Shown: positions 1-64,000 of the stretch, piece by piece
How the letters are laid out: each line of letters begins with the position of its first letter
How positions within the stretch are numbered: position 1 is the first letter of the stretch
Source of the DNA: Clostridia bacterium UC5.1-1E11
GTDB taxonomy: Bacteria > Bacillota > Clostridia > Oscillospirales > Acutalibacteraceae
Direction of reading: 5' to 3'
DNA: 64,000 nucleotides
Assembly (NCBI GenBank): GCA_001305115.1
Contig: BCAA01000011.1
Coordinates: 1-64,000 of the forward strand
Made by a program: the position numbers and the translations under genes
Notes under the pieces: model-generated
What the model was told of the DNA's origin: nothing
The model's input: only the letters and a program-made list of their open reading frames with translations
Database searches by the model: none

Positions 1-870
1 GCAACCGGAGTAAGTCCCACTGTCGAAGTGGGAAGCGTAAGTTCTGGAGAAGAAGCGTCGGTAACAGCGAACGCCACAGAAACTGGGGTTAGCCTGGACT
101 TTGTAGTGCCGGTTGGCGCAACGGGAGCAACAGGTGAACAGGGACCAGTTGGTGCAACTGGTCCAACCGGAGAACAAGGGGCCATCGGTCCAACTGGTGC
201 AACCGGTTCTACTCCTACGATCATCGTTGGAAATGTTACTACTAGTACGGATGGAAAAGGGAGTGTATCGGCTTCTGATACGGAAACTGGTGTCCAACTC
301 GATTTTGTTGTGCCACAGGGGCCAATAGGTGAAACGGGTGCTACAGGAAAAGATGGCATTTCCCCAACAATTACTGTAGAAGAAAACACGACAACAAGCT
401 ATAAAGTACGTTTTAAAACGGCCGATCAGGAGTTTGTAAGTCCAAATCTACACTCCACAATGGAATGCTATAATGTGGATTTGTCCACATCGGGTAGCTC
501 CATTGATGTTCCTCTTCAAAGTTTATATTTAACAGCACAATATGCAGCGGCTGGCGCAATCCGTCTCTCCATTCGAGCAAAAAATGCTGCGAAACCTGTT
601 TTGGCAGATATTCGCCGAACAAGTATCTATGATGGCCTTTCAATTGATTCACAGACCTTTAATAACACCACTATTTCTACAACGATTGTAATAGATGATA
701 TTGTTTATAGCCAATCGCAGGAAATGCATTGGACACGGATTCGGGAACAAGATCCGGATACAGGTTTGTGGTCTATGTGTGAAGTAAGGACATTTGCTTC
801 TCAGAACGGAGCGAGGACTTCAATATGTGTTGCGTGGTATTATACAGGCGTAACTTTTAAGAAGCCCTAG
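1..870 (+). CDS. Collagen-like repeat surface protein, 5' truncated by window edge
   Basis: The frame is open from base 1 and no start is visible; the GTG at 28 is probably internal. Two Gly-X-Y stretches (about residues 39-69 and 107-119, rich in GATG and GPTG triplets) each follow a repeated spacer ending in TETGVxLDFVVP. The C-terminal ~165 residues lack Gly-X-Y and resemble the globular C-terminal domain that trimerises in BclA-like exosporium and spore-surface collagen-like proteins. Known from the family: such proteins are exposed on the spore or cell surface. No anchor motif is seen in the visible part. The protein may extend far upstream. A hairpin terminator follows at 939. The family call is confident; the surface or spore location is inferred. 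Confidence 0.8.
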   Translation, partial: ATGVSPTVEVGSVSSGEEASVTANATETGVSLDFVVPVGATGATGEQGPVGATGPTGEQGAIGPTGATGSTPTIIVGNVTTSTDGKGSVSASDTETGVQLDFVVPQGPIGETGATGKDGISPTITVEENTTTSYKVRFKTADQEFVSPNLHSTMECYNVDLSTSGSSIDVPLQSLYLTAQYAAAGAIRLSIRAKNAAKPVLADIRRTSIYDGLSIDSQTFNNTTISTTIVIDDIVYSQSQEMHWTRIREQDPDTGLWSMCEVRTFASQNGARTSICVAWYYTGVTFKKP

Positions 871-938
871 AGATAAAGAAAATAGAAATTCTGCCAAGGT
901 TCATACCTGTAAAAGCTCCAGACTACTTTTTCGAGAGC

Positions 939-972
939 GCCTTATACGGTAGTATAAGGCGTTTCCTTTTTA
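939..972 (+). terminator. Rho-independent terminator after collagen-like gene
   Basis: A perfect 10-bp stem (CGCCTTATAC / GTATAAGGCG) with loop GGTA is followed by TTTCCTTTTT. It closes the collagen-like gene 69 bases downstream of its stop. Confidence 0.85.
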
Positions 973-1410
973 TCATGATAAAGAGGAATTCTACAAGCTA
1001 GCCATAAGTAAGTATGGAACGGTACAGTCAAAACATATTTTGATTGGACCCGAAGATTCCTTCCATTGAATAGGCCATCCAGCGCCTGCATTACACATTT
1101 ACTGAAACATAAAAAGGTGATCCATAGTCGGAGCACAAGAATATCGGGTTTTGTGTAGCAAAATTTTATGAATGTCACCTCTTCGAATATAGATGCATCT
1201 ATGGTATACTAAAAAATAGCGTTTCGATTTGTGCTGTGGTGAGAAGCCAAGAAACAACATCCAAAGAAAATAGTCCCTACAGGAGAAAAACTGAAAGCGT
1301 GCATTATCATTGAATGGAGCCGGAACATAGGAATGGAGCCCCGTAGGAGATGGCCTTTATGGGCAGAGTTGTTCTGGTGAGCTTAGTCAAAAAAGAGGAC
1401 GGTGAATCGA
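973..1410 (+). other. Intergenic region upstream of kdpD; possible leader
   Basis: This stretch has no convincing gene; the short leftward frame at 942-1178 has no recognisable product. A -10-like TATACT lies at 1205-1210 with no good -35. The last ~200 bases contain GC-rich short repeats (gagcc, ggaga) that could fold, so a structured 5' leader of kdpDE is possible. I could not match it to the c-di-AMP (ydaO) riboswitch or another known class by eye. Confidence 0.3.
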
Positions 1411-4140
1411 ATGGAGGAAGAACGGCCTAATCCAGATCTGTTGCTCAAGCAGATTCAGACGGAAGAAGCGGAGGCCGCCCGAAAGATCGGAAAACTAAAA
1501 ATTTTCTTTGGGTATGCAGCCGGTGTGGGAAAAACCTATGCGATGTTGGAAGCGGCACATGCAGCCAAAACAGAGGGAATTGATGTTGTAGCAGGGTATA
1601 TTGAGCCGCATACACGTCCGGAAACGTTGGCGCTTTTGAATGGCTTGGAGAGTTTGCCACCTCTACTTGTTGCACATCGGGGAATCACCCTGCGGGAATT
1701 CGACTTGGATGCGACATTAAAACGAAAGCCGCAGCTTGTATTGGTCGATGAGCTGGCTCATACCAATGCGGAGGGATGCCGCCACCGAAAACGTTATCAG
1801 GATATTCAAGAGGTTTTGCGGGCCGGAATCGATGTATTTACAACGGTAAATGTCCAGCATATTGAAAGCTTAAACGACATTGTAGCTTCGATCACAGGAA
1901 TTACCGTCCGAGAACGGATTCCGGACGATGTATTCGATCAGGCTGACCAAGTGGAACTCGTGGACATTGAGCCGGATGATTTGATCGAACGTTTAGAGCG
2001 AGGGAAAATCTATCAGCAAAATCAAGCACAGCGCGCACTGGGACACTTTTTTACACGCGATAATCTGGTGGCTTTACGAGAGATTGCCCTTCGTCGAACT
2101 GCAGATCGAGTCAATCGAACAGCAGAACGGGAACGCAAGGCAGCAGCCAAAGAAAAACTTCCCACAGAAGAACACATCTTGATCTGTCTGTCAAGTTCCC
2201 CATCCAATGCAAAGGTAATCCGTACAGGGGCGCGGATGGCAGAGGCGTTTCATGGAATGTTCACCGCTCTTTTTGTGGAGACACCTGGAACGCGGGAGCT
2301 TTCCGGCGAAAACCGAATGCGTTTGCGCCGAAATTTGAAGTTGGCGGAGCAGCTGGGAGCCCGTATTTCAACAGTCTATGGAGAGGATGTGCCGGCACAG
2401 ATCGCAGAATACGCCAAAGCGAGCGGTATATCGAAAATTGTAATAGGCCGTTCCAACAATAAACGGACTCTGTTTAGCCGGATTCGCAATCCTCAGAGTT
2501 TGGTAGACCGGTTGACGAAATTAGCACCTTCGGTGGATATTTATGTGATTCCAGATACACCGGTCAAATATGTTCCCCCATCGCCTCGTTCTTTTCGGAA
2601 ACCGCCAAAGTTCTCTGTGGTGGATTTTATGAAAACCGTAGGGATTTTGGGAGCGGTTTCGCTGTTAGGCTTGTGGTTGTTTCTATTGGGATTTAGTGAA
2701 GCAAGCATCATTGCGTTTTATATCTTGGGGGTATTGTTGATCTCATCGGTCACCAATGGCTGGGTCTATGGCGCGTCGGCTTCGGTGGTCAGCGTATTGG
2801 CGTTTAATTACTTCTTTACGGACCCACGTTTTACATTGCAAGCATATGATGCAGAGTATCCAATTACCTTTGTTGTAATGTTTATTGTCTCTTTTTTGAC
2901 CAGCACCTTGACCATGCGTGTGAAAAAGCAGGCAGCATTGTCTGCATTTCAGGCGCAGCAAACAGAGGTTCTATTAGAAACCAGCCAGAAATTGCAGCGC
3001 GCTATGAGCCGGCAGGAAATATATGAGGCCATGGCAGGTCAGTTGCTTCGTTTGTTGAATCGTACCATTATTCTTTATCCGATTGAGATACAAACAAAGG
3101 GAGGACGGCGTCTTGGGCAACCGATGCCTTTTCCGCTTGGAAATACAGATGTTTCCCCCTATTTAGCCCAAGACGAGCGCGCGGTAGCGGAGTGGGCGTT
3201 TCGGAATAGCAAACATGCCGGAGCAACGACGGATACCCTTCCCGGGGCTCGATGCCTCTATTTGGCTGTCCGCAGTCACGACGAAGTATTCGCTGTAGTC
3301 GGAATCGTAATCCCCCGTGACGACGAATTGGACGCTTTCGAAAAGAACCTATTGATTGCACTGTTGGGAGAATTTGCGCTTGCATTGGAAAAGGATCATA
3401 TCAACGAAACAAAAAATCAAATATCCCTACAGGCGCAGCAGGAACAACTTCGTGCCAATTTGTTGCGCGCAATTTCACACGATCTGCGTACACCATTGAC
3501 CAGCATTTCCGGGAACGCTGGAATCCTGATGGAAAATGAAAGCGTTTTAGATCGGAAAAAGAAGCGGCAACTCTATACGGATATCTATGATGATTCCATG
3601 TGGTTGATTAATCTAGTGGAGAACCTCTTATCGGTTACGCGAATCGAAAATGGCTCTATGAACATTCATGAAACTCCGGAATTGTTGGAAGAGGTTGTCC
3701 AGGAAGCCCTGCGCCATATCAATCGAAAGAAAGCAGAACATAGAATTACCTTTGAGCAGGAAGACGATTTACTCATGGCGCGTATGGATTCACGTCTTGT
3801 GATCCAAGTGATTATCAATATTGTGGACAATGCAATCAAATATACGCCTCCAGGTTCTCACATTGATATTCAGACGAAGCGCGAGGGAGAGTGGGCCGTT
3901 GTGACCATTGCCGACGATGGTCCTGGAATTGCCGATGATGTGAAAAAGCGTTTGTTCGATATGTTTTTTACTACGGATCATACCCACGGGGAAGGCCGGC
4001 GCGGATTAGGTTTGGGCCTTTCCCTTTGTAAGTCAATTATCAACGCGCATGGAGGAACAATTTCTGTACAGGATAATATCCCACGTGGAACGGTGTTCCG
4101 TTTTACATTGCATGCAGAAAAAGAATTTCACCTTGAATGA
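1411..4140 (+). CDS. kdpD: Osmosensitive K+ channel sensor histidine kinase KdpD
   Basis: Full-length KdpD-type sensor, about 909 aa. The order of domains is: N-terminal KdpD domain with P-loop GYAAGVGKT (about residues 34-42) and DELAHTN; a USP-like domain; a four-helix DUF4118 membrane block (about residues 410-510); a GAF-like region; HisKA with SHDLRTPLTS (phospho-acceptor His near 689); and HATPase_c with the N box around NAIKYTP and DDGPGIADD. KdpD senses low K+ or turgor (and c-di-AMP in Firmicutes) and phosphorylates KdpE. The ATG at 1411 is preferred over the in-frame GTG at 1402 because AAGAGGA at 1393-1399 is well spaced only for the ATG. kdpE follows after 18 bases. No kdpFABC genes lie in the window, so the target operon is elsewhere or different. 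Confidence 0.93.
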   Translation: MEEERPNPDLLLKQIQTEEAEAARKIGKLKIFFGYAAGVGKTYAMLEAAHAAKTEGIDVVAGYIEPHTRPETLALLNGLESLPPLLVAHRGITLREFDLDATLKRKPQLVLVDELAHTNAEGCRHRKRYQDIQEVLRAGIDVFTTVNVQHIESLNDIVASITGITVRERIPDDVFDQADQVELVDIEPDDLIERLERGKIYQQNQAQRALGHFFTRDNLVALREIALRRTADRVNRTAERERKAAAKEKLPTEEHILICLSSSPSNAKVIRTGARMAEAFHGMFTALFVETPGTRELSGENRMRLRRNLKLAEQLGARISTVYGEDVPAQIAEYAKASGISKIVIGRSNNKRTLFSRIRNPQSLVDRLTKLAPSVDIYVIPDTPVKYVPPSPRSFRKPPKFSVVDFMKTVGILGAVSLLGLWLFLLGFSEASIIAFYILGVLLISSVTNGWVYGASASVVSVLAFNYFFTDPRFTLQAYDAEYPITFVVMFIVSFLTSTLTMRVKKQAALSAFQAQQTEVLLETSQKLQRAMSRQEIYEAMAGQLLRLLNRTIILYPIEIQTKGGRRLGQPMPFPLGNTDVSPYLAQDERAVAEWAFRNSKHAGATTDTLPGARCLYLAVRSHDEVFAVVGIVIPRDDELDAFEKNLLIALLGEFALALEKDHINETKNQISLQAQQEQLRANLLRAISHDLRTPLTSISGNAGILMENESVLDRKKKRQLYTDIYDDSMWLINLVENLLSVTRIENGSMNIHETPELLEEVVQEALRHINRKKAEHRITFEQEDDLLMARMDSRLVIQVIINIVDNAIKYTPPGSHIDIQTKREGEWAVVTIADDGPGIADDVKKRLFDMFFTTDHTHGEGRRGLGLGLSLCKSIINAHGGTISVQDNIPRGTVFRFTLHAEKEFHLE

Positions 4141-4158
4141 TAAAAAGGAGATGATGCC

Positions 4159-4893
4159 ATGAAAAATCAACCTTTAATATTGGTGGTCGAGGATGACCGG
4201 GCCATTCGAAGCTTGATTACTACGACGCTGGATACCCAGGGATACCGCTATCATGCGGTAGAGACGGGCGCAGCTTCTATTTTAGAGGCTGTATCCCAAA
4301 GACCGGATGTGATGATTTTGGACTTGGGGCTCCCAGACATGGATGGAGTGGACATCATCCGTAAGGTGCGCGAATGGTCCAATCTGCCGATTATAGTGGT
4401 CAGTGCGCGCAGTGAGGATCAGGATAAGATCGGCGCGTTGGATGCCGGGGCAGACGATTATCTGACAAAACCGTTTAGTGTGGAGGAATTATTGGCACGT
4501 TTGCGTGTCTCTCTTCGGAGGGTGAATTATGAGCGAATGCACCAACCGGAGGAGGCGATTTTTCGCAACGGAGGATTGGAGATCGATTATGCAGCCGGCT
4601 GTGCGAATGTAGATGGAAAAACGGTACACTTGACGCCCATTGAATATAAGCTACTGTGCCTGTTGGCGAAGAATGTTGGGAAAGTACTGACCCATAACTT
4701 TATTCTTCGGGAAATTTGGGGCAGCGCCCTCGAAACCGACACGCCTTCCCTTCGTGTGTTCATGGCAACCTTGCGAAAGAAAATCGAACGTGACCCTTCA
4801 CAGCCGAAGTATATCCAGACGCATATCGGAGTGGGATACCGGATGCTTCGTATCAGCGAAGAATCCCCTGCCGATGAGACAGCGCAATCATAG
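4159..4893 (+). CDS. kdpE: KdpE-type OmpR-family response regulator
   Basis: 244 aa. The N-terminal receiver has the acidic pair EDD near residues 10-12, phospho-acceptor Asp in ILDLGLPDMDG (near residue 54) and the conserved Lys in TKPF. A C-terminal winged helix of OmpR/PhoB type ends in VGYRM. The start is preceded by AAAAGGAG with good spacing. It is co-transcribed with the KdpD kinase directly upstream, so the two form one two-component system. A terminator follows at 4926. The KdpE assignment rests on both the sequence pattern and the KdpD partner. Confidence 0.93.
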   Translation: MKNQPLILVVEDDRAIRSLITTTLDTQGYRYHAVETGAASILEAVSQRPDVMILDLGLPDMDGVDIIRKVREWSNLPIIVVSARSEDQDKIGALDAGADDYLTKPFSVEELLARLRVSLRRVNYERMHQPEEAIFRNGGLEIDYAAGCANVDGKTVHLTPIEYKLLCLLAKNVGKVLTHNFILREIWGSALETDTPSLRVFMATLRKKIERDPSQPKYIQTHIGVGYRMLRISEESPADETAQS

Positions 4894-4925
4894 CGGTTTA
4901 AGATGTTATATTTATAATGGGTGTA

Positions 4926-4959
4926 GGTCCCGACGTTTGTCGGGGCCACATTGTTTTTT
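4926..4959 (+). terminator. Rho-independent terminator of kdpDE
   Basis: A 9-bp stem GGTCCCGAC / GTCGGGGCC (one G-U pair) with loop GTTT is followed by ACATTGTTTTTT. It separates kdpDE from the DeoR gene. Confidence 0.85.
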
Positions 4960-5057
4960 GGCAGTTAAAAAACGGTTGATAGACTTGCAAATGAAAAGAT
5001 ATATCTGGTATTCGTAATCAATTTGTGTTAAAATCTCTTTCAGAGAGGATGAGGCAC

Positions 5058-5834
5058 ATGACGAACCGGCAGACAAAAATTTTGGAGATCGTAACAGAGC
5101 ACAACCGCATTGAGGTGGCAAAACTGGCACAGCTTTTGCAAGTATCCCAGGTCACCACCCGCAAGGATTTGGATCAACTGGAGGCCAAAGGCCTGATTAA
5201 ACGGGAACATGGTTACGCGCTTCTATGTTCGAACGATGACATCAATAACCGTCTTGCCTATCACTACGAGTTAAAGCGCCGGATTGCACAGGCCGCTGCT
5301 AGCCTCGTCCGAGACGGAGAAACGGTGATGATCGAGTCTGGTTCTTGTTGCGCCTTGCTTGCGGATGAGCTTTGTACACGCAAGCGCGATGTGACCATTG
5401 TGACCAATTCCGCTTTTATTGCGGGATATGTCCGGCGATTGCCCACAGCAAAGATCATTCTTTTGGGGGGAGACTACCAAAATGAATCCCAGGTGATGGT
5501 GGGGCCGGTTGCCCGCCAATGTGCACGGAACTTTTTTGTTGAGAAGCTTTTTATCGGGGCGGATGGTTTCCGAAAGGAGAGCGGTTTCACAGGTAACGAT
5601 CTTTTGCGTGCAGAGACCGTGCGGGATATGGCTGGACAGGCGGACAAGGTGATTGTGTTGACGGAATCCAGTAAGTTTTCGAGGCAAGGGGTGGTCACAC
5701 TTTTGCCAACCAAACAAGTTGCAATTGTTCAGACGGATGACGCAATCCCAAAAGACGCAGAGGATTTTCTCCAGCTCCAAAGAATTGAAGTTCGTAAGGT
5801 TCCTGGAGAAGAGTCGAATGAGGAGAATAACTGA
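5058..5834 (+). CDS. DeoR/GlpR-family transcriptional regulator
   Basis: 258 aa from the ATG at 5058 (GAGAGG upstream); an in-frame start at 5025 would add 11 residues without a better ribosome site. The N-terminal DeoR winged helix (RQTKILEIVTEHNRIEVAKL, with the recognition helix near VSQVTTRKDLDQL) is followed by a DeoRC sugar-phosphate-sensing domain with VTIVTNS, LGGDYQ and FIGADG, typical of the ISOCOT-fold sensor. Such regulators usually repress sugar operons and are released by a phosphorylated sugar. It lies next to an activase, sugar kinase and glycyl radical enzyme locus, which suggests it controls that locus. This is inference from context; no operator was identified. Confidence 0.88.
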   Translation: MTNRQTKILEIVTEHNRIEVAKLAQLLQVSQVTTRKDLDQLEAKGLIKREHGYALLCSNDDINNRLAYHYELKRRIAQAAASLVRDGETVMIESGSCCALLADELCTRKRDVTIVTNSAFIAGYVRRLPTAKIILLGGDYQNESQVMVGPVARQCARNFFVEKLFIGADGFRKESGFTGNDLLRAETVRDMAGQADKVIVLTESSKFSRQGVVTLLPTKQVAIVQTDDAIPKDAEDFLQLQRIEVRKVPGEESNEENN

Positions 5835-5839
5835 AAAAT

Positions 5840-5880
5840 GCGCCCCCAATATGGCTCGTGCCATATTGGGGGCGCTTCTC
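5840..5880 (+). terminator. Strong bidirectional terminator between deoR-type gene and activase
   Basis: A perfect 16-bp inverted repeat (GCGCCCCCAATATGGC, loop TCGT, then its complement) begins 6 bases after the DeoR stop and is followed by TTCTCTGTAATTT. The convergent activase gene ends at 5952, so the hairpin can serve both strands. Confidence 0.85.
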
Positions 5881-5951
5881 TGTAATTTATAGAAAAGAAA
5901 GCTGTATGGGAAGGGGATTGTAAGACCTACATAGGATGCAAAACCTGAAAG

Positions 5952-6856
5952 TCAGAAATAACAGTCAAAGCCGTTCTTCACAAAAATATCGCGAAATGCT
6001 GTTAAATCAGATTCATGTAGCGCAGAAATTCCACGTAGCTGATAATTCCTATTTAAAAAGTCATACTTTCGCTCTCCAAACTGATGGAATGGCAAAAGGT
6101 TGATCCGTTTGGCGCCAAGGGGTCTGAGAACTGCACAAAAACCTTCTGCATCTTCTAACGAACTATTGACGCCTGGAATCACCGGAATTCGAACGATTAC
6201 ATCCTTTCCCGCTTGTAGAGCTGTTTTCAAATTCTGAAGAATCTGATCGTTGGGAACCCCGGTTGCCGCGAGATGCTTTTGACAGTCATACTGTTTGCAA
6301 TCAAATAAATAGAGATCGATATCCGGCATCAGCCGATGAAATACAGAGGCAGGAGCAAAACCAGTCGTTTCGATGGCCGTGGAAATCCCTTCTTGTTTGA
6401 GGCGGTGTAACAATTCAGCGGCAAAGTCGGCCTGCATCATTGGTTCCCCGCCCGAAAGAGTGACTCCTCCACCGGAACCTTCATAAAAAACACGGTCCTG
6501 TAGACAGATACGGGTCACCTCGTCGACGCTTTTCCATTCCCCCTCCAGGGTGAGAGCTTCCTGGGGACACTTAGCCACACAAGTGCCACAACCGATGCAG
6601 CGTTTAAGATCAAAATGGATACAATTCTTTTCCGAATGAAATTGGATGGCGCCCTGTGGGCATGCCTGAATACATTGTTGGCAACGTATACATTTTGATA
6701 GATCCCAAAGAATTTGCGGCTTCTGAGCTTGTGATTCGGGATTGGAACACCAGCCGCAGTGCAGCGGGCAACCCTTAAAAAAACCGTCGTGCGGATGCCG
6801 GGCCCATCGTTGGTGCTGAATTTCTGAATATTAAAAATACAGCCTTTACTTTCCAT
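5952..6856 (-). CDS. Glycyl radical enzyme activase (radical SAM), frameshifted
   Basis: Radical SAM activase of the PFL-activating type with two inserted ferredoxin clusters, about 301 aa if restored. It starts MESKGCIFNIQKFSTNDGPG; the reading frame then breaks in an A7 run (plus strand 6777-6783). Adding one base restores the SAM-cluster motif CPLHCGWC (CX3CX2C), then CIRCQQCIQACP and CIGCGTCVAKCP (two 4Fe-4S ferredoxin motifs), then GGVTLSGGEP. The enzyme makes the 5'-deoxyadenosyl radical that installs the glycyl radical on the enzyme encoded at 8059. ATG at 6856 has GGGGG upstream. The single homopolymer slip resembles those in carB and purC here, so I treat the gene as probably intact in the organism. 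Confidence 0.85.
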
Positions 6857-6880
6857 AAAAGTTCCCCCTTTGTCCTCTTG

Positions 6881-6909
6881 ATTATAGCAAATCAAGGACA
6901 ATTTGTAAA
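6881..6909 (-). promoter_or_regulatory. Promoter of the activase gene
   Basis: On the minus strand, TTTACA, a 17-base spacer ending TGC (extended -10), then TATAAT, 25 bases upstream of the activase ATG. It is divergent from the ROK promoter about 50 bases away. Confidence 0.75.
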
Positions 6910-6959
6910 GAAAAATAGAACTGTTTGAATCAAAAATACTTACGAATGTAAATTATGTA

Positions 6960-6987
6960 TTGACATTTGAAGGTACAGTGTTATAAT
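6960..6987 (+). promoter_or_regulatory. Promoter of the ROK-GRE-aldolase operon
   Basis: Consensus TTGACA (6960-6965), 16-base spacer, TATAAT (6982-6987), about 60 bases upstream of the kinase start. The space between this and the divergent activase promoter is where a DeoR operator would be expected; no clear dyad is visible there. Confidence 0.85.
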
Positions 6988-7048
6988 ATAGGTGTAACAA
7001 AAACGGAATGGCCGCAGATGCATTCTGTGGCAGAAAGGGGCATTCGAA

Positions 7049-8002
7049 ATGGAACAGTACACAATCGGCGTGGATGTTGGCGGGACGAAAATTGCGTACG
7101 GTTTATTCGATGGAGAGCAAAACTTGGTGGCTCGAAAAAAGGTCCCATCGGACCCAGAGTTGGAAGCGGGGCCGTTTTTTGATGCACTGGCAAAGGACAT
7201 TTGGGCTCTTATACAGGAACACAATCTAAAAGCGGAACAGATGAGGGGAATCGGAATTGGGATGCCATCCTACATCTTGTTTGAAGAAGGAAAAATTATC
7301 AAAACAACCAATTTGACAAAAATCCACGATTTTCCGGCCCGTGAATACCTAATGAAGCAACTCAATGGGATGCGGGTTATTCTGGATAACGATACGCATG
7401 TTGCAGCATTGGCAGAGCATAAAAAAGGGGCTGGACGGGGTTTTCAGCACATGGTGTATTGTGCAGTTAGCACTGGAATTGCCAGCGGTATTATCATCAA
7501 TAATCAGCTCTTCCGCGGCCGGTATGGTTGGGCTGGAGAGACGGGCCATATGCTGATTACACCTGGAAAAGGTATTGAGTGTGGTTGCCGGAACAAAGGA
7601 TGCTTCATGTCGTACTGTTCAGGGTCGATGATTGTCAAACACATCCGCAATCGAATTGCCGCGGGAGAACAGACGTTGATGACGGAATTAGCGGGTAGCC
7701 CTGAGCAGATCACCGCTGTACATATCCAGCAGGCTTTCGATCGTGGGGACTCCATGGCGAAATGGGCCGTAGAACAGATGGCACAATATTTAGCAGTTTG
7801 GCTTTATAATCTATACCAGGTGCTAAACATCAATTGTTTTGTCTTTGGAGGCGGCTTGGTCCATTTTGGAGACCGCTTGTTCCCACGCATTCGGGAGTTG
7901 TTTGATCAATATAACGGCAATGATTTGCCAGTATATTTCAAATTCGCCGAGTTGGGGGACAATTTTGGAATCATTGGCGCAGCAGAGCTGCTGTTTTCTT
8001 AA
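7049..8002 (+). CDS. ROK-family sugar kinase
   Basis: 317 aa. The N-terminal ATP-binding motif GVDVGGTKIAYGLFDGE, the catalytic-region DNDTHVAALAEH (Asp near residue 113) and the ROK zinc-site pattern ECGCRNKGC are all present; the family usually places a His about 20 residues before the cysteines, here in ETGHM. Members phosphorylate hexoses such as glucose, fructose or N-acetyl sugars. AAAGGGG is spaced 8 bases before the ATG. It is the first gene of an operon with a glycyl radical enzyme and an aldolase; the likely job is phosphorylating the sugar-like substrate of that pathway. The substrate cannot be read from sequence. A 1,5-anhydroglucitol kinase role is one hypothesis from context. 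Confidence 0.88.
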   Translation: MEQYTIGVDVGGTKIAYGLFDGEQNLVARKKVPSDPELEAGPFFDALAKDIWALIQEHNLKAEQMRGIGIGMPSYILFEEGKIIKTTNLTKIHDFPAREYLMKQLNGMRVILDNDTHVAALAEHKKGAGRGFQHMVYCAVSTGIASGIIINNQLFRGRYGWAGETGHMLITPGKGIECGCRNKGCFMSYCSGSMIVKHIRNRIAAGEQTLMTELAGSPEQITAVHIQQAFDRGDSMAKWAVEQMAQYLAVWLYNLYQVLNINCFVFGGGLVHFGDRLFPRIRELFDQYNGNDLPVYFKFAELGDNFGIIGAAELLFS

Positions 8003-8058
8003 TGATTTTTATCAGTTGTTCCATCTAGATTTATATGGATGATATAGGAGGACTTCTT

Positions 8059-10461
8059 ATGAGCCATTTTGGAGAATTGACCACCCGGATGCATGATTTC
8101 CGTGAGGAGCTTTTAAATGCCAAGCCCATGGTTTGTGTAGAGCGAGCAAAGATTACCACGCAGACTTATCGCGAAAATATGGATCAGCCGTTGGCTATTC
8201 GTCGCGCCTTGATGTATCGCAACGTCCTAAACGGGATGAGTATTTTTATCGAGCCGCAGACCTTGCTGGCTGGAAATCAGGCGTCCAGCAACCGCGCTGC
8301 TCCCATTTTTCCAGAATACGCAATGGACTGGGTGATCGACGAGCTAGACCAGTTTGATCAGCGTGATGGCGACCGTTTCTATATTACAGAGGAGAATAAG
8401 CAGGTATTGCGCGACATCGCTCCTTTCTGGGAACATAATACCACCAAAGAGCGCGGCCTAGCGGCGATGCCGGAATCGGCAAAGGTATTCTACGATTTGG
8501 GAATTATTAAGGCAGAAGGGAATATCACTTCTGGCGATGCGCATGTTGCGGTCAATTACCGCCGGATGCTGCAAAAGGGTTTAAAGGAATACCGCGCCCG
8601 TGCCGAGCAAAAACTCCGGGAACTCGACTTGACGGAAGCGGAAAACCTGCATAAATCGTATTTTTATCGCGCCGTTCTGATTGTGGTGGATGCGACGGTC
8701 GCTTTTGCGAAGCGGTATGCGAATTTGGCGTTTAAAATGGCGCAAGAGGAGTCGGATGAGGGGCGCCGGGCAGAACTACTTGAAATGAGCCGTGTGCTCA
8801 ATAAAGTTCCTTATGAACCCGCAGAAACCTTTTATGAGGCGGTGCAGGCTCTGTGGTTGGTGCATCTCTGTTTACAAATTGAGAGCAACGGCCATTCGCT
8901 CTCCTATGGCCGGATGGACCAGTATCTTGATCCATATTATGAAAAAGATTTACAGGAAGGCCGTATTACAGAGGAAACTGCCTGTGAATTATTGACCAAT
9001 CTGTGGTTAAAGACCTATACAATCAACAAGATTCGTTCATGGAGTCACACCCGTTTTTCTGCTGGAAGCCCGCTCTACCAGAATGTTACGGTTGGTGGAC
9101 AGACGCCGGATGGTAAAGACGCAGTCAATCCGTTGAGTTTCTTGATTTTGCGCAGTGTAGCTCAAACCCGCCTGACTCAACCGAATTTAACTGTACGTTA
9201 TCACAAGAATCTGCCAGCAGACTTTATGCAGGAAGCCATCGAGGTTATGCGCTTGGGGTTTGGCATGCCGGCGTTTAACAACGATGAAATCATCATTCCG
9301 TCTTTTATAGCGAAGGGCGTGAAGCCGGAAGATGCGTATGATTACAGCGCGATTGGCTGTGTGGAAGTGGCGGTCCCGGGCAAGTGGGGATACCGCTGTA
9401 CAGGTATGAGTTTTCTGAATTTCCCCAAATCCCTGATGATCGCGTTGAATGATGGCGTTGACATTGAGTCGGGAATCAAAGTATGCGAGGGTGTGGGACA
9501 TTTCAAGGATATGACCTCTTTTGACCAGGTCATGGCGGCTTGGGATAAAATCATCCGCGAGTTCACCCGTCAGTGCGTGATCATCGACAACTGCTGTGAC
9601 ACGGTCTTAGAGAAAGATACAGCGGATATTCTTTGTTCTGCCCTATGTGACGATTGTATCGAACGTGGACTGAATCTCAAAGAAGGCGGTGCAGTCTACG
9701 ATTTTATCAGCGACCTGCAGGTAGGAATCGCCAATCAGGGAGATTCCCTGGCGGCGATTAAGAAATGTGTGTTTGAAGATCACGCGATGACTCCAGCACA
9801 ACTTTGGGACGCTCTGATGAACAATTTTGCCGGGGAAGAGGGGGAACACATTCGCAAATTGTTGATTGCTGCTCCGAAGTATGGCAACGATGACGACTAT
9901 GTGGATTCACTGACTCGCGCTTCTTATGACATCTACATCGATGAGCTGTCCCATTATCACAATACTCGGTATGGACGTGGTCCTATTGGAGGGGTATACT
10001 ATGCAGGGACTTCTTCGATCTCAGCCAATGTCCCTCAGGGAGCTGGTACCACAGCAACCCCGGATGGACGTAAAGCGGGAGAGCCACTGGCGGAGGGATG
10101 CTCGCCGTCCCATGCGGCGGATAAGCACGGACCTACCGCGGTATTTAAATCCATCTCTAAGCTGCCAACCGATAAGATTACCGGCGGCGTTTTGCTGAAC
10201 CAAAAGGTCAACCCGCAGATGTTGGAGAAAGAAGAGAACCGGCAAAAGTTGATTGCTATGCTGCGCGTGTTCTTTGACACCCTGCATGGGTTCCATGTGC
10301 AGTTTAATGTTGTTTCGCGCGAGACTTTAAAGGATGCCCAGGTACATCCGGAAAACCATCGGGATCTGATTGTGCGTGTGGCAGGCTATAGTGCCTTCTT
10401 CAATGTTCTGTCCCGTCAAACGCAGGATGACATCATCGAACGCACGGAGCAAGTGATCTGA
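8059..10461 (+). CDS. Glycyl radical enzyme, PFL2/YbiW-like dehydratase type
   Basis: 800 aa from the ATG at 8059, which has AGGAGG 9 bases upstream. The active-site loop is AIGCVEVAV with Cys near 434 and Glu near 436. This CxE pattern is found in dehydratase or lyase-type glycyl radical enzymes, not the Cys-Cys pair of true pyruvate formate-lyase. The glycyl radical motif RVAGYSAFF (Gly near 776) is close to the C terminus. The gene lies between a ROK kinase and an FsaA-like aldolase, with its activase divergent. E. coli ybiWY-fsaA has the same three partners, and that family has been linked to radical ring opening of 1,5-anhydroglucitol 6-phosphate. I infer a sugar-phosphate eliminase or dehydratase; a plain formate acetyltransferase annotation would be wrong on the active-site residues. 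Confidence 0.88.
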   Translation: MSHFGELTTRMHDFREELLNAKPMVCVERAKITTQTYRENMDQPLAIRRALMYRNVLNGMSIFIEPQTLLAGNQASSNRAAPIFPEYAMDWVIDELDQFDQRDGDRFYITEENKQVLRDIAPFWEHNTTKERGLAAMPESAKVFYDLGIIKAEGNITSGDAHVAVNYRRMLQKGLKEYRARAEQKLRELDLTEAENLHKSYFYRAVLIVVDATVAFAKRYANLAFKMAQEESDEGRRAELLEMSRVLNKVPYEPAETFYEAVQALWLVHLCLQIESNGHSLSYGRMDQYLDPYYEKDLQEGRITEETACELLTNLWLKTYTINKIRSWSHTRFSAGSPLYQNVTVGGQTPDGKDAVNPLSFLILRSVAQTRLTQPNLTVRYHKNLPADFMQEAIEVMRLGFGMPAFNNDEIIIPSFIAKGVKPEDAYDYSAIGCVEVAVPGKWGYRCTGMSFLNFPKSLMIALNDGVDIESGIKVCEGVGHFKDMTSFDQVMAAWDKIIREFTRQCVIIDNCCDTVLEKDTADILCSALCDDCIERGLNLKEGGAVYDFISDLQVGIANQGDSLAAIKKCVFEDHAMTPAQLWDALMNNFAGEEGEHIRKLLIAAPKYGNDDDYVDSLTRASYDIYIDELSHYHNTRYGRGPIGGVYYAGTSSISANVPQGAGTTATPDGRKAGEPLAEGCSPSHAADKHGPTAVFKSISKLPTDKITGGVLLNQKVNPQMLEKEENRQKLIAMLRVFFDTLHGFHVQFNVVSRETLKDAQVHPENHRDLIVRVAGYSAFFNVLSRQTQDDIIERTEQVI

Positions 10462-10497
10462 ATGTGGTGAAAATTGAAAGGAAAGGAATCGGTTGTC

Positions 10498-11175
10498 ATG
10501 GAATTTTTATTTGATAGTGCGAATCTGGAGGCCATTGAAAAATACAGCGCTTATTTTCCGATTACCGGCGTGACGAGCAATCCGAGCATTTTAAAGGCAG
10601 AAGGAAAGATTGATCTATTTTCACACATGCGAAAGATCCGTCAGATCATCGGTCCGGAGAAAACGCTGCACATGCAGGTGATCGCGGAGGATTGCGAGGG
10701 AATTCTCAAGGAAGCACGCGCGATATTGAAAAATGTAGATGATTTGGTCTATATCAAGGTCCCCACAACGGAAGAGGGACTTAAAGCGATGCGTGCCCTT
10801 AAGGCCGAAGGAGTTCATGTGACAGCGACAGCCATCTATAGCAAAATCCAAGGATTTATGGCGATTGCGTGCGGTGCCGATTTTATTGCCCCTTATTACA
10901 ACCGGATGGAAAATTTGGATATTGATTCCTGCGATACCATAGCGGCATTCCGCCAGATGATCGACGAAAATGACTCTGAAACTAAGATTTTGGCCGCTAG
11001 CTTTAAGAACATCGCACAGGTGACAAACGCTTTAATGGCGGGTGCCCATACAGCTACCCTGCAACCTTCCCTGCTGCATGAGGCATTTGGAATGGCTGCC
11101 ATTAAAAAGGCTGTGGACGATTTTCATGCGGATTGGGTCAAGATCCAGGGTGAGGTTTCCATCGCGGAGCTATAA
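10498..11175 (+). CDS. fsa: Fructose-6-phosphate aldolase/transaldolase-like protein
   Basis: 225 aa, the normal length of the short FSA/TalC branch. The Schiff-base lysine lies in YIKVPTTEEGLKA (Lys near 87). The N terminus EFLFDSANLEAIEKY and the GVTSNPSIL substrate loop are typical. FsaA-type enzymes cleave fructose 6-phosphate or 1-deoxy-ketose phosphates to a C3 ketone and glyceraldehyde 3-phosphate. ATG 10498 has GAAAGGAAAGG upstream; the in-frame TTG at 10474 is less likely. It is the last gene of the kinase-GRE-aldolase operon, 36 bases after the GRE, so it probably cleaves the GRE product. Two hairpin terminators follow. Confidence 0.9.
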   Translation: MEFLFDSANLEAIEKYSAYFPITGVTSNPSILKAEGKIDLFSHMRKIRQIIGPEKTLHMQVIAEDCEGILKEARAILKNVDDLVYIKVPTTEEGLKAMRALKAEGVHVTATAIYSKIQGFMAIACGADFIAPYYNRMENLDIDSCDTIAAFRQMIDENDSETKILAASFKNIAQVTNALMAGAHTATLQPSLLHEAFGMAAIKKAVDDFHADWVKIQGEVSIAEL

Positions 11176-11193
11176 AATAATAAGAAACCAAAA

Positions 11194-11242
11194 GGGTGTC
11201 CTCAAAGTCATGAAATGACTTGAAGGATGCCCTCGTTTTTTA
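11194..11242 (+). terminator. Terminator of the GRE operon (first)
   Basis: An 18-bp imperfect stem (GGGTGTCCTCAAAGTCAT against ATGACTTGAAGGATGCCC, two mismatches) with a 3-base loop is followed by TCGTTTTTT. Confidence 0.8.
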
Positions 11243-11270
11243 GAAACGCAGATGTTTTTCCAAATAGAAA

Positions 11271-11330
11271 GAGGGTGCCCCATTCCTATGAATCGAAAGG
11301 GTTGTAGTTTAGGAGCATCCTCATTTTTTT
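11271..11330 (+). terminator. Second terminator, related stem sequence
   Basis: A stem of GAGGGTGCCCC against GGAGCATCCTC with a long loop, then ATTTTTTT. The stem base resembles the hairpin just upstream, giving a tandem terminator. Confidence 0.65.
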
Positions 11331-11373
11331 AGGCCAAATATCCGCTTTTTTCACATTTTCTGGAACGTTGATC

Positions 11374-11402
11374 TTGTCCAAATAAGTACTTTTTGATAAA
11401 AT
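11374..11402 (+). promoter_or_regulatory. Promoter of the symporter gene
   Basis: TTGTCC, 17-base spacer, TAAAAT; about 65 bases upstream of the symporter ATG and downstream of the double terminator, so this gene is transcribed separately. Confidence 0.65.
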
Positions 11403-11469
11403 AGTAGTAAAAAAGCTGTGGTTTGGGCTGAGGGGGCCTTGCGTGCAGCTGAGAAAGAGGAGAGTTTAC

Positions 11470-12858
11470 ATGCAACAAAGAGAAAAATTTGCATCTCGCC
11501 TGGGATTTATTCTGATTTCGGCTGGATGCGCCATCGGCCTCGGAAATGTTTGGAGGTTCCCCTACATCACAGGAAAATATGGCGGTGCAGCGTTTGTCAT
11601 TCTGTATCTGCTATTTCTTGTGATTTTAGGATTGCCAGTCATGGTGATGGAATTCGCAGTGGGACGTGCCAGTCAAAAGAGCTGTGCGAAAAGTTTTCAC
11701 ATTTTGGAGCCTAAGGGAACCAAATGGCACTGGTACAGTTGGCTTGGGTTTGGCGGCTGTTATCTGTTAATGATGTTCTATACAACTGTCGGCGGTTGGA
11801 TGCTCAGTTATATTGTCAAGAGTGCGACGGGTGTGTTTGATACGGCAACCCCTGACATCGTTTTTTCCAACATGCTTGCAAATCCTGGAGAGTTGATCGG
11901 TTGGATGCTGGTGACCATTATTTTGGGATTTTTGGTGTGCAGCATGGGATTGCAGAAAGGCGTTGAGCGTATTACCAAAGTCATGATGAGCTGTTTATTC
12001 CTCATTATGATTGTCCTGTGCGTGCGAAGCGTTACCCTGGACGGTGCAGCAGAGGGCTTGAAATTCTATCTTGTTCCGGATTTTGGAAAAATGTTTGAAA
12101 ATGGTTGGTCCAGTTTTGGTGAGGCAGTATATGCTGCAATGGGGCAATCGTTCTTTACTCTGAGCCTGGGAATTTCAGCTATGGCGATCTTTGGGTCCTA
12201 TATTGGCAAAGACCGTGCATTGACTGGAGAGGCTCTGAATATTGGAATCCTTGATACGATTGTAGCTCTGATGGCGGGATTGATTATTTTCCCGGCGTGC
12301 TTTGCTTTCAATGTAAATCCGGGCGAGGGGCCAGGATTGGTATTTGTTACTCTGCCAAGCGTCTTTGGGCAGATGTGGGGCGGTCGTCTGTGGGGGACGC
12401 TGTTCTTCCTGTTTATGAGTTTTGCGGCGTTATCCACGATCATTGCTGTGTTTGAAAATCTCATCAGCTTCTGCATGGATCGTTGGGGCTGGAACCGCAA
12501 AAAGGCTGTTATTGTCAACGGAATTGCCGTTACAGTTCTGTCTCTGCCTTGTGCGTTGGGCTTTAATATCTGGAGCGGTGTCACATTGCCGGGAATTGGG
12601 GATATTCAGACCATCGAGGATTTCGTGGTTTCCAATAACATCTTACCAATTGGCAGTTTGATTTATCTGCTTTTCTGCGTTTGTAAGCGGGGCTGGGGTT
12701 GGGACAATTTTGTCAAAGAAGCGGACACAGGCCGTGGCGTTAAGTTTCCAAAGTGGGCGCGTGTCTATTTAAAATATGTTCTGCCAGTTTTGATCCTGAT
12801 TATCTTTGTGATGGGGTATCTACCGAAATTCCAGACATGGCTTGGCATAGGCGGTTGA
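11470..12858 (+). CDS. Neurotransmitter:sodium symporter (NSS/SNF) family transporter
   Basis: 462 aa from ATG 11470 (AAAGAGGAGA upstream). TM1 has the NSS signature GNVWRFPYITGKYGGAAF, with the unwound Na+/substrate site and the conserved GSAIGLGN-like start (here GCAIGLGN). About 11-12 membrane helices follow to residue ~460, the prokaryotic LeuT/MhsT/TnaT length. These proteins couple Na+ to uptake of amino acids or related amines. It is separated from the GRE operon by two terminators and has its own promoter, so a role in the same pathway is not established. The substrate is not predictable by eye. Confidence 0.93.
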   Translation: MQQREKFASRLGFILISAGCAIGLGNVWRFPYITGKYGGAAFVILYLLFLVILGLPVMVMEFAVGRASQKSCAKSFHILEPKGTKWHWYSWLGFGGCYLLMMFYTTVGGWMLSYIVKSATGVFDTATPDIVFSNMLANPGELIGWMLVTIILGFLVCSMGLQKGVERITKVMMSCLFLIMIVLCVRSVTLDGAAEGLKFYLVPDFGKMFENGWSSFGEAVYAAMGQSFFTLSLGISAMAIFGSYIGKDRALTGEALNIGILDTIVALMAGLIIFPACFAFNVNPGEGPGLVFVTLPSVFGQMWGGRLWGTLFFLFMSFAALSTIIAVFENLISFCMDRWGWNRKKAVIVNGIAVTVLSLPCALGFNIWSGVTLPGIGDIQTIEDFVVSNNILPIGSLIYLLFCVCKRGWGWDNFVKEADTGRGVKFPKWARVYLKYVLPVLILIIFVMGYLPKFQTWLGIGG

Positions 12859-13054
12859 TGTTGTTCCTATGCATAAAACGGTTCTTTTCAGTAAAAAGAA
12901 CCGAAGTAGAAATCCAGTCTACAGATGGAGTGTCACACGGTAAAGAGTGGAATAACGTTTGTATTCTCGTTGGGGATCATGGGACGGCGGTCAACGCTTT
13001 CCCCTAGGAGAAAACGTTTGACGAAATTCTACATAGGTGAGAGCATCAAACAGC

Positions 13055-13092
13055 AAAAAGGCTATGGAAGAACCGTCCATAGCCTTTCTTAT
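13055..13092 (+). terminator. Terminator-like hairpin downstream of the symporter
   Basis: A 12-bp stem AAAGGCTATGGA / TCCATAGCCTTT with loop AGAACCG, flanked by an A run and CTT. It could terminate either strand; no gene ends immediately beside it. Confidence 0.6.
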
Positions 13093-13262
13093 ATGCGGTT
13101 TATCTTGTGTGCAAAAGAGGGACAAAGATTGGATGATAGAACTTTTTCCTTCAAAGGTTGCTACGCTTATTTTTCGGACCAACCGGAAAAGGGTGAGGAA
13201 AAAGAGCTTTCCATCGGAATGAAAGCGGATGCGGGGCCAAATCGTTACAGTTGTAATGGAAC

Positions 13263-13315
13263 AAAAAGGCTGCCTCGAATTCAGCAGAATATCTGCGGTT
13301 CGGGACAGCCTTTTT
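13263..13315 (+). terminator. Terminator-like hairpin
   Basis: AAAAAGGCTGCC pairs with GGACAGCCTTTTT, with an inner TCGAA/TTCGG extension and a T tract. It is symmetrical enough to act in both directions. Confidence 0.55.
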
Positions 13316-14275
13316 AGCCTTGGAAACAATTGTCTTTCGGTGCAGGGCGGTACGCATGACAGTGTTGCATATTTTCATGAGAACTTATGCAATGAGAGCA
13401 GTAAACACTTTATTCCCACGGTTGCAACACATTGGTTCCGAGAGCTTCCTTCATCATAGAGGTGTGTGCAAATACAGAGCCTATCACGCAGCTTTTTCAT
13501 CGTATAGGTTCTATCATCAGCCATTGCCAATCAATCTCTGCGACAAATTGTGTCTGGAGTACAATGCTATGGCCAATAGCAACTGCTGAAGTTACTCCTG
13601 TCCCATGGACTACAGTTCTCTGGATTAGTAGACACCGCCGTAGCATAAAGTGAAAGAAAATGGTACCAGGTATCGCTGCACACATATGCCTGTGTCGTGA
13701 TGTTGTTTACTGCTATAAATGAGGACTGGAAAAGCTCTGCCCTCTGCACCATAGACACTGATAGGATTGAAAGAAGTGGAGCCTTTTTGACGCCTGGCTT
13801 TGGATTTTTTGGAGGGGCGCTCTGCCGTTTGCGATGGTTCCTTGCACGCGTTAGAATATATTTCTGTGGTATTGGGGCGCTGCTACGGCCTTTGCAAGCT
13901 ATAGAAAGGCTCAGCTCTGCGGTACTTCGGCAGGTATAGCTCTTCTAATCCATCTGCTCCATCTTGGCAACCCATTTGCTTAATACGTCTCTGGAAAGAA
14001 GTTCGCGAAGAGCAATCATCCCTTGATTTAGAACGTTTTTTGCGTACGGAACTTCTGCTGGGCTGGTATTTCCGATTGATTAAAAGATTCTTCGCAGCTA
14101 CAAGAGCCTTTCGGAAGTCCTCTTATTATTCGGAAAGGTTCAATTGCTTTTGCGGCTGTCAGCGAGCGATTTAAGAGCGTTGTGATCTCCCACAGACTCT
14201 AATTACATATCATACAATTCGCAGGGGGAAGTTTCACAATTATCATTCGATGTCATAGGCAAAAAATGACTGTAC

Positions 14276-14752
14276 TTACAACAGTTTTTGCATTGGATAC
14301 AGGCCTTCGCGATCGGGAAACTTCTCCAGGTCGCAGTAGCCGAGTCTTTGATAGAATAGATGAGCTGTCCGAGAAGCACAAAGACGTACAGAAAATCCCC
14401 CTTGTTGTTGGATGAACCGTTCGCCTGCCTCCACCAATTGGCGGCCAATTCCGCAACCGTGGTAATCGGGTAGAACAAAGACTGTACGCAGCCAGTACTC
14501 TGCGCTTACATTCCAAGATGGAAGAACTCGAAGAATACCAGCTGGATTCCCTGCTACATCTGCGAGAAACGTTTTTCCTTCTGTGGACATGCGAAGAATT
14601 CTTTCTGGAGTATGCTCCTGAACAAGCTGTTCAATTATTTTGGGAGGATAATCGTGACAATTGATCTCCCGTAGATTTCGGCATATCAGGGAGGACACCC
14701 TTTGTACATCTTCTGGTGTGAATTCCCGAAGGATGAATCGGATGGTTCCCAT
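14276..14752 (-). CDS. GNAT-family N-acetyltransferase
   Basis: 158 aa. The GNAT motif A is clear: VFVLPDYHGCGIGRQLVEAG (acetyl-CoA pyrophosphate loop Q/RxxGxG/A, here HGCGIG). FYQRLGY near the C terminus is motif B. The N-terminal IRFILREFTPEDV is typical. The ATG overlaps the stop of the upstream gene by one base (TAATG), so it is translationally coupled to the Nim-like flavoprotein. The substrate is unknown; pairing with a Nim/PNPOx protein suggests a small detoxification operon, which is inference. Confidence 0.9.
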   Translation of the reverse strand: MGTIRFILREFTPEDVQRVSSLICRNLREINCHDYPPKIIEQLVQEHTPERILRMSTEGKTFLADVAGNPAGILRVLPSWNVSAEYWLRTVFVLPDYHGCGIGRQLVEAGERFIQQQGGFSVRLCASRTAHLFYQRLGYCDLEKFPDREGLYPMQKLL

Positions 14753-15222
14753 TACGATTCATCCGTAATGGGCTTCGATTTGCCTGTTATGTGCTCTATA
14801 TGGATTTTCCAGACGCCTGTATAAGGAAAATCCTTGGCGATCTCCGCATCAAAATGGGCCATATTTGTAGGGACATAATGTTTACAGAGTAGACGCAGGG
14901 CATGGAGCTTTTCAGCATCTTCGATAACTTCCTGTGCGGTTCCATGGACAACAGCGGATTCGTATTGAACGCTGAATTCATCCTCCGGAATACGAATACG
15001 TCCCACTGCGGTCAGGCAGACAGCGGGATTGGCGCGGAGGTTTTCAATCTTTTGTCCCCGGAGTGCACAGTGAAAATAGAGATAATCGTCTTCACGTACA
15101 GTACTAATCGGTATACAATAGGGGGTACCGTCGGTATTGACCATTGCCAAGACCGCATAGCTACAATGATCGAGGACTTCTTTTGCAAATTCGGGACTTC
15201 TCTCCCGGTCTTTTCTTCTCAT
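14752..15222 (-). CDS. Pyridoxamine-5'-phosphate-oxidase-like (Nim-type) flavoprotein
   Basis: 156 aa. The split beta-barrel fold of the PNPOx-like/NimA group is indicated by the start MRRKDRERSPEFAKEVLDHC, then YAVLAMVNTDGTPYCIPIS and LYFHCALRGQKIENLRANP, the usual FMN-phosphate-binding region. Members bind FMN or haem; some Nim proteins reduce 5-nitroimidazoles, but most are uncharacterised. GGAGA precedes the ATG. It is the first gene of a two-gene leftward operon with the GNAT. A resistance function should not be assumed from homology alone. Confidence 0.88.
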   Translation of the reverse strand: MRRKDRERSPEFAKEVLDHCSYAVLAMVNTDGTPYCIPISTVREDDYLYFHCALRGQKIENLRANPAVCLTAVGRIRIPEDEFSVQYESAVVHGTAQEVIEDAEKLHALRLLCKHYVPTNMAHFDAEIAKDFPYTGVWKIHIEHITGKSKPITDES

Positions 15223-15511
15223 AATGGGTTCTCCTTATGTCAATGTGATGAATAGGAAAGCGATTGAATACCTTTATAAGCCTTCATAAAGACGTGCAGA
15301 TCTTTTTCCAAGCAAAGGCATTTGAATGAAGTAGGGGCACAACATTTTGTAATGCCTGTAAAGTTTCCCCATTAGAGGGCAAATGGAAAAATATTTTTGG
15401 ACGATTACAAAAGGTTTTGGAAGCGCACTTCGGTTTCCGGCGAATGGCTTACATCCCCGTTTGCCAATAGCGGTTTTGGTAGAACGGTTTGAGGGTCGGA
15501 ACCAACCATCA
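15223..15511. other. Intergenic spacer between the Nim-like gene and the CoA-transferase terminator
   Basis: No gene or clear signal was seen in this short spacer. It must hold the promoter of the leftward Nim/GNAT pair, but no consensus box stands out. Confidence 0.4.
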
Positions 15512-15561
15512 GAAAAAGCTCCTTGGTCAGGAAAAATACCTGCCAAGGAGCTTGTCTTTTT
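15512..15561 (-). terminator. Terminator of the CoA-transferase gene
   Basis: AAGCTCCTTGG(T)CAGG pairs with CCTG-CCAAGGAGCTT around an A-rich loop. T tracts flank it on both strands. It lies 8 bases past the CoA-transferase stop. Confidence 0.8.
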
Positions 15562-15568
15562 CTAGGGA

Positions 15569-17131
15569 TTATTCTTTAGCCAACCCCATGATTTCCTCCC
15601 GGAAGATGCGTGCATCCATCTCTTTGAGGTCAGGGGAGACCAGAGGCCTCTTCGGCATATGCGCGAAGATGTCCTTTTCAAGATCGACTCCTGGAGCATA
15701 CTCGATCAAAATCAAGCCTTTTTTCAGTGAGCTGGAATACAGCGCGTTCTGTGATGTACATAACGGGCTGCTGATTTTTCTTGGCCGTCTCAGCGCTGAA
15801 GGTGATATGCTCCAACCCGGTTTTAAATTTACTGATACTGCCATCCGAGAGAATGTGCAGCTTCCCATCGGAAACTTCCGTTTTTAGGCCCTTTGCTGTA
15901 AACGTACCGCAGAAAAATACCTGTTTTGCGTTTTGGGAAATATCGATAAACCCGCCGCATCCAGGAAGCTTCACACCAAACTTGGATACATTGACATTTC
16001 CCTCTTCATCGCCTTCTGCAAAGCCGAGGAATGCTTGGTCCAAACCACCGCCTTGGTAGAAGTCAAACATCGAGGGTTGAGACATGATGCACTGAGGGTT
16101 CAGACTCGCACCGAAATCTAAGCCGCTTTGCGGGCTGCCTCCCGTTAAACCAGACTCTACAGTCAGAGTAAAGCGATCCAAGATTCCCTCTTCTGTAGCA
16201 ACGGAAGAAATGTATTCGGGAATTCCAATTCCCAGATTAACAATTCCATTCTTTTTCAATTCCATAGCCGCACGGCGCGCAATGATCTTTTTGGGAGACA
16301 TAGGGGCGGGGTAAACTCTGCTGCGCCCATACGGTGTTCACCGGAAAAACCAGGATTGTACTGAGTGCCAAACGTCTGCATGTGGTTCTTCATATCGCTG
16401 ACAACGACAACGGCATCCACCAAAATGCCAGGAACCTCTACCTTTTGTGGGTCGAGGGAACCGGACTTCACAACACGTTCTACCTGTGCAACGACCGTAC
16501 CACCGGAGTTTTTGCAAGCCTGCGCTACGACCAGCGCTTCCGCCTTGACGCCGAGGTGTTCCATAGAGATGTTTCCATCCTCATCCGCATATGTACCGGA
16601 GATAATGGCAAAATTGACCGGCTGGTTTTTATAGAAAAGGTACTCCTTGCCTCCGATTTCCATCAACTCGACCAGGTCCTCCTGCTCACGGGTCAAATCG
16701 TTGAGCTTGCCGCCCAAACGGCGTGGGTCCACAAAAGTGCCGAGACCCACATGGGTCAGGGTGCCTGGCTTGTGGGCAGCCGCATCGCGGAACATGTGTG
16801 CCGTAACGCCCTGCGGGAAATCATAGGCGATAATCTTATTATCAGCTACCATCTTACCAAGTTTCGGTGCAAGGCCCCAGTGTCCACCGATTGCACGGCG
16901 AACCATACCGTCGTGCGCAAAATGGTTAAGTCCTTTATCTTTCGAATCGCCCTGTGCGGCGCAGAAGAGCAAGGTCAAATCGTTTGGTGCGCCGGTCTCT
17001 AAAAAACGCTGCTCGATTGCAATTGCGATTTCTTCCGGAAAGGAAGCGCCAATGAAACCATTTGTTGCAAGGTTGACGCCGTTCGGAATGAGATCCGCCG
17101 CCTCTCTTGCAGTTAATACTTTTACAGACAT
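15569..17131 (-). CDS. Acetate/propionate-type CoA-transferase (YdiF/Pct family), two frameshifts
   Basis: A single-chain family I CoA-transferase of about 520 aa. The N-terminal half begins MSVKVLTAREAADLIPNGV. The C-terminal half has TVESGLTGGSPQSG with the catalytic Glu, then the typical YQGGGLDQAFLGFAEGD-like and GCGGFIDISQNAK blocks. Two slips break the frame: one missing C within the plus-strand GGGGCGGGG run (16303-16311) and one extra base in a T6 run (15719-15724). Correcting both gives a continuous protein ending FREEIMGLAKE. These enzymes move CoA between short-chain acids (acetate, propionate, butyrate, lactate). GGAGG lies 8 bases before the ATG at 17131. The slips fit the window-wide homopolymer pattern, so the gene is probably intact. 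Confidence 0.88.
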
Positions 17132-17225
17132 GAGCAATCCTCCAATTTATATACATGATACTGAATTGTTAATATTATATCATACCGATTGGAAATTTCA
17201 AGGGACAATCCCAGCCATGGCAAAC

Positions 17226-17275
17226 AAAGAAGACGGCGCTTTTCCGTCAAAACAGAGAAACGCCGCCTTCTTTGC
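17226..17275 (-). terminator. Terminator of mntP
   Basis: On the minus strand, AAAGAAGGCGGCG pairs with CGCCGTCTTCTTT around a 22-base loop, then GTTTG. It sits just past the MntP stop. Confidence 0.65.
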
Positions 17276-17289
17276 GAAAATCCAACCGT

Positions 17290-17877
17290 TTAAGAAAAAA
17301 GGGTATGTTCCAGGAAAATTTTTAAACCAATGGCGATGAGCACAACGCCACCAACAATTTCTGCTTTCCCACAGCAGAGAGAACCGAACTTTTTTCCAAT
17401 CGCTACCCCAACCAGGGAGAGGAGGAACGTGATGACGCCGATGGAAACCACCGAGACTAACATCAGAGTGAGAGTGGATGCACCGACCGCAGTAGGAAGA
17501 ATAATACCGGTTGCCAGCGCATCGATGCTGGTCGCTACAGCAAATACAAGGATCGTTTTTAGTCCCGGCTGTTCTTTCTGACAATCGATCGAATCCTTAT
17601 GCCCCTTTTTGTGAGATTCCCAGAGCATTTGAATACCGATATACCCCAACAGGATCAAGGCAATCCAATGGTCGATGCTGCTAATCAGGCCTTCCCCAGC
17701 TTTTCCAATGGTCCAACCGATCATGGGCATGGCCGCCTGAAACAGTCCAAAGCTCGCCGCAAGTTTTGTTGCAAAACCGACTGTCACATTGCGCGTCACG
17801 GCTCCATTCGTAATCGAGACGGCGAATGCATCCATGGAAAGACCGATGGCAATACCGATCAAAGAAACAACGTCCAT
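17290..17877 (-). CDS. mntP: Manganese efflux pump MntP
   Basis: 195 aa, six predicted membrane helices, the MntP length. The paired signatures GLSMDAFAVSITNGA (helix 1) and ATSIDALATGIILP (helix 4) carry the acidic residues that mark the two DUF204 half-repeats. It exports Mn2+. ATG 17877 has GAGGGG 7 bases upstream and is preferred over the TTG at 17883. The promoter TTGACA-N17-TAGAAT lies at 17927-17955. The leader is only about 45 bases, too short for the yybP-ykoY Mn riboswitch often found upstream of mntP. Confidence 0.93.
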   Translation of the reverse strand: MDVVSLIGIAIGLSMDAFAVSITNGAVTRNVTVGFATKLAASFGLFQAAMPMIGWTIGKAGEGLISSIDHWIALILLGYIGIQMLWESHKKGHKDSIDCQKEQPGLKTILVFAVATSIDALATGIILPTAVGASTLTLMLVSVVSIGVITFLLSLVGVAIGKKFGSLCCGKAEIVGGVVLIAIGLKIFLEHTLFS

Positions 17878-17926
17878 GCGCAACCCCTCGCTATGTAAAA
17901 TACGGAATTTGACAATAAGTTAGACT

Positions 17927-17955
17927 ATTCTATCTCTTTTTTGCTTCCTTGTCAA
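17927..17955 (-). promoter_or_regulatory. Promoter of mntP
   Basis: On the minus strand, TTGACA, 17-base spacer, TAGAAT. Strong sigma-A consensus. Confidence 0.85.
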
Positions 17956-18006
17956 TCCTCCTAATAGGTGTATGAGAAGAGGTGAAAAACATGCCGCCGG
18001 CCAGGA

Positions 18007-19040
18007 TCAAATGCTGATTTTCATGTCCCCGGCTTTAATCCATCCTGCCTTGCGCAGAGCAAAGTCAAACAGAAAGGTAAGAATGGCAGGGGCGATAAAG
18101 TGAAGGAGGAGAACCTCTGCGAGGATCTGCCATTGAGGGACGGCGCCGGACATGGCGGCAAAAGCGCCAAACTGGCCAACCAAACCGCTGGTTCCCATAC
18201 CCGCGCCGGTAGCCGTATTGGTCATTTTAAAGACACAGGTGGAAATTGGGCCAAGCACAGCGCTGGCTAAAGTGGGAGCAATCCAGATCTGTGGTTTTTC
18301 ATAATATTACTGAATTGTAGCATGGATGTTCCGATTCCCTGAGAGAGAAGGCCGCCCCATCGGTTGTCGCGGAAGCTGGCCACTGCAAAACCGACCATCT
18401 GGGCGGAGCACCCCACAACCGCAGCGCCTGCAGCAAGTCCACTCAAGTCCAACATGATACAAAGAGCCGCAGAACTGATCGGCGCAGTGAGCACCATGCC
18501 GACAATGACGGATACAAGAATCCCCATCGGGAGAGGGGAGAGTTCCGTCGCCTGATTGATTACTGCGCCGATCCCATTCATAAAGTTCTGGATATAGGGG
18601 CCGACAAACTGCCCGGCAATACTGCCGGTAATGATGGTAACCATCGGCGTCACCACAATGTCGACCTTGGTTTTTCCACTGACCAGACGCCCGAGTTCCG
18701 CGCCTACAACAGCAGCCACATAAGCTCCCACCGGTCCACCCGCCTGGTAGCCGAACGCGCCGCAGACGACACAGGAGAATACCACCAGCGGTTTCGCTTT
18801 CAGCCCCCAGGCGATTGCAGCGCCAATCGCTGAACCTACCACGGGAGAGGAAGCCGCTGCCATCTCCGAATAAGGGGCCAAAAAGGTTAGAAAGGGAACC
18901 ATACTCAGCTGAGACATGATGAGGCCGATAATGAGAGAAGAGAACAGGCCGAGTGCCATCGCACTCATGGCGTCTACAAAATACCGTTGAAAAAATCTCT
19001 TTAACAGGGTACGCGCCTTGTTGTCCGTTGTATTTTCCAT
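18007..19040 (-). CDS. PTS EIIC-like membrane protein (PTS_EIIC_2 type), frameshifted
   Basis: Multi-pass membrane protein of about 345 aa when restored. The N-terminal part (MENTTDNKARTLLKRFFQRY...) has Gly/Ala-rich helices with GLIMSQL and GGPVGAY. The frame breaks in a T5 run (plus strand 18295-18299, one base missing) and resumes as LGPISTCVFKMTNTATGAGMG to the stop at 18007. This fits PF13303-type EIIC proteins, which occur without EIIA/EIIB partners; none is near here. Its substrate and PTS dependence are unknown. It is transcribed with no close partner, upstream of mntP but separated by the mntP promoter. The homopolymer slip is probably a sequence error. Confidence 0.75.
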
Positions 19041-19269
19041 GTTTCTACACCTACTCCATTTCTTTTTGGTCCGATTAGGGCGATATCCCCCAAATAGACA
19101 AAAAATAGCGGTTGTGAGAGGGATGTAACGCTGAAATATTCAGCGCTTATTTCCTAACCCACATACCGCTATTTCTTCTACAATATCGGATATTGTTGGC
19201 CGATCAAGCCATGCCGCCTCGCCAGCGGCACGGCACTTGTCTGTTCAAATAGAACTTGTCCGAATTTGA
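19041..19269. other. Intergenic region between gdhA and the EIIC-like gene; folded repeats
   Basis: A large imperfect dyad (AAATAGCGGT...ACCGCTATTT at about 19105-19172) encloses AAGCGCTGAA/TTCAGCGCTT-type pairing. A second hairpin near 19210-19232 (GTGCCGTGCCGC / GGCGGCATGGC) lies just past the gdhA stop and could be its terminator, though its T tract is poor. Confidence 0.45.
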
Positions 19270-20646
<1,377 letters not shown>

Positions 20647-20731
20647 TCATGCGGCGGAGCACAGGGGAACCCCCAGCCGTTTTGAATGACAGAAAACGGC
20701 ACTGGCCTGCACGCACAATTTTTACTTCAAC

Positions 20732-20760
20732 AGTTTAGCATAGGAATGCCGACATTTCAA
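20732..20760 (-). promoter_or_regulatory. Promoter of gdhA
   Basis: On the minus strand, TTGAAA, 17-base spacer, TAAACT. The ~130-base leader contains a hairpin CCAGTGCCGTTTT / AAAACGGCTGG (about 20676-20705). Confidence 0.7.
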
Positions 20761-20912
20761 GATTTTACCGCTGAAAAAATCAAATTTTTTTGCTGGTTTT
20801 GCAGGAAGTCGGAGAAAATATTGCAAAATCGATGCTGTTTCACCGGAAAGCGTCCGAATCCATCTGGAAATTTGTGCATAAATATGAATCGAAGCCATCA
20901 CGACGAAAAGGA

Positions 20913-20941
20913 TTGACACAACTTTACAAATCGAATAAAAT
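20913..20941 (+). promoter_or_regulatory. Promoter of glnA
   Basis: TTGACA, 17-base spacer, TAAAAT, about 97 bases before the glnA start. Confidence 0.85.
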
Positions 20942-20983
20942 AAAGACAATATTGTTCGGCTGTACTGCGGCTGAAAAAGAGGG

Positions 20984-21029
20984 ACAAGGAGGTTCTGTAA
21001 ACAGGGGCAGCCTTGTTATTTTTATTTTT
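20984..21029 (+). promoter_or_regulatory. Terminator-like attenuator hairpin in the glnA leader
   Basis: ACAAGG...CCTTGT with inner CTG-TAAA-CAG is followed by TTATTTTTATTTTTA, all between the glnA promoter and its start. An intrinsic terminator at this place would block glnA unless relieved. The gene after glnA encodes an ANTAR RNA-binding antiterminator, which is the obvious candidate. The classic two-hexaloop ANTAR motif was not found by eye. Confidence 0.6.
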
Positions 21030-21037
21030 AGGGGGAT

Positions 21038-22375
21038 ATGGCTTTGAGCAAATACACCAAGGAGGACATCATCCGGATTATCCGGGAAAATGACGTGAAG
21101 TTTGTCAGGCTGCAATTTACGGACATTTTCGGCACTTTGAAGAATGTGGCCATCACGACAAGCCAAGTGGAAAAAGCGCTGGATAATAAATGTATGTTCG
21201 ACGGGTCTTCCATTGAAGGTTTTGTTCGGATTGAGGAATCCGATATGTACCTTTGGCCGGATTTAGATACCTTTGTCATTTTACCTTGGCATACCCAGCA
21301 TGGAAAAATTGCCAGGCTGATCTGCGATGTCTATAAACCGGACGGCACGCCCTTTGAAGGAGACCCACGCTATATCCTGCGAAAAGCGCTTCGGGAAGCG
21401 GCGGATATGGGGTATAGTTTCAATGTGGGGCCGGAATGTGAATTCTTCCTGTTCAATACCGATGAGTACGGCCACCCCACTACCATTACCCATGATACGG
21501 CAGGATATTTTGACATGGGCCCATCCGATTTGGGGGAAAGCTGCCGCCGCGACATCTGCCTGACCTTGGAAGATATGGGATTTGAGATAGAAGCTTCCCA
21601 TCATGAGGTGGCAATCGCGCAGCATGAGATCGATTTCAAATACAGCGAAGCACTTTCGGCAGCGGACAACATCCTCACTTTTAAGATGGTGGTGAAATCT
21701 GCGGCGGATTCTCACGGCCTGTGCGCTACATTCATGCCCAAACCGGTCTATGGGCAATGCGGCTCGGGGATGCACACCAACATGTCCCTCTTTAAAGATG
21801 GTAAGAATGCTTTTTATGACCCGGATTCCGAGTCTGGCTTGAGCGAAATTGCTCATCAGTTTATTGCAGGCATCTGTAAGCATGTCAAGAGCATCAGTGC
21901 GATTACCAACCCCTTGGTCAACTCCTACAAACGCTTGGTTCCCGGCTACGAAGCCCCGTGTTATATCGCTTGGACAACCTGTAACCGCAGCGCGCTGATC
22001 CGTGTACCGGACACCCGCGGGGTTGGAACACGTGTGGAATTGCGGTCTCCAGACCCAGCGTGTAACCCTTATCTGGTCTTTTCTCTGTTGCTTCAAGCAG
22101 GCTTGGAAGGAATCCGAGAGGGGATGACTCCACCGCCGCCGGTGAGCGCCAATATTTACGATATGAAGGAAACAGAACGAGAGAAGCAAGGGATTGAAAA
22201 TCTGCCGGCAGATCTGATCGAGGCGGTGGAATGTATGGAGGCTGACCCGTTTATCCGCAAAGCGCTGGGAGAGCATGTTTATACAAAATATGTGGAAGCA
22301 AAGCGTCAGGAGTGGAAGGAATATACCACCCGCGTCTCACAATGGGAGATTGAACGGTACTTAAATAAGTTCTAA
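21038..22375 (+). CDS. glnA: Glutamine synthetase, type I
   Basis: 445 aa, GSI-alpha (Firmicutes) length without the adenylylation insert. Motifs: [20 protein letters not shown], the metal-site region [24 protein letters not shown] (ATP/glutamate site) and NRSALIRVP. It makes glutamine from glutamate, ammonia and ATP. The ATG at 21038 lies only 2 bases after AGGGGG; the in-frame TTG at 21044 is better spaced, so the first two residues are uncertain. It is preceded by its own promoter and an attenuator-like hairpin, and followed after 36 bases by an ANTAR gene. Confidence 0.96.
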
Positions 22376-22411
22376 AATGCACTTTTAGTCGATAGGTTAG
22401 GGACGAGAATT

Positions 22412-22957
22412 GTGGGCAATGTAATTGTTGCAAATACGAACCTAAATCATGCGAAACAGATCAGCGCAGTTCTACGATCGGCAGGAATACCGGTGGCGGC
22501 TGTGTGCACTACGGCTGCACAGTTATTGCGCTTGATGGAATATAGCCGTTGGGGTGTGGTGGTATGCGGCGTTACCCTCTCCGAAATGCCTGCCATTCAG
22601 CAGTTGCGCAATATGCGGGCGGACTACCTGTTTCTTTATATTGTGAGAGGACTGCCGCCGGAGGCCTTGGACGACCCCTGTCTGGTGATGCCGCTGAACC
22701 GCGGGCGGTTGGCCGCTTGTGTTCATATGCTGATCCAGATCTCGGAGAGTTCTGGGCAAGCCTTGAAACAGCGCATAGCCAACAGTGGAATGGAGGAGAA
22801 AGAAATTCTCGTGCGCGCAAAAGAGCAGCTGATGGTGCAATGCAATATGAGTGAACCGTCCGCCCACCGGTTCTTGCAAAAGCGAAGTATGGATTCCGGC
22901 AAAAGGCTGTGCGAAATAGCAATACTTGTGCTGGATACTTTGAATAGAACCGTCTAA
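22412..22957 (+). CDS. ANTAR-domain antitermination regulator next to glnA
   Basis: 181 aa. The N-terminal ~120 residues look like a pseudo-receiver (MGNVIVANTNLNHAKQ... with no clear phospho-acceptor Asp). The C terminus (about residues 128-178) is a helical ANTAR domain: EEKEILVRAKEQLM, a helix with AHRFLQKRSMD, and the final KRLCEIAILVL helix. ANTAR proteins bind paired hexaloop hairpins in nascent RNA and prevent termination. The start is GTG with AGGGACGAG upstream. It lies in the glnA operon, so control of the glnA leader hairpin by this protein is a direct hypothesis. Confidence 0.85.
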   Translation: MGNVIVANTNLNHAKQISAVLRSAGIPVAAVCTTAAQLLRLMEYSRWGVVVCGVTLSEMPAIQQLRNMRADYLFLYIVRGLPPEALDDPCLVMPLNRGRLAACVHMLIQISESSGQALKQRIANSGMEEKEILVRAKEQLMVQCNMSEPSAHRFLQKRSMDSGKRLCEIAILVLDTLNRTV

Positions 22958-23094
22958 AGGGCATAAAGATGATAAAGGACGAAAGTTTATAGTTCAGTAA
23001 AGAAGAGAGACGCTTCCAGGAAAGAGGCAGCCGTACAATCGGTGAGATGCGGCTCCGTGCGTGCGGCGTTTGATTTGTAAAGGAGGATGGCCTC

Positions 23095-23931
23095 ATGAAA
23101 TTTACCAAAATGCATGGCATTGGCAACGATTATATCTATGTCAATGGGTTTGAGGAGACGGTTCAAAATCCCTCGGAGGTGGCAATCCGGTTGAGCGACC
23201 GGCGGTTTGGCATTGGCGCGGACGGCCTGATTTTAATCCTTCCCTCCGATGTAGCGGATTGCCGCATGGAGATGTTTAATGCGGACGGTTCGATCGGCAA
23301 GATGTGCGGCAATGGCATTCGTTGTGTCGCAAAATACGTCTATGACCGCGGGATCGTCCAAAAGGATGTCCTGCGGGTAGAAACGCGCAGCGGTATAAAG
23401 ACCCTACAGCTGCGTATCGAGGATGGAAAAGTTTCCTCTGTGCGTGTCAATATGGGGCGGCCGGCACTCAAGCCGGAAGAGATTCCGGCGCATTTTAACA
23501 AAGAGCGCATTGTGGACGAGGAAGTTCAGACCGCTTCAGGCAGAGTATGGAGAATTACATGTGTTTCCGTTGGAAATCCCCATGCGGTGGCGTTTGTGGA
23601 TGAGGTCGGCGGACTGGACTTGCCTACGATCGGGCCGGAGATGGAGAATCTCCCGATCTTCCCAGAACGCGCCAATATTGAATTCGTTCAGGTGCTTGGA
23701 CCGCATGAGATTCGGATGCGTGTCTGGGAACGTGGTTCTGGTGAAACTTGGGCTTGCGGCACGGGAGCGTGTGCCTGTGCGGTGGCCTCTGTGCTGAATG
23801 CAAAAACAGATCGAGATGTGACCGTCCATCTACGCGGCGGCGATCTGCATATTTTCTGGGACCCGAATACGGACGAGGTTTTTATGGAAGGGCCAGCTGC
23901 TTTTGTTTTTGACGGAACCGTCGAAATCTGA
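23095..23931 (+). CDS. dapF: Diaminopimelate epimerase
   Basis: 278 aa. MKFTKMHGIGNDYIYV is the family start. The two catalytic cysteines lie in MCGNGIRC (Cys near 71) and WACGTGACAC (Cys near 221). It converts LL- to meso-diaminopimelate for peptidoglycan and lysine. A good AGGAGG lies upstream. dapL follows after 57 bases, so the two act in sequence: DapL makes LL-DAP and DapF epimerises it. Confidence 0.96.
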   Translation: MKFTKMHGIGNDYIYVNGFEETVQNPSEVAIRLSDRRFGIGADGLILILPSDVADCRMEMFNADGSIGKMCGNGIRCVAKYVYDRGIVQKDVLRVETRSGIKTLQLRIEDGKVSSVRVNMGRPALKPEEIPAHFNKERIVDEEVQTASGRVWRITCVSVGNPHAVAFVDEVGGLDLPTIGPEMENLPIFPERANIEFVQVLGPHEIRMRVWERGSGETWACGTGACACAVASVLNAKTDRDVTVHLRGGDLHIFWDPNTDEVFMEGPAAFVFDGTVEI

Positions 23932-23988
23932 TATAATATGGTATTGGACATTCCAGAATAAAAAACAAACTTAAGGAGGTTTTTTGAT

Positions 23989-25209
23989 TTGCTGAAAGTC
24001 AATGAGAATTTTGTGAAGCTTCCTGCCAGCTATCTGTTTGTGGACATCAATAATAAGGTAAACGCCTTCATGAAAAAACACCCGGATCAGGAGATTATCC
24101 GTCTGGGAATCGGGGATGTGACCCGCCCACTGCCGAAAGCGGTGGTAGACGCCATGTGCGCGGCCGCAAAAGAAATGGGCCAGGCGGAAAGCTTCCACGG
24201 GTATGGACCGGAAGCGGGGTATGGGTTCCTGCGCGAAGCGATTGCAAAGAATGATTTTCAGGACCGTGGAGTTGACATTTCTGCGGACGAAATTTTCGTA
24301 AGCGATGGCGCGAAAAGCGACACGGGCAGCATCGGCGATATTTTTGGCGTGGACAATGTTGTCGCCGTCTGCGACCCGGTTTATCCAGTCTATGTTGATA
24401 CCAATGTTATGGCAGGACGCGCTGGCGATTATGTGGAAGGCAAGGGTTGGAGCAAAATCGTTTATATGCCCTGTAAAGAAGAAAACGGCTTTTTGCCAGA
24501 GCTCCCCCAGCAGCCTGTGGACATGATCTACCTGTGCTTCCCAAACAATCCATCCGGCGTGGGAATCACCAAGGAAGCATTGAAGAAGTGGGTGGATTAT
24601 GCATTGGAACACAAAGCCATCCTTCTCTATGACGCAGCATATGAAGCATTTATCACCGATCCGGACATGCCCCACAGCATTTTTGAGATCGAAGGCGCTA
24701 AGAAGTGTGCGATTGAGTTCCGCAGCTTCTCCAAGACAGCTGGATTCACCGGAACTCGCTGTGCGTTTAGCGTGATTCCGAAAGAACTTGAATACGATGG
24801 CGTATCGCTGAATAGACTTTGGGATCGCCGTCAATCCACCAAGATGAACGGTGTGTCTTATGTGGTGCAGCGCGGCGCAGAGGCGGTCTATTCGGAAGAA
24901 GGCAAAAAAGAGGTTCGGGCCAATATTGCCTATTACCTCAACAATGCCAGAATCATCCGTGAGGGGCTGAAGAAGGCGGGCTTTACCGTTTATGGCGGTG
25001 AGAATTCCCCTTATGTATGGCTCAAAACACCGCAAGGCGTTTCCTCATGGGAATTTTTCGATCTGTTGCTGGAAAAGTGCGGGGTAGTTGGGACGCCGGG
25101 CTCCGGATTTGGCGCTGGCGGAGAGGGTTTCTTCCGCTTGACCTCCTTCAATACAAAAGAAAATACGGAAAAGGCGCTTGCAAAAATTGTAGAGGCCTTT
25201 GCCGGTTGA
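23989..25209 (+). CDS. dapL: LL-diaminopimelate aminotransferase
   Basis: 406 aa fold-type I aminotransferase. The PLP lysine is in [17 protein letters not shown] (Lys near 249); [12 protein letters not shown] is the conserved Asn region. It converts tetrahydrodipicolinate and glutamate directly to LL-DAP, the short DAP route used by many Clostridia. The start is TTG at 23989, 9 bases after AAGGAGG; no ATG is better placed. It is downstream of dapF in what looks like one operon. Confidence 0.95.
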
Positions 25210-25228
25210 ATGGTTGTTTCCTGGTCAA

Positions 25229-25262
25229 TAGCCCCGCCTTTTTTAAGTCGGGGCCGTTTGAC
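25229..25262 (+). terminator. Weak terminator after dapL
   Basis: GCCCCG / CGGGGC stem with a 12-base loop containing T6. The following T tract is short (CGTTTGA), so termination may be partial. Confidence 0.45.
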
Positions 25263-25322
25263 TGTAAACATACAAATGTAGGGATTTGGGAATTTTATTA
25301 TTTAGAAACGGTTGGTGATTGA

Positions 25323-26398
25323 ATGAAAGCACTCCTTATGCTCGAAAATGGCATGACATTTGAGGCACGGGTTTCGGCTATGAGCACGATGTGCTGTGCG
25401 AAGTCGTGTTCAATTCGGCCATGTGCGGCTACACCGAGCTGCTCACGGACCCATCCTACGCGGGTCAAGGCGTTGTCATGACCTTTCCGCTGATTGGAAA
25501 CTATGGCATCTGCTACGACGATGCGGAATCTACAAAACCGTGGCTGGGCGCGTTTATCGTGCGGTCTGTCTCCGGTATCCCGAGCAATTTTCGCTGTGAC
25601 GTGGATCTGGATACCTATTTAAAACAAAACAAAGTTCCCGGTATGTACGGCATTGACACCCGCGCGCTCACCCGTGTTCTGCGCGAAAGCGGCACTATGC
25701 GCGGCATGATTTCCTATGGGGAGGCGATCGACCCGGCGGCTATGAAAAAGCAGATAGAGGACTTTGTATTGAAGTCCTATGTGCCGACGGTTAGCGACCG
25801 CGAAGGGAAAGTCTACGGCGACGGACCGATTCGCGTGGCGCTGGCGGATTACGGCGTCAAACACAATATCATCCGCTGCCTTGTCAAGCGTGGCTGTACG
25901 GTCAAGTGTTTTCCGTATGACGCCTCGATGGAGGACTTTTTGGCATTTTCCCCCGATGGTATCATGTTGAGCAACGGCCCGGGCGACCCGCAGGCGTGTG
26001 TAAAATCCATTCAAGAGTTAAAACGTCTCTATGACCACGGACTTCCGATCTTTGGCATTTGCCTGGGCCATCAGCTGATGGCATTGGCCCAGGGATTTGA
26101 CACTTACAAATTGAAATATGGCCATAGAGGGATCAACCACCCGGTCAAGGATCTTGCGGCCAACCGTGTATATATTACCTCTCAAAACCATGGTTTTGTC
26201 GTCAATGCGGACACGATCGATCCTTCGGTTGCAGACGTCAGTTTTGTCAGCATGAACGACGGAAGTGTAGAAGGTTTAAACTATAAAAATGGCAGGGTCT
26301 TTACTGTACAGTTCCATCCAGAGGCTTCCTCAGGCCCGTTGGATACTGGATTCCTGTTTGATAAGTTTATCAATTTGATGGGAGGGAGCCGCATATGA
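25323..26398 (+). CDS. carA: Carbamoyl-phosphate synthase small chain, frameshifted near the start
   Basis: About 358 aa if restored. The true N terminus [14 protein letters not shown] is at 25323; one base is missing at GG 25364-25365 (GGG needed), after which the frame runs [22 protein letters not shown] to the end. The C-terminal class I glutaminase has GICLGHQL with the nucleophile Cys, and FHPEA. It supplies ammonia to CarB for carbamoyl phosphate (pyrimidines, arginine). The stop overlaps the carB start (ATGA at 26395). The single slip in a G run matches several others here and is probably a sequence error. Confidence 0.92.
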
Positions 26399-29300
26399 GC
26401 AAGAATCCAAAGATCAAAAAGGTTGTCATCATCGGTTCCGGCCCGATCATCATCGGACAGGCGGCAGAATTCGACTATGCTGGAACGCAAGCGTGTCGTG
26501 CAATTCGCGAAGAGGGCGTTGAAGTCGTCCTCATCAATTCCAACCCGGCGACAATTATGACGGATAAGCAGATTGCGGACAAGGTTTATATCGAACCGCT
26601 GACCGTGGAAACCATCAAAAAGGTCATCATCAAAGAAAAACCGGACAGTATTTTACCGACTCTGGGCGGCCAGAATGCCTTGAATCTTGCGGTGGAGTTG
26701 GAGGAATCCGGTTTCCTGAAGGAGCACAATGTTACCATGATCGGCACGAGCGCCGATACAATCCGGATGGCGGAGGACCGCGAGCTCTTTAAAGAGGCGA
26801 TGGAGCGCATTCATCAGCCCTGTGCGGAAAGCGAAATCGCCGAGGACTTGGACCGGGCTTTGCAGGTGGCGGAACGGATTGGTTACCCGGTGGTTGTTCG
26901 TCCGGCATATACCTTGGGCGGCAGCGGCGGTGGCATTGCCTATGACCGCGAGCATTTGCTTTCGATCGCATCCCTCGGGTTGCACCGCAGCCGCGTACAC
27001 CAGGTATTGATTGAGCGCTGCATCTCCGGCTGGAAGGAAATCGAATACGAAGTGATGCGTGATAAGAACGGCAACTGTATCACCGTCTGTAATATGGAGA
27101 ACTTCGACCCGGTCGGCGTACACACCGGCGACTCGATCGTTGTAGCGCCGTGTCAGACATTGGCGGATAAAGAGACGCAGATGTTGCGCAGTGCGGCATT
27201 GGACATCATCACGGAATTGGGGGTGGAAGGCGGCTGCAATGTACAGTTTGCACTAAACCCCAACAGCTTTGAATACTGTGTCATTGAGGTGAACCCGCGC
27301 GTCAGCCGCTCTTCGGCGCTCGCTTCTAAGGCGACCGGTTACCCGATTGCTAAAGTAGCCTCAAAAATTGCACTGGGATATACGTTGGATGAGATCCCAA
27401 ATGCAATTACGAAAAAGACATACGCCTGCTTTGAACCGACATTGGACTATTGTGTTGTGAAGATTCCGAAGTGGCCGTTTGATAAATTCCAGAACGCCAA
27501 GCGGCTTCTGGGAACCCAGATGAAAGCGACCGGCGAGGTCATGGGCATTGCGCCGAACTTTGAGGGCGCGTTGATGAAATCGGTCCGTTGCCTGGAAGTC
27601 AATATGATGAGCCTGATCGACAAGAATCTCAAAGGCCTCAGCGATGATGCAATCGGCGAGCGCCTGCATGTGGTCGATGACCGCCGCCTGTTTGTACTGG
27701 CAGAGGCATTGCGCCGCGGATTTACAGCGCAAGAAATCCACGACATCACCAAAATCGATCTGTGGTTCTTGGACAAGCTTGTTTCTATCGTCAATGTGGA
27801 GAAAGCGCTTGCGACCGAAGAGCTGGATCGTGCACTGTTGCTTAAGGCGAAGGATTATGGCTTCCTGGATGAAACCGTCGCGGAACTCAGTGGAAAGAGT
27901 GTGGAGGAGATTCGCCGCTTGGAGGATGAGTGGAATATCAGGCCCGTCTATAAGATGGTGGACACCTGTGCAGCGGAATTTGATGCGGCGACGCCATACT
28001 ACTATTCCAGCTATGGCACGGAAAATGAGTCCGTCTGCCAGACGGACCGCAAGAAGGTTTTGGTTATCGGGTCCGGTCCTATCCGCATTGGACAGGGAAT
28101 TGAATTCGATTTCTGCTCGGTTCACAGTGTTTGGGCCTTGCGGGATTTGGGATACGAGACCATTATCATGAACAACAATCCGGAGACGGTTAGTACGGAC
28201 TTTGATATTGCGGATAAGCTCTACTTTGAACCGCTTACGCCGGAGGATGTCCTCCATGTTGTTCAGTTGGAAAAACCCGATGGCGCAGTGGTACAATTTG
28301 GCGGCCAGACGGCGATTAAGTTGGCCGGTGCCATCGAAAAATGGGAATTCCGATTTTGGGAACCTCTTTTGACAGCATCGACGCCGCAGAGGACCGTGAA
28401 CGTTTCGACGCGATTTTGAACGAATGTGAAATCCCGCGCGCCGCAGGCCGTACGGTGTTCACCTGTGCGGAGGCGCTTGCTGCGGCGAACGAGCTTGGTT
28501 ATCCAGTTCTGGTGCGTCCGTCCTATGTGCTCGGCGGCCAGGGAATGCATATCGCCTACAGCGATGAGGATGTCATAGAGGACATCGGTGTGATTAACCA
28601 GATTGCACAGGAACATCCGATTCTGGTGGACAAATACATCATGGGTACAGAGGTCGAAGTTGACGCTGTGTGTGACGGGATTGATTCGGTGATTCCGGGG
28701 ATTATGCAGCATATTGAGCGCGCTGGCGTTCACTCCGGGGACAGTATTTCGGTCTATCCAGCAGTTGGTGTGAGCAAGGATATGCAGGACATCATCGTGG
28801 AATATACCCGCCGTTTGGCAAAGGCGCTCAAGGTTAAGGGCCTGCTGAATATCCAGTTTATTGTGAAAGACAATCAAGTTTATGTCATTGAGGCCAACCC
28901 GCGTTCATCCCGTACGGTCCCATATATCAGCAAGGTGACGGATATTCCGATCGTCCCGTTGGCTGTTGGAACGTTCTTTGGCAAGACTTTGCCGGAGATG
29001 GGTTATGAATATGGTTTGCAGCCAGAAAAGGAGCTCATCGCCATTAAGATGCCGGTATTCTCCTTTGAAAAGCTGTATGGCGCCGACGTCAACCTCGGAC
29101 CGGAGATGAAGTCCACCGGCGAAGTTTTGGGTGTAGCCCGGACCTTTGACGAGGCGATGATTAAGGCGTTCTATGGCGCGGGAACCCATATGATTAAAAA
29201 GGGCCATGTCATCATTACAGTTAAGAACAGCGACAAGCAGGAGGTCCTGCCGATCGCACGCGGTTTGTACGAATTGGGATGGACGATCTATGCCACGGCC

Positions 29301-29612
29301 GGGACGTCTACGTTCCTGAACGACAACGGTATTCCCACCATCCGTACAAATAAAATCGGCGCGGGCAAGCCGGACATTCTCGATGTGATCCTATCCGGGA
29401 AGATCGACTTGGTTATCAACACGCCGTCCAAGGGCGTGTCGCACAATCGCGACGGCTATCTGATCCGCCGCAATGCGGTTGAGGCAGGCATTCCCTGTCT
29501 GACTTCGTTGGACACCGCCAATGCGTTTTTGACCTGTGCACAGCATGTGGAAACCACACAGCTTTCGGTCATCGACATCACAACGGTATCCAGCTTCCTG
29601 AACTTTATTTAA
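26395..29612 (+). CDS. carB: Carbamoyl-phosphate synthase large chain, one frameshift
   Basis: About 1,072 aa if restored. Two ATP-grasp halves are present: the first begins with [21 protein letters not shown], the second near [19 protein letters not shown]. The frame breaks at an A5 run (28337-28341): GAIEK is followed by WEF instead of [20 protein letters not shown], which needs A6. The C-terminal MGS-like allosteric domain is intact. It combines bicarbonate, ammonia and two ATP to carbamoyl phosphate. It overlaps carA by four bases. The gene is essential for pyrimidine synthesis in most settings, and the slip is in a homopolymer, so an artefact is likely. Confidence 0.93.
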
Positions 29613-29624
29613 ACCGGTCTGCGC

Positions 29625-29646
29625 CGGGGGTGTATGCCCCCGGCAA
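29625..29646 (+). other. Hairpin in the carB-purC gap
   Basis: A perfect 8-bp stem GCCGGGGG / CCCCCGGC with loop TGTATG and no T tract. It may stabilise or process the transcript rather than terminate it. Confidence 0.5.
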
Positions 29647-29696
29647 TGCCTGTTTCCCATCCTTGCCAGATGAAATCGATTAGGAGGATTTTAATC

Positions 29697-30403
29697 ATGA
29701 AAAAATGTGAACAGCTCTATGAGGGAAAAGCCAAGAAGGTATTTGCAACAGAAGATCCGAACCTCTGCATTGTCGACTATAAGGACGACGCGACAGCATT
29801 TAATGGGCAGAAAAAGGGAACCATTGCGGGGAAAGGCGTTGTGAACAACCGTATGTCCAACTTTATGTTCCAGCTTTTGGAGAAGCACGGGGTAAAGACG
29901 CACTTCGTCGAGGAGCTGAGCGACCGCGAAACGGTCGTTAAAAAGGTAGAGATTGTCCCGCTGGAAGTGATTATCCGCAACCTTTCCGCTGGTTCCTTTG
30001 CAAAGCGCTTCGGAGTGGAGGAAGGCATCGAGTTCGCACAGCCGACCATCGAGTTTTCCTATAAGAACGACGACCTTGGCGATCCGTTGATTAACGACTA
30101 TCATGCAATGGCGCTTGGCCTGGCAACCCAGGAAGAGATTGATACCATCAAGGCAATGGCGTTCAAGGTCAATGAGGTGATGAAGGAATACTTCAAGCAG
30201 CTCGATGTTATTTTGGTGGACTTCAAGCTGGAGTTCGGAAAACGCCGGACGGCGAAATTCTCCTGGCCGATGAGATTTCGCCGGATACCTGCCGCTTCTG
30301 GGATGTTCACACCCATGAGAAGTTGGACAAGGACCGCTTCCGCAGAGACTTGGGCGGTGTAGAAGAGGCCTATGCCGAGATGATGAAGCGCATCGGACTG
30401 TAA
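29697..30403 (+). CDS. purC: SAICAR synthetase, one frameshift
   Basis: About 235 aa if restored. [20 protein letters not shown] is the standard PurC start, and [12 protein letters not shown] and VDFKLEFG are typical. An A4 run at 30239-30242 should be A5; adding the base gives [22 protein letters not shown] and a stop at 30403. It joins aspartate to CAIR in purine synthesis. AGGAGG is well spaced. It is the first purine gene of the block, between carB and purF. Confidence 0.93.
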
Positions 30404-30459
30404 AGTCCTTTTCAACCGATTCGTTTGACAATCCATAGTTTGATTAGGATGGTGAGCTT

Positions 30460-31919
30460 TTGAACGGTTCTGTAATGGAGTTTGATTTTGCAAAACCACA
30501 TGAGGAGTGCGGCGTGTTTGGCGTCTATGCAATGGATGGTACGCTAAACCCTGCATATGCTACATACAACGGCCTGTTGGCCCTGCAACACAGAGGCCAG
30601 GAGAGCTGTGGAATCGCAGTAAACGATCAAGGCGTCATTTCCTGTTACAAGGACATGGGCTGGTGACAGAAACCTTCAACGACAAGATTTTGCGGGAATT
30701 GAAGGGCCAGATTGCCGTGGGCCATGTGCGCTATTCCACGGCGGGCGCAAGCGTTCGGGAGAATTCCCAGCCGTTGGTTATGCGCTACATCAAGGGAACA
30801 TTAGCGATTGCGCACAATGGAAACCTGAGCAATGCCTATGAGCTACGGCATGAGCTGGAGCACCGCGGCTGCATTTTCCAGACGACGATTGATTCCGAAG
30901 TAATCGCCTATATCATCGCTCGGGAGCGCGTAGACGCTGCCTCGATTGAGGAGGCAGTTTACCGTGCAATGCCGAAGGTCCAAGGCTCCTATTCCATGAT
31001 TGTGATGAGCCCGCAGAAGTTAATTGCTGTGCGTGATCCCAATGGATTCCGTCCGCTCTGCATTGGCCGTGCCGGGGACAGCTATGTATTTGCATCCGAA
31101 ACCTGCGCTCTGGATGCGTGCGGTGCGGACTATGTGCGCGATGTAGAGCCCGGAGAGATTGTCGTTGCGGATGAGAACGGCCTGCGTTCGATGATGTTGC
31201 CAAACGCGGCCAAAAAGTCCCTCTGCGTGTTTGAATATATTTATTTTGCCCGTACGGACAGCGTAATAGACGGTATCAGCGTGTATGAGGCGCGCAAAGA
31301 AGCCGGTCGCCTGTTGGCGCGCCAGCATCCGGTAGACGCGGATATGGTGATCGGTGTCCCGGAATCCGGGATCGACGCGGCGATTGGATACAGTGAGGAA
31401 TCCGGGATTCCTTACCAAAAGGGAATTGTCAAGAATAGCTACATTGGCCGTACGTTTATCAAGCCGGATCAGGCCTCCCGTGAGCGCAGTGTGCGTATTA
31501 AACTAAATGCCCTGGGGACAGCGGTGAAGGGCAAGCGCGTTGTTATGTTGGACGACTCCATTGTGCGCGGCACAACCTGTGCGCGGATTGTGTCCATGCT
31601 GAAAGATGCCGGCGCCAAAGAAGTACATCTGCGTATCAGCTCTCCGCCTTTCCTGTGGCCCTGTTACTATGGGACGGACATCCCTTCCAAGGATGAGCTG
31701 ATCGCCTGTAAGCATACTGTGGAGGAGATCGGAAAGATGAGCTTTGCGGATTCGATCGAGTTCCTTGCGCTGGAAAATCTCCCGAAGATGTTGAGGGTTG
31801 AGGGTGCCTGCGGTCATTATTGTGATGCTTGCTTCTCTGGAAACTATCCGGCTTCTGTTCCCAGCCATTCGATGGCGTCAAAAGAAAACAAATATTGTGT
31901 GCCGATCAGAAGAGATTGA
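30460..31919 (+). CDS. purF: Amidophosphoribosyltransferase, one frameshift
   Basis: About 485 aa if restored. The N-terminal segment (KPHEECGVFGVYA, with the N-terminal-nucleophile Cys exposed after propeptide cleavage) leaves frame at GGG 30657-30659, where GGGG is needed. The frame then runs LVTETFNDKILRELKGQIAVG to the end. The PRPP-binding loop is VVMLDDSIVRGTT, and four cysteines near the end match the Fe-S cluster of the B. subtilis-type enzyme. It commits PRPP and glutamine to purine synthesis. The start is probably TTG 30460 (AGGATGGTGAG upstream); ATG 30475 is the alternative. Confidence 0.92.
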
Positions 31920-31933
31920 TGGAGGTTGTCAAC

Positions 31934-33364
31934 GTGAAAAATTCGTATGAATCACCCCTCTCTGCGCGCTATGCGGATGCTGAGATGAAGTTTTTGTTTT
32001 CACCGGACAAGAAGTTCCGCACTTGGCGCAAGCTCTGGATCGCCTTGGCGGAGACGGAGAAGGAGCTGGGGCTTCCCATCACGCAGGAGCAGATTGACGA
32101 GCTGAAAGCACATGCGGAGGACATCAACTACGAGGTGGCGGAGGCGCGCGAAAAGGTGGTCCGTCACGATGTTATGTCGCATGTCTACGCATATGGAGAA
32201 CAGTGCCCCAAGGCGCGTGCAATCATCCATTTGGGAGCAACCTCCTGTTATGTAGGGGATAATACCGATGTCATTGTGATGACAGAAGCCTTACAGTTGG
32301 TACGCCAAAAGTTGGTAGGGGTTATTCGCGTTCTAGCAGATTTTGCTATGGAATATAAAGACCTGCCCACACTGGCGTTTACACATTTTCAGCCCGCACA
32401 GCCGACGACCGTTGGTAAGCGTGCCACTCTATGGATTCAGGATTTGATGATGGATCTTGAGGATGTGGAATATCAGCTGAGCAAGGCAAAGCTGTTGGGC
32501 TCTAAGGGAACAACAGGTACCCAGGCTAGTTTCTTGGAGCTTTTTGATGGCGACTATGAGAAAGTCAAACAGCTGGATCAAAAGATTGCAGAAAAGATGG
32601 GCTATCGCGCTTGTTTTGCAGTTTCTGGCCAGACCTATTCCCGTAAGCTGGACAGTCAGATTTTGTCCATCCTGAGTGGTATTGCACAGAGCGCTGCTAA
32701 ATTTTCCAATGATATCCGCTTGTTGCAGCATTTAAAAGAGGTGGAGGAACCGTTTGAAAAGAATCAGATTGGTTCTTCGGCCATGGCTTATAAGCGCAAT
32801 CCCATGCGCTCTGAACGAATTGCCTCTTTGGCCCGTTATGTAATCGCAGACAGCTTGAATCCGGCAATTACGGAGGCGACACAGTGGTTTGAGCGTACTC
32901 TGGACGATTCTGCAAATAAGCGTCTGAGCGTTCCAGAAGGTTTCTTAGCGGTGGATGGCATTTTGAATCTGTACAACAATGTTGCAGATGGTTTGGTGGT
33001 ATATCCTAAGGTGATTGAGCAGCATCTGCGTCGGGAATTGCCCTTCATGGCCACAGAGAATATTATGATGGACGCCGTCAAGCGCGGTGCCGACCGTCAG
33101 CAGCTGCATGAGCGCATCCGTGTGCACTCCATGGCCGCTTCCAAGGTGATTAAGGAAGAGGGCGGCGAGAACGATTTGCTTGCGCGTATTGCTGGAGACT
33201 CGATCTTTGGCGTTACACTGGAGGAATTGCATGCGATTGTCAGCCCAGAGAAATATGTGGGCTGTGCGCCAATGCAGACGGAGGAGTTTATTCAGAATAC
33301 AGTTCGTCCGCTTTTGGATAAATATTCGTTTGTTCCAACGGAGAAAGCGGAAATCAACGTTTAA
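31934..33364 (+). CDS. purB: Adenylosuccinate lyase
   Basis: 476 aa from the GTG at 31934, which has GGAGG 8 bases upstream. The fumarase-superfamily signature GSSAMAYKRNPMRSER is intact, as are HLGATSCYVGDNTD and the TRAN-like N terminus. It acts twice: SAICAR to AICAR and adenylosuccinate to AMP. It lies 14 bases after purF in the purine block, ahead of purA, which makes its second substrate. Confidence 0.95.
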   Translation: MKNSYESPLSARYADAEMKFLFSPDKKFRTWRKLWIALAETEKELGLPITQEQIDELKAHAEDINYEVAEAREKVVRHDVMSHVYAYGEQCPKARAIIHLGATSCYVGDNTDVIVMTEALQLVRQKLVGVIRVLADFAMEYKDLPTLAFTHFQPAQPTTVGKRATLWIQDLMMDLEDVEYQLSKAKLLGSKGTTGTQASFLELFDGDYEKVKQLDQKIAEKMGYRACFAVSGQTYSRKLDSQILSILSGIAQSAAKFSNDIRLLQHLKEVEEPFEKNQIGSSAMAYKRNPMRSERIASLARYVIADSLNPAITEATQWFERTLDDSANKRLSVPEGFLAVDGILNLYNNVADGLVVYPKVIEQHLRRELPFMATENIMMDAVKRGADRQQLHERIRVHSMAASKVIKEEGGENDLLARIAGDSIFGVTLEELHAIVSPEKYVGCAPMQTEEFIQNTVRPLLDKYSFVPTEKAEINV

Positions 33365-33383
33365 TCCACCAATGTGCGGAATA

Positions 33384-33426
33384 TGGCCGCCGCCCCCTTG
33401 CGGGATCTTCCCGGGAGGCGGCGGAC
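33384..33426 (+). other. GC-rich hairpin between purB and purA
   Basis: CCGCCGCC pairs with GGCGGCGG, with an inner CCCTTGCGGG / CCCGGG region. No T tract follows, so read-through into purA is expected. Confidence 0.45.
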
Positions 33427-33472
33427 TTGGTTTTGCACGGAGGTTTTTAGATTGAAAAGGCAGGTGTTTTAA

Positions 33473-34750
33473 ATGGTAACAGCAATTGTGGGTGCTAACT
33501 GGGGTGACGAAGGCAAGGGGAAAATTACCGATGTAAAGGCTGCTGAATCGGATATCGTTGTCCGGTTCCAGGGCGGAAGCAATGCGGGACATACCATTAT
33601 CAACAACTATGGAAAATTTGCTCTGCATCAGCTGCCATCCGGTGTGTTTTACGAGCATATTACCAATATCATTGGCAATGGCGTTGCGCTGAGCGTAGAG
33701 AACTTTATCAAGGAGTTGAATTCGCTGGAAGAGCGCGGGGTACCAAAGCCAAAGATCTTGGTTTCTGACCGTGCGCAGGTGGTTATGCCATACCATGTGG
33801 AGCTGGACTCTTTGGAGGAGGCGCGTCTTTCGTCCAAATCCTTTGGTTCCACAAAATCCGGTATTGCACCGTTTTATTCCGATAAATTTGCCAAGATTGG
33901 ATTTCAGGTCAGTGAGCTCTATGACGATCAGGAAAGCATCATGGAGAAAATCGCGCATGTTCTGGATCTGAAAAACGTATTATATAGAGATTTGTACCAT
34001 CAGCCGGAGTTGAAGGCGGAAGATGTCTATGAAAAGTTGATGGAATATAAAGAACTGCTGGCGCCTTATGTGGCAGATACCTTTACGCTTTTGCATCAAG
34101 CAGTACGGGATGGAAAGCACATCCTTCTGGAAGGCCAGTTGGGTGCCTTAAAGGACCCGGATTTCGGTATCTATCCGATGGTAACCTCCAGTTCCACGCT
34201 GGCAGGCTACGGTGCTGTGGGCGCGGGAGTGCCGCCGTATGCAATTCAGGAAGTCATTACAGTCGTGAAAGCATATTCCAGCGCAGTGGGCGCGGGAGAG
34301 TTTGTCAGCGAAATCTTTGGAGAAGAGGCTGATGAGTTACGCCGTAGGGGCGGAGATGGCGGCGAATATGGCGCTACCACCGGCCGGCCGCGCAGAATGG
34401 GTTGGTTGGACCTGGTGGCTACTCGCTATGGCTGCCAGGCACAGGGCGCTACCAGCGTGGCATTTACGGTTTTGGACGCTTTGGGATATTTGGATGAGAT
34501 CCCGGTCTGTGTGGCCTATGAGTTGGATGGAAAGCGGATTGATTTCTTCCCGCCCACTGCACAGCTGAAGCGTTGTAAGCCAATTCTTGAAACATTGCCC
34601 GGCTGGAAATGTGACATCCGTGGCATCAAAACGTATGAGGACCTCCCGGAAAACACCCGCAAATATATTGAGTTTGCGGAAAAAGAAATCGGCGTGCCGG
34701 TCAAAATTGTATCGAATGGTCCGGCTCGCGAGGACATTATTTATCGGTAA
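33473..34750 (+). CDS. purA: Adenylosuccinate synthetase
   Basis: 425 aa. GANWGDEGKGKITD is the GTP-binding P-loop; GGSNAGHTI holds the catalytic His, and TTGRPRRMGWLDLVA is the C-terminal signature. It joins aspartate to IMP with GTP. It has no frameshift. It precedes glmS by 44 bases. Confidence 0.96.
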   Translation: MVTAIVGANWGDEGKGKITDVKAAESDIVVRFQGGSNAGHTIINNYGKFALHQLPSGVFYEHITNIIGNGVALSVENFIKELNSLEERGVPKPKILVSDRAQVVMPYHVELDSLEEARLSSKSFGSTKSGIAPFYSDKFAKIGFQVSELYDDQESIMEKIAHVLDLKNVLYRDLYHQPELKAEDVYEKLMEYKELLAPYVADTFTLLHQAVRDGKHILLEGQLGALKDPDFGIYPMVTSSSTLAGYGAVGAGVPPYAIQEVITVVKAYSSAVGAGEFVSEIFGEEADELRRRGGDGGEYGATTGRPRRMGWLDLVATRYGCQAQGATSVAFTVLDALGYLDEIPVCVAYELDGKRIDFFPPTAQLKRCKPILETLPGWKCDIRGIKTYEDLPENTRKYIEFAEKEIGVPVKIVSNGPAREDIIYR

Positions 34751-34794
34751 TTCCGCAGACTGCGGGATATTCCCGCGCATAAGGGGGTAACAGT

Positions 34795-36621
34795 ATGTGT
34801 GGAATTGTGGGCTATATCGGTGACGATCAAGCGGCGCCGATTCTTTTGCAGGGCTTGGAAAAACTGGAATACCGCGGCTATGATTCGGCCGGAGTCGCTG
34901 TTTATGACGGGACCTCGCTTCGCGTAGTCAAGGCGAAAGGCCGTCTTCAGGTCCTAAAAGACTTGATTCATGGAGGAAAAGACGTCCCGGGAACGGTGGG
35001 CATCGGCCACACTCGTTGGGCGACGCACGGCGCTCCTTCGGACATCAATTCACATCCCCAGGTGAGCGATTCAGGGAAATTCGCGGTGGTACACAACGGC
35101 ATCATTGAAAATTATCTTGCATTGAAACAACATTTGATTCGCCGCGGGGTCTCCTTTGTCTCCGAAACGGATACAGAAGTGATCGCGCAGCTATTGGAGC
35201 ATTATTATAAAGGCGATATTATGGATGCAGTCATCAAGGTACTGCAAAAGGTAGAAGGCTCTTATGCGCTCGGAATTATCTGTGCGGATGCACCTGACCA
35301 ATTGGTTGCGGTGCGTAAGGATAGTCCGTTGATTATCGGTCTGGGGCATGGGGAGAACTTTATTGCTTCCGATGTCCCTGCGATTCTCAGCAAAACGCGT
35401 GACATCTATCGCCTAAATGACAATGAAATTGCCGTCATTCGACGGGAAGGCGTGCGTATCTACGATATGGATAAAGAGCTGGTTCCTAAAGAACCGATTC
35501 ATGTAGAGTGGGATGTATCTGCTGCCGAAAAGGGTGGCTATGAACATTTTATGGCAAAAGAAATCATGGAGCAGCCGAAGGCAGTGCGCGATACCTTATC
35601 GCCGCGCATTCAAAACGGACGCATTGTTTTGGACAATATCACACTTACAGCGGAACAGCTAAAAACGTTTAAAAAGATTTTTATTGTTGCGTGCGGTTCT
35701 GCTTATCATGTGGGAATGGTTGCAAAATATGTATTGGAAAAGATGACTCGGATTCCGGTCGAGGTGGATTTGGCGTCTGAATTCCGATACAGGGAGCCGA
35801 TTATTGATGAAGAGGTTCTAGTTCTGGTAATCAGCCAATCCGGCGAGACAGCGGATACATTGGCCGCTATGCGTGAGGCAAAGCGGCTTGGAGCGCGTAC
35901 GCTTTCGATTGTCAATGTGGTTGGAAGTTCGATCGCCAATGAATCTGACGATGTAATCTATACATGGGCGGGACCGGAAATTGCGGTAGCGACCACAAAA
36001 GCGTACAGCACCCAGCTGGCGGTGGTTTATCTGTTGGCGATTTATATGGCGGATCAATTGGGACGCCTTTCTGTGAAAGAATATTCGGCCTATCTGACAG
36101 AGTTACAGGCGTTGCCGGACAAGATTGAGAAAATTTTGCAGAATCGTGAGAATATCCAGTATTTAGCGTCCCAACATTTCAATGCGAAGGATGTATTCTT
36201 CATCGGACGGAATCTGGATTATGCAATGTCTTTAGAGGGGTCTCTGAAGCTCAAAGAGATCTCTTATATCCATTCGGATGCTTATGCAGCGGGCGAATTG
36301 AAGCATGGAACCATTTCATTGGTTGAGGATGGGACCCTGGTAATTGCGTTGGCGACCCACCAAAATTTGTTTGACAAAATGGTGAGTAATGTCAAGGAGG
36401 TTAAAGCGCGCGGCGCCATAGTTCTTGGCATGACGACAGAAAACAATACGCAGATTGAGCAAGTGACAGATGATGTGTTTTATATACCTCAGACCTGCGA
36501 TGTCATGCTGCCCTCTCTGACCGTGATTCCGTTGCAGCTGTTTGCCTACTATGTGGCGTCCATGAAGGGATGCGACATCGATAAGCCGCGGAATTTGGCA
36601 AAGTCGGTAACTGTAGAATAG
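34795..36621 (+). CDS. glmS: Glutamine:fructose-6-phosphate aminotransferase
   Basis: 608 aa. MCGIVGYIGDDQAAPILLQG gives the N-terminal nucleophile Cys2 of the class II glutaminase. Two SIS domains follow, with SQSGETADT, and the C terminus KPRNLAKSVTVE is conserved. It makes glucosamine 6-phosphate for cell-wall precursors. AAGGGGG precedes the ATG. The leader is only 44 bases, so the glmS ribozyme is absent. It sits among purine genes in a set dominated by glutamine-using enzymes. Confidence 0.97.
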   Translation: MCGIVGYIGDDQAAPILLQGLEKLEYRGYDSAGVAVYDGTSLRVVKAKGRLQVLKDLIHGGKDVPGTVGIGHTRWATHGAPSDINSHPQVSDSGKFAVVHNGIIENYLALKQHLIRRGVSFVSETDTEVIAQLLEHYYKGDIMDAVIKVLQKVEGSYALGIICADAPDQLVAVRKDSPLIIGLGHGENFIASDVPAILSKTRDIYRLNDNEIAVIRREGVRIYDMDKELVPKEPIHVEWDVSAAEKGGYEHFMAKEIMEQPKAVRDTLSPRIQNGRIVLDNITLTAEQLKTFKKIFIVACGSAYHVGMVAKYVLEKMTRIPVEVDLASEFRYREPIIDEEVLVLVISQSGETADTLAAMREAKRLGARTLSIVNVVGSSIANESDDVIYTWAGPEIAVATTKAYSTQLAVVYLLAIYMADQLGRLSVKEYSAYLTELQALPDKIEKILQNRENIQYLASQHFNAKDVFFIGRNLDYAMSLEGSLKLKEISYIHSDAYAAGELKHGTISLVEDGTLVIALATHQNLFDKMVSNVKEVKARGAIVLGMTTENNTQIEQVTDDVFYIPQTCDVMLPSLTVIPLQLFAYYVASMKGCDIDKPRNLAKSVTVE

Positions 36622-36651
36622 TTCTCAAAAGACAAGGAAGGGAAAGAAATC

Positions 36652-38190
36652 ATGCTGAAAAATGAGGCAGTCTTAATCTTAGACTTCGGCGGACAGTACA
36701 GCCAATTGATTGCGCGCAGGGTCCGCGACTGCAATGTGTACTGTGAAATCAAATCTTGTAAGACCCCGGCGCATCAGATTGCCGAGGCGGGATATAAGGG
36801 GATTATCTTTTCCGGAGGTCCAAATTCCGTCTATACAAAGGATGCCCCGGTATGCGACAAAGCAATATTTACTTTGGGGATACCCGTTTTGGGAATTTGC
36901 TATGGGGCGCAATTGATGGCGCATTTGTTGGGCGGAACAGTCAGCCGTTCCGAGGTGCGCGAATATGGAAAGACGCCCATACGGGTGCAGGCAAATGCGG
37001 CATTGTTTCATAATTTACCAGCGGAGTCCGTCTGCTGGATGAGTCATACAGATTATATTGCTCAGCCTCCGGCTGGCTTTGCCGTCACAGCGGAAAGTGA
37101 CGCCTGTCCCGTGGCAGCAATGGCAGATGACATACGCCGCCTCTATGCATTTCAGTTCCATCCAGAGGTGGAACATACTGTCTATGGTACCGAAATGTTA
37201 AAGAATTTTTTATACGATGTGTGTGGTTGTTCCGGCAGTTGGAAGATGGATTCGTTTGCGGAAGAAACCATCCGTCATATCCGAGAAAAAGTAGGTGGGA
37301 AGCGCGTTCTTTGTGCGCTATCTGGCGGAGTGGATTCCTCAGTGGCTGCGGTGCTGGTTCACAAAGCGGTTGGGAAAAATCTGACCTGCATTTTTGTAGA
37401 CCATGGAATGCTGCGGAAAAATGAGGGAGATGAGGTAGAGCGCGTATTCCGTAAGCAGTTCGATATGAACTTAATTCGTGTCAATGCGCAGGATCGGTTT
37501 TTGCAAAAATTGGCAGGCGCTGTAGAGCCGGAGCAGAAACGAAAGATTATCGGAGAAGAATTTATCCGTGTATTCGAAGAAGAATCCAGTAAGCTTGGGA
37601 AGATGGAGTTCCTTTGTCAGGGAACCATATACCCGGATGTGGTTGAGAGCGGCTCCGGAGATGCAGCGACCATTAAAAGCCACCACAATGTGGGTGGTTT
37701 GCCCGAAGATGTAGGGTTTGAAGGAATCATCGAGCCCTTGCGCGATTTATTTAAGGATGAGGTTCGTCGTGTCGGTATCGAGTTGGGAATTCCAGCACAT
37801 CTGGTTTGGCGTCAGCCGTTTCCCGGACCGGGACTCGGAATTCGGATCATGGGAGAAGTTACACCGGAAAAATTGGAAATTTTGAAGGATGCTGATGCAA
37901 TTTTCCGAGAAGAAATCGCAAAAGCAGGGTTGGACCGCCAGATCAATCAGTACTTTGCGGTATTGACTGGAATGAAGAGTGTCGGTGTTATGGGTGATGG
38001 ACGTACCTATGACAATACCATTGCGTTGCGTGCAGTAACAACAACGGATTTTATGACAGCGGACTGGGCGCGTATTCCGTACGAGACTTTGGAGATTGTC
38101 AGCACCCGGATTGTCAATGAAGTTGAGAATGTGAATCGGGTGGTTTATGATATTACAAGTAAGCCGCCAGCTACGATTGAATATGAATGA
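36652..38190 (+). CDS. guaA: GMP synthase (glutamine-hydrolysing), full length
   Basis: 512 aa. The class I glutaminase is complete: Cys in [15 protein letters not shown], and His/Glu in [10 protein letters not shown]. The ATP-pyrophosphatase P-loop is [14 protein letters not shown], and the C-terminal dimerisation domain ends PPATIEYE. It converts XMP to GMP. It closes the purine block and is followed by a strong terminator. Compare the defective paralogue at 39123. Confidence 0.97.
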
Positions 38191-38223
38191 GTTGTCAATG
38201 AATTTTTAGCATGATGCCTTTTA

Positions 38224-38279
38224 GCCCTGCCAGTTAGCTAAAGATAGAATACCCTTAGCTAACTGGCGGGGCCTTATTT
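38224..38279 (+). terminator. Terminator at the end of the purine block
   Basis: An 18-bp stem GCCCTGCCAGTTAGCTAA / TTAGCTAACTGGCGGGGC (one G-U pair) with a 13-base loop, then TTATTT. Confidence 0.9.
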
Positions 38280-39064
38280 AATTGGTCTTAAATAAAAATA
38301 CGATTTTAAAGGGTATGATCGCAAATACGATCCAATAATTTACGATTAGTTGTGAAGTTCATTAAAAAGTTTCTAACAGTTTATCGAGACGATCTTAGAT
38401 GATATGTGATGAAAGATTTTGGGGAGAGTGTCCTGGAAGACTGTACCTGTTTGCAGACAGAAGAAAGTTGGCTGGCGTTTATACCAGGATTCTAAAGAGA
38501 ATTTGCATTTTGAAGGGTGAATGACAGATCTTCATTTTGAAAAGAATGTATTCGATACATTTGCTGAATGATGAAGTTATTTTGAGGATGTCGATAGGTA
38601 TATCCAGTTGTAAAACATACTAGAGGGTAGCACGCTGTCCGGCTCTACGATTTAGTTCGTTGTATCGTTGAAGTTGGTAAGAATATGGGGATGGCCAGTG
38701 GATACTTTGGGTGAGTAGTTTGTCAGTGAAGGAAAGTGGCCCAAGGAATAGCTACTTCCGTAGGATATGTAAAAGAATACGTGAGTTTTTGTAATTCTGT
38801 GTGGTTTAAAAGAGTAATTGTATAGCATTATAGTATAAGAATTAAAATTCTTTTTAAAAGCAGATGGGAACCCATATAAAGAATGCGTCACCCACGATAT
38901 CAATAGGGATACACGGATATTGAGTAAGAAAACACAACCTAAGCCGTGAATTCGACTTTTTTAAAGACATAAACTGACAGATACAAAATGGTATGCAAGC
39001 GGAATATTTGTATCCGTTGGAACGACAAATTTCGAGCGAATATGAAAAAATTTGTCGATCAGAG
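38280..39064. other. AT-rich 0.8-kb stretch without a gene
   Basis: No frame of convincing composition was seen on either strand. The region is more AT-rich than its neighbours and could be a decayed insertion separating the two guaA genes. Confidence 0.5.
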
Positions 39065-39094
39065 TTGACGGTATTATTGGGAATATGCTACGAT
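39065..39094 (+). promoter_or_regulatory. Promoter of the second guaA
   Basis: TTGACG, 18-base spacer, TACGAT, 28 bases before the start codon; AAGGAGG lies at about 39109-39115. This gives the paralogue expression independent of the purine block. Confidence 0.7.
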
Positions 39095-39122
39095 AAAATC
39101 GATTAAAAAAGGAGGGTATACG

Positions 39123-40421
39123 ATGAGACAAGATATGATTGTAGTTTTGGATCTGGGTAGTACACGAAATACCGATGTTGCACGGGCAATTCGTGCACTG
39201 GGGGTATACAGCGAAATTTGTAATTACGATGTAACCATAGAAGAGATTTATAAGTTGCCGAATGTGAAGGGCATTGTTGCAAATGGCGGTCCAAATGATG
39301 TGGTAGACGGTGAAAAGATTGGACTTTCCGAAGCGATTGTAAAATCTGGTCTACCCATTTATACATTTGATTATGAATGGAATGGAATCCTAAATCCGAT
39401 GCCAGAAGAAGATCAAGCCATTCAAGAAGCTTTACGTGACTTTGTTTTTAATACTTGCAAAGCCCAAGCCAATTGGAACATGGATAATTTCATCGCTGAC
39501 CAAATTGATCTAATTCGCCAGCAGGTGGGGAATAAAAAAGTATTATTAGCATTGTCCGGCGGTGTTGATTCGTCTGTAGTTGCGGCGCTCTTGTTAAAAG
39601 CAATTGGTAGTCAATTGACTTGCGTGCATGTCAATCACGGCCTTTTGCGGAAAGGAGAGCCGGAGCAAGTTGTTCGTGTATTTCAGGACGAATTGTCAGC
39701 CAACTTGATCTATGTAGATGCAACCGATCGTTTTTTGGGGAAGCTGGAAGGAGTGGCCGATCCAGAGCAGAAGAGAAAAATTATTGGAGCAGAATTTATT
39801 CGTGTCTTTGAAGAAGAGGCTCGTAAGCTGGATGGTATAGAGTTCCTTGCACAAGGAACGATTTATCCGGACATCGTGGAAAGCGGCACAAAGACTGCTA
39901 AAATGGTTAAGAGTCATCACAATGTGGGCGGTTTGCCTGAGGATTTGCAGTTTGAGCTTGTAGAGCCACTTAAAATGTTGTTTAAAGATGAAGTTCGTGC
40001 CTGTGGGGTGGCGTTAGGATTGCCTGCTAGCATGGTATATCGGCAGCCGTTTCCAGGACCTGGATTAGGGGTGCGTTGTTTGGGGGCGATTACGCGCGAT
40101 CGCTTGGAGGCAGTACGCGAATCCGATGCCATCCTCCGGGAAGAATTTGCTAAAGCCGGTTTGGAGGGAAAAGTTTGGCAGTATTTTACAATTGTTCCGG
40201 ACTTTAAATCAGTGGGTGTACGCGATAATGCGCGTTGTTTTGATTGGCCAGTTATTATTCGTGCAGTAAATACCATTGATGCAATGACAGCACAAGTTCC
40301 GCAATTGGATTGGGCGTTGTTGCAGACGATTACTTCGCGTATTCTGCACGAGGTGAAAGGTGTAAATCGTGTTTGCGTTGATCTGTCGCCCAAACCAACG
40401 GCAACGATTGAGTGGGAGTAA
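39123..40421 (+). CDS. GMP synthase paralogue with degenerate, shortened glutaminase domain
   Basis: 432 aa. The C-terminal two-thirds align closely with GuaA: P-loop [45 protein letters not shown] and the C terminus KPTATIEWE. The N-terminal domain is only about 110 residues instead of about 200. Where the intact paralogue has [10 protein letters not shown] this one has GLPIYTFDYE, so the catalytic Cys is absent, and the His-Glu part of the triad is missing. It should therefore be unable to hydrolyse glutamine; it may use free ammonia or a separate glutaminase, or act on another nucleotide. No frameshift is involved: the frame is clean throughout. The 3' end is the attachment site of the mobile element that follows. 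Confidence 0.9.
   Translation: MRQDMIVVLDLGSTRNTDVARAIRALGVYSEICNYDVTIEEIYKLPNVKGIVANGGPNDVVDGEKIGLSEAIVKSGLPIYTFDYEWNGILNPMPEEDQAIQEALRDFVFNTCKAQANWNMDNFIADQIDLIRQQVGNKKVLLALSGGVDSSVVAALLLKAIGSQLTCVHVNHGLLRKGEPEQVVRVFQDELSANLIYVDATDRFLGKLEGVADPEQKRKIIGAEFIRVFEEEARKLDGIEFLAQGTIYPDIVESGTKTAKMVKSHHNVGGLPEDLQFELVEPLKMLFKDEVRACGVALGLPASMVYRQPFPGPGLGVRCLGAITRDRLEAVRESDAILREEFAKAGLEGKVWQYFTIVPDFKSVGVRDNARCFDWPVIIRAVNTIDAMTAQVPQLDWALLQTITSRILHEVKGVNRVCVDLSPKPTATIEWE
40410..40421 (+). other. Candidate attachment site copy 1 (3' end of guaA paralogue)
   Basis: GAGTGGGAGTAA spans the last codons and stop of the guaA paralogue. The 3' end of guaA is a known integration hotspot for genomic islands. Related 12-mers occur at 52228 (GAGTGGGAATGA) and 58964 (GAGTGGGAATAA). 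Confidence 0.7.
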
Positions 40422-40497
40422 GAAATATTTATCCCAATACCGTTTTTTCTGGCTCTACAGCCGGAAAAGTGGCTGAATAGGATGGATTTCTTCCCTA

Positions 40498-40519
40498 TTT
40501 GATAGCAGATTGATAGCAC
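40498..40519 (+). repeat. TTGATAGCA repeats, left end of element 1
   Basis: TTTGATAGCAG and ATTGATAGCAC in direct repeat, matching three copies at the right end (52091-52126). Such terminal short repeats are typical arm-type binding sites of tyrosine integrases. Confidence 0.6.
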
Positions 40520-40591
40520 TTGTCAAAACCGTACTTGCTGATTTACAGCCAAGTTGCAAGCGGTTTGCAGGTGCGCTGAAAACTTATCTAC

Positions 40592-40635
40592 AAAAAAGGT
40601 CTAACCGATTTTTGCGAGTCGGTTAGACCTTTTTT
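40592..40635 (-). terminator. Bidirectional terminator after the Xre gene
   Basis: AAAAGGTCTAACCGA / TCGGTTAGACCTTTT with A and T runs on the two sides, directly downstream of the leftward Xre stop. Element 3 has a closely related hairpin at 59139. Confidence 0.85.
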
Positions 40636-41156
40636 CATTTGCCCTTTTTCAGTTCTTCGGTCAGCATATCACTCAGCCCCTGCGGGATCACCTTTGCCCA
40701 GATACGGGTGGTGTCGTACTCCGGGTAACGATAACGCCAGCGGTCATATTCCTCCCTGGAGATTTCGCCAGCTTCCAGCTTGGCCGCCTGTTCCCGCCAC
40801 GCACACAGGGAACGGTAGAGTTCTTCTGCATCTCTGCCCTTAGATGGGTCAACACACAGGCAAGGCGCTCCGTCAACTTCTTTAACAGTCAGGCCATACC
40901 GATCTTCCAGAGTAAACAAGGTATGCATCAAACCAAGATAGGAATCTATGTCCGGTACAGATAGCGCCAGAGGCGACACATCCAGAATATTGGCCAGAGC
41001 CGCCGTCATATCCGCCTTTGGGGTTCTCGTCCCGGCTTCATATTGAGCAAGGCGCACATCTGCGGACTTCTCTGGGAAGCCCACCCGCGTGCCGAGGTAT
41101 TTCTGCGTCATACCCCGTAATTTGCGGAAAAACTGAATCCGCTCACCAACCGCCAT
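40635..41156 (-). CDS. Xre-family regulator of the mobile element
   Basis: 173 aa from the ATG at 41156 (GGAG upstream). The N-terminal HTH is VGERIQFFRKLRGMTQKYLG, with the recognition region VRLAQYEAGTRTPK. The C-terminal half (LEAGEISREEYDRWRYRYPE) is shared by the broken copies at 52411 and 59200. It is transcribed away from xis/int, and dyads lie over both divergent promoters, so it probably represses or autoregulates excision functions. The family is common at the left end of Firmicutes mobilizable elements. Confidence 0.88.
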   Translation of the reverse strand: MAVGERIQFFRKLRGMTQKYLGTRVGFPEKSADVRLAQYEAGTRTPKADMTAALANILDVSPLALSVPDIDSYLGLMHTLFTLEDRYGLTVKEVDGAPCLCVDPSKGRDAEELYRSLCAWREQAAKLEAGEISREEYDRWRYRYPEYDTTRIWAKVIPQGLSDMLTEELKKGK

Positions 41157-41192
41157 AATGACCAACTCCATTCTATGGGTGTTTCCACAAAT

Positions 41193-41221
41193 AGCATAGC
41201 AGATATGTTTAGGATAGTCAA
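41193..41221 (-). promoter_or_regulatory. Promoter of the Xre gene with operator-like dyad
   Basis: On the minus strand, TTGACT, 17-base spacer, TATGCT. A dyad TGTTTAG (41206-41212) / CTAAACA (41229-41235) flanks the -35 region. Confidence 0.7.
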
Positions 41222-41263
41222 GACAAATCTAAACAATTTTATTTAATATTTTCTGCAAACCGC

Positions 41264-41310
41264 TTGACTTTAACTTATATGCTTAGTATAATGAAAGTAG
41301 ACTAAGCATA
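41264..41310 (+). promoter_or_regulatory. Strong promoter of xis-int with 10-bp operator dyad
   Basis: TTGACT (41264), 17-base spacer, TATAAT (41287). A perfect inverted repeat TATGCTTAGT (41278-41287) / ACTAAGCATA (41301-41310) brackets the -10 and start point. A repressor bound there would block the integration operon; the adjacent Xre protein is the natural candidate. Confidence 0.8.
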
Positions 41311-41574
41311 AACAGTTAATTCAAAAAATTTTACAAATCTGGCCACCCCAAAAGCCGCAAAAAATGTCCGTTGTAGAGTGAAAGGGGGGATTTCACCACC
41401 GCAAAACTGAATGACCGTCCGACAGATACTTTCTCCGGGGAAGCAGGCGATGACAGGAGCGTGCCAAGGAGAAAAGAAAACGGCACAGCGCCGGAAAGGG
41501 TTGCCTGTCAGAGTCTGAGCGGAAAAACGGCGGTAGAAAAATCATTACGACAAGGAAAGGAAGGTACTTTGCCT
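41311..41574 (+). other. Long leader of the xis-int operon
   Basis: About 265 bases between promoter and xis with no convincing gene. Inverted and GC-rich patches (for example ggcacagcgccgg) suggest RNA structure, but nothing was assigned. Confidence 0.35.
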
Positions 41575-41777
41575 ATGGCAGCGCAGATTTTTATGCGAGT
41601 GAACGAAGTGGCAGAGGAACTGGGCGTCTCCGTTCCTTACGCCTACAAGCTCATCAAAAAATGAATGAGGAATTGAAGCAAACTGGCTGCATCACCATCT
41701 CCGGCAGGATTGACCGTAAATTTTTCCATGAAAAATTCTACGGTACGAGAAGCCAGACAGAAAGGAAAGGTGATTGA
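41575..41777 (+). CDS. Excisionase-like small HTH protein, one frameshift
   Basis: About 67 aa if restored. MAAQIFMRVNEVAEELGVSV is a MerR-like winged-helix start as in element Xis proteins, with recognition helix SVPYAYKLIKK. The frame meets a stop at an A6 run (41656-41661). A7 would continue as MNEELKQTGCITISGRIDRK and end FYGTRSQTERKGD, three bases before the integrase start. AAGGAAAGGAAGG precedes the ATG. It probably directs excision with the integrase. The slip fits the window-wide artefact pattern. Confidence 0.75.
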
Positions 41778-41779
41778 CT

Positions 41780-42862
41780 ATGGCAGCATTCAAAAACAAG
41801 GATAACGGCACTTGGTATGTGCAGTTCCGCTATACCGACTGGAAAGGTGAGCGTCAGCAGAAGCTCAAGCGTGGATTTGCCACGAAAAAGGAAGCCCAAG
41901 CGTGGGAACGGGAGTTCCTCATGGAGAAACAGGCCGACATCAATATGACTTTTGAGAGCTTTGTAGGGCTTTATGAAAAGGACATCAAGCCCAAACTCAA
42001 GCTGAACACCTGGATGACCAAGGAGAGCATCATCCAGAGGAAAATCCTGCCCTATTTCCGTAAGCGCAAGCTCTCTGAGATCACCGCAAAAGACATTATC
42101 GACTGGCAGAATGAGATCAGAGGGCTGACTGATAACAACGGAAAGCCCCTATCCACCACTTACCTGAAAACCGTTCACAACCAGCTCAGCGCCATTTTTA
42201 ACCATGCGATCCGCTATTACGGCTTACAAGTCAATCCGGCACAGCGGGCTGGCAATATGGGAACCGAGGAACGGCGAGAAATGTTGTTCTGGACAAAGGA
42301 AGAATACACGAAATTTTCTGAGGTGATGATGGACAAACCCATGTCCTTCTACGCTTTTGAAATGCTCTACTGGTGCGGCATCCGGGAGGGGGAGCTGTTG
42401 GCGCTAACTCCTGCTGACTTTGATTTTGAAAAAGGAACGGTGTCCATCAATAAATCTTATCAGCGGTTGAACGGGCAGGACATCGTAACTACTCCGAAAA
42501 CCAAGAAGAGCAACCGGGTAATTCAAATGCCGCAGTTCCTGTGCGAAGAAATGCAGGACTATTTGAAGCAACTCTATGGAGCAGAGCCTGACAGCCGTAT
42601 TTTCCCTGTCAGCAAATACTATCTTCATCATGAGATGGATAGAGGATGTAAAGAATCCGGGGTGAAGCGCATCAGAATCCACGATTTGAGACACAGCCAC
42701 ATTTCCCTTCTGATTGACATGGGCTTTACCGCTCTGGCAATCGCCGACCGTGTGGGGCATGAGAGCATCGACATCACTTACCGCTATGCGCACCTGTTTC
42801 CCACAAGGCAGACTGAAATGGCAAACAAATTGGATTTGCTGCGAACCGAGGAAGGAGTGTAA
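41780..42862 (+). CDS. int: Tyrosine recombinase (phage-type integrase)
   Basis: 360 aa from the ATG at 41780 (AAGGAAAGG 9 bases upstream). An AP2-like/arm-binding N terminus (TWYVQFRYTDWKGERQQKLKRG) is followed by a SAM-like core-binding domain and the catalytic domain. Catalytic residues visible: Arg202 in GIREGE, His301 and Arg304 in IHDLRHSH, His327 in VGHES and Tyr336 in YRYAHLF. This is the only intact integrase among the three element copies, so it would have to serve any mobile relatives. Integration at the guaA 3' end is inferred from its position. Confidence 0.95.
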   Translation: MAAFKNKDNGTWYVQFRYTDWKGERQQKLKRGFATKKEAQAWEREFLMEKQADINMTFESFVGLYEKDIKPKLKLNTWMTKESIIQRKILPYFRKRKLSEITAKDIIDWQNEIRGLTDNNGKPLSTTYLKTVHNQLSAIFNHAIRYYGLQVNPAQRAGNMGTEERREMLFWTKEEYTKFSEVMMDKPMSFYAFEMLYWCGIREGELLALTPADFDFEKGTVSINKSYQRLNGQDIVTTPKTKKSNRVIQMPQFLCEEMQDYLKQLYGAEPDSRIFPVSKYYLHHEMDRGCKESGVKRIRIHDLRHSHISLLIDMGFTALAIADRVGHESIDITYRYAHLFPTRQTEMANKLDLLRTEEGV

Positions 42863-42865
42863 ATT

Positions 42866-43201
42866 ATGTCGCTGAAAAATCTTGACAATCACAACCGCTG
42901 GCGGAACAAAACGGTGGCCTTTCGGGTATCGCCGGAAGAGGACGAGCAGTTGGAAGCCTTTGTGAAGATGTCCGGCCTTACCAAACAGGACTATATCACC
43001 CGGCGGCTCCTGTGCCGGGATGTGGTGGTACAGGGAAATCCGAGGGTGTATAAGGCGCTCAGAGATCAGTTCGCCACTGTGTTGGACGAGTTGCGGCGGA
43101 TCGAGGCCGGGGCTGGCGTGGAGGACGAACTGCTGGACACGATCTACTTTATCGCAGAAATTATGGATGGAATGAGGGAGGACAATGCCTATGGCGAATG
43201 A
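42866..43201 (+). CDS. MobC-like relaxosome accessory protein
   Basis: 111 aa. NRWRNKTVAFRVSPEEDEQL is a ribbon-helix-helix N terminus of the MobC/relaxosome type, followed by SGLTKQDYITRRLL and a helical C terminus. It is expected to bind oriT beside the relaxase. It starts 3 bases after int and its end overlaps the repA start, so it belongs to the int operon. A broken copy is at 59833. Confidence 0.85.
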   Translation: MSLKNLDNHNRWRNKTVAFRVSPEEDEQLEAFVKMSGLTKQDYITRRLLCRDVVVQGNPRVYKALRDQFATVLDELRRIEAGAGVEDELLDTIYFIAEIMDGMREDNAYGE

Positions 43202-44348
43202 AGCAAAAGAAAAGACTGCCCTTACAACATCTGTTGGCGCAGATGAAAGGCAGTCCATTCAAAAATCCACTGTGAATAGTATACCCACTTCGGAGCGGGA
43301 AATCAATGAGGAAATTGAAAATTCCGAGCAATCTCTGGAAGAAATGTACCGCAGGATGCAGCGTATGACCGACCCGCAGTATCTGCACACAGTCTCCATG
43401 ACCGAGCTGTACCAGACCACTTACAGGAGCAGGCCCCCAATCATCGAGGGGCTGCTCCATGCTGGGGCATATATCCTTGCTGGCGCTCCTAAAATCGGAA
43501 AATCCTTTCTGGTGGCGCAGATCGCCTACCATGTCAGTACAGGTAGGAAATTATGGGAGTACGAAGTGCATCAGGGAACTGTGTTGTATCTCGCCCTCGA
43601 AGATGATTTCCAGCGCATCCAGAGCCGGATGTTCAGGATGTATGGCGTGGAAGATACATCCGATCTCCACTTTGCAACGGCGGCTGGGAAGGTTGGAAAC
43701 GGTTTGGATGAACAGCTTGCCAATTTTATGCGGGAGCACCCGGACACCAAACTCATCATCATCGACACCATGCAGAAAATTCGGGAGACCGGCGGCGAAG
43801 CGTACAGCTATGCCAGCGACTACGAGATTATCGGGAAACTGAAGGCGTTTGCAGACAGATACGGTATCTGTGTGCTGACTGTTCACCACACCCGAAAGCA
43901 GCCCGCCGGAGACGCTTTTGAAATGATCTCCGGCACCACGGGGCTGCTGGGCTGCGCCGATGGCTCTCTGCTGATGCAGAAGAAAAAACGGACGGCGCTG
44001 GAAGCAACCATTGATGTGGTGGGGCGGGATCAGCAAGACCAGATTCTCTATCTGAAAAAAGACCCTGAAACACAGATTTGGGAATTGGAGCGCATGGAAA
44101 ACGAGCTTCACAAAGAACCGCCTGACCCGATTTTGGAAGCCGTGGCAAAGCTGGTAACGGAGCCGTGGTGCGGAAGCCCCACGGAGTTGGCAACGGCGCT
44201 CCAAGCCGGTATGCAGCCCAACACTCTGACCAAACACCTGAATGTAAACGCCGGGAGGCTGTTTGAGGAATATGGCGTTCAGTATGAAAACGCCAGAAAT
44301 CACGCCGGAAGGAAGATCACGCTGACCCATGTTTCGGAGAAAGCGTGA
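43191..44348 (+). CDS. RepA-like AAA ATPase (AAA_25 type)
   Basis: About 385 aa from ATG 43191; ATG 43185 is also possible. Walker A is AGAPKIGKSFLVAQ, Walker B is KLIIIDTMQKI, and VLTVHHTRKQ follows as in the RepA/DnaB-like hexameric helicases of mobilizable plasmids and elements. The C-terminal region has a winged-helix look (NTLTKHLNVNAGRLFEEYGV). It may unwind the element for replication after transfer. It overlaps MobC. Its stop codon lies inside the first GTGACG iteron. Broken relatives are at 52958 and 60151. Confidence 0.88.
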   Translation: MANEAKEKTALTTSVGADERQSIQKSTVNSIPTSEREINEEIENSEQSLEEMYRRMQRMTDPQYLHTVSMTELYQTTYRSRPPIIEGLLHAGAYILAGAPKIGKSFLVAQIAYHVSTGRKLWEYEVHQGTVLYLALEDDFQRIQSRMFRMYGVEDTSDLHFATAAGKVGNGLDEQLANFMREHPDTKLIIIDTMQKIRETGGEAYSYASDYEIIGKLKAFADRYGICVLTVHHTRKQPAGDAFEMISGTTGLLGCADGSLLMQKKKRTALEATIDVVGRDQQDQILYLKKDPETQIWELERMENELHKEPPDPILEAVAKLVTEPWCGSPTELATALQAGMQPNTLTKHLNVNAGRLFEEYGVQYENARNHAGRKITLTHVSEKA

Positions 44349-44417
44349 CGATGGTGACGGTCGTGACGGTGATTCAGGCGGTGTCTCAAACACCGTCACC
44401 ATCGTCACGACCGTCAC
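44345..44417 (+). repeat. Dyad of six GTGACG iterons at the repA stop codon
   Basis: GTGACG occurs at 44345, 44354 and 44363 (9-base period) and CGTCAC at 44394, 44403 and 44412 (9-base period); the two triplets are symmetrical about 44381. Element 2 keeps the direct triplet at the same place (53904-53927). Confidence 0.85.
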
Positions 44418-44434
44418 GGAAAGGAATGAAGCCG

Positions 44435-44689
44435 ATGAAAAATGTGCAAATCCCCTATGACCTGTTCGTGGATCTGGTGTTGTATCATCTGAACGGCGAG
44501 GAAGATTTTGAAGAGGACATCCGGCGGGGACTGGAGCAAAAGCTGGACGCCATGCTGAGCCGCTAGCTCTATTCGCAATACAAAACCGCACCCACCGGGG
44601 AACAGCGGGAACAGGCGAGGAAGGCGTATCTTGACCGCCGGGGCGTACCCGAAAGCTACCGCTGGACTACCTCTCCCTGGGAGCGATAA
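44435..44689 (+). pseudogene. Small element protein interrupted by an in-frame amber codon
   Basis: The ATG at 44435 has GGAAAGGA about 10 bases upstream. MKNVQIPYDLFVDLVLYHLNG and the continuation to LDAMLSR read as a small acidic element protein, but TAG at 44564 stops it after 43 aa. The same frame remains open for 40 more codons (LYSQYKTAPTGEQREQARKA and on to SPWER) to a TAA at 44687, and the downstream part has clear protein-like composition. I read this as one ~84-aa gene with a nonsense change (GAG to TAG), not a frameshift. Function unknown; similar small genes are common between repA and the relaxase in Firmicutes elements. Confidence 0.65.
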
Positions 44690-45050
44690 CAGGAGCGTGC
44701 CACGCTCCTGTGGCTGGCAGACAAAGCAGAAAGGTTTGTCTGCGCTCCCCACGCAGCTCCCGTCCCCATCGAAAAATCCGCAGATTTTGAGATGGATGTG
44801 GGCGGAAGATTGCGAGCAAATACGATTTGCGAACAAGCTGCTGTCCACGCTGTTTTTGCGGATTGTGGCTACACCAGCAAGCCGCAAAAATAGCAGAGGC
44901 ATCCGCAGATGCCGCATACCCCCTCGGAGAGCCCACGATACTTTGCAGCCGCAGGATGAAAGTATCATAGTGGGTTATTACACTTCCGCAGAAGTGTTCC
45001 CCGAAACGCTACCCCGTACCACTGACGAAAATTACAGGAGGAAAATGCCT
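44690..45050 (+). other. Transfer-origin region upstream of the relaxase
   Basis: The frame is open through here in phase with the relaxase but its composition is not protein-like and the relaxase has its own ribosome site, so I treat this as non-coding. It holds an 11-bp hairpin (ACAGGAGCGTG / CACGCTCCTGT, about 44689-44712) and the oriT-like sequence at 44957-44997. Confidence 0.6.
44957..44997 (+). other. oriT: Candidate oriT of MobV type
   Basis: AAGTATCATAGTGGG followed by TTATTACACTT resembles the pMV158-type MobV nick region (TAGTGTG/TTATACTT). A 7-bp hairpin ACACTTC-CGCA-GAAGTGT follows. It is 60-90 bases upstream of a MobV-like relaxase. The predicted nick is near 44974/44975. Confidence 0.6.
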
Positions 45051-46315
45051 ATGGCAAGAGGCGATGGTGTTCACCGTACCAGCGCAAGAAATATGAGAAT
45101 GACAACCGACAAAGTAATGAACGCTCAGGCTCACAATGAGCGGGAAAAAGAGAGCTATGTCAATCAGGATATTGTGCCGGAAAGACAGTGCATGAATGTC
45201 CATTTCAAAACACCGGCAGGCAGCTACACCGCCATGTTCGATCAGATGGTGGCAGACGGCATAATTTCTACCCGTGGTCTGAAAGCCGATGCGGAAAAGT
45301 TCGGCGAACTGATTTTTGATGTCAATTCCGCTTATTTCTACAACCACGGCGGTTATGATTTCGCAAAACAATTTTACCATGACGCCTACCAGAGCGCAAT
45401 TAAAATCGTGGGTGGCGAGCAGTATATCCTGTCGGCAGTCATGCACGCCGATGAACGCAACCGGGCCATGTCCGAGGCGTTGGGGCGGGATGTGTACCAC
45501 TACCACCTTCATGTGGTCTATGTCCCGGTAGTGGAGAAGGAAATCCGCTGGTCAAAACGCTGCAAGGACAAATCGCTGGTAGGAACAGTCAAGGAGCGTA
45601 TCATGCAGGTCAGCATGAGTAAAAAATGGGCATCCAAACCGGCGCAGGACGATGATGGGCAGGTGCTGCGCTCCAAGTCCGGTAAGCCGGTTCTGAAAAA
45701 ATCCTATTCGGTGTTGCAGGACGATTTTTTCCACCACATGAAGGCTGCCGGATATACCGATGTGGAACGGGGCGAGCGTAGGAGTTCGGAGGAACACCTG
45801 ACCGTCACCCAGTTCAAGGTGGAACGGGAACAGGAGCGCCTTGCCTGTCTCACCGAGCAGACCCAGCAGAAAGCAGCAGAAGCGGCAGCTTGGATAAGAA
45901 AATTGAAGAGATCAAGCAGAAGAAGGTGGACATCGAGAGCATTGACAAAATTGAAGCCAAGCCTGTCATGCTTTCCGCATCAAGGGTATCTATTGAAAAG
46001 TCAGAGTACGAAACGCTGGCTACTGCCGCCAAGAAATACTATGCTCAGGAGAAGCGAGAATCCAAGCTGCAAAAGGCGTTGGGTGCCGCCCACAAGCTGA
46101 TTGGTGAGTTGAGAGCACAGGTGGCTACTTTGATCGCTGAGCTGTCCAAGTACAAGTCCGTCCGCAGCAAGCTGAACTCAGTTGGCTTGGAGCATGAAAA
46201 TGAGGAATTGCGAAGGAAAGTCCAGCAATACGAAAGCGTGATTGACAGACAAAATCTGTGGCATTTATTCGGCACAGGGCGTGTGAAAACCCATTCAAGG
46301 GATGATGCTCGCTGA
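45051..46315 (+). CDS. MobV/Pre-type relaxase (plasmid recombination enzyme), one frameshift
   Basis: About 422 aa if restored, from the ATG at 45051, 9 bases after AGGAGG. ARGDGVHRTSARNMRM at the N terminus and the metal-binding histidine cluster YHYHLHVVYVP mark a Mob_Pre relaxase. The frame slips at TT 45890-45891 (TTT needed); afterwards LDKKIEEIKQKKVDIESIDK begins a long coiled-coil tail to VKTHSRDDAR. It would nick oriT and lead the strand during mobilisation. No type IV secretion genes are present in the window, so transfer needs a helper element. Confidence 0.87.
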
Positions 46316-46460
46316 TTCCGTGTAGAGCCGGAAAAAGCAGAAAATATCTGCTGGGTGCGTTCTGAATGAAGCCTACACCATTCGGATGTTTTCCAGCGGA
46401 AAATGCACCCACTTTTGCGGCTGTTGAGCCGTGAAAAACTTACGGAAATCAGGAGGTATT

Positions 46461-46760
46461 ATGAAAACAGGTCTTTCCAAGAAGCAAAAGGCTACGAATA
46501 TCTATTTTAACGAGGACAGCCCCATCATTGAGGTCTGTACTTACAACACTGATCTCAAAAACAGGCTGACCAGGTATGCCGCACAGTACCCCAGCGAGTG
46601 CAGGCTGATTGACGATGACGAGATGGGCTGTATGACCTTTGAAATCCGCAAAGGAAGATTTGGGTTCAAGCTGACCGCACCGTACAGCGAGGAACGCCGC
46701 AAGGCTGCCGGAGAACTGGCGAAGAAGCACACCGTAAATCTGAAAACAAAAGAGGAGTAA
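46461..46760 (+). CDS. Small conserved element protein
   Basis: 99 aa from the ATG at 46461, with AGGAGG upstream. KATNIYFNEDSPIIEVCTYNTDLKNRL and a C-terminal APYSEERRKAAGELAKKH are visible. Acidic and basic patches, no signal peptide and no membrane helix. I recognise the type as a small protein often encoded near relaxases in Clostridia elements, but know no function. A strong terminator follows. Confidence 0.7.
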   Translation: MKTGLSKKQKATNIYFNEDSPIIEVCTYNTDLKNRLTRYAAQYPSECRLIDDDEMGCMTFEIRKGRFGFKLTAPYSEERRKAAGELAKKHTVNLKTKEE

Positions 46761-46769
46761 CCCTACATC

Positions 46770-46808
46770 CGCCGCCCGTGGGAGAAATCCTGCGGGCGGC
46801 GTTTTTTA
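46770..46808 (+). terminator. Terminator between mobility genes and defence cargo
   Basis: 9-bp GC stem CGCCGCCCG / CGGGCGGCG with a 14-base loop, then TTTTTT. It separates the transfer functions from the restriction cassette. Confidence 0.9.
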
Positions 46809-46839
46809 TTTGGATGAATGAGAGTTTACAATTTCACTA

Positions 46840-46868
46840 TTGAGCTATGAATCCAAATGTGCTATACT
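46840..46868 (+). promoter_or_regulatory. Promoter of the restriction-modification cassette
   Basis: TTGAGC, 17-base spacer, TGC-TATACT (extended -10). Two copies of ATTCAGC follow at about 46877 and 46899, a possible binding site for the small regulator. Confidence 0.65.
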
Positions 46869-46942
46869 ATCCTTAAATTCAGCGAGCGCAGAATTATATT
46901 CAGCAATCCCGGTGCGTGAGATTTGCTAATGGAGTGGAGAAG

Positions 46943-47155
46943 ATGGCTGTTAGTTATAAGAAACTGTGGAAACTGTTGATCGACAAAGACATGAAGAAAA
47001 AAGACCTGTGTGCCGCTGCCGGAATCAGTCATGCTTCCATGGCAAAACTCGGCAAAAACGAGAATGTTACAACTGATGTGCTGGTGAAAATCTGTACCGC
47101 ACTGCAATGCGATATTGGCGATATTATGGAATTGACTCCTGAAAATTCCAAGTAA
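46943..47155 (+). CDS. Small Xre-type regulator (controller-like) of the RM cassette
   Basis: 70 aa, a single HTH of Cro/CI type: YKKLWKLLIDKDMKKKDLCA, recognition helix near ISHASMAKLGKN, and the end LVKICTALQCDIGDIMEL. It lies 15 bases before the methyltransferase, in the position of a C (controller) protein. C proteins time methylase before endonuclease expression. Whether it acts this way is inferred only from position and size. Confidence 0.8.
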   Translation: MAVSYKKLWKLLIDKDMKKKDLCAAAGISHASMAKLGKNENVTTDVLVKICTALQCDIGDIMELTPENSK

Positions 47156-47170
47156 AAGGAGGCGAGTACA

Positions 47171-49066
47171 TTGGCAGAACAAGTAGTTAAAAAATTAGCA
47201 TCTGTTCAAGCCAAGCCCGTTTTGAAATGGGCTGGTGGAAAGACACAGATGTTAGGTGATCTGTTACCCAAAGTACCAGCCTCTTATGGTCGGTATATTG
47301 AACCGTTCTTTGGGGGCGGTGCGATGTTCTTTGCATTGCAGCCGGAGAACGCAATTATTGCAGACAGCAATCCTGAACTTATCAATATGTATCGGCAAAT
47401 TGCCAATCATGTTGAAAATGTTATTTATTATTTGAGAACATACGAAAACACTTCGGAAATGTTCTATGCGGTTCGAGAAATGGACTGGACAAAACTGCCT
47501 CAGGCAGAAGCCGCTGCAAGAACGATCTTTCTGAATAGGACTTGCTTTAATGGCTTGTATCGTGTCAATAAACAAGGCCAGTTTAATGTTCCTTACGGAA
47601 AATATAAAAATCCTAAAATTTGTGATGAAGATGGTCTGAGAGCAGCCTCAAAAGCCTTGCAGAAGGCTGACATCATTTGCGGCGATTATCTTTTGGTTCT
47701 GGAACATTATGCTCAGGCCGGAGATTTTATCTTCCTTGACCCTCCCTATCTGCCAATCTCTGAGTATGCTGATTTCAAGCGGTACACAAAGGAACAGTTT
47801 TACGAAGAAGATCATATTGAGCTTGCCAAGATGGTTATGACCTTACACGAAAGTGGTTGCCATATCATCTTGACAAACTCAAACCACCCGCTGGTACATG
47901 AACTGTATACACCATTTACGATTGATGTTATTCAGACCAAACGCCATATTTCCTGCAATGGCAGCACTCGGAAAGGCGAAGATGTCATTGTTACGATTCC
48001 TCCGAAGCAGCGCACTTTGATTAAGTTGCTCCCACAACCATTACCCAAACAGGTTGCAGCATATCCTCCCACTCGCTTTATGGGGTCTAAGAGCAAACTG
48101 CTCTCTGAAATATGGTCTGTGGCATCACAGTTTGATGTAAATACCGTTGTTGACCTTTTCTCTGGCTCTGGCATTGTTGGTTATATGTTCAAAGCGCAGG
48201 GCAAGGCAGTAGTCAGCAATGACTATATGGCGATGTCTGCCACATTTACAAAGGCAATGATTGAGAACAACTTGGTCACACTGCCAATGGATGAGGCTAA
48301 AGAATTACTTGTTGCTCATAAGGAATCCGATCATTTTGTAGCTTCAACTTTCAAAGACCTTTATTATACGGATGAAGAAAATGATTTGATCGACACCTTG
48401 CGTACAAATGTCGCTGCAATCCGGGATCAATACAAGCACGCCATCGCAATGACTGCGCTGATTCGTGCTTGCACCAAAAAGCGTCCTCGTGGTATTTTTA
48501 CCTACACCGGACAGAGATATAATGATGGTCGCAAGGATTTACAGAAAACGCTTGCACAGCAGTTTTTGGAGGCTGTCGAAGCTGTCAACATGGCCGTCTT
48601 TGACAATGGAAAAATCAATCGCTCTAAGCATGGCGATGCAATGGATTTGAGAGTGGAACAGGCAGATTTGGTATACATCGACCCCCCGTATTATTCGCCG
48701 CTCTCTGATAATGAGTATGTCCGTAGATACCATTTTGTAGAAGGACTTGCCCGTGACTGGAAAGGCGTAGAGATTCAGGAGCATACGCAGACGAAAAAAT
48801 TCAAGTCTTATCCCACGCCATTCTCTACCAGAAAAGGTGCAGCAGATGCGTTTGATCGTCTGTTCAAGAAGTTTGCAAGCAGCATCCTCATTGTGTCCTA
48901 TTCCTCAAACAGCTTGCCTACACAGGATGAAATGGTAGCGATCATGGCTAAATATAAATCTCATGTAGAGGTTATACCTGTAGATTACAAATATTCCTTT
49001 GGTAATCAGAATGAGGCAAAAACCCACAGGAATACCGTACAGGAATACCTTTTTGTTGGATATTGA
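47171..49066 (+). CDS. Fused double D12-class adenine DNA methyltransferase
   Basis: 631 aa from a TTG start 8 bases after AGGAGG. The first domain (residues ~10-275) is Dam-like: KPVLKWAGGKTQMLGDLLP, EPFFGGG and the catalytic DPPY. The second (~295-631) repeats the order: RFMGSKSKLLSEI, DLFSGSGIVGY and DPPY in YIDPPYYSPL. Two D12 MTases in one chain are known for type IIS systems with asymmetric sites (M.FokI), each half modifying one strand. It is followed after 14 bases by an AlwI-like endonuclease, so it protects the host at that enzyme's site. Confidence 0.92.
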   Translation: MAEQVVKKLASVQAKPVLKWAGGKTQMLGDLLPKVPASYGRYIEPFFGGGAMFFALQPENAIIADSNPELINMYRQIANHVENVIYYLRTYENTSEMFYAVREMDWTKLPQAEAAARTIFLNRTCFNGLYRVNKQGQFNVPYGKYKNPKICDEDGLRAASKALQKADIICGDYLLVLEHYAQAGDFIFLDPPYLPISEYADFKRYTKEQFYEEDHIELAKMVMTLHESGCHIILTNSNHPLVHELYTPFTIDVIQTKRHISCNGSTRKGEDVIVTIPPKQRTLIKLLPQPLPKQVAAYPPTRFMGSKSKLLSEIWSVASQFDVNTVVDLFSGSGIVGYMFKAQGKAVVSNDYMAMSATFTKAMIENNLVTLPMDEAKELLVAHKESDHFVASTFKDLYYTDEENDLIDTLRTNVAAIRDQYKHAIAMTALIRACTKKRPRGIFTYTGQRYNDGRKDLQKTLAQQFLEAVEAVNMAVFDNGKINRSKHGDAMDLRVEQADLVYIDPPYYSPLSDNEYVRRYHFVEGLARDWKGVEIQEHTQTKKFKSYPTPFSTRKGAADAFDRLFKKFASSILIVSYSSNSLPTQDEMVAIMAKYKSHVEVIPVDYKYSFGNQNEAKTHRNTVQEYLFVGY

Positions 49067-49080
49067 TAGGGGGCTTTCGT

Positions 49081-51093
49081 ATGAGCGAACAAATCAAAAT
49101 ATGGCTGGTGGGCAATACTGGCCTGCGTAATCCCAATCGAATCCAAGAAGGATTTTCTGTATTTGCCAACTCTGCATTTGTTGGGCATCTTCATGGCCGT
49201 GATAACGAACTTGGATTTATGAATCTGCTTGATGAAAAGGGCATTATTCAAAACGAAGAGGGCAAGGACAGCTCCGGCAGTCATGCTCGTAAATGGCGGT
49301 TGATGTTTGCGAAAAACGGTCTGATTTATCCTCAGGTTCAGAAAAAAGATGGTCGTCAAGAAGATTTAGGCCCACTTGACGATATTACACCTTTTGGCAG
49401 GTCGTTCTTAAAAGCGGACACATATCCAGCAATGCAAGAATGCTTTTTACGGGCGATGAGCGTGGAGCAATTTCCTATGCCGGATGGCGTGCATTACTTC
49501 TCTCCGCTGAGATGGCTCTTGGCAATTATGCTGGAACTTGAAAAGCGGACTGGTTCATCTGAGCTTAGTCGAATCGAATTTGCCCTTTGGGGTCATACCA
49601 CAAATCCCAGCTATAGCTTGGAAGAAGTGGTTGACAACATTCTTGATTTGCGAAAGCGTAGAGCTACAGCTCCGGCGAAGCGCCCGTTTGACAAAAAGGA
49701 GATTGCCAAACGAGGTGAAAATTACGACAAAAAGCCAGATAATTTCTTGGATTACAGCGATATGAATATGAGATACCTCCGCATTTCTGGTGTGCTTCAA
49801 CGCAAAGGCAGAGGTCTAATAATCGTACCCGCAAAGCATGTCTTGGCAGAAAAACTTGCAAAGTCCACCGCAAGCGCAAAACCTCTTATGGAACAGTACA
49901 GACTGCTCTGCGCTGGTGCGCCTCTGCCAACGGACAGTGTGGATGTCGCCAAATCCCTGTTGGATGATCTGGTCAAACAGATGAAAGAGCGCCATATTCT
50001 CTTTGACATCACCGATCTGCCTCTGAATACTCCTGCAGAAATCAATATCGCACGGCAGAGACTTGAAAATATCCTCTCCCAGACAGACGAAATTCAGTAT
50101 GCCAGCGAACAGTGCAACCAGTGGGAAGAAATCAGAGATTATATGACTCTGCTGATAAAGGGCGGCGGAAAGTTAGTCTATGACGAAGATAACGCCATAG
50201 AGGTTCCCAAGGATGAAACTCCCGCCTACCTCGAATGGACACTCTGGCGTGCGGCCTTAGCGATTGATCACATGGTTAATAAGCCGTATGAAGTGCGTGG
50301 ATTCAAACTGGATTCTGACTTTATGCCTGTTTCGGCTGCTGGCGGTGGCAAAGGCGATCTGTATTGCGAATTTAACGATTTTACCATTTTGACAGAGGTT
50401 ACTATGTCCACATCCTCCCGTCAAGAAGCGATGGAGGGGGAGCCTGTCAGACGGCATGTTTCCGATGCTGTTCTGAAATACGATAAGCCTGTATATGGTA
50501 TGTTTATTGCTGTTCGGATAGATACCAACACAGCAGAAACATTTAGACACGGCATTTGGTATGCAAAGGGTGATGTCAAGCAACGACTGGATATTGTGCC
50601 GCTGACACTGGGCCAGTTTCAGAAATACTTTGTGGCAATGTTTGAGGCGGACAAGGCAACTCCAGAAAAGCTCAGAGATTTGATTGTAAAATGCGAATCC
50701 CGGAGAGATGTTTTGGAGGCTCCAGCTTGGAAGCAGTATATTGACTCCACTGTTGCCCAAAAGTCGCTTGAAATCACCAATGGAATTGTTGCCCACAGTG
50801 GCTCCGAAGCACCTCTTGTTCCGGCTGGGGCCATTGTGCGCCATGTAGCATTTGGAGAGGGACAAGTTGTTGCGCTTGAGGCCAATTTTCCTGAATGTCC
50901 TGCCAAAACGGTTGAAGTGCCATATCTGCGATCGTTACCCGATGAGGTGAGTTTCTGCCCTGATGGCAAAAGTCTGCTGCATGATCGGTTTGGTGAGGGT
51001 ACAGTTTATGCGTATGTCATTGTGTTCCAGAAAGTTATTATGAGATTGTCATACCCGGCTGCGTTTACAGACGGCTTACTTTCTATAGAATAA
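49081..51093 (+). CDS. AlwI-family type IIS restriction endonuclease
   Basis: 670 aa from the ATG at 49081 (AGGGGG 9 bases upstream). KIWLVGNTGLRNPNRIQEGF at the N terminus and the C-terminal nuclease block TILTEVTMSTSSRQ (near residue 435), followed by EGEPVRRHV, fit the AlwI/MlyI/N.BstNBI group, which recognise short asymmetric sites and cut outside them. The last ~90 residues add two copies of an H-x-x-FGEG-x-V motif (VRHVAFGEGQVV and LLHDRFGEGTVY), reminiscent of UvrD-type Tudor-like tails and not expected in the core family. Partner methylase is directly upstream. The recognition site is not known; GGATC- or GAGTC-like sites are guesses from the family. Confidence 0.85.
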   Translation: MSEQIKIWLVGNTGLRNPNRIQEGFSVFANSAFVGHLHGRDNELGFMNLLDEKGIIQNEEGKDSSGSHARKWRLMFAKNGLIYPQVQKKDGRQEDLGPLDDITPFGRSFLKADTYPAMQECFLRAMSVEQFPMPDGVHYFSPLRWLLAIMLELEKRTGSSELSRIEFALWGHTTNPSYSLEEVVDNILDLRKRRATAPAKRPFDKKEIAKRGENYDKKPDNFLDYSDMNMRYLRISGVLQRKGRGLIIVPAKHVLAEKLAKSTASAKPLMEQYRLLCAGAPLPTDSVDVAKSLLDDLVKQMKERHILFDITDLPLNTPAEINIARQRLENILSQTDEIQYASEQCNQWEEIRDYMTLLIKGGGKLVYDEDNAIEVPKDETPAYLEWTLWRAALAIDHMVNKPYEVRGFKLDSDFMPVSAAGGGKGDLYCEFNDFTILTEVTMSTSSRQEAMEGEPVRRHVSDAVLKYDKPVYGMFIAVRIDTNTAETFRHGIWYAKGDVKQRLDIVPLTLGQFQKYFVAMFEADKATPEKLRDLIVKCESRRDVLEAPAWKQYIDSTVAQKSLEITNGIVAHSGSEAPLVPAGAIVRHVAFGEGQVVALEANFPECPAKTVEVPYLRSLPDEVSFCPDGKSLLHDRFGEGTVYAYVIVFQKVIMRLSYPAAFTDGLLSIE

Positions 51094-51120
51094 GCCGAAG
51101 TTTACCATGCCACTAAAGAA

Positions 51121-51987
51121 ATGAGGCGAAATAATATCAGTACACTTTCATTCATAGAAAAACAAATAATCTGTCGGTTGTTTGGAATATCTGGTGGGTA
51201 TATCTTCAAGTTTTGGAGCGATAGAGGTACTTACAACAAAAATACTACGCATCAACTGATTCTTGACTCTTGCGGTATAGATATTTACAAAGATAAACCA
51301 TATAAAGATTTATCGCAGCAAAAATGTGTAGAGAAAATTTGGAGCGATTGTAACCCACAAATTGTTGCTAAGCTTTTGCGCTCATTGTCTGAATACTTTT
51401 GTTTCGCAATGGGAACTGATTATTGGAGCGATGAAGATAGTTATGACTATCGGCAGGTTGAAGATATAATTAAACGGCTCCAATCAACATCGGAAGTTTC
51501 TTTACCGGCACAAGAATCTACAGATCTAAAACTAATATTAAGTGACATAGAGTCAAATGTCCAAGCAGGAAAGCCTGAATTGGTCATAGATCGGCTCCAT
51601 ACATTTGCGACTAAGTATATACGAGAAATCTGCCAGAAACACGAAATTGCTATTGCTGACGAAAAAGGCGATCATTATTCGCTTGATTCTCTTGTTGCCA
51701 AACTAAAAGGATGGTATGAACGAGAGAATTACTTTGAATCCGAATTTTGTGTGGTAGCAATAAGGAATACCATCAATATCTTCACCAAATACAATGATTT
51801 AAGAAATAGTAAAAGTGCTGCTCATCCTAATCAACTTTTGCAAAAGGCAGAAGCCGAGTATGCGATTAAGGTAATTGCAGACACACTCATGTTTATTGAT
51901 AACATAGAGAAGAGCAAGGCAGTCGAAACAATTCCTTGGGGAAAAGGTGAATTGTTCGTGGACCCGGACAGCGAAGTCCCATTTTAG
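51121..51987 (+). CDS. Abi_C-like abortive-infection family protein
   Basis: 288 aa. The C-terminal half (about 150-275) resembles the Abi_C domain: a helix with YIREICQKHEI, then LDSLVAKLKGW, VAIRNTINIFTKYNDLRNSK and SAAHPN, the last being the usual R-N-x(n)-HG/AH type motif. The N-terminal ~110 residues (IEKQIICRLFGISGGYIFKF, RLFGIS-helical) are not recognised. No membrane helix. It is 27 bases after the endonuclease and is the last gene before the right end of element 1, so it is part of the defence cargo. The Abi_C assignment is moderate; the activity is unknown. Confidence 0.68.
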   Translation: MRRNNISTLSFIEKQIICRLFGISGGYIFKFWSDRGTYNKNTTHQLILDSCGIDIYKDKPYKDLSQQKCVEKIWSDCNPQIVAKLLRSLSEYFCFAMGTDYWSDEDSYDYRQVEDIIKRLQSTSEVSLPAQESTDLKLILSDIESNVQAGKPELVIDRLHTFATKYIREICQKHEIAIADEKGDHYSLDSLVAKLKGWYERENYFESEFCVVAIRNTINIFTKYNDLRNSKSAAHPNQLLQKAEAEYAIKVIADTLMFIDNIEKSKAVETIPWGKGELFVDPDSEVPF

Positions 51988-52090
51988 TGATAAAGGAATA
52001 CTTTGTAGAAATCGGGTTTCATCTGGAAAAGCACCTGAATATATGCTATAATACATCCAAGCCACCCGCACAGCCTTATCAAGAATAATC

Positions 52091-52126
52091 GTTGATAGCA
52101 CCGGGGTGATAGCTTTTTGATAGCAG
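52091..52126 (+). repeat. TTGATAGCA repeats, right end of element 1
   Basis: GTTGATAGCAC, GGTGATAGCTT and TTTGATAGCAG in direct orientation, matching the left-end pair at 40498-40519. Likely integrase arm sites; together they bracket element 1. Confidence 0.6.
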
Positions 52127-52227
52127 AATTTCGGATAGACCATAGGATAAGGATAATCTGTATCAAAATAAATAACACCGAATCAAATCCTCTATACAAA
52201 AAAGTTTAGGAAAGGATTTCATTCGGC

Positions 52228-52239
52228 GAGTGGGAATGA
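52228..52239 (+). other. Candidate attachment site copy 2 (junction of elements 1 and 2)
   Basis: GAGTGGGAATGA, 10 of 12 identical to the guaA-end copy at 40410. An inverted repeat (CCGAATCAAATCCT / AGGATTTCATTCGG, about 52181-52226) lies just before it. Confidence 0.6.
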
Positions 52240-52356
52240 CGCTTGAAACGGCGCAAACCCGCATGAATACAGGCTTTTTTGCCCGTCCACAAGGCTCTTG
52301 ATACTGGATTAATACTATTCGTGTCCCGGTACTCTCAAGAGAATAATCCCAAAAGG

Positions 52357-52422
52357 ACAAGCAAAACCGCCCTGCTGAATTTGTCGTTCAGCAGGGCGGT
52401 TTTGCTTGTCTTATTTGTTTTT
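52357..52422 (-). terminator. Long perfect terminator, left end of element 2
   Basis: A 23-bp perfect stem (ACAAGCAAAACCGCCCTGCTGAA and its complement) with a 7-base loop, flanked by T-rich sequence. It occupies the place of the 40592 hairpin in element 1 and ends the leftward Xre relic. Confidence 0.85.
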
Positions 52423-52860
52423 CCGCCACGGGACATAGTATTGGCTTTCCCTGCCATCATCACAGGTATGGGGCCAGTTGAGTTTCCATTCAAAGTATTC
52501 GTCCCGGGTGATCTCCCCGGCGTACAATTCCTGCTGGCGCAAGAGCCATTCGTGCATGAACTCGTCTAAAAGCCCGTAGTTGAAGTAAATGCCCACAGGA
52601 GGTTGTGCGGGCCAGTCGTAACTGTCGTTATACTGGACAACGGTTTCCTCTTTGATTTTGCCGGGGACACGGACAAGCGGAAACAGGCGGATAGCGCTAG
52701 GACTGTTCTCATCTAGCCAGAAGAATGTCCGCATGAAGTCCTCGGCGGAGCCGGGGATATGGTGTAGAAATTCTGGTGGTCTACCCGCAATCTTGTCTAG
52801 AAACTCCCGTTTGGAGACATGGCATTCGTCTCATACTGCGCAATCCTGTTGTCAGCTCCC
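52411..52860 (-). pseudogene. Xre-type regulator relic of element 2
   Basis: The leftward frame from about 52734 (MRTFFWLDENSPSAIRLFPL) ends in LYAGEITRDEYFEWKLNWP, the same C-terminal pattern as the intact Xre at 40635. Upstream it can be followed through one slip (PKREFLDKIAGRPPEFLHHI) to RIAQYETNA, the HTH recognition region. The N-terminal half of the HTH is absent: the sequence passes directly into the repA relic, so a deletion removed the Xre start, xis, int and mobC. Confidence 0.7.
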
Positions 52861-52957
52861 TTTTCCTCAAAGCCGATAGCAAGCCCCAAGAACGGGATTT
52901 TGAGGAAATGGGCAGATAAGTCGGGCCACTGCCCCGGCTTATCTGCCCACTTTCTCC

Positions 52958-53907
52958 ATGAATGAACTCTACGAAAAGGTCTATCCCGGCAAGCCGCCTG
53001 TGATAGAGGGCCTACTCTATCCGGAGGTGTACCTCTTTGTGGACACTCCCAAGGTGGGTAAGTCCTTCCTCATGGCCCAACTCGGCTATCATGTGAGCAT
53101 GGGCCTCCCCCTGTGGGGGTATGCCGTAAACCGTGGGGCCGTCCTCTATCTGGCTTTAGAGGATGACCACCGCCGGTTGCAAAGCCGTCTTTATCAAGTG
53201 TTCGGGGAAAACAGCGTCGCAACCCCCCACTTCGTATTTACGCCAAGCAGTTAAACTATGGACTAGAAAGGCAACTAAAGAGGTTTATCCGGGAACACCC
53301 GGCTCATTATCATCGACACCCTGCAAAAAATCTGGGAGGCCGGGGCCGAGAAGTACAGTTATACAAGCGATTATGAAGTGATAACCCGTCTGAAACACTT
53401 TGCCGATGGAACGGGGGGCTGCCTCCTGCTGGTACACCATACCCGCAAGCAGCAGGCGACGACAAATTTGATATGATCTCCGGCACCAATGGTCTGATGG
53501 GTGCGGCAGACGGGGCCTTTCTGCTCCAAAAGGAGCGGCGGACGGACAGTGCAGCCAAACTGGACATTTCCGGGCGTGACCTGCAAGACCAGCGCCCTCT
53601 ATCTGAAACGGGACAGGGAGCGGCTTGTGTGGGAGTTGGAGCGGCGGGAAACGGAACTGCACAAGGAGCCGCCCGACCCGGTTTAGAGGCCGTGGCCGTT
53701 CTGGCGACGGTGGAGTGGCCCAAATGGAGTGGTACGGCCGCCGACCTTGCTGTCGCCCTGGAGAGGAAGATGAAAGCCAATGCCTTGGCTATGCGGCTGA
53801 ATGTCCGGGCAGAGCGGCTGTCCTATGAGTACCCTATCCGCTACAAGGACGACCGCACCCACGTTGGGCGGAGTATCTTCCTCACGTTGGAAACGCATTG
53901 GATGTGA
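52958..53907 (+). pseudogene. RepA-like ATPase relic of element 2
   Basis: MNELYEKVYPGKPPVIEGLL matches the region just before Walker A of the intact repA at 43191, and VDTPKVGKSFLMAQL is the Walker A itself. At least three breaks follow (about 53250, 53300, 53460 and 53590); the pieces together cover ALEDDHRR, PAHYHRHPAKNLGG-type shifted sequence, ISGTNGLMGAADGAF and the C-terminal NALAMRLNVRAERLSYEYPI to the stop. The N-terminal ~85 residues are missing. This is genuine decay: deletions are present as well as slips. Confidence 0.78.
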
Positions 53908-53927
53908 CGACTGTGACGGCCGTGACG
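53904..53927 (+). repeat. GTGACG iterons of element 2
   Basis: GTGACG at 53904, 53913 and 53922, 9-base period, overlapping the repA relic's stop exactly as in element 1. The inverted arm is not recognisable. Confidence 0.75.
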
Positions 53928-54289
53928 GGGAACGCGGGGTGAACGTCAAGGGGGCATACCTGCGGGTGGAGATTGCCGCAAGGGCAATACAGTCCGTACC
54001 CCTTGACTTTCCCCCTACGGAGAACACTTGCCGGGTGAGTGGAAAGACTGCTGACCTTTCCCCCCTGCCCAACGGCGAGTGACAAGGTTTAGGCGGGGAC
54101 AGGGTGCTCTTTTCAAAGGCAGCCCTGCTGGGGAGCCGTCCGTAGACGGCGGGGCAAAGCCCCCTATACCACCCCATAGGGCACAAATGCGCTTTTGATG
54201 GCCGATAGGCTGTCAAAAGTGCTTTTGCGTTTACTTTCGCGAAAGTAACACAGGCCCGCCGCTGGCGCGGCGGTAAAAGGAGGGCTTGA
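53928..54289 (+). other. Putative transfer-origin region of element 2
   Basis: No gene. It holds a palindrome TTACTTTCGCGAAAGTAA (54231-54248), a 10-bp hairpin GCGCTTTTGA / TCAAAAGTGC (54189-54222) and GCCGTC-CGTA-GACGGC near 54128-54143. Its position before a relaxase suggests oriT; it is unlike the element 1 oriT. Confidence 0.5.
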
Positions 54290-55393
54290 TTGAAAAGGAC
54301 GATCAGTGCTATGGTGGGACGGGGCTCAGTCAATCCCAACAGCAGGAAACTTTACGCCAAGAATACCGCCCAGGAGTGTTCCCACCTGGATATAACCTAC
54401 TGTGAGGAAAATATCAAGGCAGTGTACCATGAACTCTTTGACGAGGCTTTGGAGCGACACAACGCCAAGCAGATCAGGGCAGACCGCAAGATTGAGGACT
54501 ACTACGAGAAGATACGCTCTGGCAAACAGGAAAAGCCGTTCCATGAGATCATCCTGCAAGTGGGTAACAAGGGCAATATGAGTGCCGACAGCGACGAGAA
54601 GCGGCTTGCGGCGGTGCTGGACGAGTACATGAGGGGCTTTCAGGAGCGCAACCCAAGCCTCCAGGTGTTCTTGGCCTTCCTCCACATGGACGAGTCCATC
54701 CCCCATATGGACATTGACTTTATTCCATTCATTACTGGGAGTAAGCAGGGCTGGACACAAAGGTATCTTTGAAGCAAGCGTTAGCGGTCCGAGGTTTCAA
54801 GGGTGGTACCAGAGAAAACATAGAGTGGAGCCAGTGGGTACGCTCGGAGAAAGAGAGGCTTTCCGTCGTGATGGAGTGCCACGGGATAGAGTGGGGGACA
54901 AAGGCACCCACGACAAGCACCTGTCTGTGCTGGACTAAAAAAGGAGCAAAGGGCGAAAGGGGTTGGCGATCTGGAAACGGTCAAGGTGAAGAAAGAGAGC
55001 CAGATGGAGGAATAGGGGTGGCGGCTGAAAGAATTGGCCCCGGTGGTAAAGAACATGGAATGTCTGGTGGCGGACTTTTCTGTAGACCCGGAGGAAATTT
55101 TACCAGAGGCCGGGACATTGGAAAGTGCCAAGTCTTACCGGGAGAAAAAGGCAAAGTTCCTGCTGGCAAAAATCGTCCAAGAGTTGCGCTCTCTGTACCA
55201 CAAGTACATCGAACTGAAAGGAAAGTTTGACCGGAGACTATGACCGGGTACGGGAGGACAACGCTCGCCTGTCTGAACACTTGATGGAAGTAAAAATGGA
55301 AACAAAGCCCTGCGGCAGATCTCCGCCGACTATGAGCGGATCTTTGGTCCAGAACAGGTAGCGGCGGTGGAGGCCGACAAACAACGGGAATAG
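54290..55393 (+). pseudogene. Relaxase (plasmid recombination enzyme) relic of element 2
   Basis: The first 150 residues read well: KRTISAMVGRGSVNPNSRKL, EDYYEKIRSGKQEKPFHEII and the metal-site region FLAFLHMDESIPHMDIDFIP. The frame then breaks at 54755 (GGCTGG where GGCTTGG is expected) and resumes as LKQALAVRGFKGGTRENIEW. It breaks again near 54895 and several more times before the coiled-coil tail ends at TAG 55391. This relaxase belongs to a different subfamily from the one in element 1. The several breaks and a short deletion make real decay more likely than sequencing error. Confidence 0.75.
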
Positions 55394-55725
55394 GCGGAGA
55401 AAGGCCACAAGCGGTCCCGGAGCTCTCTTGGCCGGGGAGAGCGGTGAAATATAGATTTGTTTACATTGTATGATGATTTCAAAGATGAAAAGTGACCAGT
55501 GCAAGAATAATTTATCAGTGTATGTAGTGACGAAAGTATACTTGACAAAATTATTCGGTTATAGTAAGCTAATTACAATTTGGCGATGTAGCGTATCTAC
55601 ATGAACCGAGCAAAAAGGCTGAACAAACAAATTGCAGATGATGTTACCGCGTACGGTTTCATCGAAAGGCAGTTGTTGTGTTCCCTGTTTTGTCCGGTTC
55701 TTTTTTGTTTTTGGGAGGAGTTTCA
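55394..55725 (+). promoter_or_regulatory. Leader of the GNAT-MATE-GNAT cargo
   Basis: A promoter TTGACA-N17-TAAGCT lies at 55542-55570. The 155-base leader has hairpins ATGTAG-CGTAT-CTACAT (55586-55602) and ACCG-CGTA-CGGT near 55648. Such leaders can carry attenuation control of resistance genes; none is demonstrated here. Confidence 0.5.
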
Positions 55726-56372
55726 ATGAACAAAATTACTTATCGGCCATACGTACCGCAAGATTTCAAAGCTCTCTCTGATATTATTAATATCACATGG
55801 GGACATGAAAAATCTTATAGTCCTACCACTGCAGTCCGGCTATCCAACGCTTATCTGCGGTTATGCCTGATAGAACAAACCTTTACTCAGGTAGCCTTAA
55901 ACAATGGGAAACCCATAGGGATCATTATGGGGAACAGTTTTCACACCCCCCATAAATCCTTGAAGTATCGGTTACAGGCAAGATGGGCTTTATGGATGCT
56001 TTCGCTGACGGCGGAGGGACGCAGAGCATGGCATTTTTTGAGGAGGTGGATCAGATTTATGAAAAGTTGCTGTCCGGGCAGTCACAGGACTATGAAGGGG
56101 AACTATCCTTTTTTGCCATACACCCGCTTTATCGCGGGTTAGGGATCGGTAAGGAATTATACCGCCGCTTCTTCAACTATATGAACAACGAAAACATTCG
56201 GCATTTCTATGTGTTTACAGACACCACTTGCAATTTTGGTTTTTATGAACGCCAGAATATGCTCCGGTGTGGTACGGAAGAAGTAAAATTACAGGTTAAC
56301 AAAAAGCCGGAAAAATTTTTATTTTTTATCTATGAAAATGCGGTGCAGAAGCATAGCGCAGAAAATAAATAA
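55726..56372 (+). CDS. GNAT-family acetyltransferase, one frameshift
   Basis: About 215 aa if restored. The ATG at 55726 follows GGGAGGAG. NKITYRPYVPQDFKALSDII is the N terminus; the frame slips near 55980 (GCAAGATGG, one A short) and continues as MGFMDAFADGGG... to ELSFFAIHPLYRGLGIGKEL, the acetyl-CoA-binding motif A, and FYERQNM. Substrate unknown. It is followed by a MATE-type pump and another GNAT, suggesting a small detoxification or resistance cargo on element 2. Confidence 0.75.
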
Positions 56373-56404
56373 GACAGAAAATATACGAAAATTTGTTATG
56401 GGGT

Positions 56405-57795
56405 GATAAAAAAGCAAATTTAGTTATCCGATCACTTTACATATAAGCGCTTATTATGTTTTGTCATTTCACCGATTTTGATGATTGTATGCGGTTCCTT
56501 GTTATAGTACCGTGGACGGCTTTTTGTATTAATTTTGTTGGTAAAACGCCATTTACCGCACTCAATCTGATGATGCCTGTCATAATGGCAATCGGCACGC
56601 TTGGTTTTATGATTGGAACAGGCGGAAGTACCGTCGCTTCGATTAATTTAGGAGAGAAAAATCCTGAACGGACGAACCAGTATTTTTCTTTTCTGCTCTA
56701 TGTTGCGGCGGGAGCCGGTATTGTATTATCGTTCCTCGGCTTTCTTTTTTGTACGGTCCATTTCGATTTTCAGGGGGGCAGATCATGAACTGTTAAAGGA
56801 TTGTATCTTAAATATGGACGGATTTTGTTCATTGGGCAGACGGTGTTTATTTTGCAGAATGTTTTTCAAAGCCTTCTGATCACAGCGGAAAAACCTGTGC
56901 TCAGTTTGAAAATTTCGGTTGCCGCCGGTCTTACCAATGTTATATTCGACTTTCTCTTTATCATTGTTTTTCACTGGGGATTGTCCGGCGAGGCGGTTGC
57001 TACCGTAATGGGGCAGTTTGTTGGCGGTATCCTTCCGCTCATTTACTTTTTAAGATCCAATACCAGCCTGCTTTGGTTGACGAAAACCGCTTTTTATGGG
57101 AAAACGCTTCTCCAAACCTGCATAAACGGTTCATCTGAAATGGTGACAAATTTGTCCGCTTCGATTGTCCGTATTCTTTTTAACGTTCAACTTATGCGGA
57201 CTGCCGGAGAAAATGGCGTTGCCGCGTGTGGTAGCATTATGTATGTCAATTTTGTTTTCATGGGGGGATTTGTCGGATATTCGTTAGGGGGCGCCCCGAT
57301 CATCAGTTACCATTTTGGCGCGGAAAACCATGCGGAACTTAAAAACCTGTTTCGCAAAAGTATTGCTCTGATGTGCGGAGCCGGAATCATATTGACTATG
57401 ATTGCTGAATTGCTTGCGGAACCTCGGATCATGATATTTGCAAGTTATGATGTGGAACTGTTCAATACGACCCGCCACGGATTTGTAATATACTCGCTGG
57501 TGTTTCTGCTCATGGGGTTCAATGTATGGGCTTCTGCTTTTTTACAGCGTTGAACAATGGCCTGATTTCTGCGACAATTTCTTCTTTGAGAACGCTTGTA
57601 TTTCAGATTGTCCTGATATTCACACTTCCCGCCTTGTTGGAGATTGATGGAATTTGGCTCTCTGTTGTATTGGTGGAAGTCTTGTCCTTGGTTGTGACAA
57701 TCAGTTTCTCTGTGACAAAGAGGAAAAATATCAATATGCGTAAAACCTTAAAACAAAATTTGAATTTATACAGCAACAGTTTTGAATTTTTATAA
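56405..57795 (+). pseudogene. MATE-family efflux pump, several frameshifts
   Basis: The pieces give most of a MepA-like MATE protein of about 450 aa: NFVGKTPFTALNLMMPVIMA and FMIGTGGSTVASINLGEKNP (N-terminal half); RILFIGQTVFILQNVFQSLL, GLSGEAVATVMGQFVGGI and GYSLGGAPIISYHFGAENHA (middle); and TALNNGLISATISSLRTL (C-terminal). At least four single-base breaks are needed (start region, ~56490, ~56770-56810, ~57541), most in T or A runs. Because identical slips hit essential genes here, it is unclear whether the pump is dead or the sequence is wrong. It would export cationic drugs by Na+ or H+ exchange. Confidence 0.72.
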
Positions 57796-57808
57796 GAGAG
57801 GAAATAAT

Positions 57809-58285
57809 ATGGATTTAAGTGTTCACAAACGATTGCATTTTGAGTTGGTAAATGACGAAAACCGTAAAGAAGTGGAGGGCTTGACTGTCTTTTCTGAACA
57901 GGCTGGTTTTATTGAAAGTGTAAACGAGTGCTTGCAGGAAGCAGACGAATTAGAACTATGGCGGCCTGTTGGTATTTATGATAGCGACACCCTGATTGGC
58001 TTCGCCATGTACGGCTATTTTCCAGAACCAACTCCGGGGCAACTATGGCTGGATCGGCTTCTGATTGATAAAAAATATCAAGGAAAAGGATATGGAAAAC
58101 AGGCGGTATTTTCCCTACTGGACAGACTGCACGCAGAGTATCAAAGCGATACTGTATATCTTAGTGTGTATGAAAACAATCCCCATGCAATCCGGCTTTA
58201 TCAGCAGATCGGCTTTCGCTTCAACGGGAAGTACGATACCAAAGGAGAACATATCATGGAATATCACTTCAAAGAACACATATAA
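57809..58285 (+). CDS. GNAT-family N-acetyltransferase, diamine-acetyltransferase-like
   Basis: 158 aa, intact. LHFELVNDENRKEVEGLTVF and the central PGQLWLDRLLIDKKYQGKGYGKQAV (motif A; Q/RxxGxG/A) are clear, with YENNPHAIRLYQQIGF as motif B. The overall layout is like BltD/spermine-diamine acetyltransferases. GAGAGG is 8 bases before the ATG at 57809, which lies 14 bases after the MATE frame. A polyamine substrate is possible by resemblance only. Confidence 0.88.
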   Translation: MDLSVHKRLHFELVNDENRKEVEGLTVFSEQAGFIESVNECLQEADELELWRPVGIYDSDTLIGFAMYGYFPEPTPGQLWLDRLLIDKKYQGKGYGKQAVFSLLDRLHAEYQSDTVYLSVYENNPHAIRLYQQIGFRFNGKYDTKGEHIMEYHFKEHI

Positions 58286-58963
58286 TCAATTTTTTTCACC
58301 AGATAAACATTAACTCAGACGGAAAAAACACAATCTTCCCCTCTATCAAAGGTGCACAATAAAATTGTGTTTCAAACGACGATAGAGGTTTAGAGCGGGA
58401 TTGCGGCTTGCAGCGTATTAGAGGAAGAATGTAAATACATAGAAAATAATCTCCATTATTGACGGCTAAAATGTACGGACATAGCAAACCCTGTCGGGGC
58501 CGTCAATGATCGAGATTAAACAGCGCACTTCGTGCGCCGCCATTGACTATTCCGCCCGGCCTTGCTTTGCGGTTATCAAGGCGGGCAAGCCCAAGGGTGC
58601 TTGCCCGTCTCTTCGGATTTTGGGCGAGGGCTATTGTTGAATTGCGTCCCACGGTGCGATTGATTTTCGCCGGGGGCGGAAATCTCCCTTCATGTCGTTT
58701 GGGAGCGTGAGCGCTCCCAGGCAGTGGTCGAAATTGCTCTCAATTCGAGATCGATTTTCGACGGAAACTGACATCAATTTGAAGAAAGTTTTGATCATGG
58801 CCCGTTTGTGGCTTGAAACCCTTACAATTCCTCAGTTTTTCCTTTACTATTTTGATGCTAAGAAAGCAGGTTGCCCCAAATAAGTCATCGAAACATTCAC
58901 ATATTTGTAAATGTTTCGCCCGTGAAATCATCCTAAATACGCTCCCCTATACTTAAATTTGCC
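58286..58963 (+). other. Hairpin-rich right end of element 2
   Basis: No convincing gene; the 58692-58883 frame is more likely incidental. Stems include CCTCTATC...GATAGAGG enclosing CACAAT-AAA-ATTGTG (58340-58388), GCGCAC-TTC-GTGCGC near 58526, GCGGGCAAGC/GCTTGCCCGT near 58582-58610 and GGGAGCG-TGAG-CGCTCCC near 58703. The density suggests a structured RNA or recombination region. Confidence 0.5.
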
Positions 58964-58975
58964 GAGTGGGAATAA
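58964..58975 (+). other. Candidate attachment site copy 3 (junction of elements 2 and 3)
   Basis: GAGTGGGAATAA, 11 of 12 identical to the guaA-end copy at 40410, and followed by G-AAA as there. The sequence after it is homologous in layout to the left end of element 1 (CTGATTTACAG, terminator, leftward Xre). Confidence 0.65.
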
Positions 58976-59138
58976 GAAAAAGTGGATATGAGAGCCCGCA
59001 AGCCCTTGAAAACACTGACTTTCTGATTTACAGATTCCCCATTTGATCGCACTCGCCAAATCCCGATTTATTGAGTTTGAAAAGAAAAATCGGGTTGTTT
59101 GCGAGTAGCCTCAAAATCCTCGTATTTTGCTCATAGAG

Positions 59139-59180
59139 AAAAAGTCTAACTGATTTTTGCTGATCAGTTAGACCTTTTTT
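59139..59180 (-). terminator. Terminator of the Xre relic in element 3
   Basis: AAAAAGTCTAACTGA / TCAGTTAGACCTTTTTT stem, closely related in sequence to the hairpin at 40592. Confidence 0.8.
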
Positions 59181-59199
59181 ATTTTGTTATCGTTTATCT

Positions 59200-59742
59200 G
59201 AATTTTTGATTTTGCGCAACAAACAGCCTCTCCCGTGGCCTACAAGTGAGAAGGTCAGAAAAGTCCCTCCGGCGGCACTTTGGCGTGGATCTGGGTGCTA
59301 TTGTACTCCGGGTAGTGGTAACGCTAGCGGTCGTACTTCTCCTGGGAGATCTCCCCGGCTTCCAATTTGGCCGCCTGTTCCCGTCAGGCCCAGAGCATTT
59401 CGTGAGGCCGGGCAGCGTCCTTGTTTTTGCGGGAATCCGCCTACAAGGAAAGCTCATCGTCCTGCTCCGTGACCTTCAGACCGTAGTTGTTCTCCAGGGT
59501 GAGGGTGTACATGGGACCCACATAGGAGTCTATGTCCAGGACAGAGAGTGCATGTGGGGTGACATGTCCAGTACCTGAGCCATAGCTGCGGTAAGATCCG
59601 CCTTAGGGACTCTTGATCCTGTTTCATGCTGTGCTAGGTGCACATCAGCGGACTTCTCCGAGAAGCCCAGCGCCGTACCGAGATATTTCTGTGTCATCTC
59701 CCGCAGGAGACGGAAAAAGTGGATTCCTTCGCCAATCGCCAT
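59200..59742 (-). pseudogene. Xre regulator relic of element 3
   Basis: The leftward start MAIGEGIHFFRLLREMTQKY is clearly homologous to the intact Xre of element 1, as is VHLAQHETGSRVPKADLTAA. The frame breaks after LDMSPHMHSL; shifted pieces (DIDSYVGPMYT; KLEAGEISQEKYD; then HYPEYNSTQIHAKVPPEGL) cover the rest with several stops. Genuine decay. Confidence 0.8.
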
Positions 59743-59786
59743 ACATCCAGCTCCCATCTATGCTTGTCGTTATAAAAAGCGTAGCA

Positions 59787-59825
59787 GAAATGGCAAACAA
59801 ATTGAACGTGGAATGGGGCAAGTAA
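59787..59825 (+). pseudogene. Integrase C-terminal remnant of element 3
   Basis: EMANKLNVEWGK and a stop match EMANKLDLLRTEEGV at the end of the intact integrase. Everything upstream in int and xis is missing. The left flank (ATAAAAAGCGTAGCAGAA) matches the Xre promoter region (ATAGCATAGCAGAT) of element 1, so a deletion joined the two. Confidence 0.75.
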
Positions 59826-59832
59826 AATTTTA

Positions 59833-60161
59833 GCAAAGAATTTGGACAAGCACAACCATTGGAGAAATAAGACCGTGGCTTTCCGGGTCTCCCTAGAGAA
59901 GGATGCACAAATCGAAATGGCGGTCAAACTTACCAGCTTACCTAGCGGGACTACATCATCCATCGACTGCTGTGCCGGAATGTGGTGGTGCAGGGCAATC
60001 CCAGGGTTTACAAGGCGCTGCGGGATCAGCTGGCCGTAGTGCTGAACGAGCTGTGCCGGATTGAGGCCGGACAGGGTGTGAATGACGAGCTGCTGGACAC
60101 CATACAGATGATTGCAACCATTCTAAACGGAATGCAGGAGGACTTTGCCTATGACCGATGA
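59833..60161 (+). pseudogene. MobC-like relic of element 3
   Basis: KNLDKHNHWRNKTVAFRVSL matches the intact MobC at 42866. The start codon is lost (TTAGCAAAG where ATGTCGCTG is expected). The frame shifts near 59930 and continues as YIIHRLLCRNVVVQGNP and on to GMQEDFAYDR, ending 60161 inside the repA relic start, the same overlap as in element 1. Confidence 0.78.
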
Positions 60162-61287
60162 AAAAATGGCCGCCCATGGCGCAGATGATGGACAGTCAAT
60201 CTTTCAAATTTCCAGGACTACTATACCAGGCCTAGAGGGAAAAAGTAATTCTCTGAAAAATGATTTGGAAGAACTTTACTGCAAAATGCACCGCATAAGT
60301 GACCCGGCCTACCTCCACACTGTGACACTGGACGAGTTGATAGGCAATGTGTTCCAGGCCAATCCGCAATGATTGAAAACCTGCTCTACGCTGGAGCATA
60401 CATCCTTGCTGGAACGCTCAAAATTGGCAAGTCCTTCCTGGTAGCGCAGATGGCACACCATGTCAGTACCGGACAAAATCTGTGGAGCTATAAGGTCCAC
60501 CAGGGGACGGTGCTCTACCTTGTGCTGGAGGATGATGAGAGCCGTTTGCAGCGCCAGATGTTTCGGATATTCGGGGTGAAGGGGGCCCGTTCCCTCCTTT
60601 TCGCCACCAGCGTCAGAATGGCCGGCAGCGGTCTGGATGAACAGATGGAAAAGTTTGTCCGGGAACACAGTGACCCCAAGCTCATTATCGTGGACACTCT
60701 GCAAAAAGTCCGAGAGACGGTGAGCGACAGTTACAGCTATTCCAGTGACTATGAAATGATTAGTAAGCTGAAACAATTTGCGGTATGGCGTCTGTGTCCT
60801 GATCGTCCGCCACACCAGAAAGCAGCATGCGGGAGACAGCTTCGAGATGATTTCCGGCACGACAGGACTGCTTGGATGTGCGGATGGTGTACTCCTCATG
60901 TAGAAGGAGAAGCGGATAGATAGCAAGGCTACACTGGAGGTGGTAGGTAGAGACCAGTCGAATCAATGGTTGTATTTGAGTAAGGATCAAGAGAGCCTAT
61001 TTTGGAGCTTTGATCATGTAGAAAATGAGCTTTGGAAGCAGCCCCCGGCCCCGGTCCTGGAAGTTGTGTCGAAGATCGTGTCCGCTGAAAACCGGGAATG
61101 GGAAGGAAGTTCCACCGAGCTATCCGAGACCCTGCATCTGTACATGGCAATGAACCGGCCCACCAAACACCTGAATGTGAATGCCAGCCACCTGCTGGAA
61201 GAATATCCGGTGAAGTTCGAAAACAAAACCAAACGCGCCGGACGGCGTATCCGGTTGACCTACGTGGTGTTAGAAGCACTCGCGTAA
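60151..61287 (+). pseudogene. RepA-like ATPase relic of element 3
   Basis: Pieces in three frames cover the whole protein: TDEKMAAHGADDG start; Walker A AGTLKIGKSFLVAQM (the usual Pro/Gly is Leu here); Walker B KLIIVDTLQKV; and the C terminus TKHLNVNASHLLEEYPVKF to the stop at 61287. It breaks at 60370, at about 60780 with a short deletion, and at a TAG at 60901 where LLM is followed by a stop instead of Gln. This is decay, not homopolymer noise alone. Confidence 0.82.
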
Positions 61288-61934
61288 AACGCAACGGTCG
61301 TGGAAAGAAAAGGTATTTTGTCACCCCATCTTCCGAGGGGAGCCCTGTTTTAGGGCATACCACATAAACATAGGGGTGTCGCAATTCACAACACTCTATG
61401 CCTCGAAACGGGGCATGGGTACGGACTAACAAAAGCGTTCGCAGAATTTGCAGCCATACGATTGGAATTCTGTGTTCAAAAGGGAGAGGGGGAACGCTGC
61501 CCTCAACAAGCAGATGGCAGGCAATGCGAGTGTGTATATTGGTTAGCCGCATTTGTCTATTAGGTATAGGCAAATGCATGTCATAATGGTCTTGATAATA
61601 ATCTGACTTACTTGCCTGTATAGGCAAATTCAGCTAATAACCATGAAAACTCGCATTGCTTGCTACAATATGCTGCAAATCTAATAAAGTATCAAACCCT
61701 TGGAACGGTATAATTTCTAAATATGCATAGATATTGAAAAACTACCTCATAAGGCGGTAAGTGTTCTAAACCCATAAATCCAAGTACCAATACTTCCTCT
61801 GTATCGTACATTGTGTTTAAAAAATTTATAAAAAATTTTTTCAAGAAAGTAGTTGTATATTTTTCTTCACTCAGTTATCATATAAATACTAATTTATAAT
61901 TTTATTCTTTATTTTACTAGGGGGATATAAGAAT
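61288..61934 (+). other. AT-rich intergenic region, palindrome TTGCCTGTATAGGCAA
   Basis: No gene recognised. A perfect 16-base palindrome TTGCCT-GTAT-AGGCAA lies at 61612-61627, with a half-site ATTAGGTATAGGCAAAT near 61558. The last 130 bases are very AT-rich and probably contain the promoter of the TetR gene. The right end of element 3 should lie here or beyond; no fourth GAGTGGGA copy was seen. Confidence 0.4.
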
Positions 61935-62576
61935 ATGGCACGAAAAGCCTATTCTGAGCAGGAGCGAGAACAGGTACGGGAAGCCCTGCTGACCACCGTG
62001 ATCCAGTGCATTGTGGACCGGGGGCTGATTCACAGCAGTATTGATATCCTGTGTAGGAAAGTGGGTATATCCAAGACCTTTTTCTACACCTTCTTTTCCT
62101 CCAAAGAAGAACTGGTACTACAGGCACTTCGGTATCAGCAGCCAAAGCTGTTGCGATATGCCCAACAGCTGATGGACGATTCCTCGCTCAGTTGGCGGGC
62201 GGGCGTCAGGACCTTTTTGGAGACTTGCGTTTACGGTGAGAAAAGAGGCATCGCCGTGTTATCCATTGAGGAAGAACAGGAGGTTTACCGCTGTCTCTCC
62301 CAGGAAAATTTCCAAACCTTCCGCGAGGACCAGATCAAATTGTTTTGCAGCCTGCTGGTGATTTTCGGCTTTCCCATGGGAAGCATTGATCCACGGCTGT
62401 TCGGCAATCTGGCCCTATCCATGATGATGATTTACAAGGCGATTCCTAATACGATCCCTTTTCTGTTTCCAGAGGCAGCAGAGGATATGGTGGAGTTTCA
62501 GATCAACGCTCTACTGGATGAGATGCAGAGGACGAAAGAAACAATGGATAGAGTGAAAGAAAATGTACAGAAATAA
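61935..62576 (+). CDS. TetR/AcrR-family regulator
   Basis: 213 aa. The N-terminal HTH is EALLTTVIQCIVDRGLIHSS, IDILCRKVGISKTFFYTFFSSKEELVLQAL; the FFYTFFSSKEEL turn is typical of TetR. The C-terminal helical domain (about 65-213) would bind a small ligand and dimerise. GGGGG is upstream of the ATG. The nearest rightward gene is a zinc-ribbon protein, so a direct target is unclear. Confidence 0.9.
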   Translation: MARKAYSEQEREQVREALLTTVIQCIVDRGLIHSSIDILCRKVGISKTFFYTFFSSKEELVLQALRYQQPKLLRYAQQLMDDSSLSWRAGVRTFLETCVYGEKRGIAVLSIEEEQEVYRCLSQENFQTFREDQIKLFCSLLVIFGFPMGSIDPRLFGNLALSMMMIYKAIPNTIPFLFPEAAEDMVEFQINALLDEMQRTKETMDRVKENVQK

Positions 62577-62750
62577 ACGGCGATTCCCTGGAAGGGCACA
62601 AAACAATCAGATACTTGCAACCGCTGAGCTAGGCCGGTTCCCGATAACCGGCCACTGGTTCTGTGCGGCCTTTTCACGCCCTGCGCCAGCCTGTCTAATT
62701 GACAGTGTGCCGCGGGGAGTTTTTCTATTTTCTGAAAGGAGCCAAAGTGC

Positions 62751-63866
62751 ATGAGTTTGAAATACACTTGCCCTATCTGTGGGACGCCCCTGGGCTATGA
62801 GGGGTTGTGCTGGAAATGTAAGTCTGAGCAGGAGCGGAAAGCGGTACTGTCCTGGGCATCGGAACAGATTAAAGAAAAGCAGGACGGTCTAATCCGGAAT
62901 ATCCAACGGCTAGCGGATATGGAGGACCCAGAGTTCACAGACTTCTGGCATCTGCTCGGCTATCGAGATGCCATCACGCCGGAGATCCAGCGGGAAGCTT
63001 TGGCCGAAAAAGTATTCTATCCCTGTGAGCTCTACTACCACGCTCCGGGGGATGTGCGGGATGGGTTGATCGCCACAATACGGGAAACCAAGGACCCCGG
63101 CGAGGCGGGCAATCTCATGATGTGTCTGGCCATACAGGGGGACGACAGAGCGCTGGAAACCCTGTTGGAACTGGAGCAAAATCCAAGACCGTGGCAGAGA
63201 AAACTCTATGTGGGCCCGTCTGTCTACGCCCAGTGCGGCGGCTGGACCTTTGACAAGGAGGGCCGCCGGACGCAGCTCAACTTCGATACCTGTTACCCCA
63301 TGGTCAAGGGAACGCCTGGTGAGGAGTCTCCCGTCCGCATCGGCCGGTTGCGGGAGGATACCTGCCCTCACTGCGGCGGTTGGATGGTAGATATGCTGGT
63401 GCTGGATGGCCAGGATGAGCGACTAAAGTTTCTGGGCCTGGACGGTATCATGACTGCCACCTGTTGCCCCAACTGCGTGGGATTTCTGAAGGGACCCGCG
63501 TTCAACCGCTTTACCCCGGACGGCGGCGTGGAGGTTTTCCCTTCAGAACTCTTTGACGGAGGGGATAAGATGAAATGCTATATCCAGCCTGAGGACTATC
63601 AGAAACTCACTGGAAATCCGTTCGTGTTGGGCAAGACAGACGTTCCCTTGTTCTACGGCGCCGCCTGTGAAGATGTAAATACAGTGGGCGGTTTCGCCAA
63701 CTGGGTGCAGGACTGGGAGTATGTTACTTGCCCCCGCTGCAGAAAGCCCATGAAGTATCTGGCTCAGATCCAGTGGGATACAGTGTTTGACGGTGCAGAG
63801 GGAACACTCTATATCGAATTCTGTCCGGACTGCCACATCGTATCTATGCAGCACCAGCAGACCTGA
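62751..63866 (+). CDS. Zinc-ribbon protein of unknown function, DUF1963-like C terminus
   Basis: 371 aa. CPICGTPLGYEGLCWKCK at the N terminus, CPHCGGWMVDML and CCPNCVGF in the middle, and CPRCRKPM ... CPDC at the C terminus suggest three zinc-binding ribbons. The C-terminal third (VGGFANWVQDWEYVTCPRC, MKYLAQIQWD) recalls DUF1963/YwqG-like proteins, a group that includes immunity-type proteins. GAAAGGAG precedes the ATG. The function is unknown; the cysteine-rich layout is what can be seen. Confidence 0.7.
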   Translation: MSLKYTCPICGTPLGYEGLCWKCKSEQERKAVLSWASEQIKEKQDGLIRNIQRLADMEDPEFTDFWHLLGYRDAITPEIQREALAEKVFYPCELYYHAPGDVRDGLIATIRETKDPGEAGNLMMCLAIQGDDRALETLLELEQNPRPWQRKLYVGPSVYAQCGGWTFDKEGRRTQLNFDTCYPMVKGTPGEESPVRIGRLREDTCPHCGGWMVDMLVLDGQDERLKFLGLDGIMTATCCPNCVGFLKGPAFNRFTPDGGVEVFPSELFDGGDKMKCYIQPEDYQKLTGNPFVLGKTDVPLFYGAACEDVNTVGGFANWVQDWEYVTCPRCRKPMKYLAQIQWDTVFDGAEGTLYIEFCPDCHIVSMQHQQT

Positions 63867-63880
63867 GAGGTGATCGAGTT

Positions 63881-64000
63881 ATGAGTTTGCCAAAGCGTGA
63901 TGGCGTAAATGGCCGTTATTATTTGATCCATAAGCCGGACACCGATCTCGAGGTATTGGAGCACGCGGACCAGTGTATTCAGGACATTCTGGATGGGACT
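63881..64000 (+). CDS. Start of an unidentified gene, cut by the window edge
   Basis: Forty codons are visible from the ATG at 63881 (GAGAGGTG upstream), beginning MSLPKRDGVNGRYYLIHKPD and remaining open to the last base. It follows the zinc-ribbon gene by 14 bases, so the two are probably one operon. Too short to identify. Confidence 0.6.
   Translation, partial: MSLPKRDGVNGRYYLIHKPDTDLEVLEHADQCIQDILDGT

Follow-up and report, generated by a model that had tools for sequence, protein, structure and literature searches.

The stretch of DNA analysed here (the window) comprises 64,000 nucleotides of contig BCAA01000011.1 of Clostridia bacterium UC5.1-1E11, a gut-type organism. It contains an 11.8 kb mobilizable island, inserted at the 3' end of guaA, that carries a restriction-modification (RM) cassette followed by an abortive infection-type gene. 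The features of the island and its cargo are as follows.

40410..40421, + strand: left att-like core GAGTGGGAGTAA at the guaA 3' end (repeat search)
41774..42862, + strand: tyrosine integrase of the island (Phage_integrase, 3.2e-18; SAM-like and arm-binding domains)
43185..44348, + strand: AAA_25 ATPase of the island (2.4e-29)
44631..46100, + strand: Mob_Pre / MobV-type relaxase (5.5e-30; NCBIfam MobV match below its cut-off)
46770..46801, + strand: intrinsic terminator before the cassette (14-pair stem, 11 GC, then a T run)
46840..46868, + strand: cassette promoter (TTGAGC-17-TATACT, TG before the -10)
46878..46893, no strand: operator-like palindrome TTCAGCGAGCGCAGAA just after the -10 (similar palindrome in relatives)
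46943..47155, + strand: xre, 70-aa Cro/C1-type regulator (HTH_26, 2.1e-22)
47171..49066, + strand: fused double D12 adenine methylase, Dam-like N half and second D12 half (MethyltransfD12, 5.4e-87)
49081..51093, + strand: AlwI-type (type IIS) endonuclease related to N.BspD6I (RE_AlwI, 4.1e-100; alternative TTG start at 49063 possible)
50782..51093, + strand: C-terminal extension of the nuclease with two HxxFGEGxV repeats (alignment; predicted all-beta)
51121..51987, + strand: Abi_C gene, the variable partner (PF14355, 1.2e-6; R228-N229-x5-H235)
51802..51825, + strand: codons of the RN-x5-H motif (RNSKSAAH)
51967..51984, + strand: codons of the acidic C-terminal tip DSEVPF, an SSB-Ct look-alike
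52228..52239, + strand: right att-like core GAGTGGGAATGA, likely the right end of the island (repeat search)

The four cassette genes are co-directional, follow a strong terminator and lie where a preliminary description had placed them, and profile matches confirm the families it had assigned: an Xre regulator, a fused D12/D12 adenine methylase, an AlwI-type endonuclease and an Abi_C protein. The right att, however, which had been located at the end of the Abi_C gene, lies ~240 nt past its stop codon. The att-like sequence GAGTGGGARTRA is present in the window at 40410, 52228 and 58964, three copies where chance would give 0.01, and this points to a tandem pair of islands in guaA. With an integrase, a relaxase and flanking repeats of the guaA end, the element is, by gene content and repeats, a guaA integrative mobilizable element, with putative excision and transfer. 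It shares the integrase, the relaxase and the guaA 3' insertion with other such elements, but differs from them in the tandem pair and in its cargo, the RM cassette with Abi_C.

The methylase contains two MethyltransfD12 stretches and has a nearly full-length match to one PADLOC type II methyltransferase model (1180 bits); both D12 domains are complete within the single chain, with separate models covering residues 13-270 and ~300-630. Its N-terminal half matches the Dam/DpnII-like 2dpm (1.2e-60), so that the term 'FokI-type' used in the preliminary description fits the fused layout, any FokI-like specificity being putative. FokI and MhoVII, in the excerpted text of PMC12898733, have a fused M1-M2 methylase with one half per strand of the asymmetric site; the window methylase shares this layout of two halves in one protein, but both halves are of the D12 type and the nuclease is of the AlwI type.

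The nuclease matches RE_AlwI over residues 101-514 (336 bits against a cut-off of 23.1) and N.BspD6I in sequence (2.2e-18), and its structural model, of low overall confidence (pLDDT 56.5), matches N.BspD6I in Foldseek (3.7e-11). Acidic residues D426, E439 and E452 are invariant in the 26 sequences of alignment A2, which comprises the window and 25 of 53 loci with this nuclease (RE loci; the RE genes of L032 and L035 contain stops, and L047 and L069 were tried first and excluded); judging by spacing only, we take these residues to be the counterparts of the N.BspD6I catalytic residues. AlwI recognises an asymmetric site such as GGATC and cuts beside it, and the window nuclease and methylase would likewise share one asymmetric site. 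The C-terminal extension of the nuclease, ~100 aa long and missing from many relatives, is predicted to be all-beta, with a pLDDT of 76-91 per 10-residue block over residues 581-670; it has no Pfam match, and the best Foldseek hint is the N-terminal domain of CdnL (E 0.67). The window system thus shares the nuclease family and the adjacent fused two-domain adenine methylase with AlwI-family type IIS RM systems (RE_AlwI; relatives of N.BspD6I/R.BspD6I), but is distinguished by the beta extension and by a variable partner behind the nuclease in most close relatives. Plasmid and phage relatives of the nuclease with 37-46% identity also have the methylase, and phage phi1605 has an xre too.

A small HTH protein heading the operon and a palindrome at its promoter, both found here, are the marks of a controller (C) protein; Xre would bind the palindrome, a predicted operator, and autoregulate the operon. 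A similar palindrome is present in 27 of the 31 cassettes with xre. The promoter lies close to where DNA similarity between relatives begins on the left: 12 of 24 DNA comparisons with the window extend to 83-174 nt before the xre start, mostly 83-106.

One cassette, made up of promoter, operator, xre, methylase and nuclease, recurs mostly in Clostridia and on various elements, with the methylase in 49 of the 53 RE loci in genome contigs and an adjacent xre in 31. The Abi_C gene is not part of this unit. It was detected in 0 of the 53 RE loci, and, window's own copies aside, none of the fetched Abi_C loci has an AlwI-type nuclease or methylase. Among 394 genomes of the order, only that of the window encodes both nuclease and Abi_C at high similarity (G069 has weak matches to the two on different contigs), and viral contigs scanned with the window's Abi_C and RE and with plasmid and phage Abi_C yielded no relatives. 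The four genes as a single conserved system were rejected on the 0/53 count. The preliminary description had asked whether the four families co-occur in other genomes and had held that an Abi_C gene separate from the RM genes in most relatives would speak against its proposal; for the four-gene set, such separation is what we found. What survives of the proposed combination is an RM operon followed by an abortive infection-type gene, not a fixed set.

The same counts make it very unlikely that the four genes form a dedicated system in which Abi_C monitors this particular AlwI-type nuclease and causes cell death upon its inhibition. Direct adjacency fits such a system, the gap between nuclease and Abi_C being 27 nt, and PrrC-PrrI is a precedent, as far as the excerpted text of PMC3710099 goes; but Abi_C relatives also adjoin other kinds of RM genes (see below).

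Behind the nuclease lies a slot in which second-defence genes are exchanged. After exclusion of L039, L045, L072 and L073 (too little sequence or an RE fragment), 49 loci were usable, and 27 of these have a co-directional annotated defence gene downstream, representing 19 kinds that include AIPR, Gabija-like, Thoeris, CD-NTase, Lamassu-like, GmrSD, QatA, Tmn and SIR2-HerA; these 27 loci lend support to the broader idea, already present in the preliminary description, of an RM system backed by a second defence. A recurring uncharacterised gene occupies the position in another 6 loci. Partner kinds come from scans, except for L023, L034, L036, L038, L042, L044, L046, L064 and L065, whose assignment rests on blastp clusters or inspection by eye, as it does for the second genes of L021, L027, L053 and L056. 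No recognised partner lies behind the nuclease in the remaining 16 of the 49, four of them from Selenomonadales, two of which (L062 and L067) instead have a defence gene upstream of the methylase. In three more distant AlwI-type RM systems (46%, 44% and 37% identity), the nuclease is not followed by a co-directional defence gene.

The exchange is also apparent at the DNA level. Of the 21 loci whose nuclease has the extension, 15 lose similarity to the window in an interval running from 94 nt upstream to 36 nt downstream of the window's nuclease stop codon; in the other 6 and most loci without the extension, similarity ends near codon 555. Seventeen pairs of loci stay similar beyond 60 nt downstream of the nuclease stop, and 14 of them have the same partner. 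Single nuclease clades contain different partners, namely, AIPR (L044) and Thoeris (L050, L064) with support 100, ImmA (L021) and PHP-SMC (L024) with support 100, and AIPR (L042) and SIR2+HerA (L066) with support 98. Across the RE tree of 35 tips, in which 19 of 49 inner branches have support below 80, there are 26 partner changes for 23 labels.

Because defence genes cluster anyway, adjacency is no proof of cooperation, and the RM cassette and Abi_C might merely share a defence-rich island with no functional coupling. We consider such passive clustering a rather unlikely alternative. Besides the 16 loci without a recognised partner, it draws on a PADLOC comparison of neighbours in 20 loci randomly drawn from the 35 having both flanks. 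At E<=1e-10, a threshold chosen after the matches had been seen, 13 downstream but also 5 upstream neighbours match (Fisher p=0.025), or 13 and 2 without three upstream methylases (p=0.0008). At E<=0.001, the counts are 13 and 7, a downstream excess that is not significant (p=0.11), or 13 and 4 without methylases (p=0.0095). Against passive clustering stand the downstream excess at 1e-10, the edge of similarity near the stop codon and the close spacing of the genes: the gap between nuclease and partner is 150 nt or less in 28 of 30 cases, on the same strand, and no terminator-like structure was detected in any of the 30 gaps by a simple criterion.

The last gene of the window cassette matches Abi_C at 29 bits, against a Pfam cut-off of 24, and contains the HEPN RX4-6H motif, with R, N and H invariant across all 16 aligned members; RN-x5-H is also found in 17 of 17 further Abi_C rows, one of which is shared with the 16. 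HEPN PF05168 gives a weak match in 2 of the 16 members (best E 0.077), and AbiJ_NTD5 is matched by 2 of the 16. We infer that PF14355 corresponds to the AbiJ HEPN in the excerpted text of PMC3710099. Searches of the PDB with Abi_C yielded no credible relative, and the single-sequence AlphaFold model, all-helical with a pLDDT of 42.6, was too poor for a structure search. Going by sequence, the product would most likely be an RNase that arrests the cell.

Seen from the other side, Abi_C gives a mirror image: 7 of its 35 contexts have a directly adjoining RM gene, and these genes are of six kinds. Apart from the window there are six such cases, and in five of them, Abi_C relatives lie 0-22 nt from RM genes of five kinds, which argues against passive clustering and strengthens the broader idea of RM plus a second defence. 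Surroundings were inspected for 16 of 72 plasmid records with an Abi_C match; L116 and L123, which yielded no Abi_C ORF, are outside the 35 contexts, although a fragment in L123 shares 55% identity with the window Abi_C across 78 residues. The other 28 of the 35 contexts, without a directly adjoining RM gene, fit an independent abortive or toxin gene, under a promoter and a trigger of its own, that became chance cargo of the island, as does a promoter-like match at 51064-51091 upstream of the gene. Such matches in the region are, however, near chance (16 found against a mean of 12.6 in shuffles), and no terminator-like structure separates Abi_C from the nuclease, so that we rate independence as unlikely, slightly more so than passive clustering.

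Overall, the locus is probably one instance of a recurring type IIS cassette with an exchangeable second defence behind the nuclease, the slot here being filled by an Abi_C/AbiJ-like, predicted HEPN protein. The cassette and the partner gene or operon would probably be read from the same transcript, placing restriction first and an exchangeable defence, here of the abortive RNase type, second in one operon. The Abi_C product would be a toxic RNase, silent in the uninfected cell, that a phage escaping or poisoning restriction would release; it may sense DNA metabolism via its SSB-like tip. Post-segregational killing by type II RM systems is established, and this counts for a different reading, in which RM and toxin are mainly addiction modules that keep the island in guaA and phage defence is secondary. 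The island encodes an integrase and a relaxase and has a tandem neighbour in guaA, in agreement with such selfish stabilisation, but partners elsewhere (Thoeris, Gabija-like, CD-NTase, QatA) are antiviral systems and not addiction modules, and we regard this reading as improbable.

Coupling of RM with toxins was already proposed in 2012-2013, and AbiJ solos in RM operons and 'repeated toxin displacement' have been reported (excerpted texts of PMC3506569 and PMC3710099). In these sources, PrrI-PrrC and RM-associated HEPN/AbiJ operons likewise consist of an RM gene followed by a HEPN-type suicide protein, whereas here, 19 annotated kinds of partner rotate behind one type IIS RM lineage. Should coupling of RM with a second defence prove to be the rule, the many natural partner swaps within one RM lineage would amount to a ready-made experiment, in which the same first line of defence could be combined with different second lines in one vector. 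The slot also predicts the function of unannotated genes occupying it.

The window protein shares the PF14355 match and the RN-x5-H motif with the Abi_C/AbiJ family, but is set apart by its acidic tip, DSEVPF, similar to those in 8 other contexts of its subfamily. An acidic PF tip resembling that of SSB is thus present in 9 contexts of the subfamily (9/16 by recount); the genome's own SSB ends in SDDDLPF. By strict adjacency, which disqualifies the Eco57I-type plasmids L077, L100 and L137 because two hypothetical genes, ~1.1 kb, separate Abi_C from the RM genes, RM genes adjoin Abi_C in 4 of 9 contexts with the tip and 3 of 26 others (p=0.055; p=0.13 with two plasmids of like backbone counted once), and the link between tip and RM is, therefore, only suggestive. 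A joint reading, quite unlikely as a whole, is that the tip mimics SSB-Ct and docks SSB-binding proteins (RecO, PriA, primase or phage replication proteins), that phage-DNA processing frees the HEPN RNase, and that the cassette is a general carrier; the trigger would be the processing of restriction-cut or replicating phage DNA, not nuclease failure itself. If a real docking site, the tip would offer a concrete handle, cheap to test, on the obscure Abi_C/AbiJ family, and the carrier part would make the rear slot a bait for unknown antiviral genes, such as that for the 700-aa P-loop protein of L034, L046 and L055; both the tip and the architecture of constant RM and variable partner merit follow-up. 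The L124 protein has a near-match to the N-terminal motif (GYVWDFS) and no tip.

A mobilizable island targeted to guaA lies in the window between att-like cores at 40410-40421 and 52228-52239 (core matches expected by chance in the window, 0.01), and encodes a tyrosine integrase, an AAA_25 ATPase and a Mob_Pre/MobV-type relaxase. A third att-like core, 58964-58975, seems to bound a second island in tandem (probably 52240-58975, between the cores at 52228 and 58964), whose AAA_25 gene, at about 52.9-53.5 kb, is ~50% identical to that of the first. Family matches confirmed the four genes that the preliminary description had placed after a terminator:

46770-46801, strong terminator preceding the four-gene set
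46943-47155, xre (HTH_26)
47171-49066, methylase with two D12 domains, the N-terminal half Dam/DpnII-like
49081-51093, nuclease (RE_AlwI), a relative of N.BspD6I
51121-51987, Abi_C gene (PF14355; score 29 bits, cut-off 24)

In the loci found with the nuclease, the four genes did not recur as one set. A search of genome_contigs with the nuclease identified 53 loci; using tblastn with the window proteins, the methylase was detected in 49 of these (the remaining four are contig ends or nuclease fragments), an adjacent xre in 31, and Abi_C in none. Similarity extends more than 80 nt 5' of the xre start in 12 of 24 blastn comparisons with the window; most of these 12 end 83-106 nt 5' of the start. 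The other comparisons end closer to the gene. At this upstream edge, 83-106 nt before xre, a recurring promoter (TTGa-17-TATGcTATAc) is found, with a palindrome resembling TTCAGCGnnnGCTGAA located 3' of the -10 element in 27 of 31 cassettes, including that of the window; in the four loci where the palindrome was missed, the xre match is partial, so that the start is probably misplaced. At the other end, 21 loci encode a nuclease with the C-terminal extension. In 15 of them, the stretch resembling the window stops within the interval from 94 nt 5' to 36 nt 3' of the window nuclease stop, and in the six with a diverged extension it stops near codon 555, as it does in most loci without the extension (locus L060 yielded no alignment there). 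Recurrence and similarity edges thus delimit a recurring unit of promoter, operator, xre, methylase and nuclease. This cassette is not invariable: xre is absent within 400 nt in 18 loci of the palindrome survey, two of these being accounted for by a contig end. In the nucleases of L054, L056, L057 and L065, residue ~558-561 is followed by a short extension of another kind (FPYGIYFGSRVK...); the C-terminus of the nuclease is thus modular in itself. In L033, L041 and L048, the nearest ORF upstream of the methylase matches type II methylase models, with a partial xre match in L033 and none in L041 and L048.

The genes directly behind the nuclease, hereafter partners, were counted in 49 loci, four loci with too little sequence being set aside; unscanned members were assigned to kinds by sequence clusters or by eye. 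An annotated co-directional defence gene occupies this slot in 27 of the 49.

Defence genes directly behind the nuclease (number of loci)
AIPR/AbiU, 5
ImmA-HTH with PIN-like gene, 2
PHP-SMC/Ppl-like, 2
DolA+AAA, 2 (in L028 followed by Shedu)
Thoeris, 2
Gabija-like OLD-TOPRIM with UvrD-like gene, 1
PIN+AAA_15, 1
429-aa protein+HerA, 1
SIR2+HerA, 1
Cap4/LmuA-like, 1
PDC-M46A, 1
GmrSD, 1
GmrSD_N+HEPN, 1
KAP/QatA, 1
N6/N4 methylase with ParA- and SIR2-like genes, 1
YobI/Tmn, 1
Mrr, 1
DUF6602+CD-NTase, 1
CD-NTase, 1

An uncharacterized P-loop protein of ~700 aa fills the slot in four cassettes (L046:4703-6805, L055:12401-14506, L034:11790-12998, and L036), being broken in L036 and ending at the contig end in L034. 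The L055 copy had no PADLOC match and only sub-threshold Pfam matches, and the protein is a candidate defence gene. Two loci carry a 418-aa protein of no recognized kind followed by a UvrD-like gene, and 16 of the 49 had no recognized partner (L022, L026, L029, L032, L035, L037, L049, L051, L052, L059, L060, L062, L063, L067, L070 and L071). The AlwI-type systems of pSM0227-02, phage phi1605 and pGS18, all three more distant, likewise lack a co-directional defence gene behind the nuclease. Phage phi1605 (L079) bears the three-gene cassette (xre, methylase and nuclease 73%, 73% and 44% identical, respectively) and an additional xre-like gene on the opposite strand.

As a control, the closest ORFs of at least 100 aa on either side were compared with PADLOC models for 20 loci, drawn randomly from the 35 in which each flank measures 1.5 kb or more. 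With a threshold of E<=1e-10, chosen after the hits were known, matches were obtained downstream in 13 of 20 loci vs 5 of 20 upstream (Fisher p=0.025); at the tool's own cut, E<=0.001, the numbers are 13 vs 7 (p=0.11). The five upstream matches are three methylases, together with GajB and HerA in two Selenomonas loci lacking xre, where the partner has changed sides. With the methylases left out, the p values become 0.0008 at the stricter cut and 0.0095 (13 vs 4) at the tool's own. The gap between nuclease and partner is at most 150 nt in 28 of the 30 loci with a partner, the window included, and a simple criterion detected no terminator-like structure in any of the 30 gaps.

In the nuclease tree (52 sequences; support of at least 95 on 14 of 49 inner branches and below 80 on 19), near relatives carry unrelated partners. 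L044 (AIPR) belongs to a clade with L050 and L064, both with Thoeris (support 100), L021 (ImmA) pairs with L024 (PHP-SMC; support 100), and L042 (AIPR) with L066 (SIR2+HerA; support 98); the shortest paths from the window nuclease lead to L025 (PHP-SMC) and L063. Altogether, 26 partner changes are required for 23 labels on 35 labelled tips, the minimum possible being 22. Conversely, L042, L044 and L058 have AIPR genes that are 69-77% alike in DNA and nucleases that lie apart on the tree. A common partner is present in 14 of 17 locus pairs that are similar for more than 60 nt beyond the nuclease stop, the exceptions being L021-L022, L022-L023 and L060-L071.

Few genomes carry a relative of the window Abi_C. 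The window protein detected one in 4 of 394 genomes of the order, PF14355 in 17 of 391 genomes of the class (16 of them above the cut-off), and A1, an alignment used as query, in 7 of 398 genomes from the phylum; each count includes the window's own genome. Elsewhere, matches were found in 72 plasmid records and one phage record. Among 35 distinct contexts, including 16 of the 72 plasmid records, a restriction-modification (RM) gene directly adjoins Abi_C on the same strand in seven:

window, AlwI type IIS, gap 27 nt
L074, MmeI-like, gap 10 nt
L099, type ISP, gap 22 nt
L105, BglII/BstYI nuclease+MT-A70, gap 15 nt
L111, type III, gap 278 nt
L115, type III, gap 0 nt
L139:1058-7664, Abi_C inside a type I operon between hsdM and hsdS, gaps 5 and 6 nt

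In an eighth context (L077, L100, L137), an Eco57I-type methylase and nuclease belong to the same gene run, with two hypothetical genes between; the other 27 lack an adjoining RM gene. The plasmid backbones of L099, L100 and L105 are similar, with a resolvase, RM, Abi_C, further genes and ParA; Abi_C is constant among them and the RM system varies. No AlwI nuclease or methylase match was detected at Abi_C loci outside the window's own copies. In L124 and L126, the Abi_C relatives lie within a few kb of a Cas9-like gene (1085 and 1405 aa; N-terminal sequence, by eye).

R228, N229 and H235 (window numbering) are invariant in 16 of 16 aligned Abi_C sequences and the same residues are present in 17 of 17 separately aligned members, with one member common to both sets; judged by sequence, R228-N229/H235 is the RX4-6H signature that PMC3710099 gives for HEPN. 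The window Abi_C ends in DPDSEVPF, and relatives end in WDETIPF, CEDIPF, WDESIPF, DDDVPF, DDEVPF, DDTFPF, EDDTPF or DEDPAPF, following a hardly alignable linker. Escherichia coli SSB ends in DDDIPF, a tip that binds DnaG, PriA, exonuclease I, RecO and other partners (PMC5872125), and the SSB of the window's genome ends in IPSDDDLPF. Of 1195 different ORFs of at least 100 aa from the collected loci, a set from which the picker missed L100 and L105, 14 end in PF; 11 of these ends are acidic, and nine of the 11 belong to Abi_C. The other two are a 527-aa ORF of L125 and the Shedu SduA of L028 (14020-15279, 3' of DolA and the AAA protein; tip -EFPF). Of the 16 Abi_C contexts with a GYVL-type N-terminal motif, as defined by a simple pattern, nine have the tip, against none of the 19 others; L124, a near fit to the pattern, lacks it. 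RM directly adjoins Abi_C in 4 of 9 contexts with the tip vs 3 of 26 without (p=0.055, or 0.13 when two similar plasmids count once), an association that is only suggestive.

Layout, recurrence, similarity edges, partner variety and motifs are established at the level of sequence. In the mechanism we propose, Xre would repress its own promoter via the palindrome and the nuclease would cut phage DNA lacking the modification. As in FokI and MhoVII (PMC12898733), each half of the methylase would guard one strand of an asymmetric recognition site. The rear gene, co-expressed with the cassette, would supply a second defence with a different mechanism; in the window, this is predicted to be a HEPN-type protein, probably a cell-halting RNase. 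By analogy with SSB, its tip may tether Abi_C to SSB-binding proteins; phage SSB triggers several abortive systems (PMC10732053). Coupling of immunity and suicide genes with repeated toxin displacement has been proposed (PMC3506569), as have AbiJ solos within RM operons (PMC3710099). In the literature searched, with most subscription papers outside its scope, we found neither an account of AlwI-type cassettes with changing partners nor one of an SSB-like tip on Abi_C.

The guaA gene of the window (39123-40421; 432 aa) lacks the glutaminase motif GxCxGxQ and may encode an ammonia-dependent form; the motif is also missing from the 350-aa guaA ORF of L020/L127 and is present in guaA of L025, L034, L050, L055 and L058.
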